From Patiria pectinifera (Eukaryota; Echinodermata; Asteroidea; Valvatida; Asterinidae): a stretch of 64,000 bases of DNA. Shown in pieces: positions 1 through 64,000 of the stretch; the first letter of the stretch is position 1; the number at the start of each line of letters is the position of its first letter. The notes beneath the pieces were generated by a model. The model ran no database searches. It saw only the letters and a list, made by a program, of their open reading frames with translations, and was not told where the DNA came from. The stretch spans positions 10,534,932 through 10,598,931 of the forward strand of contig CM057138.1 in NCBI GenBank assembly GCA_029964075.1, written 5' to 3'. A program made the translations under genes and the position numbers.

Positions 1-89
1 GAACAAGTATGAGGATGGTTTGCCAAAACCAATACATTTTCAAATTTATGTGAATCAGTTTTTTGGGCATGTTTCACTTTTGATTTCAG

Positions 90-3000
90 AGGAAGAGTAT
101 GCGCTATTATCCAACAAGTCTAGCAATCAATCTGGCATCAGGTAAGGCTACAAAGTTACCAGAATTTTGGATATTTCGCGGTTGTGTAAATGTTCTTTTC
201 GTTGGTAATTCGTTGTGTCAGTGCATGGCAGTAAGCCCATGAGCAAACTTTTCTCACAAATGTTTTCGATGAACAGATTTTTGGATTCATATGTGAACAG
301 AAAACCCCCAAACTGAACAGTGTCTCCCTGAAATGACCACATCAACAGCGCCCTCAGTGTCTGTGTTCGGAAAAACATGGATAATTTTAAATGTTTAAAG
401 ATGTGCACTCCTGAATACAATTAACCAAAGAGGGATGTCAAATAGTTTTTATATTTATCTAAAAATTAATGTGGCCTGACGTTGCGAACTTAGCAAGTTC
501 TTCTTCAGAGGCTAAAACAGAAATGACAGAGGTACATACATTAAAGGGAATAAACAACATTTGCAAACATCGAAAAATAAAACTACCAAGTTTTTACGAA
601 ATACCTTACTAGGATGTTGGTAAATGACAGTCTGAGGCATCTTGGAAAATTATGGCACCTGGTGTGAAGTCATTTTCAAGAAAATGGTATTTTTGTACAC
701 ATTTCCAACAGTGGTCGGCCGACCAGCGTTGGAAAAACCTAACCATTTTTCAACTACTGCTCCAAATTTACCATTTTTTCAGTCCAAATTTTGTTTGCTA
801 TTGGTTACAAGTTCATGAACGGGTGCAGGCCAGCTAGACTGGTTCCCTTGCCTTACAATTTTCCATCATCTATAAATTGATCCATTTTATCTTTTGTGGA
901 GTCAGGGAACCAGACTACTTGAATTTTTTTGTTTTTCTTGGTTTTTCCAACCTTTTTGAACTCAAAACATCAAAAATGTCAGTGTAACAATATTCGATCT
1001 ATAATACTAACCCCTCAAATAGTTCATTTCTGAAAATTACAGCAAAAGCCAATGATGTACATTCCTTTAACATGGGGGTGCACACAAACATGCAGGGCTG
1101 AAAGAAGAAACACAAAAGGAGGATTAGGTGGGAAAGGTGTGGAAAGATGCAGGGGAGGGTGGATGAGTTTTTATATTTATTAGGGGTAGAGCATTGCACA
1201 AAATGTGTTCTTAACAAAAATTCATTTCATGGACACTTTAAAGGCATACAGTCTCAATCGTCTGAAATCCTCAAAAATCACTTAGCTGATTTTGGAGGAT
1301 TAACGAGGGTCAGGGTATAATGACAGTGTTGATCAGAGTTTGACAGCTTGATTTGGAAAACATTTGTGCTTGAACAATTGATACATCTTTAATCCAACAG
1401 GTGTTACTAATGCGAGTACAGACACTCACCGGGAAGGCTTCATTGTGATTGAAACGAACCACCGAGTCTATGCCTACACTGAGTCTGATCTTCAAGTAGA
1501 GATCCTTGGTCTGTTCACACAGATGCTGTACAGGTAATCTCAATGACGGCACTATAGCAACAACTTTGGCCAAGTTCGCGCAAGGACTATAGTTTACCAA
1601 TGGTTGACTAACGTTTGCCCGAACTCTGTCTAGTCGACGGTGGTTGACTACGCTCGTCGACTATTTGGAACCAGCCTACTGGGGTTGGTTGCTTCGCTGG
1701 TAACCAATAGCCGCGCGCATTCATAACGCAAGCAGAGAGCCAGGATCCAGAAGTTTTGCGATGACATTTTGACCAGCGTTTGACTAGAGACGTTCGCACG
1801 TTGCTATCAGTGCGCAGGCGTAAGGTACGTCACAAATCAACCACTAGTCGACTAATGGTCCTTGCCCGAACTTGGCCTTGTTTGTTGGGGGGGGTTATAG
1901 TGACCAATGATCCTTGGTTATTGACGCAAGACCAGAAGACATGTAAGATTACATGTTGCTATAATAATCTTAAATAATGAAAGGTTTGCGGAAACACCAT
2001 GTGCGAATAATTTCTCAACTAAGAGAATGGTTCTGAAAAGAACCAGAGGTATAAACTTGACGTTCCGGTCAGTATGCTCCGACCGTCTTTAGGAGAGAAG
2101 CATACTGACCGGAACGTCAGAGCATACTGACCGGAACGTCGAGTTTATACCTCTGGTTCTTTTCAGAACTATTCTCTTAGTTGAGAAATTATTCGCACAT
2201 GGTGTTTCCACAAACCTTTCATTATTTAGTATCTCCACCATGCAAAGCCTCAAATCTTACTAATAATAATCTTCAATTTTTCAGAGTGGAGTCAAATCAC
2301 TGCTAACTTGCTAGCATTGTTGTTGTACAATATGTAGTCGATTCCACCACAAGGCCACGATCACAAGTCCTTTCAGTAGTAAATCACGAGTCCCTTCACA
2401 AGTCCAGTCAATGTAAGAAACAGGAGGTGAACAATATCAAAGGAATGCCTTTGTAAAGCTTGTGACTTGAAATGAGACTTGAGTATTTCTGATGGACTTA
2501 AGTAAGATTTGAAACTTTGCATGGCAGTAGTGTACACCTGGAACAGAAAGAAACTAAGCAGTTCATATAATCATCCTTGTTTGGACACTTGTCGATGAAC
2601 AAAAAATCTGAAATATACATTTTGTGACGGAAACTCTCCGGTTCAATTTGATGCCTCACTTAGAAACACTGTGTAAGAAATAACGAGAGCGCCAGCGCTG
2701 AAGCTCCTGAAACCCCAAAACTAAAAGTTGCACGCAGCAAAATGTTCAATAGGCATTGCAATACACAACTGAATTGGGAGTCCATGATCATACGATTTGA
2801 ACAGCGCCCCCATTGGAAGATGGTACCAGCACCCCACCCCCCTCCCCTTTTGATTTTATGGAGGCCAAGTGTCCCGAGAAAAAAAGCTTGTCTACATTTC
2901 AGCACGAATGTGCTAGTGCACTTTTCAAATCCCCCCCCCCCAATACAAATGACCTTGCTACGCCCCTGATACATGTATTCCTGCAGCTAATCATCCATCC

Positions 3001-6000
3001 TGTGTCGTTTTTGTACAGTACCAACCATAGGGTTAGGGTTCATTCTATAAATTAGGAGTCCACTTTTTTTCCTGTCCCTGTTTCATGTACATCTGACGTC
3101 TATCATTTTTATAATTCTGATATACTCCGTAATGCAGTCATCCTCTGTGTCCTTTGAGAGAGAAAGTGATAATGAACAGCAAACTACATGTATACCTACC
3201 CAACAAATAAAAAACCTGTTGGAGTCATTCTTAATAAGACTTGGATGTCGAGTGTACGTATGCAGGCCCTATGTTTCGATTTCAGTGTCCTCTGAAGTCA
3301 CGGTTGTCACGTGAAAAAAATGATCTATTTGTTTTGTTTTGCTTTTTTTTTGGCAGATTTCTTCCTTTGACACTTTGAATAGTGAAATATTACAACATTA
3401 TCTCCATGAAAACACTGCAAAATGTCTTGTTATTACGCAAAACACAACGTTGATGATGAAAAAAGTGGCAAAATTGCTGCAAGGTTTACCATGCATGCCC
3501 ATTTGGGGTCAACTTGCAAATTGAGGTACGAATGTGTACAATATGAATATGCATTTCGAAACCTGACTGTATAATTAACCCCTTCTCAAAAATATGTCAA
3601 TTGAAGGCTTTACGACTCCACCCAGCTATCCCGCTAGTACCATAAAGAAATTTGTACTTATAATTGTTTTCAACTTTTGTGTGCAGATTTCCTAACTTAT
3701 CTGTCGGTATGGTTACAAGGGAGAGTATACAGCAAGCGGTGTCCTTTGGCATTACGGCTGAGCAGATACTGCACTACCTGAGGACCAATACACATCCAGA
3801 GATGCGCTCCAAAGTAAGTCAAAATGGGCAAAATTACCATATGCGAAGTTCACTAATTTTCCTCTGTATTGACTAACAAGCCCCCAGATACCGGTAACAA
3901 TTTCATGTCATCAAAGTCAATTTGAGCAGTAAGAAAATACAAGCATTTTCTTAGAAAACACATAGAATTTTTCAGTCCACTCTCATAGGGTTTGTACACA
4001 GAGTGTTGAGTGAACTTCGTATATGGAAATCTTTCCGTCAAAATGAATGCAGTAACCCCTCCCAGACCCTTCCAAATCTATCAGAGGTGGAGGATTTGGG
4101 AATATAGAGCCCAGCACCTTTTCCATTACATGGTTCTTGATTCCCGTTGAAAGTTTAAATACAACTACAAGGAATGCGTCATTGGGTTTCAATATAGGCC
4201 TATTGGTGGATTTTGCAGATTCAGGATTATATTCCCAACACAGGGAATATAATCCAACAATATTCCTTTAAAAGTAGGAAGATTCTGTTAAATCGTGTTG
4301 TACAGAGGAGAAATATCAATCTTTTAGTGTTTGATTTGATTGGATTTCGTAGGCTTCCCTGTTGGAATCTGTTGCTTTGGTTGATAAAATATAGGTTGGT
4401 GCGGACATCCCAGGAACTTTTGAAAACTGCTTATCTCTTGCACGGACCCATTTTCTTAAAAGTGAATGGTTCTGGAGTGCTGAATGGTTTACTCAAAGAA
4501 ACCGATGAAAACATACGTGCTAAGATGTTTTCATCAGCTGATGTAATGCTGCACTGCCCTATATCAGTGCCATTGGTAAAAATGCTGGGTATAGATTGCA
4601 TTCTGGAGAAAAGGTGTTTCAAAATTGTGATGAAACGACAAACCAAATATTAACTTTTGTTTTTCACTAGGTACCGATTATTCCACCGACCATCAGCGAT
4701 CAGATCAGACTGTGGGAATTAGAGAGAGACAGACTGTCTTTTCAACCAGGTAATGGTTGCCCAGCTGTCATTTTTCCATTCTTGCGATAAAACTCTGCGT
4801 GCAATTATGTAAGGGCTGAACTCAGTGTAAGGACTGTAGTGGGCATTGTATGGTGGACGATGTTTTCTTTATGCATAAAGACATGCAAAGCTCTTGTTAC
4901 TTCAGTAATTGTATCGGTTGCTTTTCCTGTAATCTGACAGTCTTAGGGCGAGATGTTGTTGTAGGTACGGGAAAACCCGCCATCACCGCCATAACCAGCC
5001 GCTGCGAGAGGGTGTTATCACGACGAACTGGTATCACCAACACATCCCCAACAACAACCTCTTGGGAATCTTGTTGCAGTTGTGCAATGCGCGCACTTGT
5101 TTTGCCTAATGTGTGCAGCAAGCATTCAAAACCTTTCATATTAGTTCCGAACCAAACTCTTAAAGCTATAGTCCATCATTTGTAATTAGTGCATTTTGTT
5201 CGTTTGAAGCAACAAAAGTGTTCAAAATCTAATGAAGGATACTGAACAACTTACTTGATGAAGTTTCAGCTCAGCTTCAGCTTCATATTCCGAGAAAAAC
5301 AGCATTCTAGGATCTCAATTTCAAATCAAAAGTTGCTAAATCATGTTTCGAATTGTTTTGAATTGCAGCTTTACGCGATGTTGCGCACTAATCCAACGAA
5401 TTATAGCAACCGCGCGCGCCGTTCCAATGCTTGTGCGCGCTGCGCCGAATAACAAAACGAACAACTAATTTAAATTTTCCTACGGTGCTTCTTAAGAAGC
5501 ACCGTTGGAAATGCCTTCTTTCGTTGATTTCTTCAAAATGAGAGCTTGCCAGAAAGGATAATTTCACAGGGAGTTTAGTCCCCTTACTATCTTTCAACCA
5601 ATGTGTGTTTCAACAATAATTATGCCGGTTACTTTTTTGGATAGCTGCAAATGATGGACTCGGGCTTTAAATTTCTTTCAGTAGCATACAAGATGCAAGA
5701 CTTGTGTGCAACTTCATGGCAGTTCTTTTGCCTGCAGAAGTAGTACATGTACACTAGTTTCCCTCATCTTTCGGGGGGAGATTTTACAAGATTCCCAAGA
5801 TGTTGTTGCTGGCAGTTCGTGGATGACAGCGGTTCGTCGTGATAATACCCTGTTGTGGCAACGGATGATAGCCAGGGCAAGTTATCGTGTTTCTTCAACC
5901 ACCTCATGCCCCAAGACAACTAACCTGTCAGACCAAGGGACCATGAGAATGTACAGTGATAGCGTGCATGCCCTCGCGATAACCCCCTGCCCATGAGGGC

Positions 6001-8264
6001 GTTATCGCGACAGCACGCTACCATGCATCTACAACGACGTCTTGCCCCACGACTAGTACCTGTCAGACCAAGAGACCATGTGAATGTACAGTGAAAGCGT
6101 GCACGCCGCCGCGATAACCTGCCGCTGTGAGAGGGCGTTATCGCGACAGCACGTTATCGTGTTTCTACAATGACGTCTTGCCCCAAGCCTAGTAACCTGT
6201 CAGGCCACGAGACCATGTGCGCAGATTAGTGTCTATAATGAATGTGCACATATTTAAATAACTTATTCTTGTCACAGAGACTTACTTTGTTTTGTTGGAC
6301 AAAAATCAAATGAGAATTTTGAAAAAAGTACACTTTAACAAATCACCCAAGTTAAACTTTTCCTTTGTATTTTGCTAATCAGGTGCATGCGTTTTATTGC
6401 AGGTGTCGTCTACAATCAGTTTCTGTCATCGCAAGATTTTGAACTTCTTCGAGATTATGCTAAGGTACCGATAGCTTATGTTTTGCCCAGGTTGTTCCCT
6501 ATTTTGGCACTTTGTCATCAGATCATAATGATAAGGGAAAAGGTGCTGTCTTGTCAAGAATTTTGTAAAGACAAATGAAGAGTGCCGACAGAAGTCTGAA
6601 ATTAATACACTATCAGTGGTAAAATGGTGGACACTTAAGAGCAACTGACCAACAATTCCAGCACAATAAAGACCAGTCATACTTCATGCAAACGCAAATG
6701 CGATGCGAATTTGACACCACAAAGCATAAGCTGTGAAATTCGGCCGAGTTGAAATGTGTTAAACTTTTGCAAATTTGTAGCAAGAAAACTTCCGTGATGT
6801 CACAAAGTTGCGTACGCGCTCGGGCTGAGCATGAACCGGCCTTAACTTTGAAAGTCTTGTAAATTAAAAGTTCATTACAATTTGGATTTGGGAAAAGCTT
6901 TATCTATGAGCTTCTCAGTTTAAAGGGAATATACAACATTTGCAGACATCAACAAACAAAACTACCAAATTATTATGAAATAACTTACTGTACTGTTAGT
7001 AAATGACAGTCTAAAGCATCCTCTAAAATCATGGCACCTGGTGTTCTGACATTTTCAAGAAAAGTGGTATTTGTCTATCAATTTCCAATGATGGTTGGCC
7101 GACCAGCGGTGGAAAAAAACTGGCTTTTATTCAAATACTGTCCCCAATCTACCATATCTAGTTACTCTGAATTTTGTTTGCAATCCATTACACATCTATG
7201 AACTTTTGGTAGTTCCCTGCCCTTACAATTCCCCGACGTCTATAAATTGCTCCATTTTAATTTAAGTGGGGTCAGGGAACCAGACTACAAGAATATGATT
7301 GTTTTTCTTGGTTTTTCCAATATCTACGAACACAAAACTTCAAACAAGTCAGTGTAACAATATTTCCTATGAAACACAGACCCCTAAAATCCATCCATTT
7401 CTGAAAATTACAGCAAAAGCAAATGTTGTATATTCCTTTTAATAGGGTCCAAAATATGCAAGTTAAAAAAATCGAATTATTAAGACTGTTGAAAGCACTT
7501 AATTAACAATTGTTGACCGCTGTGATGTGGGATGTGACGTTTTGAATACCCGAGGGGCGCATAACACCCGAGGTGAATACCTCTGTCTTGGATTCTTTGG
7601 ACTTTGAAAGCACGAAAGCAAACAGCAGTAAACACAACAATCATGACAATCGAACGTCAACTCACATGCATGTCGCGTACCGTGCTCAAAACAGCTAGTT
7701 CTGCTAGTTCGCTGCTCCCACTCATGTGTGAAAACATGGTGAAAATAGCGTGGGTACCAACAATGCAAGTTTACACCGTACGTACACCGTACGTCCCCGT
7801 GGGATATCACGTACGTGATATCCCACAGGGAGTGTGCCATAACTTTTTATAAACTTAACACATGATCGTTCGTGGACAATGAAAATACAGTATTCAAGAC
7901 TGAGGTATAACAGTGACATATACATGTACATGTATCAGGCATGCAACTTTCCCTTGGATCAGCTGATTTCCTCTTTTTCACTTCGCACTTAACAATTATA
8001 AAAAATTGAAAGAACACTGTGTAAAGTGTGGCATTTCCTCTTTTCTGATGACTTCCCAGTTGCATGTCTGCTAAATGTATATGTATTCCATAATTGTATT
8101 TCAAAACCAAATCTTACTTTGTAAATAAAATTTGTTTTCATGTGCAGGATCTGGGTGTCTTGATGTTGGACAATGCCGTCACCAGAACGTTGGTGGTGAC
8201 AACGAGCGGTCATGATGATGTCAAGAAATTCTGGAGACGACAGAAGAAGGGTCAACAATCGTAG
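90..8264 (+). CDS. GTF2H4: TFIIH subunit p52 (GTF2H4/Tfb2), C-terminal part
   Basis: Six exons are seen at 90-141, 1401-1533, 3687-3813, 4671-4749, 6403-6464 and 8148-8264. All have GT-AG borders and matching phases. They give about 189 residues, the C-terminal 40% of a protein normally near 460; the 5' exons lie before the window. The first visible exon starts [17 protein letters not shown]. Later landmarks are [54 protein letters not shown] and, near the end, [12 protein letters not shown]. These closely match vertebrate GTF2H4 as I remember it. In the family, p52 anchors the XPB helicase in TFIIH and stimulates its ATPase in promoter opening and nucleotide excision repair; its C-terminal part pairs with p8 (GTF2H5). 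No frame break is seen. The gene is convergent with the synthetase-like gene. Confidence 0.93.
148..450 (-). repeat. Dispersed repeat fragment, interrupted copy
   Basis: This stretch of GTF2H4 intronic DNA matches 36140-36570 at many positions, for example the GAGCAAACTTTT and AACAGAAAACCCC blocks. Its right part seems to resume after about 1166, so it was split by later insertions. A near-identical GTTTTTATATTTAT at about 445-458 and 1165-1178 flanks the interruption and looks like a target-site duplication. Confidence 0.5.
541..1070 (+). mobile_element. TTAA MITE family A, copy 1
   Basis: Family A is about 530 bp, begins TTAAAGGGAATATACAACAT and ends TGATGTACATTCCCTTTAA. It has a central CGGCCGACCAGCGTTGGAAA block and an internal inverted pair around GGTTCCCTG/CAGGGAACC. 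It has no coding capacity. The TTAA at both ends suggests piggyBac- or Kolobok-type mobilisation. This copy lies in a GTF2H4 intron. Confidence 0.85.
1971..2260. repeat. Inverted pair of a hammerhead-like repeat (family C)
   Basis: The left arm (1971-2085) and right arm (about 2108-2228) are near-perfect reverse complements running from AAATAATGAAAGGTTTGCGG to the GACGTTCCGGTCAGTATGCT block. The centre duplicates CATACTGACCGGAACGTC. Single copies lie at 10111-10270 and 21888-22020. The arm contains CTGA-like and GAA elements around a six-base stem (see findings). Confidence 0.8.
2261..3686 (+). other. GTF2H4 intronic DNA without an assigned gene
   Basis: This intron contains a low-complexity ACAAGTC/GACTTG stretch (2340-2510), a C-rich patch ending in a TACGCCCCTG-type terminus (about 2800-2970), and two open stretches at 3132-3314 and 3339-3524. 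The second open stretch follows a good acceptor (TTTTTTGGCAG). It does not match GTF2H4 and is probably a transposon remnant. Confidence 0.4.
5160..5670 (+). mobile_element. TTAA MITE family B, copy 1
   Basis: Starts TTAAAGCTATAGTCCATCAT and ends with the inverted form, GCAAATGATGGACT...GCTTTAA. It is flanked by TTAA and about 510 bp long, with no coding content. Other copies are at 13814-15348, 19797-20190, 48369-48918 and 61282-61800. It lies in the GTF2H4 intron before exon 6403-6464. Confidence 0.85.
5925..6235. repeat. Tandem repeat of about 136 bp with inverted GCGATAAC arms
   Basis: CTGTCAGACCAAG-like unit starts occur at 5925, 6060 and 6197. Inside each full unit, GCGATAAC and GTTATCGC form an inverted pair around a short loop. 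A degenerate relative of the hairpin (CATAACCAGCCGCTGCGAGA) lies at 4989-5075. Confidence 0.7.
6920..7442 (+). mobile_element. TTAA MITE family A, copy 2
   Basis: Full-length copy with TTAAAGGGAATATACAACAT at the left and TATTCCTTTTAA at the right. It is more diverged than copy 1 and lies in the last GTF2H4 intron. Confidence 0.85.
7500..7840. repeat. Hairpin-type repeat with TGATGTGGGATRTGACGTTTT
   Basis: The left part (7507-7545) resembles the left arm of the small palindromic element at 43069-43165. The right part (7779-7832) is a separate near-perfect palindrome built on GTGGGATATCACGTACGTGATATCCCAC. Confidence 0.5.
7937..8069 (+). mobile_element. Small MITE with GGCATGCAACTT ends
   Basis: AGGCATGCAACTT at the left pairs with CAGTTGCATGTCT at the right, giving about 133 bp. 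Relatives are at 11284-11422 and, truncated, from 58287. It lies 78 bases before the final GTF2H4 exon. Confidence 0.7.
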
Positions 8265-9944
8265 CAGAACTGAAAATGACTTCTTTTTTTATATCCAAAT
8301 ATTTATTTCAAACTTCTTTACTTTGTGGTCAAGCTAATACCTTCCAAAGAATCAGACAAACTGCACAACTATCACTAACCTTGAATCTCTTCAGCGGGTT
8401 AATTATTGTGTCTGATTCCACGAAGAAATGCCACCAATGGCAATCCCCGACCTAACCACGCAAATCTTTTCTACAATTTGTAATGTGGCTTAATAGGCAT
8501 TACTATTCGCTCGACTACAGTTTTGCCTTAGTTACTTCCCATCTCCCAATCCACTGTATTTAACCCTCGGTGTGGCCACGTGGTGATAAAATTCTCCACA
8601 TTTTCCATATATGGTCATAACTTTTTTTTCAATGGGCCAATAAGGCCAAGATTCCATGTAATCCTCACCCCTAATATACACCACAAGCCTGTAGACTCCC
8701 ATTGGCCAGACCCTAGCCACTGCAGAGTAACGAGTGTTGAAAGACAGCAGCCCCAAGAGGCGCCTAATGCCTTTGTGCAGCAATTGGAGATCTTGGTGGC
8801 CAACCCCTTTGTGCCGCTGATCTCTCTGTGTCAAACCCTCGATCTCTCTGTGTCATCCCCTTGTGCCGCCCAGAGCTCAGACAGGTCGTTAACAATCCTG
8901 GCCCACACAAAGGCCATGTGACCTGCCTATATCTTGTGCATGAGGGGGTTATTGACCTACAAACAGTGTGGTGATAAAATTCTCCATGTGGTTTCACGGT
9001 GTGATTTTGCAATCTTCTTTTCAATAAATACCGGTACATGGATGTGCAGAGTGTCTAAAAAAAAGTGTAGCAGTCAATCCGTAAGTATTAAAAATACTAG
9101 CACTCTCTTTTTGCAACACTTATGTATAGAGTCCGAAGGTGTAGTAAATACTCCACACAATGGTCTTTATCCCATCTCATTTGGACACCCCAGTCCAGAG
9201 ATACAGCTAATTAAATGAAAGGACTTTAATTCCAAGTTGGGCCACTTAATGAAAGACATTCACGTACCGGGAAGGTGAAGAAAGTGGCCCAAACAGATTT
9301 TGACAGTCTTTACAAGCTTTGCCGTAACTTTTAAACAAAAGGTCCAAATCACACAGAACAAAAATCCTGTCAAGGGTAAAGAACACTGTCATCTTCTGGT
9401 AATTTATTTTACAATTTACTTTTTACTTTCCCAAGAAGAAAAATGCAGTTTGACTGCTAGATTTTGTTTAGACACCCTGTTTAAGGCACACAGCTTATAA
9501 TATTTGTATTCCTGAATTTTTTTTCAAATTAGCAAGACTATGAAACAGGACGTCCTATACATGTATGCTTGCGTAAGATGAACATGTACAGTACTTCTTG
9601 GCAAACTCTTTCAAAGTACATGTACATTGTATAAAAAAAGCATAAGTGGATAAAAAGGTCTTTTTTTATGTATTTTTGTACATATTGAATAAATTACTCC
9701 TGATATACAAGTTGATTGCATATGTTGCATTCTGTTATTCGAGCTTTCTGAAGTGACTTTGTAACAAAGGACCTGAAGTTTCAAGGACATAAATGTGATT
9801 AGCCCATTAGTACTACCTCGAGCCACACATGCCTTTTACTCTCAATACTGCTACAGATGGTCCCTCCACTGCATGATTTGCGGATTCATTAGGGTATAAA
9901 TATATTGTGTAACAAATTAGCTGCCTCATCAGCGAAGTCTATAA
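8265..9944. other. Convergent intergenic region after GTF2H4
   Basis: This is the 3' flank of GTF2H4. The first AATAAA on the plus strand is near 9022. I see no conserved coding sequence, only low-complexity DNA and short open frames without recognisable content. Confidence 0.5.
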
Positions 9945-10664
9945 GGCCCATTCTAGACGCCGTGCTACTGCTGTGCTGAACTTAAATCAAAAATGAGTGG
10001 GGCAATAGCTAATCTACAGCACGGCAGTTGCTCTAAGCACCGAACATAATATCACCAAACATGATTTCGCCTTTTGCTACTGAAGTATTCCCTTTCTTAG
10101 AGTTTAGGCACTCTCCTGAAGACGGTCAGAGCATACTGACGGGAACGTTGAGTTTATACCTCTGGTTCTTTTTAGAACCATTCTCTTAGTTGAGAAATTA
10201 TTCGCACATGGTGTTTCCGCAAACCTTTCATTATTTACTATCTCCACCATGCAAAGCCTCAAATCTTACTTACCGAACATAATAGTTGAACCGTCATGCA
10301 TCTGGAGTAAGTGGCAAGGTTAAAGCAGTTTAATGAACTTTCAGCACATTTCAAAATATTCGCGCCAATTTCATTTCCTGTGATGCGGACGCAAGAGAGG
10401 GTATTGTGATTGTGCCCATTCCTAAAATGTTTGCACCAACTTCCAATTAAATTGAGTTTGGCACGTTGCTTTTAGGACAGTGCCGTGCACCTGCCGTTCA
10501 GAACGATAGCGCAGCAGCCCTGTCGAGCCAAAGGATGGTGCCATGCTGTACTCAATTTGCCAAGCCAAATGGTTCTAAACGCCATGCTATCGTCATGCCG
10601 GATTTTTTAAAAAGTCCAATTATTTGAGTTCCGGACGGCAGTTGCATGGCGTCTAGAACTTGCC
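9945..10664. mobile_element. Harbinger-like MITE holding a family C repeat
   Basis: Terminal inverted repeats GGCCCATTCTAGACGCCGTG and (reverse complement of the right end) GGCAAGTTCTAGACGCCATG are flanked by the 3-bp direct repeat TAA at 9942-9944 and 10665-10667. Terminal GG and a TWA duplication are typical of PIF/Harbinger MITEs. No transposase is present. A family C repeat sits inside at 10111-10270. Confidence 0.75.
10111..10270 (+). repeat. Family C repeat, single copy
   Basis: Carries CTGAAGACGGTCAGAGCATA followed by the GAACGTTGAGTTTATACC and TTCTCTTAGTTGAG blocks seen at 2130-2260 and 21888-22020. It is inserted within the Harbinger-like MITE. Confidence 0.75.
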
Positions 10665-10862
10665 TAAGCAACTGATTCATGTCCTGTCTGCAGACCAGGG
10701 ATTTTTTCTACACCAGTACCGAGGCCTCAATGGTGGATTTCACCGCATTTTCCACGTTGATCAACACGGCTGCGTCATCAGGTCAGAGGTCAGTTTGAAG
10801 GTCACACTAAGGTCGGGCCAATGTTGTTTCACTAAATGAAGTTGCTGCGGTCAACCCACTGG

Positions 10863-13800
10863 TCACGATGACACTGCCTGTGGCATGTGGGGCTTGAGAA
10901 CTTCTGGCAACTGAAACAAAAAATAAACATTTGTTATTTGAAATCATAATTAGAAACAAATCTATCAAAGATCACTGATTGTCCTACCCCTGCTATAGAT
11001 ATTAGGCCAGCAAAGCCAAACCCAGGCAGTTCGGAAGTGGAATGGTTAAGACATTGCACTATAAAAATAGAAGTTTGCAGGTTCAAATCCCATTCAAAAA
11101 TTCACTTGTGGATTTTTTTCTCTCATGCTTTCATGGCTTTTGGCCAGCTCTGAGAAAGCATTGCTTATAAAATTGTGCATGTAAAGGGTAAATACTACTT
11201 TTTTAAAAGTACAAAAGTAAACATTAAAAAAAATTAGATTGATATACAACCTGAATCCCAAACATTGGGGCTACTTTAATTCGGGCATGCAACTTGGAAG
11301 AAACTATAAACGAGGAAACTCCAATCTTTAAAAGACTTTGTGCAGTGTTTTTCAGTTTTGAATGGCATAAGTGTGAAGTGAAAAACGTGGAAATCAGCTG
11401 ATCCGAGGAAAAGTTGCATGCCTGAAAAATGTAAAGCTTGGACAGGAGGGATTACTGTCCAGTGTCCAACCAATTCCATTTGTTCAATCCTGTTAAAATG
11501 GTGAACGATTTGAAACCAGCATTTGACTGGGCACAGCAGATAGACCGCGTTCATGTATGAGATTGGGTTATCGAAAAATGATAAGTGCCTCAAGCGTGCT
11601 CACACATCAATCTATCGGACTACGTGGAAATATGACCACCATCATCTTCGATAACGGCTTTTGGGAGTGGCTGTGTTCTTCAAATTTAACTCAAAGATTG
11701 TTCCTTCTTGTTTAGCTTGTGCTCATACACACACAGATATGTTAGCTTTGAAAATGAAACACAACCGAGTTCACTGGCCATTTTGGGTACCGCACATAAT
11801 TTTTTTTAAATTATTTTTACTCGTACCTGTTGGTGTGCACAGGGTAAAAGAGCTGCTAAAATGGTTGAAGTGTCAAGCGCTGTGCAATGTACCTGTCGGG
11901 GAAACAAATATGAAGGCTGGGTGATATTGGTTCAAAACACAGTCGCTAAAACTAACAGAAACTAACCAAACAATCGTTGCGAGTCCATATTTTGTCCTGT
12001 CAATACAAATCCACTTGTGAATCGTCTTATAGGTAATATTCAGTGTACATGTACCACAAGCCTTCTTGAGATATGGTGGACACAATAGGAGGATGCTATT
12101 TGGAGTGCGGAAACACTTGTAGTTACCCGAATTTACCTCCTCTCAGCGATGTAACCAGGGTTGTCATTCTAGGGGGGCAAGTGGGGGAGCTTGATGCTAC
12201 AGTGGGGGGGGGGATTTCATCTGTATTGAAAGGTACACAGGCATTTTTCACCAGACACCCGGCCTCCGTAAAAACAAAAAGTGTGAGGGGGGGGGCAACT
12301 GGTTGGGCCCGCAAATTTTATATGGAGGTGTGTGCGCCCCTCCACACACCCCCGTAGCTACGCCGCTGCCTCCTCTATGAGCTCTGTGCGCTACCAAAAG
12401 AGGGCGCCCTTTTACCTAGCAACGACGTCCCATGGGTGGTAAATTTCGCTGGTTGACGCACACCGTTCCTTGTGTTTGACGCGCGCACACCAGGGGATTT
12501 GTTCTATGTACACGCAGTGGCCGGGCACCCCCAACTGTACTTCCTTTGCCGGTGAGGGGGTACTTGTGAACGGAGCGGATAAGAGTGTGCTTCTTTTTGT
12601 ATCCACTTATATCTGAAAGATGCCAATGGCAAAAGCCACGGGATTTCCTAAATGAGGTGGGGGGGGGCACTTAGGGGGATCTCATTAATTGTTAGGAGGA
12701 AGGGTCTTTTGCAATGCTTTTTTTCACCCCCCAAAAAGCTAAATTTGGCCCAAGTTCTGAGTTTGGGAGGGGGCAGGGGGCCAAAAAGTGCACAGGCTTC
12801 AAGGGGGGGGGGGCAATTAGTGTGTCAATCACCCGGGACCAACTTCTCTCTGGAACCGTTGAGGGCATATTTGCGCATGGAGTTCATTATTTATACATGG
12901 ATGTGTAAGTGTAGAAACGTGAATGTGCGCATACCGTGTATGGGAAGCTGCGCTTTCTACTCTGAGCTGCCGTCTGCGATGGTAGAGCTGGATATCTGAT
13001 CTTAACCCGCCGGCTGATGTAGTCAGTACAGCTAGACACGCTAGTAACCTGAACACAGAATCAGAAAAACCAAAACTAAATGTTGGCGTAGATATCAAAT
13101 TCAATTTTGGGTTTTTGCCCTTCCCGACTGTAATTGCAAACTCCATATTGAATTTTGGCAAAACTCATGCTAAGGCCAAAAAAAAAGGTCTCCGGTTTCT
13201 GGTATGGAGCTTGCCCAAAAAGTGGTGCGGCGACGCGGCTTTTTTTTTTACCTGATTTTTTTGCTTCAAATGTCGGCTGATGACTGCAAATGGTGCCCGA
13301 CTAAACTTAGTGCAAATATATGGGAGTCCAGAGAGGCCACATAAAGCTTATTCTCGACCATAACCCAATCTAAAAACACGTTAAAATTGTGCAGCAGCAG
13401 GATTCCAGTCAAACCAGTGAGTTTGGCGGTTTTGAGACATCATCTTTCATTGAACAAAAAACTTGTTCATTTTGCCGACGCGTATGGCTACGGCGACGCG
13501 CGAGCATACCAGAAACCGGAGACTTTTTTTTTTGGGCCTAATTGAAATCTCCAAATTGGTGAAGATTTGACAGTTATCAATGAACAGTTTACCATGTTTA
13601 CAACATAAAAATGCAGGAACTGATGGAAATACAGCATCTGCTGTCTTCAATTATCTTCCTCCGCGGTCCGTAATGAGGACTAAAATTAACCCACAGGTCC
13701 CTGTACTGCCCAAAACCAACCCAGCACTGTCTAGTTTCATGGATTCAACCATGTCAACAGAAAACACGCGTACATATAGTGTATTACAATGTAACAATGA

Positions 13801-16800
13801 GTTAAAAACTTCTTTAAGGTAGAGTAGATCATTTGCAGCTATCCAAAAAGTAACTGACAAAATTACAGAGTTGCTGACTCGAGTCATGTGACTTGGACTC
13901 GAGTCGGACTCGAGTCGCTATTTTTGTGACTTGTGACTTGACTTGTAAATACCAGCTTTGACTTGTGACTTGACTTGGACTTGCAAACAATGACTTGTGA
14001 CTTGACTTGGGATTGCAAAAAATGACTTGTTACCAACCCAAGTCAGACGCTACTCGAGCGACCCAATACACTTTAATTCAGCTATTATACTTTTAATTAG
14101 CTTTTTCATTCCAGAAAATAGACCTCAGTGACTGAATCCAGTAAAATGAATAGTTCCCACTAGTTTAAAAAGTGTTCAATAAGACTGTCACAACAAACTA
14201 CAGTTTTCAATGACCAATAGTCTCTTGCTTAATGTATTGGTTGAACAAACTTTGAAAGGAAACTTTCATGAAAAGAAAGCAGGCCTTTTTCAATTGCATG
14301 TAAAATACCGAATAGCCTAACCCATTGGTAGGCGTTTAGTATACATGAAAATTGAACACTAAAGTGCTAGCATACATGTAATCGAGTGAGGAAGTCTTTT
14401 TTCACGGTCATCTCAACATTTATTTCTACAATGTAAAATAAATTTATTGAAGTATACAAAGGGCTAATATCCGACAGATATGTGATAGACTACAAGAATA
14501 GTAATTGCAACATATTGAAAAAGGGGAATTAAGGAGGCATGTTCAAAATAACTCGTAAGTTAACGCCAGGTTAATTCTTTTAGCTTATTACAGCTGGACA
14601 AAATAATGTGCAACTTGACGTGTTCTTGGACAAAGATACTTGTGACTTGACTTGTTTTTAGACCAAATGACTTGTGACTTGACTTGTGACTGGACCAAAT
14701 GACTTGTGACTTGACTTGTGACTGGACCTAATGACTTGCGACTTGACTTGTGACTGGACCTAATGACTTGTGACTTGACTTGGACTTGCAAACAATGACT
14801 TGTGACTTGACTTGGACTTGCAAAAAATGACTTGCTGCCACCTCTGCAAAATTATTGTTTAAAGATAGTAATGGCACTAAACTCCCTGTGAAATTATCCC
14901 TTCTGGCATGCTGTCATTTTAAAGAAAACAATAAAAGAAGGCCATTTCCGAAGATGCGCGTCAAGTGACACATTTTTGGAAATTTCCGTTAGTATATTGG
15001 TTTGTAGTTCGGCGAATCTGTGAGTAGGTGTGTGCAAGTGTTGACACGACGCACACACAGGCCCGGTTGCTATATTATTAGTCGGTTCAGTCCGTGACAT
15101 TGCGTAGCTGAGATTGGCTGAATGAGAACATATCCCGGACACCAATTTCGGGCGCAATTCAAAACATGACTCGGCAACTTTTGAAATGAAATCGAGATCC
15201 TAGAATATTGTTTTCTCAGAGTACACAGTATTCACTGAGCAAGCACTTTTATCAGGTTAATTGTTAATTAAGCACTCTTCTTTTAGATTTTGAGCACTTT
15301 TGTTGATTCAAACACAAAAAAGAACATGAGTGGTCTACTCTATAGAGGACAACAATATTGAAAAAAGACTGATTTTATTGATGACACAATAATTTGATCT
15401 AGAGAATTATAAATTTTGATCCCTTATGAGAGGCACAATACCAATTTACCAATTGTAAAATCATAAATGAACTAAAAGGGAAAGGAAAATGTTTAAAAGA
15501 AAGTACAAACAAATCAGGAATTAAACAATTTCATTGCTAAACTAGTGAGGAATTTCCTTGTTCAATTGAAGTTTTACATTTGCTTCAACTTACCTCTGAG
15601 AATGTGCCAGCGTCTGGTATCCAGACTTCAATGGCACATTTCCTGTACGTGCTGGGAAGTAGGTGGGCACTTGGAACCTCAACAATTCTTCAAAAATTAG
15701 AAAAACATTGTAATGCAAAGATTTAGGAAATTTTTTAGTACAAAAATTGAACATTGCGCGGCAGCAGTAGGCCTAATCTTTTTGCTATTTTCAGTAACGA
15801 TGAATGCACAAGAGGGAATTAACGAGTCGGCCATATTAAATTGAAAGCGAGGTAAAATCTTAGTTTTTGAGACTAATGCACAGAGAAATGAAAGCAATGA
15901 CATAAAGTTAATTACAAATTAATGCCAGTCTGCCCTTATTAATAATTTATAACTTGTAAAGTTGTGATTAAACATACCCTAACGATTTAAGCCACATTAA
16001 CAAAAAATGAAAGTGAGGCTAGAATGCATAAATAGTCTGGCACCATCCCATTCAACAGTTCACAATTTATAAAATGCATTCTGGGAACACGACCAAAATG
16101 GCTTCCTTGTATTAATAAGGTCCATGCATATCCCGCAGAACAAAAACACACAACTCAACATGGCTGCAATGCAAAGCGTCTGAAACGACTCAAGTTCATA
16201 AAAAGCTAGGTAGACCTTTTTTTCAAGTTTTCCCACAACATAGCAACTATCAGCTACTCACAAATTAACCAATACATGTAAACATTTCTAGTGTAAACCA
16301 TATTTTTGATATTTCCACATATCAAATTATCCATTCTATTCCCCATTCCAACCTGTAATGAAGAGGAAGATTTGATAGAAGACCCTTTGCTGTACTCAGA
16401 AACTGAGTGAACAGTGCACTGCTAGCTGCTTCAGTGTTCTCACACACACCGCACAGTTCAACCTGTAAAAAACAAACTATCATTCGATAAAGATCTAAAA
16501 TATCGGATATTACAGTTGCTACAAAAGTCTATCCCATTTTTGTACATTTCTTTAGTAGTTTTCAAATACTTGTCATCGACTAAAACAGCTACAATTAAAT
16601 AACTCAACGATATATTTTTATTTTTTACCTTCTGTGTCTGGAAACTTTTATGAAGCCCCTCAAAGTGAGTTGATTCTATCAAAACAAAAGTTCGAAATAT
16701 ATTAAACCCTTAGCACCGTAGATATATCGTTATTTATACTCGGTTATTTGATATTATTTTTAAATACACACCAATACATACTTTGCACTGTTTTCTTTAA

Positions 16801-19800
16801 AGCTATTCCCGATCTTCAATATGCGAGGCGTTCTGGCAAAATGAGACAGAACTGGGCAGAGGTCGAAATGAGGATTTGGGGGCATTAGGAAAAAGAATAG
16901 AACTCTCCTTACAATACTGTTTAATGCACTTCGTTATTCCATTGACAAATTATGGCTGTTTAAATTACACATTTATCAACATGTAAAAAAAAGTGAAATT
17001 CTGAGATAAAGGCCTTAAAAATTTGAATTTTGTATTCATGAAAATAAAAGATGCCATGATTTTCCTTAAAAAAAACACTTTTATTCCACAATTTTTGTAC
17101 TATTTCTCTAAAATATGTTTAAAAGACTTATCAAAGATTACAAACATCTATAAATCGCGAGAAAAAAATCACATCGATTTGGTTTCGGCATTTTTCTCCA
17201 CTAATTATAAGGCCTGTGCCCACTTCCATTTCATTTTGCCAGAACACCTCACATATTAGATCGCAAGCCGATTTATGAAGCTAATTAGCATGAAAACAAT
17301 TTTCTGAGCAAGCAAAAATATTAAAGGGAATATACAACATTTGCAAACATCGAAAAATAAAACTACCAAGTTTGTAAGAAATACCCGGATGTTGGTAAAT
17401 GAGAGTCTAAAGCATCCTGTAAAATTATAGCACCTGGTGTGAAGTCATTTTCAAGAAAATGGTATTTTTGTATACATTTCCAACGGTGGTCGGCCGACCA
17501 CCGTTGGAAAAACCTAACTATATTCAACTACTGCTCCAAATTTACCTTTTTTTTCAGTCCAAATTTTGTTTGGTATTGGTTACATGTTCATGAACGGGTG
17601 CAGGCCAGCTAGACTGGTTCCCTTGCCTTACAATTTTCTGGCAACTATAAATTGATCCATTTCATCTTTAGTGGAGTCAGGGAACCAGACTACTTGAACA
17701 ATTTTGTTTTTCCTGGTTTTTCCAGCATTTTCGAACATAAAACTTCAAACATGTCAGTGTAACAATATTTGATATATTAAACTAACCCCTCAAATACTCC
17801 GTTTCTGAAAATTAAAGCAAAAGCCAATGATGTACATTCCCTTTAAGGTTACCAGACAAAATGGTCATTCATTATACATAATTGACTGGTCCTCTGCTGC
17901 TAAGCAATAATTTCTGTTAAGCATCCATAAAATTGGTCCCAGTGTGATTACCTAAACAGTTGTTGTAACTTCTTCCAACAGTGAAGCACCTGAAACAGAG
18001 AAGAAAGAAAATACTACGCAATGGGGCAACAATGTTACACTGCTATTGGCATGTGTGAGATAAGGCCGACACAATGGGGTCCGCTCATAAGTCCGACGCC
18101 TCATAGGTCCGACGCCTCATAAGTCCGACAAAATCACATCCCCTAACCAAATAAAGGCCCATAAGTCCGACGCCTCATAGGTCCGACGCCTCATAAGTCC
18201 GACGCCTCATAGGTCCGACGCCTCATAGGTCCGACGCCTCGTAAGTCCGACAAGTTAAACGTCTCGTTTTTCCGTTGTCGGACTTATGAGGCGTCGGACT
18301 TATGAGGCGTCGGACCTATGAGGCGGAATAAATAAATGTTATAAGGCGTCGGACCTATGAGGCGTCGGACCTATGAGGCGTCGGACTTATGATACGGCCC
18401 CGACACAATTATGAGGGTGCTTCACGTATGTGATTTGGGTATTATACAAAAGACTTGACCGGAGCGCCCTCCTATTGTGTCTGCCATACCTCAAATAGGC
18501 TAATTAAAATACAATTGTTAAAACTACATCCCGTCTCATTCAATTATAACATAAAATCACAACATTCAGCTTTGTCTTTTGATAACAACCATAAATAGTG
18601 AGGGAAAAAATCATTAATGCAAAACATTTTTTTAAGTATGTGTGGAGAAAAAACTTAAATCAAATGGTCATTTATCTCAGACAAATTTGTCGCATTCAAA
18701 AATTTGATTTTCCAGCAACACTTTGGAGTGTTATCATGTGTGACCCGTCAATGGCAGAAATTGCCATTTTGCAGCAGAGTGGGGCGAGCCAAACCTTGAA
18801 GGAGGGGTTTAGATGGGTTTTTTTTTTCATATGAACCTCAATCTGCAAGTCCTGGGCCCAATTTCACGGCGCTGCTTAACAGTAATAGCAGAAAAGGTGT
18901 GTTTAGCATAGCAGACAAATTTGCTCACCCTTAGCACATTTTCACGGCATGGACGTGCTAACGGTCAAATTCGGTTGAGCGTGCATGGAGATTTCTATTG
19001 TTACGTCACTAAGTTGAGCAACTTTTTCCCCTGAAGTAAGCGTGCCTTTTGCTGTGTTTATGCTTACGGTCTCCATGAAATAGACGGAGGCTCTGTTAGC
19101 AGAAAATCGTGTGCTTAGCAGCGCCGTGAAATTGGGCCCAGTTTGACCTTTGTCAACTGTGTTTGTTTTATGAAACATCTTTAAAAACCTACTTTCATCC
19201 TGTTTTCTTGGTGGACTGTTCATTCACTGTAATACAACAGAGGATTTTCAAATGACATGTTTTCAACGTTTTCTTAAAATGTAATTGAACTTCAATATTA
19301 CTGGCAGTCTACATATGCTATTGCTGAACTCAGTACCCCTGAATGTTATACACATGTACCATTAGGACGCTTCTGTTCCACAGAATCCAGAAATATAAAT
19401 AAAGTGGCAACAGGTCACATACTTTTCTTGAAAACCCAGAAAAAAATTCTGCAATGCTTACCTGTACGGTAGATCAGCCGCTTCTAGGACAGACATCATG
19501 AAGTAAGCTGAAACCAACCAAAAAGATTAAAAAAACAATGCAGATGCCCCTAAAATGGGAAATTAAAATAACACTGAAATTGTACAAAGACAAATACCAA
19601 GAGGTTTGCCCAAGTACATGAACAATAATGAACACAATTTAAGGCTGGTGTTCACAGTTTACACAAATTTCAGTGCAAAGTGAATTAATCAGGGTAACAA
19701 CGAATGTCACAATGGAACTTTTGTTGACGTTTTGAAATTCGCTTTGCTTTGGTTTCCGCATGACATATGAACCGAAAGCTCAATGGTAAACTTTTCAAGG

Positions 19801-22800
19801 TAGAGTAGTTCAATTTGCAGCTATCCAAAAAGTAACTGACCAAATTATTGTTGAAAACTTACTTGGCTTAAAGATAGTAATGGCACTTAATTATTCCTTC
19901 TGGCACGCTGTCATTTGAAGAAAACAATAAATGAAGGCCAGTTCCAAAGATGCGTCAAGTGACACATTTTTGGAAATTTCCGTTAGTAGTTGGTTTTAAT
20001 TCGGTGAATCCTTGAATGGATGTGCGCAAGAGTTGGTACAAAGCACACGCGCACGCAGTTGCTATTACTCAACTTGTCAACAGTTCAATGTGTGACATCG
20101 GGTAGCTGCAATCGGCAGACTGAGAACAGCTACTGATTTTGATTTATTTGTGACTGGACTTGCGATTTAATTGTGATCCATCACAAATGGCTTTTGCTAA
20201 AACACAGCTAGCTTGTGAAGTGTTTTTCACACAAGCTCTCAGAGACTGATAGAGAGCACTGAATTCACTTACAGTGCTTGTAACATTACTTGGTACTTTA
20301 ATTGGTTGGTTCTTCTCCTAAACACTCTGCAGGGGAGTTAATTAGCTGGAGGCCAGAAACACCAGGGCAAATCCCTTCCTTTTAGCGATAAGTGTTACTG
20401 GGTTCTTATACGTACATTGCATTACACAACGAAGCAATAATGGTTAAGTGCCTTGCTTAAGGGCACAAGTGAACAGACCAGGGCTCGAACCCACATCCTG
20501 CTGCCGACTGAAACACCAGAGCATGAGTCCGGTGCAATGCTCTGATCCGCTAGGCCATGGTCGACACTCCAGTGCCGTTGTTTGACGGTATTAAACGGTG
20601 TGAAAAGATTACGTAATGAATACTTACCAATGAAATTCAATGGACTGACTCCAGCAAGGTACTGTACGTTCTCATGAGTCTCAATGGCATAGGTCTGCAA
20701 GAAGTAAATATTCAATCAAATCATGGGGTTTGATTTGCCAAAAAAAAAAAATTATAGGAGGGGGGGGGGTCTGACTCAATAAAGGTCCATTACTTGTGAG
20801 GGGCCTCGTAGGGGAGTGGTTAGAGCGTGGAGCTGCGGAGTGGAAGGTTGGCGGTTCGAATCCCATTCGGACAAAAACGTGGAAAACTCTCTCTCTGATT
20901 ACCCAACAGTAAAATGGGTTATCTGAAGGGAAAGGAAGATAAGACGGCGAGAGGAGGTGGGCACCGCCACTCGTATGCCATGCCCATATGCCGAGCCCAC
21001 AGTGGACCTCTATAGGTAGCAGACCAGTAAATAAACTTCCATAGACCCCAATGGTAAATGCTCCCACTTCAGAAATTCGGGAAAAATACTCACAACTCTC
21101 CAAGGTGTTCGAGACACACATCAAATTAAAGCTTATTTCATCATCTTTCATTTTCTTTTCAATTTACGGGGGGGTCAACTGATGACTTTTAGTAGAAATT
21201 TCCATCTGAAGATGATCACCCCTGAAAATAGTCCTGAAGCCCATCGCCATTTTGAAAAACGATGCCTACACTCCATTGCAAAATAGAGCGCTTTTAGGGT
21301 CCAAATTACATCCAAATTACACAGAACCGCAAGCTCCCAGTCCTGTGCACGGCTTCCACCCATATTTTTTATAAACCCTCAAGTTCATGGCCCACAGCAT
21401 GCTCAAATACTGAAGATTTTGAGGGCATGCAAATCGTGATTTGGCCGGCGTAGGCAATTTCGGACCGATTTACTGGTCTGCACCCCTAACATCCCACTGC
21501 CCCTACGGCCAATAATGGCTATGGCACCTTTACCTGTTACCTTGACTTGACAAAACTTGAAAGGTCTCAAGACAATTCTTAAAACCAGAGATGATCCAAT
21601 CAGCATGATCAGGGTCAAACATCATCAAATGGGGTTGCCAATTGTGTTTCGTCAAGATGGCTCTTGCCATGGCAACAACATGATTGAAGAAGATGCAAAC
21701 AGTGCATTTCAGGAAAATGAAACAGACTTGACAAGAATAAGCTTACAAAAGAAAATGAGTGTACCTCATTGTTGCTTTCAGGTTCCAATCCCAGAGATTC
21801 CTGCAACAAAAAGGAACATTGTATTGCATCCGGGGAGTAAAAATGCAAGGGGTCTATAGAGCACACCAAAATTGACTTATGGTGGACTTCTTCTGAAGAC
21901 GGTCAGAGCATACTGACCGGAACGTCGAGTTTATACCTCTGGTTCTTTTCAGAACCATTCTCTTAGTTGAGAAATTATTTGCACATGGTGTTTCCGCAAA
22001 CCTTTCATTATTCATTATTCATTATATGATGGACTTGCAATCAACAATTTGTCGATGTATATTCGCAGGGGAGAGTTACGGGTTAAATCGTCAAGCTTTT
22101 CTCGAGTCTCTTGGTTTTGTACACACCGATTTTTGGACTTGAACCTGCTGTACATGGCCTGTCATCATAACAAGTAATGCTCCGTGGCAGGGCCTTGGAG
22201 TGTTGCAAAATATGAAATTACGGTGCGAAGTGAAAATATTGTACGAATGATTATGACTCTAAAGAGTCAGTACTTGTGGTATTTTTAATTCTTGTCTTTA
22301 TTAACAAATATTTGTGTTTTTTTACCAAGATTAATCCCTGCAGCAAGTGGTTTACTTGCAATTAAAGGGAAAACACAACATTTGCAAATATCAAAAAATA
22401 AAACTACCAAATCATTTTGAAATACCTTGCTGGACTGTTAGTGAATGACAGTGTCAAGCATCCTGTAAAATCATGGCACTTGGTATACTGTCATTTTCAA
22501 GAAAAGTGGTATTTTTGTATCAATTCCAACGCTGATCGGCCGACCAGCGTTAGAAAAAAATGGCTTTTTTTCAAATACTGGCCCCAGTTGACCATTGCAC
22601 TTGTTTGCAATCGATTACACACCTATGAACGGGTACAAGCCAGCTAGACTGGTTCCCTGATCTTACAATTCCCCAATATATGTAAACTGCTCCATTTCTT
22701 CTTAAATGGAGTCAGGGAACCAGACTACAGGAAAATGATTTTTATAGCATTTTCGAACCCAAAACCTCAAAAAAGTCAGTGTAAGTATATATGCTATATA

Positions 22801-25800
22801 TTTCCAACCCCCCAATTCCATCCATTTCTGAAAATTACAGCAAGAGCAAATGATGTATAGGCCTATTCCCTTTAACTTGTGACTGACTTATTAATGAGCT
22901 GAGATGGACTTACATGTATGAGTGACTTGACAACAACTACATGCATGTGATGAGCAACTCACCAAGGCAAGAGACTTGTACATGGCTGGGCAGGTGAATG
23001 GAGCAAAGCCTTGCTGTAGGAGTTCTTGTGTAGCCCACTGGGTTAATGCTAGCTCCATCAGTGCAGCGTCGTGCTCTAGGTAGGCATACCCAGCATGGGA
23101 CATGGGGTGACTGCAAGAGAACATCACAAAGAGATCAACTCATTGCGTCAGTCATGTCAGTGCAACAAGGTCGTAACTCGATCTCTAATTCTCACGCGAA
23201 TTAGGGATTTCTCTACTACCTAGGCAGACGTCCATTGACTTTGTGTGAACGTCCGGGTTATTTTAAGCAAGATACGACCTTTTGACATTCTAAAACTCAC
23301 GTTTTGGGTTCGTGCCATTTTAGGAGATACAACCTTGTTGCACTGACGTGACGAACTACTATAAACTAATGTTGTGCACAATATTAACCGAATCCGAACT
23401 TAAACCGATCCGAATCCTCCAAATTCATCCCGACCCGACAAAATTCAAGCAAAAACCGGCCCGAACTTGATCCGAAAAAAAAAAACCCTAAAAATTCCGA
23501 ATATCTGGCTTGGGAATCTGTGTCCGTTTTTTGTGCGTGAACTTACTCGCGCCATGTGAAAATAATCACTGTATCTCAGTTAAGAATCATACGGTACGGT
23601 GACTGCTCTATGTTCCGACACCCCTATGTTCCGACAACCTAGATTGTGTTACTCCCGGTTAGGGTTAGGGTTAGGGTTAGGGTTAGGAATAGGAATATGT
23701 GCAGTCGGAACATAGGGGTGTCGGAACATAGAGGTGTAACCATACGGTACAGTACGGTGAAGACTCATAACGTTACCTACTGTCTACTGGTGGGGCTACA
23801 CATTATAGACTGTGCGTGTAAGACCACAAACCACATGTACTATCATGTGGTGGATTGAGGTTGGTCTTACTTTATTTCTGTTTATTTCAGATTTCGCACA
23901 AGATTTTCTGAAAATTGCAAATGCAAAACCGAAACCAACCCGACCCTGAGCAACAAGTGTATTCTTTTTACATTTATAAATGTTGTACATTTGCATCAAG
24001 AATTGCCTAGATTTCCACGTACTGGCAAATTACCTTCTCGTCATAAAACTCCTTTCCGAAAATTCTGCAGACTTCAATGTCTTCTCTTCTGCAAGAAACA
24101 AAATCAGATAATTGCTCAATTGACAGAAGAAACTTAAAGGTGCCACTAGAAAGCCACAAATTCATGGTTGTTTTAAGTCGCACTTCCCTTGCCATTTTTT
24201 TCGGTTTCACTACGAAAATAGATTTTGTAGTTAAAGGGAATATACAACATTTGCAAACATCGACAAATAAAACTACCAAGCTTTTAATAAATACCTCACT
24301 AGGATGTTGGTAAATGACAGTCTAAAGCATCCTGTAAAATTATGGCACTTGGTGTGAAGTCATTTTCAAGAAAATGGTATTTTTGTATAAATTTCCAACG
24401 GTGGTCGGCCGACCACAAATTTGCAAAAACCTAACTATTTTTCAACTACTGCTCCAAATTTACCATTTTGCCAGTCAAAATTTTGTTTGCTATTGGTTAC
24501 ATGTTCATGAACGAGTGCAGCCCAGCTAGACTGGTTCCCTGACCTAACAATTTTCCGGCATCTATAAATTGATCCATTTCATCTTTAGTGGAGTCAGGGA
24601 ACCAGACTACTTGAACGTTTTTGTTTTTCTTGGCTTTTCCAGCATTTTCGAACACAAAACTTCAACTATGTCAGTGTAACAATATTTGATCTATTATACT
24701 AACCCCTCAAATAGTTCATTTTTAAAAATAACAGCAAAAGCCACTGATGTACATTCCCTTTAAATTTCTATTTTCTAGCAATACAAAAATTATGCAGTTT
24801 TAAATTGTTTTTGACAAGTTGAACAAAGAAACTAACTGGAGCGGGGTTTGAACCCGTGACCTCCGGATTACCGTTCCAGTGCTCTAGCAACTGAGCTATC
24901 CAGCCCTATGTTGGTGGCTCCCCATCTTTGTTCAAGGGCCGCTAGTCAGAAGCCATAAACCTGTATATGCCATACAGCCAGGGACCACACAAAGTCACGA
25001 TACAGACCCGGGAAATAACAAACGGGGACCGTTCAGAGAGGATACGGCATTTTACAAATTCTCAAAATGTACCACAAAGGGGAAATAACTAAGTTTTAAA
25101 GGGAATGTACAACATCTGCTTTTGCTGCAATTTTCAGAAATAAATGGATTTAGAAGATTAGTATGTTACAGCCAATATTGTTAAAAAATTACTTGTTTCA
25201 CATTTTGGGCTTGTAGATGCTGGAAAAACCAAGAAAACCAATCATGTACCTGTAGTCTAGTTCCCTGACCCCACTTAAGATGAAACGGAGCAATTTATAG
25301 AATTTGGGGAATTGTAAGGTCAGAGAATCAGTCTAGCAGGCTTGTAACCGTACACAGGTGTGTTGTCAATTGCAAAGAAAATGCGGAATTACTAATTTTG
25401 AAAAAACTAGGAGCAGTTTGTGAAGAAAAAAAAACAGTTTTCTCCAACGCTGGTCGGCCGACCAGCGTTGGAAAAATACCATTTTTCTTGAAAATGACAG
25501 CACACCAGGAGCCACGATTTTACAGGATGCTTTAGACTGTCATTCCCTAACAATCCAGTAAGGTATTTCATGAGAATTTGATCATTTCATTTTGTGATGT
25601 TAGCAAATGTTGTATCTTCCCTTGAAATGAGATGTGCAAAAAATCCGCCCACGTTTATAAAGTAGTAAAGTCTCCTTGCGAAACAGAAAGTGGATTTTTC
25701 ATTTCTTTCTCGTAACCACTACAGATTAATCCAGAAACTTAAAGCCATTCAGAATCTATTGAATAGAATTCTGTGCACTCTGGGACCAAGTTTACAAGGT

Positions 25801-28800
25801 TTGCCTAATGTTGTTACCTCTATCGGCTCCAAATGTCTCCAGAATCTTTGGTGTGCTTCCATGAGGCTGCGTATAAAAAACAAAGTATACTTCTTAAAAA
25901 GTTAGCAATTTCATTTTGACGTCCAAATTTTGTTCATTTGTTTGACAAGTTTGGTCATTTTGCTAACTAATAAAATATGCATCCTTTTTCTTTCTTTAAA
26001 GGCCTAATTTTGTTTCCATTTAAAAAAAAAATAAGTTACAATGATTAACTTATTTTAAAGTGTAAAGTGCTAGTGATTTTGCCATTGGTTGTTCAAATAA
26101 AATCAAAACAATTTAACTGCTTTGCAGTTTAACACCCTGTTATGTTTTATGTTTGCGCAATTATTTTCTGTTAAGCTCAAATACAAAGATGCTTACCACA
26201 GCAGGATGTAACTTGTTAGGAAGCTTGAAAGCAGCGGGGTAAAACTCGTCCGACAATGAAGCTATGGATGACTGGGGGAGAAAACAAAAACCAACTACAG
26301 GTTTGGAATAAAGTCAAGACAGTCACCTAAGGACAATGGTGCTGAAGGTGTATTTGGAGTTGTTGAAAATCTGTAACTTACCAAATTCTTACTTGACTTT
26401 TTTCCCCTGCTGTGATATTACAGTATAAGTTCAAATGATTTTACTTGTACACATACCCGTACAAAACATGTACTCACAACAAGAATTTTCAACTCAACTT
26501 TTTAAGCAGGATACTGATAAATGGCTGACTTTGATCAAACTTGGTTTCAACTATACAACATTTGCAAACATCAGAAAATAAAACTGCCAAATTACTATGA
26601 CTTGACTGTAAGCAGTGGTAAGTCTCAAGCATCCTGGGAAACCATATGCAACTGGTCCTGGTGTGCTGTCATTTTCAAGAAAAGTTGAAATTTTGGTATC
26701 AAATTCCAACGATGGTCGGCGGATCAATAACAGGTGCAAGCCAGCTAGCTAGTCTGGTTCTCTCCCCAATGTCTATAAATTGCTCCTTTTGTCTGAAGTG
26801 GGATCAAGGAACCACACAACAAGAACATAATATTTTTCTTGGTTTTCCAGCATCCACTACCACAAAACTTTAAACAGGTCAGTGTAGCAATGTTTGCTAT
26901 AAAATACTAACCCCCTAATCTGTCCATTTCTAAAAATGAGCAAAAAGCTAATGTGTTAATCTTTAAGTTAATCTTTAAGTTAGTTAATTAAACAATTACA
27001 TTAAGATGACGTAACTCTTCCCGAAGTGACTTTCCCAACTGCTGCAGTTTGTCTTTTTGCTCCTTTGCGCCACCCTATAAAGAAAGAACTAGATGTCAGA
27101 AATACGTCTTAATAGCAAAGTTAGCACACCATAGGTTGAGCTAAAGCTACAGTAAATTATTCAAAAGGACACAGAATTTAACTCATTTTTAGAATTATTG
27201 CACTTAGCCAATTTCTATCAGATCAAATGTACGTCACAGTCTATATGAAGGGCTTATAAAATTTTACCAGTCAGCAACTTAAGACCAGATGCTCATTTTC
27301 TAACAAGACTGGTACAAAAGTGGGTGTATATTTTTGGTTCCTTTGCATTGATGAGTCAGGGACAAAACAAGAAACCAAGCTTGTGAAATTACAATGATCT
27401 GCCAATATAAGCACAATTGTTAACACATGCATCCCTAGGCCTTTTTGCTAGGATGTAGCCTCAATCCTGCAAAATCCTCCAATTGGCCTCATGGAAAAAT
27501 AGCATCAGGGCAATTCCACACCAAAGTGGACATGACACCAAAAAATTCAAATACATGTGATTTAAACAAATTTGGCATCAAATGAAAGCTAAAAGTCTAT
27601 ATTTTCAAGATTTGAAGTCGGAATTTAATTTTTTATACATTTCGGTACCAAAAACTAGGATTATGTAATAATCCTGTTTTAATCCTAAAAATGTGATTAA
27701 TAGTGATATGAAAGTATTCTACCACTAGACACACAAAAATATGCACTAATGCCATCAGTTTCTGTCATGAGGAAGTATTGGTCTTGAAAAACCGACTAAA
27801 ACTTGTTTTTAACATTTTGCGTAATTTGTTTCGCTTCAGTGACTTCTAATATTTCAGCCTTCGAAAATGTCCTTCCGTTACCAAAAAAATACATATTTTA
27901 AATTTATTTTTAAAACTTGCAGTATGAATGCATTGAAAGTTATTGTGCAAAGCAAGTTTAGGTAGGCCTTCAATATGACATTATAACTGACACTGCTGTA
28001 CTTCTCGTTTTTTAATTACAATTAATTAAATCACGTCCTTCCGTTACCAAATTGGTAACGGAAGGACGGTAACGGAAGGACAAATCGTATTTTTATCAAG
28101 TGTTACGACATTTGCGCTCATGTTTGAATAATGAAAATCACTGCAAATACATGCATGTATAATGAGCATTGAAAGGACATTCATGTGACCCACCTTCACA
28201 AAAGCGGGATAAGCAGGGCAAGGTGTTTATTACAATTTGAAGGCACAGGCATGTACAACATGTACAATGTACATGTACATATATGCCGATGTACCAGTAC
28301 TTGTACATGTATGGAGTTGTTGCAGAAAATCAAATCATAAAGTTGCTGCCATCAGCATTCATGGACAATAGAGAAAGATACGAATTCTGTGAAGCCATTC
28401 CAGAAACAAATTAAGTCAAAAATGAGATGGCAGAAAGTACCGGTACTTTGGGGCACTTTCATTCAATTTACATGTGTAAGACATGTGAGGTGCAGTCTTT
28501 GACAAATTATGCCCAAGTTAACAACTTCAGTTTGGATGTTTATACATTAATTGTTACTACTCTAAATCATTGTTATTTGATTTCAAACATTGATTTTAGA
28601 GTTCAATTAAAAGCAACACCTAACTGAAGCCATCAGTTCTACCGGTAGATGTTTTGACCTTAAATGTACATGTAGGCTGGTGGCCCCCCCCCACCCTTTA
28701 GGTAAACCTCTGAACCTACCGGTATTATTATTAAAAGTTGTTGGTGAACATGTAACCAATATACTCAAGAGTTCAAATATTGTGTATTTAAACTTTTAAG

Positions 28801-31410
28801 GATTGAGGTGATGGGTTTGAAGTCGTATTTCTGTAGTAGTCCTGTGTTCGTGAATTATGTGTTTTGGGTTGTTTTCGTTTTTCTTTTGTTATCATTAATT
28901 AGCAGTCTTCTATCTTTATCTCAATAGTTTCTTGGGTATAATTATTTATGCCAGGTCTGCACATTGTTGATTTCACATTCAGTTACACATTTAAGCAATT
29001 TGTTTCACTTGTATAATTAGTGTAAATTCACATTTTGTTTATGCTATAATTGAGTAAACCTTTTGTCCTTCCGTTACCGTCCTTCCGTTACCAAATTATA
29101 ATCTGCTTAAAACGTTGTAATTATATAACCGAAACACTTAAAGTCAAATGAAAGGCGGTCTAGTATAGATAAAGCTTCAGGGATTCCATTTCCTACCTTA
29201 AAAATATAATTGCCCCATAAAATTCACAGAGTTTTTGCAAAACGCGAGTAAGTTGGAAAACCCTTGTCCGTTTTACCGTCCTTCCGTTACCGACCTCATT
29301 AATATTCATAATTCATAAACGAGAGGCATTCATGCCCCCCAAAAGTGTGGAAAATGAAAGTAGCATTATAGCAATACAATTGTGACATTTGTTTGCTGTA
29401 ACTATGAACAGTGTATGTGATACACACATTTGAAATTTTGTTTAATGAGTGAAAACGTCCTTCCGTTACCGTGGAATTGCCCATATAGCCTCAATCCTGC
29501 AAATTCCTCCATTATTTCTTGAATATGGTCCATGGAGGGGTGACCACTGCCTGAATCCTGCAAAATCCTCCGGCTATGACTGTCAATAGGCTGAGGCAGA
29601 GGCAGTGACATCCTGGAGCAGTGCGGAGGATGTCAAGTATAATCAAGGACAAAAGTTATGCACGGCTGAGCCTAAACAACACAAGGTCCGGCCCAAGACC
29701 TTGACACAGTGCGTACTCCAAAATCAGCAACGCACTTTTGCCATGTAACCTCAATCCTGCTAATTCCTCCAATTTGCAAAAAGGATTTTGGAGGATTCAG
29801 GGCGGTTAGGGTTAACATTATGTTGCAGTGTAATAAATCTTTGGTAAATTAGCAATGTATGATCGTAATTTCCATCAGACTATCAGATCTGATTACCTTT
29901 TTCTTCAACTGTTTGATCTCCTCATTGACATTTGACCTTCGTTCCTCAATGCAACTTTTCTCTTGTTCAAAACTCTGCAGCTGTTCCCAAAGTGAAAGCT
30001 TATTGAATAGAAACAAAAAACAAAAACATTAAAGATAACAATCAGTTCCATTTTCATAAAACAAAAAATACAGTTTTACACCATGGCCTTGGAAAAAATT
30101 CCATACTGGATCACCATTTTTTTTCAATTAATTTTCAAGCGCCAAAAGTTGCATCCTTTATGGTTATTCCCTTCACTTTCCTCTACTCTCACCCTCTCCT
30201 TTCCTTTATTTCTTTTTATTAATCAGTCACTTACTTCATCGAGATTCGAACCTCAGACTCTTGCTTGAAACACGAGACTCTTAACCGCTAGGCCGCGCAC
30301 GATCGCTGTTGCAATAAACAATCTTTGGACGTATTTGAAGTAGCCATTGAAATAAACTAAATATTCATGAGAAAATAAAAATTCATAATGACGTATGGCA
30401 CTATCATTGGCCGGCTCATGCGACGTCATGGTTGTCGATGTCATGCATACAACGTACCCCTGTCTTCCAGCCACTTCAATCACTTTTGATTCAACTTAGT
30501 TCTGCGCGACGTGTGCATCCAAAATGTGCTCTAAAAACACATTTTGCCTATTTTTTTTTGGGGGGGGGGGCATTTACACAGCTTCCTGGATTCCTCTTGG
30601 GTGAAATCACAAGGTCAGGTGAAAATTGATGTGTTTGGCGGCAGATAAAGTGGTGAACCAGTTTGGACATTTTCCCGAAAAGGATATTTTAAAAAATAAA
30701 ATTTATAAACAAAAATTGAGCAGTGCGGCAGCGGTTTCCAGCTCGGATCCCCAGCACAGCAATCGAACGTGTTACCAATCAAGCTACTGAAGCATTCTGG
30801 TTCAAAAAGTAGGCCTAGTTTTTATTATAATATATAAAATGTAATGCAAGAAGTTATATGAATGATGTATTGTAGATTCGCAAAGGTGATTTTCCAATAC
30901 TGTATACAGGTATAAAAGATAGCAGTTGAAAATCGCATTACCATTACGGCTGCCGTAATTATAGCCACTGCGTTCAACTAAGGTACCAATGAATGATGAA
31001 ATCTACAAATAAAAAGAACCTGCATTATACCAAAATCTCACCAGTTTTGAGACATTGACTTTGTGTCCTCTGGCTTCCAAATTCTTTTCCAATTCGCCAC
31101 GGTCTTCAAAAATTCCTTCAAAGTCAATTTCTGGTTTCAAAACAAATGGAGCGTGGTCCGCTTCCGACAAGGGAGTATACAAAGCTGATGAAAAGTGTCT
31201 AGGTTTCAAAAGCTGCACCTTAGAATTGTCCAATGCATGTCTGTTCGAAAAACTTGACAACTTTTGATTCAGGAAGCAACTTGGGGAAAATCTGCCTGTC
31301 GATTCCGCTGAAATTCCGGAGGCGAATTGGCGATGACAGAGACCATTTTGGGCTCCAATTTTCGGCGGGTGATTTCTCAGACAAACGATACACGTGCGCA
31401 GCATTCGCAT
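10863..31410 (-). CDS. Catalytically dead mitochondrial SerRS paralogue (SLIMP-like)
   Basis: Seventeen phase-compatible GT-AG exons, in transcript order: 31410-31042, 29998-29897, 27074-27000, 26271-26197, 25866-25818, 24088-24034, 23110-22963, 21800-21765, 20694-20628, 19507-19462, 17989-17952, 16675-16629, 16462-16353, 15687-15594, 13048-12935, 11892-11827, 10910-10863. The product is 512 aa. A basic N-terminus, MRMLRTCIVCLRNHPPK, suggests mitochondrial import. Residues about 124-200 form the coiled-coil tRNA-binding arm (WEQLQSFEQEK). The class II core follows, with YRKCAIEVWIP and VTSVSSCTDYISRR, and the C-terminus is LPEVLKPHMP. The serine-binding TxE is replaced (LAGVSPLNFIAYF). Motif 2 FRxE is CFTVG, and the motif 3 arginine is absent (VHCTALDTSTILAALL). 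SARS2 would keep all three. In insects SLIMP pairs with mitochondrial SerRS; an orthologue is the best guess, and a divergent SARS2 the alternative. It shares a head-to-head promoter with TADA1. Confidence 0.88.
11030..11180 (+). mobile_element. tRNA-derived SINE fragment
   Basis: An A-box-like GGAATGGTTAAGAC and a B-box-like GGTTCAAATCCCA are about 40 bases apart, followed by an AT-rich tail. It lies in the last intron of the synthetase-like gene. Confidence 0.55.
11284..11422 (-). mobile_element. Small MITE with GGCATGCAACTT ends
   Basis: GGCATGCAACTT at 11284 and AAGTTGCATGCC ending at 11422 are exact inverted ends. The interior shares the GGATCAGCTGATTTCC block with the copy at 7937. Confidence 0.8.
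13171..13541. mobile_element. Harbinger-like MITE with A-run ends
   Basis: TAAGGCCAAAAAAAAAGGTC at the left and GACTTTTTTTTTTGGGCCTAA at the right are inverted, extend through CTCCGGTTTCTGGTATG, and are bounded by TAA. Related elements are at 40007-40375 and 47285-47616. It lies in the synthetase-like gene, just upstream (in transcript order) of exon 13048-12935. Confidence 0.8.
13814..15348 (-). mobile_element. TTAA MITE family B, copy split by a repeat insertion
   Basis: The left end (13814-13868) and the right portion (14852-15348) together match a family B element. The roughly 1 kb between them is a different, GACTTG-rich repeat, so the MITE predates that insertion. Confidence 0.7.
13873..14850. 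repeat. GACTCGAGTC / GACTTGTGACTTG repeat inserted in family B MITE
   Basis: It starts with overlapping GACTCGAGTC palindromes. Both ends carry tandem TGACTTGTGACTTGACTTG arrays in the same orientation, 13920-14045 and 14625-14838. The middle is ordinary AT-rich DNA. Confidence 0.7.
17321..17846 (+). mobile_element. TTAA MITE family A, copy 3
   Basis: Full-length, TTAAAGGGAATATACAACAT to ACATTCCCTTTAA, close to copies 1, 9 and 10. It lies between two synthetase-gene exons. Confidence 0.87.
18076..18402. repeat. Inverted minisatellite of CATAGGTCCGACGCCT units
   Basis: The left half carries about nine units alternating CATAAGTCCGAC and CATAGGTCCGAC. The right half carries about six in reverse complement (GTCGGACCTATGAGGC). 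The halves are separated by a short AT-rich loop near 18255-18275, and outer GGGGTCCG/CGGCCCC flanks close the hairpin. Confidence 0.85.
18853..19140. mobile_element. MITE with GGGCCCAATTTCACGGCGCT ends
   Basis: Terminal inverted repeat TGGGCCCAATTTCACGGCGC (left) with GCGCCGTGAAATTGGGCCCA (right), 288 bp. The second copy is at 46999-47252. The superfamily is not assigned. Confidence 0.85.
19797..20190 (-). mobile_element. TTAA MITE family B, truncated copy
   Basis: Matches the GCAGCTATCCAAAAAGTAAC end and the interior block around GATAGTAATGGCAC of family B. The distal end is missing. Confidence 0.65.
20330..20575 (-). mobile_element. tRNA-derived SINE
   Basis: On the minus strand CCTAGCGGATCAGAGC (A-box-like) and GGGTTCGAGCCCTGG (B box) are followed by a CCCTTAAGCAAGGCACTTAA block, a conserved body motif seen in deuterostome SINEs. 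The head is tRNA-Leu-like with a long variable arm. Confidence 0.7.
20800..21035 (+). mobile_element. tRNA-derived SINE
   Basis: GGAGTGGTTAGAGCGTGGAG and GGCGGTTCGAATCCCATT form the internal Pol III promoter. The body runs to about 21035. It sits between synthetase-gene exons. Confidence 0.7.
21888..22020 (+). repeat. Family C repeat, single copy
   Basis: Same CTGAAGACGGTCAGAGCATA...GAACGTCGAGTTTATACC block as at 10111-10270 and in the inverted pair at 1971-2260. Confidence 0.75.
22362..22875 (+). mobile_element. TTAA MITE family A, copy 4
   Basis: A diverged full-length copy with a short internal deletion, ending GCCTATTCCCTTTAA. It lies just downstream (in transcript order) of exon 23110-22963. 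Confidence 0.83.
23605..23738. repeat. Hairpin of CTATGTTCCGAC units around (TTAGGG)n
   Basis: Two left units (CTATGTTCCGACA) face two right units (GTCGGAACATAG). The loop region carries five perfect TTAGGG-type repeats at about 23660-23688. The layout matches the 18.1 kb hairpin but the words differ. Confidence 0.85.
24231..24763 (+). mobile_element. TTAA MITE family A, copy 5
   Basis: Full length, TTAAAGGGAATATACAACAT to TACATTCCCTTTAA, with both TTAA ends intact. Confidence 0.87.
24833..24905 (-). tRNA. tRNA-Thr(GGT)-like sequence, probably a SINE head or pseudogene
   Basis: On the minus strand GGCTGGATAGCTCAGTTGCT begins a cloverleaf. Acceptor arms GGCTGGA/TCCAGTT pair with G-U wobbles. 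The D arm GCTC/GAGC is intact and the anticodon stem is CTGGA/TCCGG. The loop ACGGTAA gives anticodon GGT. The T arm has one A-C mismatch. The wobbles and the neighbouring MITEs favour a SINE or pseudogene over a working tRNA. Confidence 0.45.
25096..25624 (-). mobile_element. TTAA MITE family A, copy 6
   Basis: Reverse-oriented full-length copy carrying CGGCCGACCAGCGTTGGAAA. The right TTAA has decayed (CCCTTGAAA). It lies only about 190 bases from exon 25866-25818. Confidence 0.85.
26550..26968 (+). mobile_element. TTAA MITE family A, degraded copy 7
   Basis: ACAACATTTGCAAACATCAG and the GGTTCTC...GATCAAGGAACC blocks identify the family. About 110 bp has been lost from the centre and the ends are worn. 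Confidence 0.7.
27420..29815 (+). mobile_element. TTAA MITE family D split by a 2 kb element
   Basis: Family D starts TTAA...CCCTAGGC, carries CCTCAATCCTGCAAAATCCT, and ends GGTTAGGGTTAA. Without the insertion at 27510-29481 it measures about 424 bp, close to the 407 bp intact copy at 49748-50154. Confidence 0.75.
27510..29481. mobile_element. 2 kb element with GGGCAATTCCAC ends and repeated 14-mer
   Basis: Inverted ends GGGCAATTCCAC and GTGGAATTGCCC enclose about 1.97 kb without recognised coding sequence. The 14-mer GTCCTTCCGTTACC or its reverse complement occurs repeatedly: near 27866, three times at 28037-28080, twice at 29066-29090, and near 29278 and 29457. The last copy abuts the right end. 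Insertion into the family D MITE shows it moved as a unit. Confidence 0.75.
30240..30303 (-). mobile_element. tRNA-like SINE head
   Basis: On the minus strand GGCCTAGCGGTTAAGAGTCT and GAGGTTCGAATCTC are A- and B-box-like. The sequence lies between exons 1 and 2 of the synthetase-like gene. Confidence 0.5.
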
Positions 31411-31563
31411 GATGAATTCAACTGACTCGGATATAAGAAAACAAAAAATCTAACTCGGATTCAAAAGCACAACAGCCGCACGTGCGAACCAAAATAAACT
31501 TATCTAGGAAATGAAGAGCGCCCTCCATTGACGAGAACTGGACAAACAGGAGTCCTAAGCAAG
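31411..31563. promoter_or_regulatory. Bidirectional promoter between synthetase-like gene and TADA1
   Basis: Only 153 bases separate the divergent start codons. The stretch has a GC-richer core with CGCACGTGCG-like sequence and GAGCGCCCTC at 31516-31525. No TATA box is obvious. A second motif, CCAGTAGGGCGCCCTC, lies at 31776-31791 in TADA1 intron 1. Confidence 0.7.
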
Positions 31564-34500
31564 ATGAGCGACCTTAAAATCGCCAAGAGAAATCTGTCCG
31601 ATGCAATCGGCGATAACATCAAACAGTAAGTTTTAGACTGAGTTGGAATGACAATGAGGTGTGGAGGTGTCATACCATTAAATAAATCCTTTGTTGAATT
31701 GCAAGGGAGTGAGTTATCCAGCAAATAAAATACAGCTTAAAGTTAAACGCAAAAGAAATAATGTCTCCAGTCTGCCAGTAGGGCGCCCTCTTTAACTTTT
31801 TGACCATAAATACAAAACATGTAAAAAATAAGGATATCTTTCTTTTCACTAGGCCTAGGCCTATTTTTTATTGACTCCAACATTTAATTGCAGAGTATTA
31901 CAATTTACATTTTCTTTTTCTGATCCGTGGCTGTGTAGTCTGTGATTTTTGTTTAAAAGGAAAATAGGCATAAAAAAGTACTGGCATGACATGGGAGTGG
32001 GACTAAAATAAAAACATTCTGAAGTCTGAAATTGTAATGAAATGTGGTCCGATTCTTACCTCGTGAATATCCTCCAGTCACCATGAATATCTTCCAGTCA
32101 CAATGTTGGCGTGGAACCGGACTGTAAGATTTGTCACGGTAAAAATGTCTTAAGTCCGAAAAACAGTCACTTCTCAAGTTCGATCAGTGAATATCTGGCA
32201 ATCGATTGGGCTATCATTATCAAGCGCAATTTGGACGCCTTGCACGCGCAAGTTTCAAAACATTCCAATTAATACATTCTTTCCATCCCCCTTGCCATAA
32301 TTTTTTTTAAGAAATAATAAAGCCTTCATTCATGTGTCATTTCATTTCATTTCTTTTGAAATTAGTTGTAATGAACAGTTATTATTCATCCTGTTAATCC
32401 CCCCCCCCCAAAAAAAACCTTCCTAGTACGAAAGAGCTACAATGTACACGTGTCTTAACCCTTTTGTTATGATGTTTTTTGTCTCTAACTGTTACACATG
32501 TAGGTACTGGTCCAACATGAAGTTGTGGTACAGACAAAAAGTAAGTTTTATCTTCTACGGTACCGGTATCTTGCTCACCGCCATCATGACCATGGAGAAA
32601 AGACTCATTGTTCTTACTATAAGACCACCTAAGAAAAAAAAATGCGGAGGGAACATCAAGGTTGCTTGCATTGACCGCAGTGTTAGTACATTTGACATCC
32701 GTGTACATTTTATGTTTGCGGATCTGACAGGAAACACTTAAAATTGACTCCATTTATGATTTAACATGTTTAAACAGGCCAGGAAACTGAGCTACGTCAG
32801 ACAGGGCTGTGGAGTGCTCTGAAACGTGCAAAACTAAATCAGGCCCACTTTACTCACAGTTTAGCCAGCAAATTTCTCCAAAAATTCCACTGGGGCAAAG
32901 AAAATGTCCTCAGTATTTCACCAGCCAAGTTTGCAGACTCAATTCAATTTTTAAGGGAGACTTTTCTTCAATATTTTGCACCTGAGAGGGAAGTCAAGTG
33001 ATTTCAAAATGTGGCTAAATACTAGACTGGTACATGTCCAACCATGGTCCAACTATTTGAAAAGACTGACCTCTTCATTCAGTGTCAATAGTCCGGTGGC
33101 TTTACTTTGGAGAAATGTGTAGTAAATCGAGACTAGTTTCCGCTTCATGCCACATGTTTCTTAAATTCTTTTGGCATGGTTGATTGATGCAGTACTGAAG
33201 CTGTGTTGGACTGGTTGTTTTAGGTGCCAGTCTATTTTCTTGTACTGCATGTTTTCAATACCTTAAGTTTTGGGACTCTCACACACAGTATTGAGAGTCC
33301 CAAATTTTCGGACTAGAGCTACGTAACCTGCCACTCATGTGACATGTATTTGGACAAATAAGTCTTGTTTGTATAAATTGAAGTCATAACAATTGATGGG
33401 GTCATTTTATTGCACTTCTTCTTTTCAGATAACAAAAGAAGAATTTGATTTAGAGGCCCGGCGTCTTCTAAATGATGAAAACGGTAAGTCACGTATTTTG
33501 CTTCATTGTATTACCCCTGACTATCATGCTATTAATCAATGGACTGATCCAGTAAGCACCGCCCCATGGTGTTCTGACCAATCACAGCCGTGATTTATGT
33601 CCGACGTGCGTGCACTAAAGTCCGACATGCGTGCCTGCGCGTATGATGCGCGCGGAAGGAAAATGCAGCATGGCATTGGAGAGGAGCGCGTGTTAATATA
33701 CCCACGTGCGCACTGGGCGGAGCTTACTGGATCGGTCCATTGTGCATCTGATGTCTTCAGTCAGCCCTAAGCAATACATGTACATACATGTAATCTTGCT
33801 TGCCCAATCTTCATTTATCCTCTCACAGATTTGATTTTAATATTGTTATATTTCAGTAAATGTAATTCAGGCCAACTGTAGGCCTACTCACTTTTTAGCC
33901 GACACAATTCTCCAAAATGTTCACAAAGCGAAGACAAGGTCATCAGTATTTCACCAGCCAAGTTTGAAGTCTCAAATCAATTATTAAATGAGACTTTTCT
34001 TCAATAATTTACCCCTGAGAGTGAAGCCAAGTGATCTTAATTTAACCCTAAAAGGGCCGGGTTATTTTGACCATCTCTCAGCCAGTGAGGGGTGGGGGGG
34101 GGCAGCCCCCCCCCCCAAGATCTCAGCCATCGAATGAAGAACAATTTTGAAACTCAGTACATGCTTAGAACAACTCTTCATGATCATACCCAAGAAATTT
34201 CATGACTATAGGTCAAAGGGTTTTGGAATTATGGTTAATTAATTATTCATATGCACGAATGGCAATTCTGCTCTATGTACACTACGTATTTGGGAATTTT
34301 TTTTCGCTGCGCGGCAACCCGCAGTGCGATTTTTATGTTTTTGGTGTCAAAAGATGTGCAAGGCTCGAGGCCCCCCCCCCTCCGCCCCTTTAAGGTTAAG
34401 GCCTAAGACTAGACTGGTACATGTCAGGCTGTTTGAAAGATTGACCCTTCACTGGTCTGGTGGCAGAATATGGAGAGATGTGTAGAAATAGACCGGCACC

Positions 34501-37500
34501 AGATGTTTCTTTTGGGAAAGTTGACTGATGCTGTACTAAAGGGTTGTTGGACTGTGCCAGTCTATTCTCTTATGTTGTATGTTTTCAGTACCCTAAGTTT
34601 TGGGACTCTCATACTGATACACAGTATTAAGAGGCCCACATTTTCGGACTAGGGGGAGTACGGTGGGGATATTGTAGTAACAAATCTGAAGATTTTATAA
34701 CATGGTAAAAATAAATGAAACCTTGTACACACTTATGTCCTTTCTATTTTTGTTTCAGTTCATTTACACAATGAGTTTCTGGTGACAGTATTGACAAGAT
34801 GTCAGGTGCTCAGTTCAGAATCATCAGGTGAGTTCAAACAATACAATGGGCTCCGTGCGCCAACAAAAGAGGGCGTGTTTGTACCACTTTTGAGAGCCCC
34901 TTGGACGGAACACCGCGTGTGCTCACTGTACTGGTTCGCGCACGAAGTACGCACGCACGACTTACAATGTGTTTATCCTGAATGTGCACAAAGCTATGCC
35001 ATAACGCCCTTGCGCGTGAGCATCAGGCGTCGTTCGAATACGTTCAAACTTAACTTGCGATGGTCTCCCAGACTTATACCAGTACATCATGTACATGGAT
35101 GCACATGTAATTGCTTAAATTATTTGTGGTCTTGGTGTATCTAGAAGTAAAAATTAGGGAGCTGGACTTACAACCAATACTTTTGCTTGGACCTTTGTTT
35201 GGGTCGTTGCCCTCTGGTCGCTTTGTCCCTGTTACATATCTTGCATTATTTTGATGACATAATAGTCCATTCCAGAAAGGAACTTGGCACTACCGAGAAC
35301 TCGGTAGTTTTGTGAAGGTATATCATGGTTTTTCATTAATTCAGTACTGCAAAAGCCTGTCTTTTATTAACTTTTTTTGTAAGTCTTTGTTGCAAAAGTC
35401 ATTTTAGGTTTCTCACTTTCCCAGCAGAGGCAGCCAAGGTCAAGAGCAGCAATTTGTCGAGCAGCTCAGACAAGGCCTCCAAGAAGAGCAAACCACCAAA
35501 GAAGAAGAAAGTCCTGGTCAGACCCACCTTTGAGGTCAGTCTTGTGGTCAAAAGGTCAACCTCAAGCAATGTGCTTTTGAGTGTGTTTAAAAAAGGGCCA
35601 AATGATGGCGTGGCTGTGGGCACCAATGCCACTGAGCACACAACATCAATATGTGCTTCTAGATAGTTTAGATGATAGAGCACCGGTTTGGTAGTTCAAA
35701 GGTTACAAGTTCAAGTCCTGTTTGATTCAATTTCTTTTGGTCATTTTAAAAATTGAAGTTTGAAAGAAGCATTTACCCAGAACGATCCCCATTCAGTCAA
35801 ACTCCAACACCAGGGTTTGTTGGAATCTATTGGATTGAGGGTACTGCTCTAGTAAACTGATTGTGCTTTACATGGAGTCAGGCATATCACCAATAAACAG
35901 AGTCCAACAGTTTGGGAGTACAGTTAACCATATGGTGTTGGGATTTGCAAGGATGAGGAAGGTTCCAAGTAAATCACCCTAGGGGTTAGGGTTAAAGGGC
36001 TCTTGCAATGTAATTTTGTAAATGCAATCCTTAAAAATGCACCATTTAACCCTACTTTCAATTTTAATTTTGCCATTTTCAAGGGTATTTTGGTGCCAAA
36101 TTTTGTGTTTATGCTACTGCAATTTCCATATTCATAAGCAAAAGTGTGGTGTCCTTTCAGGCAGAAACCTCAATGTTCAGTACAGCTATTTCAGCACCAC
36201 AAGTTGCCAAAAGTTTGGATATTTCTCTGTCGTAAATTGTCTTTTCTTTGGTGATACGTTGTTGTGTCAAGGTACATGGCATTAAGCTGGTGAGCAAACT
36301 TTTCGCACAAATAGCTTCAACGAACAGATGTTTGGGCTCACAATTTGAACAGAAAACCCCTAAACTGAAGCTGAACTGACATCCCAGTAGCAGCGCCACC
36401 AGTTGTCCGGAAAATTAAAGCATGGACAATTATAAATGTGTAAAGACTTGCACGTTTCAATAAGTTAACCAAAAAGGATTGTTAAATAATTTTCATACAT
36501 TTAAGAGGAGTAGAAAGTTGCACAAACTGTGTTCCTAAAAAAAGTGTCATTTCGTAGGGCTTTTAAACGAAGTTGCCCATTAGTATTGTTTTGTCTGGTA
36601 TAGCAGCATAGAACATGGTGTATACATGTGGGTGCGGGCGGGATTACATCCGCCGGTGAAAACATCTATTCGTCCGCTCATCAGGTTTCACCGGTTGCGA
36701 TGAGGTTCCGTTAATTCTCCAGACTCAAGAACCATTGAGTTTTATGTAAATTGATCTGGGAACTAGACGAGGCAATCATGTATAAGAAGCTCCAGAATAT
36801 CCGTGCACACCTATAGTGGACCAGAGATGTTAGCAGTGCCTCTCAATACTACTGTTATAATTGTTTGGTTTCAGAATCGCTTTGTGCCGTCGGATCCCAT
36901 GCTGAAGGCGCCCGCAGTGGCCATGCAGGTTGAAGAGTCGTTGGACTTCTGCGCACGGAGTTTGTTCTTACCAGACGCCGCCATGCTGCACGGGCGTGTC
37001 TTTGTGACGGCGTGGGAGTGGGGCGTCGACAACGTCTCAGGAGCTACTATACCCTTGATAACACACTCAGTGCAGGTAACGCAGATTGATCAGAGATTGA
37101 AATCTCTAGTCCTAGTCAATCACAAGTCAATTACAAGCCCAGGCTTCAAGTATTCCTACTTCTCCTACTTATTTTCTTGAATTCGTACTTTTTCGTCCAA
37201 AAAAATTAAATCTCATTGAATATTTTTCATAACAGTGATGCACACATGTGTCATTACGTACATGTATGTAAATCAAACAATGAAGGGCTTGGGTGCAAGA
37301 GTACTGCAATTGTACTTCCAAGAGCTTACATGTAGTTGAGGATGCAGGGATGTGATTTCTCCGGTTTTATCCGGAAATCCGGTTTTTTGGGCCTCAAAAG
37401 TGCACCAACGTGAATCGTGTGAATCCGTTGAGAAAATAGGGGGGTAGAATGTGCTAATTAATTATTCATAATGAGTTTTGCTTGCCGAAATATCCGAAAT

Positions 37501-40500
37501 TTACTTATGGACATAAACTTCGTTGATCGATATGTATGCCGCACGCACATATTGAACACCCAATGTGAGAACGAAGTTGAAGGCCATGCGGTTGCCATTA
37601 GTGCGATTATGTGATTTTTCGCTCGGGGCCGAGGTTGTGGTTATGTAGGTCTAGTTCCTGTGTCGGTACTTGAGATGCACGTGTTGCGCTGGTCAGGTGT
37701 GCAGACGAGTGCAGCATGGTACACTGGTACCCTTCGCGTGCTAACAGAATCAATGCTATGATGAAGGATCGGAACCAGTGACTACTGCAAGTACTCACAG
37801 GTTCGTTTTCCGTGCGGAATCAATCGGCCGAAGTTGGATCGTAAAAATAGTAAAACAACCATCGATGGAAAAAGAGGATTTCTGAAAATTAATTCACAGA
37901 ACGTGATCTTCATTTTCTGTGTATGTATTTTCCATTGAAATGACGAGATTGCAAAACTCGAACCTGTGGAGAAACATCGTAGTGTGTTTCTGCAGTCAGG
38001 CAGAATTTTCGGCCACACGGGATGGGCCGTACACAGTGCAGCAATGCACACTGATACCGCGCCGGGCCGGCCGTGTGTACGGCGCGTTGTACGGCCGGCC
38101 AGACTGAATGTTTGCGGCGCTAGCGGCCATGATGTACGTTAAGCATAATTGTGGAATGACCCACCTCAAATATATTTTTAAGTAGGTGAGGCAAGTTTTA
38201 ATCACTTTTGATGGCTAGTCTTGATAATTTTTGTGGCGCAAATGAGAATAATCCAGGCACAAAATACATGAAATATAAACGATTCCTTGCTTTACTAGTG
38301 ATACTACAAATATAGAAATGGTGAAATAATTTTTTCCAACAATACTACTGACATGACCGACGCTATTTTGAAAGGCATGTTATCGGAAGCAGAAGTGATT
38401 TAAGTTTACATTATACAATTTTGATTTTTTTTTACAAAAAAATTACAAGATCTCCTCTGAAATGCTCTAAAATGCACCAGAAAGCTTCTAAAGTTCAAAA
38501 AATTTTGGGGCCCTTAAGCGGGCCCCGAACCCACGCCGTGGCTTTGCGGGTGGTTGTATCACAACAAAAATTCCCCCACAGGTTTGAACAAAAATCCTGG
38601 GGAGAACACCATGGTTCTCAACTTTGAGTACAGAAAAAACTTTATTAGAACAAGAGTACATTTTAACAAATAAGGGAAAATTCTTCATAAAATTAAAACA
38701 AATCCTGCTTCAGAATTTCAGAGGAAAGTGCCCAGTAATTGCCTCAGATTGCACCACAGAGCATCCAAAATCAAAAATTTTCCAGGGCCCTTAAGCGGGC
38801 CCCGGACCCCACGCCGTAATGGCTTCGCGCTCGCCGGGGTTTGCACTTCATGCATAAAATTTTCAGGTTTTTTTGTTACAGACCAATCACATCCCTGAGG
38901 ATGGTAATGTGGGTACAGAACATGCCAAATGAGGCTTATGATGCTATGGACATAGGCGAGTGACTGAGTGTCAACAAAAACTACTCCTGAAAGCCTACAA
39001 AGTCCTACTTTTATCCTAATTTTGTCCTCCAAAGTCATGTTTTTTTAAAATGCTGATTTTTCTTTTTCACCTGGCGGTAGTGTGTGGCCTAGTGGTTAGG
39101 GTGCGTGACTCATGATCAGAGGGTCTGGGGTTTGAATCCAGCTGCTGGCCATATGATGTGTCCTTGGGCAAGCCTCTTCACCCAGGAGTATAAATGGGTA
39201 TCGGCATTAGCTGGGGAGTAACCTGCGATGGACTAGCATCCCATCCAGGGGCAATAGAAATATTCTCAGTCATTTCATGCTACTGAAATCGGAGATAAAC
39301 GCCGGCCTGATGAGCCACATTGGCTCGCGACAGACTTTACTACTTTACTTTTTCACCTGGGTCTGCTTGAAAGCCTGCAAGCCAATCACATGGCAATCAC
39401 ATGTCAATCATGAGTCAGGTCAGAGTTCATCATAAGTCAATCATAACTCAATCATAATGTCAATCACAAGTCAATCTTAACTCAACCAGCAGCTGATCAC
39501 GATCCAATCACAATTCAATCTTCGATTACTCCCCCGCGCTTACTCATGCCTCTAAAATCGGGAAATATGTGAGAGTAAATGAATGATCTCAGGTCACTCC
39601 ACAACATACGAGTGACGTACCCGCTCATAATGAATAATGAACATTAAATATCGGAGGCCCTTTTTCAAGTGGATTGGTTTAAATAATTATATTGAAGGTG
39701 ACATACGTGCTGCTTCAGACAACCTGTTAACACAATGTGTGAAATTTCCGAACATCTTCTAGAGTAATTTGGATACAAAATTTTAGTTTTTGAACTTCCC
39801 ACCACTGGTACAACGCCGGACGTGGCAGCCATGTTTTATCAGGGCCTTATGGGATACTTACCCGAGTAACACGGCTCAGCAGGTCGGTTATTTGGCCCAG
39901 GCTCGAGTAGGCGCGAGAAGTCACGTTGAGAGGTAAATCAAATGCAGTGGCGCTAGCACGAGCAAGTGCAGGGGAAGTAATCGAACACACTTTACAGTTG
40001 TACCTCTTAGGCCAAAAAAAAAAAAGTCGGTCTCTGGTCAGCGCGGGCGTTGATTTTAATCATGCGCGTCGATCTTTTTTTTTTTTCCCAAAATGTTCCG
40101 CGGTAGCTCCAACAGCACCCTCTATTTCCGCACCTCCTCAATTTTTTTTTACCAAAGAGCACCAAGGAATGGGAAATTGCACCAAGGCAAATGATCGAAA
40201 GCACCGAGGCAAATTATGGAGAACACCAATGTACATGAGGATACCAAAAAAGCAAAATAGTAATCCCACCTTGTCTGTACAATCCAAGCTTAAAGAAAGA
40301 AAAAAAAAGCCAAAAAAAAAAAAAAGCCGGAACTTTGGTCTGACCAGAGACCGAATATTTTTTTGGGGGGCCTTATGTCCGAAAGTTTTATGTGTCTTAT
40401 GTTTTTGTTTGTATGTGTTTTTGACGACCAGCACATACTGAAGAACGTGATCAGTGCCGTCATTTCCCGGCGCAGTGGCTACAGTGTGCGAGACGGCAAA

Positions 40501-42991
40501 TTCAAACACAACATGGGTGCCGTTCTGCAACTACCGTCGCTCAGAAGCCAGGCGAGGGACCGGACTCATCGTGAGAAAAGGTAACATCAGAAAGGTTATG
40601 CGTTACATGTAAATTATTGCATCTTTGTCATAACTGCGATATTTGAATATCATAAAAAATCATATTGGCGATATCAATATTAGGGCTGTGCATCGGAACC
40701 GGGTACCCGAGTACCCGAGTACCCAACCACTGATGTCAGGAACCGGTTCCAGATTGTGGGATCGGTTACCTTTAAACTACTTTACATGTTACAGTCGACG
40801 CTTGTTAATACAAACTCGGCCAGACCTAGGCAAAATGTTTGTTATATCAGAATTTTGGACTTTGTGGAGTTCCGGTCCCATTCATTGTGCACATAAATAC
40901 ACAGTCCGGACCGAGGCTTTATGTTTGCTGTAACCAGAATTTGTATTAACAGAGTTTGTATTAACGACAGTCGACTGTGCTTATTACTTATTAATTAGGT
41001 CTTTAACCCTTTCCTTACCATGGGCGACTTTTGTCGACAAGAAGAACCCCCCTGCTGGTTCCCATGGGCGATTTTAGTCGACCAGGAAACCACACACACA
41101 ACACCCTCAACACAGATATATTCACTGCTTTTCAGAAAGGCGGCATGTTGATATGTTTGGCCGCCCATACATCAACCATATACCAGCTGAAAGAGTGTTT
41201 TCGGATCGTTCTAATGGTGTAGTTTGTTCATAGTGTTGTCATTACAAAAAAATGAGAAAAGTGCTTTAGAAGTATCCACTCACAAATTGAGGTATGGAGT
41301 GCCATTCGGTCATGTGGTGAATGGCTTGCAGTTTGATAAATGGAACCAGATGAACAAACAGGCATAACTTTCTTATATTTACACATATGGACTTCATTTT
41401 TACATCACATAAAAGAGTAAGGTTCGAGGAACAAACTTTACACACAACACCTATGATTTAAATCACTCCTTGGCAGTGAAAATCTGGGTTGAAAAAAGTG
41501 AGTTTTGGACTTGTGGTCATTTTGTTCACCCTCTAGTGATTTCCGCATGACTGAGCAAACAATTTGGTCCTGGGGAGAGCCAAGTCAATAAACAATGTGG
41601 TAATGAAAGGGTTAAGACCGAATACTGTATATAATTTGTGAAATAAAGCAATAATTAACTCGTTTCTGTGACCTTGTCATCAGTTGTAATGGCGTCAACA
41701 TGGAAACTGCATCCGGCCAGTACGCAGTCACCAGACCAGACTCGGAGACCAGTGAACAGTGCGCCGTCATGCAGCAAGCTACGTCTGGTAACCCGCCTCC
41801 TCAGAAGCCTGTATCAGTCTATGACTTGCTGGATGCTTTGCAGGTAAAAGCATCATCAAACTTTATTTCAGATTGCCTTCTCAATAAGGTGGAGGGTGGG
41901 AGAAACAAATCATGTGCAGGGTTAAAGCATACTCTTGCGTAAGCTCAGCAGAAAAGTTTGCTTTTATAACACAAAGTTATAACACAACCAGTTACATGCA
42001 CATGTACATGAACCAGTCAAAATATAAACCCATTAGCACCTGTACTACATTGTATTACATTATTTATTCACCGAGGAATCAATAACACCATAGAATTCTC
42101 GGACAGATTCAGGCGCTTCAGTCGGTAATAGGCAGGGTGGTTTCCGGCACTACAATGACCAATGGGTTGTAGCGACCGAAACCACCAAAGCACTGTATGG
42201 TTTTACTGATGCTTCAGTGAATAAGCACAATGTAATATAGTTCAGGTGCTATTGGTTTAATTTCTGTCTCTGTGTTGCTTTAGAATTTTTTTTAACCAGT
42301 TGGCATGTCAAAAATTCCTCTTTTTTGAAAGCTCAGTGCCCGAACTGATTAGAATGTAGAAATTTCGTTAGCATTTCACTTCTTTGTGCTTCTGGCAGTT
42401 ATGCTCACTTAACCCTAAGGCTAATCCCTTGGGGATTTTTACTAGACAGTATCCTGAATCCGCCAAAATCCATTAATTTTGCCGTGCAAAAAAAGTTGGT
42501 GGCCATTTAGTCCATCAGACAAATGTCAGAATCCACCAGTTAGCCGGGAGTAAATCTGTTGAGATCCTGAATCCATCAAAGTCCCCCAACTGCTCAATAT
42601 GGAGGTATCCTGAATCCATCAAAATTCTGCAGTACTGCTAGGCTTACTGTCCTGAATCCATCAAAATGCCCCTACTTTTTTCAATATGGAGGTATCCTGA
42701 TTCCGCCAAAATCCTCCGAAACAGGGGTGTAAATTTTGATGGATTCAGATACGTTAGGGTTAAAGGTGAAATTCAATTCCCACATTTAACAGATGCGACA
42801 GGTCCTCATTTTTGCATTTGTTAATCCTGATTTAGGTTCATCGCGGCGTTCTGGAATCCCACACTGTCAGCTGTACTGCAGTGGAGCGCACCATCGTCGG
42901 ACTGTGGCATCCAGATCACGACGAAATACACCAAGACGAAATCCAGAGGCAGCAATTAGCCCAGCAACAAGACGAGCTGATGATAACATAA
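31564..42991 (+). CDS. TADA1: Transcriptional adaptor 1 (SAGA subunit TADA1)
   Basis: Nine exons: 31564-31625, 32504-32540, 33429-33483, 34759-34827, 35425-35534, 36875-37075, 40432-40580, 41684-41843 and 42836-42991. All have GT-AG borders and consistent phases. The product is 332 aa, against 335 in human as I recall. Landmarks are AKRNLSDAIGDNIKQYWSNM, ITKEEFDLEARRLLNDENVH, a lysine-rich linker (KKSKPPKKKKV), GRVFVTAWEWGVDNVS, VISRRSGYSVRDGKF, VSVYDLLDALQ and TIVGLWHPDHDEIHQDEI. TADA1 is an architectural subunit of the SAGA histone acetyltransferase complex, with a histone-fold region that pairs within the core. The ATG chosen is the first in frame and lies 153 bases from the divergent neighbour's start. 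Intron 6 (37076-40431) holds a nested transposon cluster. Confidence 0.95.
32838..33318 (+). repeat. Duplicated intronic block, copy 1
   Basis: Shares ordered blocks with 33885-34657: CAGTATTTCACCAGCCAAGTTTG, GACTAGACTGGTACATGTC, GCCAGTCTATT and CAGTATTgAGAG plus TTTTCGGACTAG. The two copies flank TADA1 exon 3. Confidence 0.7.
33885..34657 (+). repeat. Duplicated intronic block, copy 2, with MITE insertion
   Basis: Same block order as 32838-33318 but interrupted by a TTAA-bounded MITE at 34042-34399. Removing it restores the similarity. Confidence 0.7.
34042..34399. mobile_element. piggyBac-like MITE with TTAACCCTAAAAGGG end
   Basis: Left end TTAACCCTAAAAGGGCCGGG and right end CCCCTTTAAGGTTAA are inverted and bounded by TTAA. 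The interior contains long C and G runs. Confidence 0.65.
35664..35745 (+). mobile_element. tRNA-like SINE head
   Basis: GATGATAGAGCACCGG and GGTTACAAGTTCAAGTCCTG resemble degraded A and B boxes. It lies in TADA1 intron 5, just after exon 35425-35534. Confidence 0.45.
35780..35995. mobile_element. TTAACCCTAA-type element fragment with CTCCAAC motifs
   Basis: Shares AAACTCCAACA and the AGGGGTTAGGGTTAA terminus with 43743-44249. Only the right end is clear. Confidence 0.55.
36140..36570 (-). repeat. Dispersed repeat, relative of 148-450
   Basis: Uninterrupted copy of the repeat in the GTF2H4 intron, sharing GAGCAAACTTTT, AACAGAAAACCCC and the TGCACAAA..TGTTC tail. It lies in TADA1 intron 5. 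Confidence 0.6.
37345..38897. mobile_element. hAT-like element inserted in another hAT-like element
   Basis: Left end CAGGGATGTGATTTCTCCGG and right end ATCACATCCCTG are inverted. The 6-bp duplication AGGATG (37339-37344 and 38898-38903) is single in the copy at 62080-62473. Inside are two diverged copies of a GGGCCCTTAAGCGGGCCCCG block (38505 and 38787) and GGCCGGCC palindromes. No transposase frame is seen. Confidence 0.87.
39075..39347 (+). mobile_element. tRNA-derived SINE with 13-bp target duplication
   Basis: Head GGCCTAGTGGTTAGGGTGCG and GGGGTTTGAATCCAG, then a CCTTGGGCAAGCCTCTTCAC body and a GCGATGGACTAGCATCCCAT tail. CTTTTTCACCTGG is duplicated at 39062-39074 and 39348-39360. The copy at 62080-62473 has a single related TTTCACCTGG. 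Confidence 0.88.
40007..40375. mobile_element. Harbinger-like MITE with A-run ends
   Basis: TTAGGCCAAAAAAAAAAAAG at the left, GGGGGGCCTTA at the right, with inner GTCGGTCTCTGGTCAG/CTGACCAGAGACCGA inverted. The TTA duplication fits PIF/Harbinger. It ends 56 bases before TADA1 exon 7 and supplies a misleading 171-codon open frame. Confidence 0.82.
40792..40977. mobile_element. pogo/Tigger-like MITE
   Basis: CAGTCGACGCTTGTTAATAC at the left and GTATTAACGACAGTCGACTG at the right are inverted, 186 bp. The left TA target base pair is present and the right one has decayed. The CAGTCGAC terminus is typical of pogo-type elements. Confidence 0.75.
41003..41615. mobile_element. piggyBac-like MITE
   Basis: TTAACCCTTTCCTTACCATG at the left and TGGTAATGAAAGGGTTAA at the right, with TTAA at both ends. 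GGGCGACTTTTGTCGACAAG is subterminal. CCCTTT termini and TTAA are piggyBac features. It lies in TADA1 intron 7. Confidence 0.82.
42409..42763. mobile_element. TTAACCCTAA MITE with ATCCTGAATCC motifs
   Basis: TTAACCCTAAGGCTAATCCC at the left and ACGTTAGGGTTAA at the right. The motif TCCTGAATCCRYCAAAATCC recurs at least four times inside. It is related to family D. Confidence 0.75.
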
Positions 42992-43068
42992 CAGACATAG
43001 TGGGGTCGGCTATATTCTTTGCGCATGAAGTGTTGAGGGCACTCTTTCCCCTCGGATAGAACAGTTAA

Positions 43069-43165
43069 CAGTTGTCGGCTATTGTGATGTGGGATATGAC
43101 GTTTTTGCCCCGAGGGGGTTAAAAATGACATATCCCACATCATAGCAGTCAACAATTGCTTTGTT
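43069..43165. mobile_element. 97-bp palindromic MITE
   Basis: AACAGTTGTCGGCTATTGTG...GATATGACGTTTTT pairs with AAAAATGACATATCCCACAT...GTCAACAATTG. The loop is CCCCGAGGGGG. A relative of the left arm is at 7507-7545. Confidence 0.75.
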
Positions 43166-43616
43166 ATATCGTGCAAATCCAAGAGAGAAATGGTTGTAAC
43201 TTACTGTGTGAGATCACTGCGATGTAACCTTTGATAACTGAAGGTTTTGATGTCCTGTCGGACATGAGACAAAGCGTTTGACATTGCAGTTCTCATTGCG
43301 TAGAGCTAGCGCGCCGGCAGGTTCCACATGTGTGCACAACGCACGCAATGAACGCAGTGCGATATCACCCTCGGTGTGTGACATGCATTTTTATTGTCCC
43401 GACACGTGGCCACCCTAGACCAATGAAATTTCAGTATCCAAGCGCACAATGTAACAATACAGGTTCATATGTGCACCAGTGTTGAGCCTGCAGATGAGTT
43501 TGGGGTGGCTTGATTAGGTTCAGTAGGGTCTGCTATATGCACTGTGCCTGCACCATTGAGGGCACTCTTTCCCCTTAGATACCGGAAGTATACAAAATTA
43601 CAAATATTGAGTGGCT

Positions 43617-43738
43617 CAGAGTGAAATGGGAGGAATATTATCGCAAGGTAAAATCTGGACTTCTCCATTTCACGAGGCGAAGCCGAGTGAACTGGAAAGG
43701 TCCAGATATTACCGAGTGATAATATTCCTTCCATTTCA
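43617..43738. mobile_element. Small MITE, GTGAAATGGRAGGAATATTATC ends
   Basis: GTGAAATGGGAGGAATATTA and TAATATTCCTTCCATTTCAC are inverted ends, about 120 bp apart. Confidence 0.75.
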
Positions 43739-43742
43739 CAAT

Positions 43743-44249
43743 TTAACCCTAACAACCCTGAGCCCATCAAGCTCCAACAGCGGGTTTTGCTTGATTTTGG
43801 CAGGGTTGGTACCGAACACTGGCCAGTTGGTGTTGGACTTTGATTGACTGGGTACCAAAGGCCCAGGGAGACCCTGTTGAATTTTGTGAGGTTCGGGGCA
43901 GAAGGGCATGAGATTTGTGAACACGTTGGAGTTCAATGGCATTTCTTCGTGGGTATGCTCACCCACGGTCCTCAGCACAGCTTGTGGTCAAATGTGCATG
44001 TACATATTGCTTTATTTTGTTAGGTTTGGTACCATCCCTATCCAATCACTCGACAATGCATAGGCCCATCCATACCAAGTCAATCAAACTCCAACAGTTG
44101 GAGTTTGGCAGGTTTAGTACTGTTCCCCGTACAAGGCCTGTTGGAGTTTGGCAGTTTTGGTACCAGTGCTTACAGACCTGTATGCAGCTGTTGAAATTTG
44201 TTAGGTTTGGTATCCTTTCTAGTGCAAGAGCCTAGGGGGTTAGGGTTAA
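43743..44249. mobile_element. TTAACCCTAAC element with CTCCAAC motifs
   Basis: TTAACCCTAACAACCCTGAG at the left and AGGGGGTTAGGGTTAA at the right, 507 bp. Inside, CTCCAACAG and GTTGGAGTTTG motifs recur in both orientations. Confidence 0.75.
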
Positions 44250-44275
44250 GGCCACTCACATTTGTTTTATATAAC

Positions 44276-44611
44276 TGACATATAGGTCCTTGTCATTTGA
44301 TATATTTGAACTTTTCTTTCCATTGGTGGAAAAGGTATTTCTCTTCCAAGCCACGCCTTCATGAACAGGTTGAACCTAACTCTGTAGCGCTGGCTCTTTG
44401 GAACAATACGCGCTAATTGCAACGCTGAACGCGCACACCAGCACTAACTTGCACAAAAATACCGCGTGTTGGAACAAGAATGGTCTGTTGAATCATATTT
44501 CCCATTCCCCAATGGAGAATGGGACTTTTTGAGCCCTGGCATGAATGGGAGTACTAACAAATGTCACGTGATGGGAGTTCCAGCAATCAAATGACAAGGA
44601 TCTGTATGTCA
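44276..44611. mobile_element. MITE with TGACATATAGGTCCTTGTCA ends
   Basis: A 26-base inverted repeat, TGACATAYAGRTCCTTGTCA and onward through TTTGAT, bounds 336 bp. Possible TAAC duplication. Superfamily not assigned. Confidence 0.78.
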
Positions 44612-45124
44612 TAACACATGTTCACCAGTGGCAGGATAGGAAAGCAACTGTTGACCAGTGGCATCTTTACATGGATGCCAGGCGTAAGGCAGCAATGCGT
44701 TTCAATATCCCTGCTAGTAGTCTCTCCCCACGTAACCGTTGAGGGGGTACTTTTGCACGGACTAAAAATATATACTCCTGAGCATCCCCATCATCTGGGA
44801 GATACTTCATCTGACAAAATTCTCAGCAAATACGAAAAGGACATCTGCTTTCGTGTAACTACATTCTTAAATTTATTTAGCACAACGTGCTTCACTGTAG
44901 ATTGTAAATTAAGAATTGTACATGGATGTAAATAAAAATGAACGCTCTGCAAAGAAAAACCTTACACATAGCTTGTGTTTATGGTCAGTCTGTTGAAATA
45001 TATTGTGAGGACAAAATTTTTAGTAAGGAGCAGTGAATACTCAGGTTTATGGTTGATTTGCTTTTATTAAGGCTTTCCTTTTGCCTTCATTCAAGATACA
45101 TATTCTCGTGTTGAACAAGAAATA

Positions 45125-45496
45125 CAGTGGAATGTTGCTATACCGAACACCACTATACCGAACATTTGGCTATACCAAACATCATCCTTGGCTCCCGATT
45201 TTTGTGTACAAAACGTATCGAACATTGTTGTTCAAAAAATGTCAGCAGAAGAGTGACAAGTGGCTATTATTTCCACACGGAATAGAATGGGAAATCCACC
45301 CGTTGCTGTAGGTAGTAAGCTCAAAAACTCTGTAATTACATAATTCAATAGTCTGCAAAGGTGAAGTTCTGAAGGGCGCCTTTTTACTGAAAAGCGAGTA
45401 CTGGAGCACCAGCAGCTTAACATCGCTGTACCAAACGATCGCTATTACGAACAATTTCCGTGGATCCCAAATGTTCGATATAGCGGCGTTCCACTG
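45125..45496. mobile_element. pogo/Tigger-like MITE
   Basis: CAGTGGAATGTTGCTATACC at the left and ATATAGCGGCGTTCCACTG at the right, flanked by TA on both sides, 372 bp. No transposase. Confidence 0.8.
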
Positions 45497-45742
45497 TACA
45501 TTTAGTGATGACACTGGAAATAATCAAGTGTAAATTTTTTCCAAAATCAAACCTGTGATGCAGTGCCGACCAAGACAGTCACACCATTAATTGCATTTTG
45601 TTTAGAAACATCTGGCCGAAAGATGTAAGCATTCACATGTGTTCACCAGTAACAGATTTGTGATTTGTTCTTGTGGACTGGAGTTGTGAAGGACTCGAAA
45701 CTTGAAAAACAACTACACTGATACACGGATTTAAACAGACGG

Positions 45743-48700
45743 TTAATCTCGTCTTAGTGGGAACCTCTCCTCGCTTACACCATCCTTCGTGATGATGTTC
45801 AAGATGATGCCGTCGCCAGTGTAGATGTCTCGCTCAGCGGCCGAGATGAAGACGTCCTTGACAAGTGCCACGGCTTTCTTCTGGCTGAGAGGCAGTTCGT
45901 TGAAACCCTCCTGGTTCTTGCCGCCAATCTGACAAATGAAGTAAAATTATTTATACAAGTAAATAGGAATGAGCATCGTGCGTGATTATAGAAAAGTAGA
46001 ATTTGACACAAAAAGTTGGTTTGTTTTTGGCCATGTGACAGGGACTGGGGAGAGGCTGGATTCTGTTAAAACATTTAAAGGGAATGTACAACATTTGCTT
46101 TTGCTGCAATTTTCAGAAATAAATGGATTTGGAGGATAAGTATGCTGTAGAAAATATTGTTAAACTGACTGAATTCACGTTTTGGGCTCGCAGATGCTGG
46201 AAAAACCAAGAAAACCTATCATATTTTCGTAGTCTGGTTCCCTCACCCCACTTAAGATGAAACGGAGCAATTAATACACTTTGGGGATTTTTAAGGTCAG
46301 AGAATAAGTCTAGCAAGCTTGAACCCCTTCACATGTGTGTAATCAATTGCAAAGAAAAGTCAGAATAACTAAATATGAAAAAGTAGGAACAGTTTTTGAA
46401 AAAAGCCAGTTTTCTCCAACGCTGGTCGGCCGACCAGCATTGGAAAAATACAGTTTTCCTTGAAAATGACAGCACACCAGGAGCCACGGTTTTACAGGAT
46501 GCTTTAGACTGTCATTCCCTAACAATTCAGTAAGGTATTACGTGATAATTTGATCATTCCGTTCTTTGATGTTTGCATATGTTGTATCTTCCCTTTAAGT
46601 TGAAAATTTTGTCTGAAGGAAAAAATTGTTCAACAGCACGGGGGAGCAATTTTAAGGATTTTATTTTCAAAAATTACATTTCATGGAAACATCAGGGTGT
46701 GCTACCCACAAATGACAGCCTGAACCCGTCTGGCATTGATCTAATGAAAAATAATCCTGCGCCTAGGTCTTGTCGCTGTCAAAATAAACCCAGCCTGAAC
46801 TGGTTAATGAATGTTCCAACGTGTATGTTTTACTCTAACCAACACCCTTTTTTTTCCTTTCTGCTCCAGAATCATTGTCTGGCTGCCAATAATTCGAAAA
46901 AGTAAAGTATACAAACGTGAATACCTTTTGTATTGCTGGAAAAAATAGCAATTTGGAAAAAGGAATCTGTTTGCAGGCATGCTATTTTCCTCCGACCAGG
47001 GCCAAATTTCACGGCGCTGCTGAGCACAGAATTTTCTATTTCATGGAGGCCGTAAGCATAAGCACAGCAAAAGGCACGCTTTCTCCAGAGGAAAAATTTG
47101 CTTAATTTAGTGACGTAACAATAAAAATCTCCATGCATGCGCGACCGTTAGCACATCCACGCCATGAAATAGTGCTTAGGGTTAGCAATTTTTTCTGCTA
47201 TGCTAAGCACAACTTTTGTGCTAACTGTTAAGCAGCGCCGTGAAATTGGGCCATGCTGATTTCCTAGTTTCTAACTTCTCATGATAAGGCCATTTTAATC
47301 ATGCGCGCCAATCTTTTTTTTTTCCAAAATGTTCCGCGGTAGCTTCAACAGCGCCCTTTATTTCCGCACCTCCTCAATTTTTTTTACCAAAGAGCACCAA
47401 GGAATGGGAAATTGCACCAAGGCAAATGATCGAAAGCACCAAGGCAAATTATGGAGGACACCAATGTACATGAGGACACCAAAAAAGCAAAATAGTACCC
47501 CACCTTGTGTGTACAATCCAAGCTTGAGGAAAAAAAAAAAAAGCCGCGTGGCCGCGTCAATCCGGAACTTTGGTCTGACCAGAGACCGAATATTTGGGGG
47601 TGGGGGGGGGGCCTAACCATTACAATTGAAAAACACTACAGGTACAAAGTCTTGTTTCCTCTTTTGTTTCTAAATTCCCAGCCAGTTGCATGCCTGTGTT
47701 TGTTGGATGAAACATGACAATTGTACGGGGAATGCCAGTTGAGGATGCTTGAGTACTGACCTGGTTGTCTAGTAATGGTTGAAGGAGTGAACTGGATGAG
47801 CCAGCTGCTCTATACGCCTCACGCTCATAGGAGCCAACAGGATCAAAGCTGTACACACAACCTTTACCTGTGGGGATAATCACAAGCTGTGCTTGAATGA
47901 TATACTTCATTTGTACTTAATCATTTGTACAGGTTACATGTACTTAACCCCTTAAGCACGGGTTATAATGGGGACATTCCTCCACACATAGAGCAAGTGG
48001 CCCGCATGACTGCACAGCCTTTGTGTGGTAGCAGGACTGCACAAAAGCAGCAGCTGTGGAACTACCCACTAGCCGTGTGCCACGGCATACCACAGCTGGC
48101 AACTGCATTCCAATGAGGATTAGCGGCCTCGGCCATGACCACTTCCCGAGCTCATGGGGTTAAACACTACAACATGTACAATGCATTAGTGTTAGAGAAA
48201 CTTCCCGAATCTTTAACAAGTGGGAGTGCACAATAAGCTCTGGCAATGTTAGACTCAAGCGAGGCTGATGATGTAAGAAGTCTTGCATGAAACCTAGGCT
48301 CCGCTGAGTTTTTTTTTTCTTGCATGAAAGTCTTGCATAAAATTGATCAAAATGATCCCTGCCATAGCTTAAAGGCATAGTCCATCATTTGTAATTCGTG
48401 CATTTTGTTCTTTTCAAGCAACAAAAGTGCTCAAAATCTAAAGAAGGGTGCTGAACAACTAACCTGATGAAGTTTCAGCTCAGCTTCAGCTGTATATTCC
48501 GAGAAAAACAACATTCTAGGATCTCGATTTCAAATCAAAAGTTGCTGAATCATGTTTTGAATTGCGCCTAAATTCAGTGTCCGAGACACGTTCTCACTGA
48601 GCCGAATGCAGCTATGCGATGTCGCGCACTGATCTGATGAATTATAGCAACCGGGGGTGCGTGTGCGTCGTGCCAATGCTTGCGCGCGCTTCGCCGAATA

Positions 48701-51700
48701 ACAAAACAAACTACTAATTTAAATTTTCCTACGGTGCGTCTTAAGAAGCACCGTTGGAAAGGCCTTCTTTCGTTGATTACTTCTAAATGACAGCTTGCCA
48801 GAAAGAATAATTTCACAGGGAGTTTAGTCCCCTTACTATCTTTCAACCAAGTATGTTTTTCAACAAAACTTACGCCAGCTACTTTTCGGATAGCTGCAAA
48901 TGATGGACTATAGCTTCAACACATGCGTCAACATTTCTTTAGTACTGAAAAGGAATTGCATAATAACATGTGCTTGCCAAAAACATCAATAATATCCTAC
49001 GCAGGTTTTCAAAACCCAGACTTTGTTCCAGGCTACAAATTCATTTACGAGTTGGCGTTTCCTAGTTGGGGCCTCAATTCTCCTAAATCCAAAGCCCAAG
49101 TGAAACCTGAGGTTTCAAACACCCTTATGTCTGTACAACCTAAGTTGAGGTGTTACGTGGACTGCCAGTCAGAGCAAATGTAACTGTAAGGTATTTCAAC
49201 TGCCACAAGTATGCAATGATGCTTATTTATTTATTTCTTATTTTAACTGGGTAGCCCATTCAGTGGAATCCACTGATCTCCCATGGGTCCCAGTAAAGAG
49301 AAGACAATGTGAAGAAATTACAGTTTTAGAGGTGGGAGGAAAAGCCCAGAAGAGTATTCTGAGGAAAACCCACGGAATCAGGTAGGGACTGAAAACCCAA
49401 TCCACATATTGGCCCAGGCGGGATTCGAACCCGGGTCACAGCGCTGGAAGGCGAGGAAAGTACAGCTACGCCAACCTGACTCCCCAACGCCAACCTGACT
49501 CCCCAACGCCAACCTGACTCCCTGCTTCTAGCAGGCTATAAAAGCTAAAATGGTGGACCTACCGTCTTCATCGATTCCTGCCAGGACGTTGTAGGTGTAG
49601 TAAGGAAAGAAACGGCGGTAGTACAAGATGGAGGACAGCATGGACGCAACGGCCTTACAACTCATCTTCTTGTGGTTATCATGCTCGTACATCTAATCAA
49701 CAGAAAAGACATAACATCACATCATCAAATCATTGTAACCATTATTATTAAACCCTAACTCCCTAGGCATTTTGGCTAGGATGCAACCTCAATCCTGCAA
49801 AATCCTCCAACTGCCTCCATGTAAAATTTAGCCTCAACCCTCCAAAATCCTGTTATTTCTTGAATGTGGTTCTTGGAGGGTGACCACTGCCTCAATCCTG
49901 CCATATCCTCCAGCAATCACTGTCAATACATTGAGGCAGAGCCAGTGACATCCTGGAGCAGTGCGGAGGATTTCAAGTATAATATAGGCCTAAATTTATG
50001 CACGGCTGAGCATAAACAACACAAGGTCCGGCAAAGACCTTGACACAGTGCATCCTTCAAAATCAGCAACACACTTTTGCCATGTAGCCTCAATCCTGCA
50101 AAATCCTCCATTTTACAAAGAGGATTTTGGAGGATTTGGGAAGGTTAGGGTTAATGCATTGTGTCACGAATGCTGTAATGGACTTCGTGACCACTTCGGA
50201 AAGATCCATTTGCAGGACACACCGTGCACCTACACTGGTTCGTGCACGCATGGCATGAAACACATTTGCAGGACACACCGTGCACCTACACTGATTTGTG
50301 CACGCATGGCATGAAACACTAAAAAATAATGCTATTCTGAATGCACAGGAACTTGTATTGTCTTAAGATGATTGCAAGATGTACAGCTGCAATTAATTGA
50401 GCCCCTATCTTTAGAACAGTCTCTAATAATCATGTGAGGAGTATTTGATGAGCACAAGGTCCATAATGCAATTTCTCTGGTCTACATGTACAAAGTGCTT
50501 GGGCGGTTTCAGGTGCGCGATGCGATGCCAGGGTGCAGCCTAGCCTACACCAACTCGGGACTTGATCGCGGCCCTCCACTCATCCCTCTCCAGCATTAGG
50601 ATCCTCAGCTCCTCTGTGTCACCGAGACCAACATCCCGTCGCAGCGTGTCGATATACGTGGCTCGTCTCCGCCCCCTCCTGGCAGTTCCATGAGTCGGCT
50701 CCCACAGGATGGTGGTGTGGGCTGCTAGCTCCGGGTGGCGGATGCAATGGCCTGCCAGAGCCATCCTCCTCTCCCTGATCTTGTCTGAGATGTGTGGGAG
50801 GCCTCCATAAAGGTCGATGTTCCTGATGTGGTCTCTCCAGGAGACATTCAGAGCCATGCGAAGCATCCCGGTGTAGACGCCATCAAGCGATTTCTCCTGC
50901 TTTACAGTTAGGGTCCACGATTCAGCACCGTAAAGCAGTACTGACTCGACCGTCGCTACAAAGTGTCGCCTCTTGAGGTAGTCACTGAGCTGGGCTTTCC
51001 ACACCTTCCTCATTGAGTGGGCCGCACTCCATGCCAGAGCCCTCCTGACCTTCAGCTCCTTCTCTGTTGAGGCGATGTAGGACCCAAGGTACTTAAGTCC
51101 TCAACTACCTCGACCACTGATCCATCGCCATTCAGGTGCTTCAGGGAGTAATAGGCAGGGCAGTTTTGGGTGCTACAGTGGCTAAAGTAGTACTAAATGA
51201 AAGAACATTCAGAACAGCACAAAGATTGGCTCAGTATGCACTCACCTTCAATCTTGCCTCGAGAACTTTAGACAATGTGAGGACATCTCCATGAAAACCG
51301 CAACATGCCAGAACTGTGTTGCCCGTTCTGCAAATAAATGGGGACAGGGAAAGAAGATGATCAGGGTCATTTTCCCCACGATCACGCAAAAATTCCACTC
51401 TAATAGTCAATTTTAAATATTTAGCAAAAGATGTGCATTCAAATACTCTACTTGGGGTTAATACTTAAAACATACAACTTAAAGGGAATATATAACATTT
51501 GCAAACATCGAAAAAATAAAACTACCAAGTTTTTACGAAATACCTTACTAGGATGTTGGTAAATGACAATCTCAAGCATCTTGTAAAATTATGGCACCTG
51601 GTGTGAAGTCATATTCAAGAAAATGGTATTTTTGTATACATTTCCAACGGTGGTCGGCCGACCAGCGTTGGAAAAACCTAACTATTTTTCACTTACTGCT

Positions 51701-54700
51701 CCAAATTTACCATTTTTTCAGTCCAAATTTTGTTTGCTATCGGTTACATGTTCATGAACGGGTGCAGGCCAGCTAGACTGGTTCCCTTGCCTTACAATTT
51801 TCCATCATCTATAAATTGATCACTTTTATCTTTTGTGGAGTCAGGGAACCAGACTACTTGAACATTTTTGTTTTTCTTGGTTTTTCCAACCTTTTTCGAA
51901 CACAAAACTTCACAAATGTCCGTGTAACAATATTTGATCTATTATACTAACCCCTTGAATAGTTAATTTCCTAAAATTACAGCAAAAGCCAATGATGTAC
52001 ATTCCCTTTAAAGGGAATATAACATTTGAAAACATCGAAAAATAAAACTACCAAGTTTTTACGAAATACCTTACTAGGATGTTGGTAAATGGCAGTCTAA
52101 AGCATCCTGTAAAATTATGGCACCTGGTGTCAAGTCATTTTCAAGAAAATGGTATTTTTGTATACATTTCCAAAGGTGGTCGGCCGACCACCGTTGGAAA
52201 AACCTAACTATTTTTCAACTACTGCTCCAAATTTACAAAAAAAAATTCAGTCCAAATTTTGTTTGTTATTGGTTACATGTTCATGGACGGGTGCAGGCCA
52301 GCTAGACTGGTTCCCTTACCTTACAATTTTCCGGCATCTATAAATGGATCCATTTCATCTTTAGTGGAGTCAGGGAACCAGACTACTAAGACATTTTTGT
52401 TTTTCTTGGTTTTTTAAGCATTTTCGAACACAAAACTACAGACATGTCAGTTAAACAATATTTGATCTATTATACTAACCCCTAAAAAAATTCATTTCTG
52501 CGAAAATTACAGCAAAAGCCAATGATGTACATGTACATTCCCTTTAACAGAAGTAGAAACATCTGACTTGACGGCTTATTCGTTCATCCAGCCCTTTTTC
52601 CATGGCTGCTAATCCACTAATTTGGCCAAGCACTCCAAAGGCCGAAAAAAAGTTGGTTTTAAACAGACAATCTTGTGTTCTTTACATCAGAAACTTACAG
52701 GTTGTATGTTTTAGGCAGGTCCCTGCTGTGAATGGAGAAACCTTCACTCAGTCTGGTGTCGGATGCGATAACTGCAAAATCATCACCAGCTACAGCCAGT
52801 ACAGTCCTGTTAAGACATGAAAGATACAGTGTATCAATCTTTTTGGTTTTTAAACCCTCCTCCTGATAACATTTCACAAACTGTTAAACAAATCTATGCA
52901 ATTCCTCTTCCACAGCATACCCTGTATCTACAGTGATTTTCCGATTTTATTTTGAAAGTGCACAATGAACCTTTTTCTTTTAAAATGTGCCCAAAAATAA
53001 GAAATTAGTTTCCTGACAAACTTATAGTTGGATATGTGAGTGGCGATAATAATGATTTATCAAAATTCATCAACTTTAATTTAAAAAAAATTAAATTGTT
53101 TAATGTTATTGTAGGATTTTCAAGATTTGTTAAAGTGCACCACATTAGGGAACACTCGGCCAAATTTGTGCCTAATTTCCGGACGCCACCGTTTTTGTAT
53201 TTTGGACTTAATTTCATGATGCCCAAATTGTTCACAAAGGTTTCAACAAAGAAGTTTGGCAACACTGCATGAGGAAAGTTGGAGGAAACGTCGAAGTGTG
53301 CCATGTTTAATAGGGAACACCATTATCCTTGACTTGGCACTTTTCATGCACCTACATTGTAAGACGTTACAACCGATTGCACTCACGTAATTGAAATAAA
53401 ATAATGCCTTTGACTATACTTCTATCCACATAATGTTGGTTCTGAATCCGAACTGAAAACTTACTTTAAAGCCGAAAAACTGTGTCATTAATACACTGCA
53501 AGCCTCATTGCCTGCAAACTCACAGCTTCAGTGGTGCTGAAATCGATGAAGCTGATATTCACGCACTAATGTGTGACCTTATTTTCATGTTGCATTTAAT
53601 CGTTTTGTCATTGTCATTTTACCCCCAAATTTCCCTCAAAAAGTCAACTAGTTTGGAGGTCAAATAATTTAAAAGTGGATTTTGTTTCCTTAGGTCTATG
53701 GAACCGGGCCCGCAGATACATCATGGGAAAGAATGTTGCATCCTGACGCTATTTTCGACACAGAAAAAAAGACATTTTTTTTGTTGCTTATCTCAGGCCT
53801 TGAATTTGGGAATTTTTAGGGCAAGGCCACTTTGGCCTTGAATGGAGCAAAATTATAGAGGGCACCACGGCCAGTCGGGAGGGCACCAAGGCCAAACTTA
53901 TATATCTGCAGAAGGGGCACAGAGGCCGGCTAAAAAAAATGCGAATTTATATCAGCGATCATCATCATGTAGTTTAGGGCCCCCCTTTAGTTTCGATCAA
54001 ATTTGAGCCAAAGGTGTTTTTATCATTCAAAAAAGTACCTTTTCAACCTAAAGCAGACTTCTCTCAGCTTATATTGCACCTGTTTTGTAATTTTGAACAC
54101 TTTTTGGGGATAGAAATTACGTTTTTTAAAGCAGTTTTATGGTTGGTGACGTGCGATCGCCATCTCTATTTTCGTGTTGCGTTTTTTCGTTGTCGTTTTC
54201 CCTCCAAATTCCCCTCAAAATTCGAAACCCTTCCCTCTATCTATAACCTACCTTAATGTGGATTAAAAGTTGATTTTGTTCTCTTAGGGAATCAGGCCCA
54301 TAATTAATACACGATCGCCATTTACAATGTCCGCTTTTGACAATCGGAATTCGGAACGCCATGTGCACGCGTGTTTTGACTATGCCCCAAGCTCGTTTGC
54401 CTCGTACACGAACATCAATGCGTTCTGTATACCGCGCATGCAAGCACTGGGAAAAAGAAAGTCGGTTGACTGCACGTAAGATCTGCCGTACGTACTCCTG
54501 CTGGAATGTGTGTGTACGAATACTGACATATATTTTTGCGGCGGGGGTGTCGCTACTTGAAGTATCGGCACATACAGGAACTGGAGATTCAGTTGTCAGT
54601 GTACATGTACGTACCGTACGTACCGTACGTACGTGTACGTGTGTGTACATCGTACATGCAGTGGGGAATCGACGGCGTTTGGCCAGCTGGCCACGGCCGG

Positions 54701-56407
54701 CTGTACTGCGCGCGTGTGATTGATTCAGCGAGATATTAAGACAACTGATCGGGCTGGCATGGCATCGAAATACATTGTCAATGTGTGGAAAAACAACTGG
54801 AATCAAGGATTGTAGTGGTTTTAATAGGCTGATGCATGTTTTTGCAAAAAGGGCACGACGGCCAAGGTAATTATGGGGCAAGGCAAAACTGGCCGTGAAG
54901 ACAGGGATTTTTTGTGGGGCACCTCGGCCAGTAAGAAGGCAACGACGGCACTGGCCGTCGTGGCCGTCGTTCAATTCAAGCCCTGTTATCTTGTACCTCA
55001 GAGAGTATACTTTCACGTGAGAACTGTAAGCAATATGTTGACAAAGTCTTTAAGAGAGATTTGTAGGCGAATGTGTGGCCAACTTAGTGAATTTTTACAT
55101 GTCATTGCATGTTTCCACCGCGTCGGTTGAGGGCCTCCTCTTTGTCAACATGTAGTGACTTGTAAAAATTCACTAAGTTGGCCACACATTCGCCTACAAA
55201 TCTCTCTTAAAGACTTTGTCAACATAATACAGTTCTCACGTGAAAGTATACTCTCTGAGGTACAAGATGTAAGTAAGCAACAGTAGTCCGAGTAACTTGG
55301 ACCCAACTTATCGCCTTTTTAACATTCGGACATGGTCTGGCGATAGTAGGGTCCAAACTACATGTAATCCATATACGCCGAGCAACACAATTTTGTCCTT
55401 GACCCAAAAACCCAACATTGCCCAACAAAAACATCAGATTTCACCCTCAAAATGGCCTACAAATGACTAGATACGCCACCTGAGGTACAAGTAGACATCG
55501 ATGATTAAGATGGTTGTACTGAAGTTTACTTACGATCCGGATGAAAAGTTAGATTCCGAGAGCTCCCCTCGCAATCGTGAACACATTAAACTTCCGACTC
55601 ATGTTAATGTTTGAACGACGCGATGTGGTCTCCATGCCCAGCATACATTCGATGGTCCCTGTATTCTGACTATTCCTGAGTGCGATTCCGTTACTGAGCG
55701 CAATGCATCAATTATGATAAATAATGAGTAGACTGGATCTCGTTTGTAAATACAAGTACATTTCGAACGATAATTAATTAATAGGAAGTAGGGCAGCTTT
55801 TATGGGCGGAAACCAGTTCAAGCTAGTTCCTGACTCCCTTTTACCGTTCGAAATGCACTTGTGTTTACAAACGTGATCCAGTCTTCTCATTATCATAATC
55901 GATGCATCACGCTCGGTAACGGAATCACACTCAGGATACGGGGGCCATCGAATGTACGCTGGGCATGATGACCACATCACATCGTTCAAACATTAACACG
56001 AGTCGGAAATTTAACGTGTTAAAGATCACGAGGGGAGCTCTCGGAATTGAACAGGAAATTTCACTTTTCATCCAGAAGCCAGAAGGTAAGTAAACTTCAG
56101 TACAACCATCTTAATCATCGTTGTCTACTTATCAGCTTATACTTACTTACCTCAGGTGGCGTATCTAGTAGCACTAGCAGGCTAACGAGAGGTGCCTTTT
56201 AAATCTTTAAGTAGGTACACATTGTAAAAACAAGACAAAATAAATGGCGCCCTCTTGTGCCTGAAAACTAAAACATTTAAAACGTGAAACATGATTGATT
56301 GAATTTCGTTCATTTCCTTACCCTCCATTCATTGCATAAGGGCTGAAATATCGTTGTTGAGGACCCCCTACGGAAGTGTGTGGTGCAGGCTGCATTTGTA
56401 GCTCCAT
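45743..56407 (-). CDS. PSMB1: 20S proteasome subunit beta-6 (PSMB1)
   Basis: Six exons in transcript order: 56407-56322, 52806-52699, 51327-51246, 49692-49563, 47867-47761 and 45928-45743. All have GT-AG borders and matching phases. The product is 232 aa. Landmarks are [118 protein letters not shown] and the end EERFPLRRD. This is the non-catalytic beta-6 ring subunit of the proteasome core; the family has no active N-terminal threonine protease site. The start is the first ATG, giving a propeptide of normal length. Introns hold family A, B and D MITEs, SINEs, a LINE fragment and, in intron 1, a hAT-like element beside two large hairpins. Confidence 0.96.
46075..46598 (-). mobile_element. TTAA MITE family A, copy 8
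   Basis: Reverse-oriented full-length copy, TTAAAGGGAATGTACAACAT to TTGTATCTTCCCTTTAA, with both TTAA ends intact. It is most similar to copy 6. Confidence 0.87.
46999..47252. mobile_element. MITE with GGGCCCAATTTCACGGCGCT ends, copy 2
   Basis: GGGCCAAATTTCACGGCGCT and AGCAGCGCCGTGAAATTGGG are inverted. The interior matches 18853-19140, in reverse orientation over the ATGGAGAC/TACGTCACTAA part. Confidence 0.82.
47285..47616. mobile_element. Harbinger-like MITE with A-run ends
   Basis: Close relative of 40007-40375, sharing CCAAAGAGCACCAAGGAATG and onward. It is bounded by TAA at 47285-47287 and 47614-47616. Confidence 0.8.
47944..48163. mobile_element. piggyBac-like MITE
   Basis: TTAACCCCTTAAGCACGGG at the left and CCCGAGCTCATGGGGTTAA at the right, 220 bp, TTAA at both ends. 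Confidence 0.78.
48369..48918 (+). mobile_element. TTAA MITE family B, copy
   Basis: TTAAAGGCATAGTCCATCAT to GATGGACTATAGCTTCAA, nearly full length, with the right TTAA slightly decayed. Confidence 0.83.
49236..49520 (-). mobile_element. tRNA-derived SINE
   Basis: On the minus strand GGCGTAGCTGTAC and CCCGGGTTCGAATCCCGCCT form the head, preceded by a threefold CCAACGCCAACCTGACTCC-type duplication. The tail ends in AAATAAATAAATAAG near 49225. Confidence 0.65.
49748..50154 (+). mobile_element. TTAA MITE family D, intact copy
   Basis: TTAAACCCTAACTCCCTAGG to AAGGTTAGGGTTAA, 407 bp. It has several CCTCAATCCTGCAAAATCCT motifs and one GGAGGATTT at the right. Confidence 0.82.
50208..50320. repeat. 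Two-copy tandem repeat of about 56 bp
   Basis: CATTTGCAGGACACACCGTG...GCATGGCATGAAACAC occurs twice in direct succession with two base differences. Confidence 0.8.
50515..51175 (-). mobile_element. LINE fragment, C-terminal end of reverse transcriptase ORF
   Basis: Minus-strand translation from 51013 to the stop at 50540 reads [40 protein letters not shown] and LRRDVGL, the conserved post-catalytic tail of a non-LTR retrotransposon reverse transcriptase. The upstream part, [20 protein letters not shown], continues in the same frame, but its junction with the preceding [14 protein letters not shown] is frameshifted near 51105. The catalytic FADD-type region is absent (5' truncation). It lies in PSMB1 intron 3. 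Confidence 0.85.
51479..52011 (+). mobile_element. TTAA MITE family A, copy 9
   Basis: Full-length copy whose right TTAA (52008-52011) is also the left TTAA of copy 10. It is very similar to copy 1. Confidence 0.9.
52008..52547 (+). mobile_element. TTAA MITE family A, copy 10
   Basis: Full-length copy joined to copy 9 through one shared TTAA. It ends ATGTACATTCCCTTTAA. The pair sits between PSMB1 exons 2 and 3. Confidence 0.9.
52878..53793. other. PSMB1 intron 1, no assigned feature
   Basis: AT-rich DNA without a clear gene. Blocks at 53600-53740 (TTACCCCCAAATTTCCCTCA) are paralleled at 54190-54320 inside the hAT-like element, hinting at a shared older repeat. Confidence 0.35.
53794..54985. 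mobile_element. hAT-like element
   Basis: CAGGCCTTGAATTTGGGAA at the left and TTCAATTCAAGCCCTG at the right are inverted and flanked by the 6-bp duplication TTATCT (53788-53793, 54986-54991). Both subterminal zones repeat GGCACC..GGCC words. The interior is GTAC-rich and gives only low-complexity open frames. Confidence 0.78.
54988..55268. repeat. 281-bp near-perfect hairpin
   Basis: ATCTTGTACCTCAGAGAGTA at the left returns as TACTCTCTGAGGTACAAGAT at the right. The arms (about 125 bases each) cover CACATTCGCCTACAAATCTC. The loop is short and GC-rich. It begins within the target duplication of the hAT-like element. Confidence 0.85.
55463..56177. repeat. 715-bp hairpin element
   Basis: ACTAGATACGCCACCTGAGG at 55466 pairs with CCTCAGGTGGCGTATCTAGT ending at 56171. 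Further in, GATTAAGATGGTTGTACTGA pairs with TCAGTACAACCATCTTAATC. The arms extend to the centre near 55780 with moderate divergence. Confidence 0.8.
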
Positions 56408-56996
56408 GTTATTTTTAAATTCAGCTGAAATAAAACGTTTTATTCTGCGTTCACGATCTACCGTACCGAATTTTGTGTTGTGACTGTGCAGAATTTTTTT
56501 TTTTTATGTCATCTTTGGTACGGTTCCTAGCCTACAGTCATGCAGTACGTACCAATTGTTTCATTGGGTACCAGGCTATCTAAGGTATCGCCTTGTTCAG
56601 TTATTTTAATATTTGTTTATAATTATTCTGTTATTTGTTTGTAGATATAACAGTATAAAAGCTACATATATATCAAAATATAAAAACAAAATATTATCAC
56701 ATAGGTAAGTTACTATTTTTTGTATTATGAATATCTTTTTTGTTTTAATATTGCGGCCTTTTTTTATATGATAGGTCAAAAGTCATGAAGGTGAAAATGT
56801 GAGGCGAGCTTCTGTCGTCTGGTCAGCGTTTCCAGTATTATTTCACATCTTGCGGTCAAAGCATACTTTGTTTGTTCACAAAAAAAATAATCATGGTAAT
56901 ATCTTCATGTTTCTTTGTTGTATATATGCGTTCATATGTCTTACTTCTATTTAAAGTCTAGTAATGTTGGTTACCGTAATGTTCCATGTTTGTTAA
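56408..56996. other. PSMB1 upstream region
   Basis: The 5' flank of PSMB1 has a GTACGTACC-like stretch near 56547 and AT-rich DNA to the TTAA element. An ATG followed by a GTAATA donor at about 56894 is one weak candidate for the missing first LSM2 exon. Confidence 0.35.
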
Positions 56997-59444
56997 TGTC
57001 GAGCGCAATCTGAGTCCCACGCGCAAGTTTAAACCTGCGCGCGCAGGTTTAAACTTGCGCGCGCAGGTTTAAACCTGCGCGCGCGCAAGTTTAAACCTGC
57101 GCGAGCAGGAATTTACTTGCTTCAAATTGCGCGCGCAAGTTTAAACTTGCGCGTGCAGGAATTTACTTGCTTCAAATTGCGCGCGCAAGTTTAAACTAAG
57201 GGGGTTTTCGAAATCTTTGCTTTGCCTTCGACTTCTGAATCACTGAGAGGCAAACTAAACAAAAATATTCCAATTTTTGGCTTCACATCAACCGATTGAA
57301 TGTTCCTGAAGCATAACAGGCACCAAAATGTAGCTGGAGTTCCAGAAGTTGGGGCCTAAAATCTCCTAAGCCGAAGCCAGTCGTTTTTTTTACGGAATTT
57401 TAACTTCTGAAAAGAAGTGAACGAGGGTGTAATCTTCATTGTGGGAACCGAGCTAATTTTTTTTTTCGTGAATTTTCGTCCTTGAATATCACATTTTTGG
57501 CGACATTTCGACTTGAAAACGCATGTGACACGCGTTGAGCACCAGGAAATGCACACTGGGAAGCTGCTAAACGAGTTCCAAAACTATGCTGAATCTTGCA
57601 GCAAAATAGAAGATTATGTACTGCTTATGTCTCGTCGAAGTCAAGAAACCTCCGATCTCCATTCACACCACGTTATAAAGGACATGGCAGGCATTGCATG
57701 CCCGCACTCGTCATGCATGCTCGTGGGAAGAAATCTGACACCATTCGGTGGCATCATGCGGTCGTCGCCGGCCAGCCGTGTCGGGAGTTCGAGCTCGAAA
57801 CCCCACCACAAACATCGCTTGTGACAGGCACCGCTTTGGAGTCGAGTTTTGGGTGTAAGATGCGGGTAAACAGGGATTTGGTTTTGTGCAGTAAATGTGA
57901 AAACTGATTCAATTTCAAATTAAATTTTGTGATTATGACTTGGTTATTCTTTCTTCCAATGTATTTTTGTGTCATATATTTTTTAGACATTTTAATGTTG
58001 CGTTTTGCATTGTTTTTAATCTTGCTTCATTTCCTTTTCCATTTTTTTGCAGCTGTTGCTGTAAATGGAGATGTTTTGATTGTCGTTCCTACTGATGACG
58101 ATGCAGACCTTGGAATCTACAATATGTGACATAATGAAGAACTCTGTCATGTCTGTGAAGAATAAAACTATGGCCAGACTTGAACTGAATTTTAAAAATC
58201 CTTTTATTTAATATACTTTAAATATTTTGAATTATTTTAATAATGGAGACTAGACATGCATTAAACAGAAATGTAAACATTAACCAGGCATGCAACTTTT
58301 CCTCGGATCAGCTGATTTCCTCTTTTTTTACTTCCCATGTGTGCCATTGAAAATAGAAAAACACTGTACAAAGCAAAGTCTTGGCATTAAAATAATGAGA
58401 GCATTGCATGAATTCAGTGAGGTTTCATGATTTATACCTTTTTTACTTTCTCTGTTAGTTTTGTGTTGTTTTTGGAATTGACTTGAGCTCTTATTTGGAA
58501 TGTTTAATTGGCCCACCAGTGATCAGGGGTAATAATAATACTGTAAGCGCTGTGATTTAGTTTATTACGAAGAGCGTTCTTAAATATTTATTAAAACAAT
58601 TATTATGATTGTTATTATTAATTACAAAATCCTCAAGAAATCCACAAAGCCGGGCAAAAAGAGTGAACTTTATTTCAATGATAACTAAAATTGAAATAAG
58701 AAAAGGAAAACAGAAATTTCGGGTGTACATTATCGCAAATCATGTGGCAGGGTTTTATTTAAACATGGACATTCTGTATAGCTAAGTTCAAACATTTACT
58801 TGTAGAGCACTCAATGTCTTTTTTTTATTAAAAAAAAAGTTAATGTTAATTACACCCAGTTGCAAATTAAAACATATAAGGTCCATCTTGGTTGCCGCAC
58901 AGAAATAACACGCACCCTTATACAAAGCAACATCCCTTCATTTTGTGAGGGATTATCTGAATAAAGGTTTTGTATTTTTAAAAGAATGTTGAAAAAAAAT
59001 CATATTAATCAACATTACCGGTACATACAAAAACAATAGGATAGTGAAACCATGGAACTAAGATCCCCCCCCCCCCACTCAAATACTCGGGAGAGTGCAA
59101 GATACTTAATAGTTAAACCCTAGTCCATAATTCAACTCCCTCAGTCATGGAAAGTTCGTGGTGGAAAAAAAAAAAAGGCCATGCAAACTAGATAACAACG
59201 CCGTCACAATTTCGTAAGCCCGCGATTGCCATTTGCTAACATTGTACGTACACTTTACCTTGCGCACGCAAGATTAAACTTGCGCGAGGGTCTTAAATTG
59301 CGATCGCCTTTGCGCAAGTTGTAACGTGCGCGCGCAAATTAAAATGGCGCGGTGTAGTTTGCGTGCTTCGAGAGTCACTCGCGCAAGTTTAAACTTGCGC
59401 GCGCAGGTTTAAACTTGCGCGTGGGACTCAGATTGCGCTCGACA
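56997..59444 (+). mobile_element. 2.45 kb TTAA-bounded transposon with GC-rich subterminal arrays
   Basis: TTAA at 56993-56996 and 59445-59448 bounds inverted ends TGTCGAGCGCAATCTGAGTC / GACTCAGATTGCGCTCGACA. Both subterminal zones hold arrays of GCGCGCAAGTTTAAACTTGC palindromes (57020-57197 and 59370-59425, plus degenerate units from 59255). A TTAA target fits piggyBac or Kolobok; no transposase is recognised. The interior carries a gene-like two-exon unit and a fragment of the GGCATGCAACTT MITE from 58287. Confidence 0.8.
57602..58129 (+). CDS. Candidate spliced gene inside the TTAA element
   Basis: The predicted exon 57602-57854 follows CTTGCAG and ends at the donor GTAAGA. The exon 58053-58129 follows a long pyrimidine tract, TTTTTTTGCAG, and ends in TGA. 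The phases match, giving about 109 residues: RYKGHGRHCMPALVMHARGK, IRWHHAVVAGQPCREFELET and the tail VAVNGDVLIVVPTDDDADLG. AATAAA lies at 58161, 32 bases past the stop. I do not recognise the protein. The first exon with its ATG is not found; a competing frame from ATG 57513 reads 103 codons. It could be a captured host fragment or the element's own gene. Signal comes from splice sites, phase and the polyadenylation site, not from homology. Confidence 0.4.
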
Positions 59445-59703
59445 TTAATACGTCAGGCCTGACTGTAGTGCACATGTCATGGTGCGCTTGTTATACCAAG
59501 TCTATAGAGGGCGCCCTTAAACTTTGATGGGCCAAGTTTTCGGATGTGATTGTGAATAATTTGGCATTGAAATGTATTTTCAGAAATCAACAGAAAGGAA
59601 AGAAAGAGCTAAAACAAAAATTGTATTATAACAGTGGAGCAAAAAGAGTGAAAGACAATGAAAGACCTGTCCACGGCCACGTACAGTACTTCTTTAAATA
59701 GCC

Positions 59704-60183
59704 CCATAAATGTGGCCAATTTACTGGACTACCTCACCTCCGTAAATAAAGGCCACACTTCCACCATGTACAAAAACATGTAGAACTTTGTCAAATTTTG
59801 ATTTTCACATTATACATGTTATAGGCTTAGTTTGTAGTTTATTTTAGCTTTAGTTTAGAAGCTACTCACCCTCTTTATCTAATCTGTAATCAGAAAGTGC
59901 TGCCTTTTTCAGATGTCTATTTTTCGTGAAATTTCCAGATTCCTTTGCGTATCAAAATTTTAATATGAAATTTCACGAAAATTAGACAACTGTAAAAGGC
60001 AGCACTTTCTGATTAGCCTATAATTTTATAAAAAGGGTGAGTATGCTTCTAAAGCAAAAATAAACTACAAACTAAGCCTAAATGTGAAAATCAAAATTTG
60101 ACAAAGTTCAACATGTTTTTGCACATGGTGGAAGTGTGGCCTTTATTTAAAGAGGTAGTCCAGTAAATTGGCCACATTTATGG
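59704..60183. mobile_element. 480-bp full-length inverted-repeat element
   Basis: CCATAAATGTGGCCAATTTA at the left and TAAATTGGCCACATTTATGG at the right. The arms pair almost to the centre (near 59935), including AAAGGCCACACTTCCACCAT and GCAGCACTTTCTGATTA. No target duplication could be fixed. It lies upstream of LSM2 exon 2. Confidence 0.85.
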
Positions 60184-61021
60184 TTTTAAGTACTTCTGGG
60201 CACTCTTGCTTTGTAAACTTGCTGCTTTTTCTTACCACTCAGCTGCCATTCAACGCACCACTTGCTCATCCCAATTCCCATTAATTAAACCCACCATGTC
60301 CTCCTTGTCTTTGTCTGTTTAGCCTGAGTACTTGCTGGACCATCTTTCAAAATTGCCTGCACTCTAAATTTATGGTATTGGCCTACTTGTGTCTTGTTTT
60401 TTCTTCTTCAAACTTTTGACTAATAATTCAATTTCAAGTTTCTTGTGCAGAAAGATGGTTATTATCTGATTGGGCTTTTAAAAGTGAATAGTGAAAAAAA
60501 ACAGTTGATCGTCCTCGCCCGCTTCCTTTTTTTTTTCTTCTTTTTTGAGGCTGCGTCAATATTTGTTGTTGTTTTTTTGTTTCAGGCACACCCTTTATTT
60601 TTAACGATGTTTCACAAAGTTCAGATGCTTCTAATAATAGCTTAACATTAAATGTTCAGTAAGCACTTTAAGAAGGTTGTGTGGTCAACTACATGTAGTA
60701 CTAGTAGACAACAACCTGGAACTATCAAATTTATAAAAAAAAAGGGCCTCAGGCACATATTGTGTAAGCTAAATATGCCTACATGTATGGCTATTTTAGC
60801 CTAAAATAAAAGGCCCTCATCCTCCTCATTTGATGTTTGGATTTTTTTACTTGGCCTTAAATATCTTTTTTTTTTTCTGAACAGACGATCAGTGATCTTA
60901 ATTTTAGGATTAGGTCATGTAGGTACATGCACATTGCACAAGAAGGCTACATACACACGTGCATGTTAACAAGATATTTCCAACCTGAATTAATTGTAAG
61001 CCTGTGTCTTGTTTTTTGCAG
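60184..61021 (+). other. Upstream of the LSM2 CTTTTC exon
   Basis: Intron or 5' flank with T-rich runs. ATG followed by GT occurs at 60372 and 60457, neither with a strong donor. No recognised element. Confidence 0.35.
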
Positions 61022-63792
61022 CTTTTCTACTCATTCTTCAAATCTCTGGTGGGGAAAGATGTTGTGGTTGAGCTGAAGAATGATCTCAGGTAAAACTGTA
61101 GTTGTGTTGTTGGGTTTTCCATTGTTTACACAACTAACAACGTAACAATTATTTCATAATTTAAAAATATCAAGTTACAAATATATGGCATTGTAATTTT
61201 GTATTTCATTGAGAAGTCATCAAAGGCATATTTACAGTTCAATATGTCATAATGATGACTGCTGTTTGAGTAATGAACAGATTAAAGCTACAGTCCATCA
61301 TTTGTAATTTGTGCATTTTGTTCGTTTGAAGCAACAAAAGTGCTCAAAATCTAATGAAGGATACTGAGCAACTAACCTGATGAAGTTTCAGCTAAGCTTC
61401 AGCAGTACATTCCGAATAAAACAGCATTCTAAGATCTCAATTTCAAATCAAAAGTTACTGAATCATGTTTTGAATTGTTTTGAATTGCAGCTATACGCGA
61501 CGTCGCGCACTGATCCGACGAATTACAACAACCGCGCGCGCGTGTGCGTCGTTCCAATACTTGTGCGCGCTGCGCTGAATAACAAAACGAACTACTAATT
61601 TAAATTTTCCTACGGTGCTTCTTAAGAATCACCGTTGGAAATGCCTTCTTTCGTTGTTTACTTCAAAATGACAGCTTCCCAGAAAGATTAATTTCACAGG
61701 GAGTTTAGTTCCCTTACTATCTTTCAACCAAGTTTGTTTTTCAACAATAATTACGCCAGTTACTTTTCGGATGGCTGCAAATGATGGACTATAGCTTTAA
61801 GTATTTGTGATCACCAATCTTATTTAATTGCTTTTTGCAAAACTGTATTACCACCTTTGTTTCCCAGTATCTGTGGAACGTTACACTCTGTGGACCAGTT
61901 CCTGAACATCAAACTCTCAGACATCAGCGTGACAGACCCAGAGAAATATCCACATATGGTGAGCGAATAAATGATCAAGACACAACTATTTTGGGTGTCT
62001 TTGCCACATAGTTATCACTGACAAGGGTATTGGAAGGATTAACAGTAGTTACAAGGTAGTATCAACCCTAAAACTCTAACGGGCTTTCAAGTATTCCTGC
62101 TTTTTTTTCTTGAAATTCCTTCGTTTTCATTCTGTTTTGGCCCACAACTCCGAAAATAGAATCTCATTGAAAATTGTTTCATTACATGCAATAGTTACAC
62201 ACTGTCGTATGTAAATCAAACAATGAAGGGCTTGGGTGCAGGAGAACTGCAACTGTACTTCCAAGAGCTTAGTTGAGGATGGAGCACTGGTATTGTGAGT
62301 ATGCCAAATTAGGCTTATGGTGCTATGGATATGGGTATCAACAAAAACTACTGACAATGTGCAAAAGTCCTGTTTTTTTCCTGATTTTGTCCTCCAAAGT
62401 CCTACTTTTGTCCTGTTTTTTTCTTGATCCTGCTGTTTTCCTGCTGTTTCACCTGGGTCTGCTTGAAAGCCTGCTCTAAGATCATTTAGCCCTAACTCCC
62501 TGAGGCATTTTTGCTACGATGTAACCTCAATCCTGCAAATCCTTCAACTGCCTCCATATAAAAAAATTTGTACAGCCTCAATCCTGCAAAATCCTCTGTA
62601 GGTGGTTTGATGTCCCTTAAAAGTGTTCAGTATTATGAATGTTCAATAGGTTTCTGGTATAGTGGAGAGATATTGAAAAATACAGAATGGTTCACAGAAA
62701 AATATTGGGGGGGGGGGGGTCCTAAGCCCCCTCTTGGGCTAATGCTTGCTAAACCCCCCATGCTAAACCCCCTCTTAATCCAAACCTTGATCTGCCCTTG
62801 AGAGGGTGAAATAATGATCAGATATTCAAACATTCAACTACAATTCTACTCCGTCTGCACAAGTAGGGTAGTTGTCGTTTTTGTCCAAGCAGTTTTTGCC
62901 GGACCAAATGTAAAGATGTGACTTTGTGTTGAATTTTGTAAACGCGTAGCAAATATTTTAAGAACCGTTTTAAACTATTTGTAAATTAGATTTGAAAATA
63001 TCATTTCCGGTAATTATTTGTGCTACTTGTATGTACAAAGGAAGACTGTGTGAACGGTGAACGTAGGTCCGTTTTTTATTATTCAGGTTTCGTTTACACG
63101 TTTTTGGAAAAGTTGTAAATGGATGTTGAATTGTTTTGGTTTAAACATGCAAATGTCACATCCTTAACCAAAAGGGCCAGTCTTCGAGTTCCGTCTGCTA
63201 AAACTGACCGAGTCTCTGACTGACTTAGTAAATAGCATACAAAGCAGAGATTTTCGGGTTCAGCCCGACAAGACAACTCAGTCTTGTTACCATTTTCATC
63301 TTCCGAGGGTTAATGTGTATTTCTTCCTCTGCAGCTTTCAGTCAATAAACTAAATTCTGTCCCGAGTCAATGACTGACTGATGTAAATAGCATTCTAAAC
63401 AGATCTCCGGGTTCAGCTTGACAACACAACTCGGTCTTGTTACTGTTTTCATTTTCCCGAGGATTAATGTGTATTTCTTTCTCTGAAGCAATGCAGCTTT
63501 CAGTCAAAAAACTAAATTCTGTCCTCTAACTGACTGAGTCACTGAATGACTGACTAAGTAAAAAGCATTCTTAGCAGAGATTTTCGGGTTCAGCTCGACA
63601 ACACAACTCAGTCTTGTTTCCATTTTCATCTTTCTAGGGTTAATGTGTATTTCTTCCTCTTTGCAGCTTTCAGTCAAAAACTGTTTCATCCGTGGGTCGG
63701 TGGTGAGATACGTGCAGCTGCCAGCTGACGAGTGCGACACACAATTACTACAGGATGCAGCGAGGAAAGAGGCAGCACAGAGTAAACAGTAG
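61022..63792 (+). CDS. LSM2: U6 snRNA-associated Sm-like protein LSm2
   Basis: Exons are 61022-61089, 61868-61958 and 63667-63792, phase compatible, with GT-AG borders. The coding sequence reads LFYSFFKSLVGKDVVVELKN, CGTLHSVDQYLNI-like (here CGTLHSVDQFLNI), ISVTDPEKYPHM, CFIRGSVVRYVQLPADE and ends AAQSKQ. With an initiator Met it would be 95 aa, as in human. Only the ATG is missing, expected in an upstream exon ending ATG|GT. Sm motifs 1 and 2 are intact, including the IRGSVVRY loop. LSm2 is part of the LSm1-7 ring in mRNA decay and the LSm2-8 ring on U6 snRNA. The last exon is preceded by duplicated copies of its own acceptor. Intron elements are a family B MITE and an empty hAT-like copy. 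Confidence 0.95.
61282..61800 (+). mobile_element. TTAA MITE family B, copy
   Basis: TTAAAGCTACAGTCCATCAT to GATGGACTATAGCTTTAA, full length, with both TTAA ends. It lies between the first two visible LSM2 exons. Confidence 0.87.
62080..62473 (+). mobile_element. hAT-like element, uninterrupted copy
   Basis: CGGGCTTTCAAG (left) and CTTGAAAGCCTG (right), flanked by the 6-bp duplication CTCTAA (62074-62079, 62474-62479). It is 394 bp long. It serves as the empty site for both insertions in the TADA1 copy at 37140-39377. Confidence 0.87.
62487..62605 (+). mobile_element. Family D MITE, truncated left part
   Basis: CCCTAACTCCCTGAGGCATT followed by CCTCAATCCTGCAAAATCCT. The right part is missing or replaced by a G/C-run sequence ending near 62800. 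Confidence 0.6.
63186..63690 (+). repeat. Triplicated LSM2 splice-acceptor segment
   Basis: Three direct copies of a unit of about 162-170 bp, each ending in a pyrimidine tract, CAG, and CTTTCAGTC. The acceptors are before 63335, 63497 and the genuine exon at 63667. Confidence 0.85.
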
Positions 63793-64000
63793 CATCGCCT
63801 GAAAGATGCTGACTTTGTAAATACGTAGCAGTTTAGTTATTTTTTTATGTACAAAAACTTTCCGTTCCATGTGGTGAAAAGTTGCACCAGAGATGGAAGT
63901 ACAAGTATTGTAAATAGCATCCAGTTTGTATTTGTACTATTAAGGTTTGTTATGACCAAGTTATTATGATATTGTTTAATTGTAACATCAAGGCTGCCTG

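Follow-up and report, generated by a model that had tools for sequence, protein, structure and literature searches.

The gene on the minus strand of the window (the whole stretch of 64,000 nucleotides of Patiria pectinifera DNA analysed here) at 31410..10863 very probably encodes SLIMP, the non-catalytic subunit of a heterodimeric mitochondrial seryl-tRNA synthetase (SerRS). Its protein has lost the catalytic residues and kept the tRNA-binding arm, and a separate gene on contig C14 encodes a mitochondrial SerRS with an intact active site and a shortened arm. A paired arrangement of SLIMP and SerRS2-alpha is already known from many invertebrates, echinoderms included.

The gene consists of 17 exons that join into 1539 nt (512 codons) with no internal stop codon, and all 16 introns are bounded by GT-AG, so that the complete in-frame reading of the initial annotation is confirmed. 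When the exon layout was moved to each of 405 alternative offsets along the window, none of the shifted layouts was free of stops; each contained at least 8, with a median of 26. For exons 12 and 14 other acceptors were tried, but these broke the frame, and the upstream acceptors were taken. Exon 1 (31042..31410) carries the start codon, a leader-like stretch (approximately the first 75 residues, judged by eye), and the beginning of the N-terminal domain. The tRNA-binding arm follows, with its first helix and W127 in exon 2 (29897..29998), its second helix and R175 in exon 3 (27000..27074), and its end, LPNKLHP, in exon 4 (26197..26271). After exons 5 (25818..25866) and 6 (24034..24088), the class II core begins in exon 7 (22963..23110) and is followed by exon 8 (21765..21800). 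The position of the lost TxE motif lies in exon 9 (20628..20694), and, beyond exon 10 (19462..19507), those of the lost motif 2 and of the motif 2 loop lie in exons 11 (17952..17989) and 12 (16629..16675), respectively. Exons 13 (16353..16462), 14 (15594..15687), and 15 (12935..13048) lead to the motif 3 region in exon 16 (11827..11892), and exon 17 (10863..10910) contributes a short C-terminus and the stop codon. Two features were seen inside introns. ARAGORN called a tRNA-Thr (anticodon GGT) at 24833-24905 on the minus strand, within intron 5, which may be either a true gene or a repeat derived from a tRNA. Intron 10 contains, by eye, short repeats of CTCATAAGTCCGACGC and its variants in direct and inverted orientation (18090-18400).

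Profile searches and searches of solved sequences place the window protein in the mitochondrial SerRS family. The Pfam family Seryl_tRNA_N was matched with 38.6 bits over nearly the whole profile (2-106 of 108), and tRNA-synt_2b with 29.4 bits, just above the cut-off of 29.3. Among solved structures the best match was mitochondrial SerRS (E of about 1e-49); 29 distinct solved sequences were matched at E <=1; 28 of them carry the name seryl-tRNA synthetase, and the remaining one fuses dynein to a portion of such an enzyme. The SerRS N-terminal arm and class II fold proposed by the initial annotation are thus both found, with mitochondrial SerRS as the best relatives. The score against TIGR00414, the profile of catalytic SerRS, was 150.2 bits and fell below the curated cut-off of 301.65.

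The GTAE of the C14 copy is replaced by GVSP (318-321) in the window protein, so that TxE reads V319-S320-P321, and its AVPR at motif 3 is replaced by DTST, with T485 in the place of the arginine; both substitutions had been correctly noted in the initial annotation. It had also reported the loss of the motif 2 arginine, which stands, but had located the motif at FTVG (343-346). In the alignment these residues are paired with FAVS in the C14 protein, at a place six residues upstream of the true site. Motif 2 (CYRAE in human and CFRAE in the C14 copy) is opposite S348-Y-N-N-C352, as placed by a HMMER alignment to human SerRS2 and by the spacing from a shared DLP, and its arginine is replaced by Asn350. 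The fate of the motif 2 glutamate depends on the alignment: it becomes Cys352 if no gap is allowed, whereas MAFFT, which agrees on the change from Arg to Asn, opens a two-residue gap after this Asn and puts the E of LESTH opposite the glutamate. The C-terminus is also short, with 6 residues beyond the match, which ends at 506 of 512, versus 38 in the human protein (480 of 518), and the C-tail is lost. At the level of sequence, the loss of the catalytic residues from a protein with a full tRNA-binding arm is confirmed, and the active site is predicted to be ruined.

The initial annotation had made its reading, a SLIMP-like catalytically dead paralogue, depend on the presence of a separate mitochondrial SerRS with intact motifs. 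Such a gene is present at C14:10017213-10026928 and, together with the lost motifs, supports that reading. It has 10 exons, the last of which was taken to the first stop, and encodes a protein of 485 residues with intact TAE, CFRAE, and AVPR motifs. The protein matches human mitochondrial SerRS with an E value of 6e-127 and TIGR00414 with 327.6 bits, above the cut-off of 301.65, and its tRNA-synt_2b score is 123.8 bits versus 29.4 for the window protein. Searching the whole genome with the serS profile at E <=10 gave 13 matches: five on C21, five on C14, two in the window gene, and a weak one on C2 (E 4.9). From its exons, the C21 gene looks like a SerRS of the cytosolic type. Searching the assembly for COX1 gave no match at E <=0.001. 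A broader search with the class II core family gave four matches in the genome; the best of them lies at C1:11318595-11318774 (E 2.4e-12), has one TAA inside, and is absent from the matches to the serS profile. The window protein itself, used as the query, found 16 matches: 13 on C10, one in the C21 gene, and two weak ones on C7 and C15. As the C14 gene was not among these matches, the search excludes nothing beyond a close second copy.

The arms of the two proteins differ in the opposite direction to their active sites. The span from the arm tryptophan to LPN is 74 residues in the window protein and 79 in the bovine and human enzymes, versus 49 in the C14 partner, a shortfall of 25 residues relative to the window arm and of 30 relative to the bovine arm. 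For comparison, the span was measured in bacterial enzymes retrieved through their similarity to the C14 protein (80 of 493 loci were kept, and the 75 of these with a reading of 400-470 aa were used). The median was 70 and the range was 47-83, although the anchor letters behind the lowest value, 47 (L079), suggest a misalignment; the second lowest is 56 (L042). The partner arm is shortened rather than absent, with about two thirds of the usual span. Seryl_tRNA_N matched the partner with 19.9 bits over positions 3-49 of 108, below the cut-off of 28.2. R175 of the window arm is opposite human R146 (the numbering of the 518-residue chain is taken to be that of the published work), whereas the partner has A128 opposite the bovine arm arginine in an alignment to 1wle. 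In alignments to the bovine arm, the window arm scored 101 against at most 54 for shuffled sequences and the partner arm 52 against at most 44, with none of 1000 shuffles reaching the observed score in either case. In the three-way alignment by MAFFT the bovine arm was out of place, and the arm results rest on the pairwise alignments, those to solved sequences included, and on the span measurements. Most of the shortened arm is coded by exon 2 of the partner gene (C14:10018248-10018424). When the two arms are aligned pairwise, the gaps sum to 14 residues for the first helix and to 11 for the second, which gives the appearance of a hairpin cut at its tip.

As read from the two proteins, this is a reciprocal decay, in which the arm was kept by the window protein and the active site by the C14 protein. 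The opposite scores suggest that the two functions have been divided between them, as in the SLIMP/SerRS2-alpha heterodimer of Drosophila. The exon structures, moreover, led us to conclude that the two genes are duplicates at the DNA level. All nine introns of the C14 gene match introns of the window gene in the same phase (eight in the same alignment column and one a single column off), a count that may be somewhat favoured by the choice of C14 splice sites, which were picked by hand on GT-AG, frame, and similarity. At most five of nine introns were shared in 200,000 random placements. The window gene has seven further introns.

We propose that the N-terminal hairpin arm of the window protein would grip mitochondrial tRNA-Ser and that SLIMP would thereby present the acceptor end of the tRNA to a single working active site, which would belong to the C14 partner, SerRS2-alpha. 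R175 corresponds to human R146 and to R123 of fly SLIMP (for the last, de Potter et al. 2023, PMC10570016); the roles of both residues are described in that work, which also reports that charging in Drosophila requires the SLIMP arm. We infer the heterodimer, its single charging site, and any role involving LON or the cell cycle from this work on Drosophila (PMC10570016). Likewise, orthology to insect SLIMP is suggested by the architecture of the protein and by the published account (PMC10570016).

Alternative explanations were weighed against this proposal; they overlap, and the probabilities that we attach to them and to the proposal need not add to one. The window gene might have arisen by a duplication of mitochondrial SerRS confined to this lineage, with a loss of catalysis separate from that in insect SLIMP. 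We regard this as improbable, and it overlaps with our proposal, in that such a duplicate could still serve as a subunit of a heterodimer. The nine common introns are in its favour. The trees, built from the window, C14, and C21 proteins, bovine SerRS2, and 15 bacterial enzymes hand-picked from the 75 above (a sixteenth name, L033, is not in that set), separate the window protein, the C14 copy, and bovine SerRS2 from the C21 protein and the bacteria (97/89 under LG+G4 and 88/100 under the mixture model). Within the mitochondrial group, the best LG+G4 tree joins the C14 copy to the bovine enzyme (94/61, not starred), which speaks against such a duplicate, although long-branch attraction could produce the same picture: the window protein has an odd letter make-up and a very long branch, 2.3 under LG+G4 and 10 under the mixture model, where the order inside the group is unsettled. 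The penalty for forcing the window protein together with the C14 protein is only 1.18 log units (p-AU 0.318), and the AU test did not reject its grouping with the bovine enzyme (p-AU 0.261) or with cytosolic SerRS (p-AU 0.138) either. Since all three alternative groupings stand unrejected and the branch is very long, we claim no date of duplication from these trees. Two points nevertheless weigh against the independent duplicate. In the core, identity to the window protein is 32.4% for the C14 copy and 34.0% for the bovine enzyme, whereas these two share 54.4% with each other; and SLIMP was found to be monophyletic with the echinoderms included (PMC10570016).

Decay of an unexpressed gene on its way to becoming a pseudogene is the least credible of the alternatives. 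The loss of all three serylation motifs and the very long branch could be read in this way; however, the 17 in-frame exons with GT-AG joins, the absence of any stop-free layout among the 405 shifted ones, and the full-length arm with its key arginine weigh against it. Somewhat less unlikely than either of these, though still unlikely, is that the window protein acts as a stand-alone regulator and is no subunit of a synthetase, the short-armed partner working as a homodimer. The two thirds of the arm span that the partner retains (49 versus 74-79) and the more canonical structure retained in echinoderms (PMC10570016) are compatible with this idea, but the Seryl_tRNA_N match of the partner covers less than half of the profile and lies below the cut-off, the arm arginine of the bovine enzyme is matched by an alanine, and charging in Drosophila needs the arginine of the SLIMP arm as well as the arm itself (PMC10570016). 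Equally unlikely in our estimate is an unfinished split, in which the half-length arm of SerRS2-alpha would still work on a near-canonical mitochondrial tRNA-Ser(UGA), alpha would form homodimers as well as heterodimers with SLIMP, and the two tRNAs would be divided between these forms. If true, this would be a living intermediate between a homodimer and an obligate heterodimer and would offer a route for the return of vertebrates to the homodimer.

Two other features of the window were observed. A divergent reading on the plus strand (31564 to about 37180) begins 154 bp from the start codon of the SLIMP gene. Its first three exon pieces, joined without a check of splice sites, matched SAGA-Tad1 with 29.5 bits over residues 3-51 (the cut-off is 31), and a fourth piece (open reading frame 36803-37180) brought no gain. 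A search of the genome with SAGA-Tad1 scored no exon of the window and gave four weak matches elsewhere (best E 0.82). The reading is likely a putative TADA1-like gene that shares a promoter with the SLIMP gene. An open frame of 157 codons on the minus strand (50540-51013) resembles by eye the end portion of a LINE reverse transcriptase, and it matched no Pfam family above the cut-off.

The preferred reading, a SLIMP subunit paired with SerRS2-alpha, agrees with published SLIMP in its mitochondrial SerRS fold as judged from sequence, lost catalytic residues, retained arm with the key arginine, short C-terminus, and separate SerRS2-alpha in the genome; the likeness is one of architecture and description rather than of sequence alignment. 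The closest solved relatives by sequence, vertebrate SerRS2 (7u2a, human; 1wle, bovine), have the same domains but act as catalytic homodimers and carry the TxE, CYRAE, and PR motifs as well as a C-tail, all of which are missing from the window protein. SerRS2-alpha of SLIMP-bearing animals, here the C14 gene, is a paralogue of the window gene but forms the catalytic half and has a canonical active site, and its shortened arm recalls the vestigial arm of sea urchin SerRS2-alpha (PMC10570016).

SLIMP has already been reported in echinoderms and hemichordates, that of the starfish Acanthaster planci was discussed, and the duplication was dated to the root of the bilaterians (PMC10570016). The initial annotation had expected a deuterostome copy to bear on the origin of SLIMP; this surprise is unsupported, as both the occurrence and the date were published in 2023, and our view of when SLIMP arose is unchanged. 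Further literature is found in PMC9437257, PMC10817482, and PMC4826098, the last being the source of the SLIMP gene number. The repurposing of this enzyme is already known; the present analysis adds a resolved gene pair to it, and the useful data point remaining is a partner with a half-length arm. Understanding the return of vertebrates to the homodimer likely needs echinoderm SerRS2 to be characterised (PMC10570016), and concrete material for this is provided by the short arm of the partner and by the introns that the two genes have in common.
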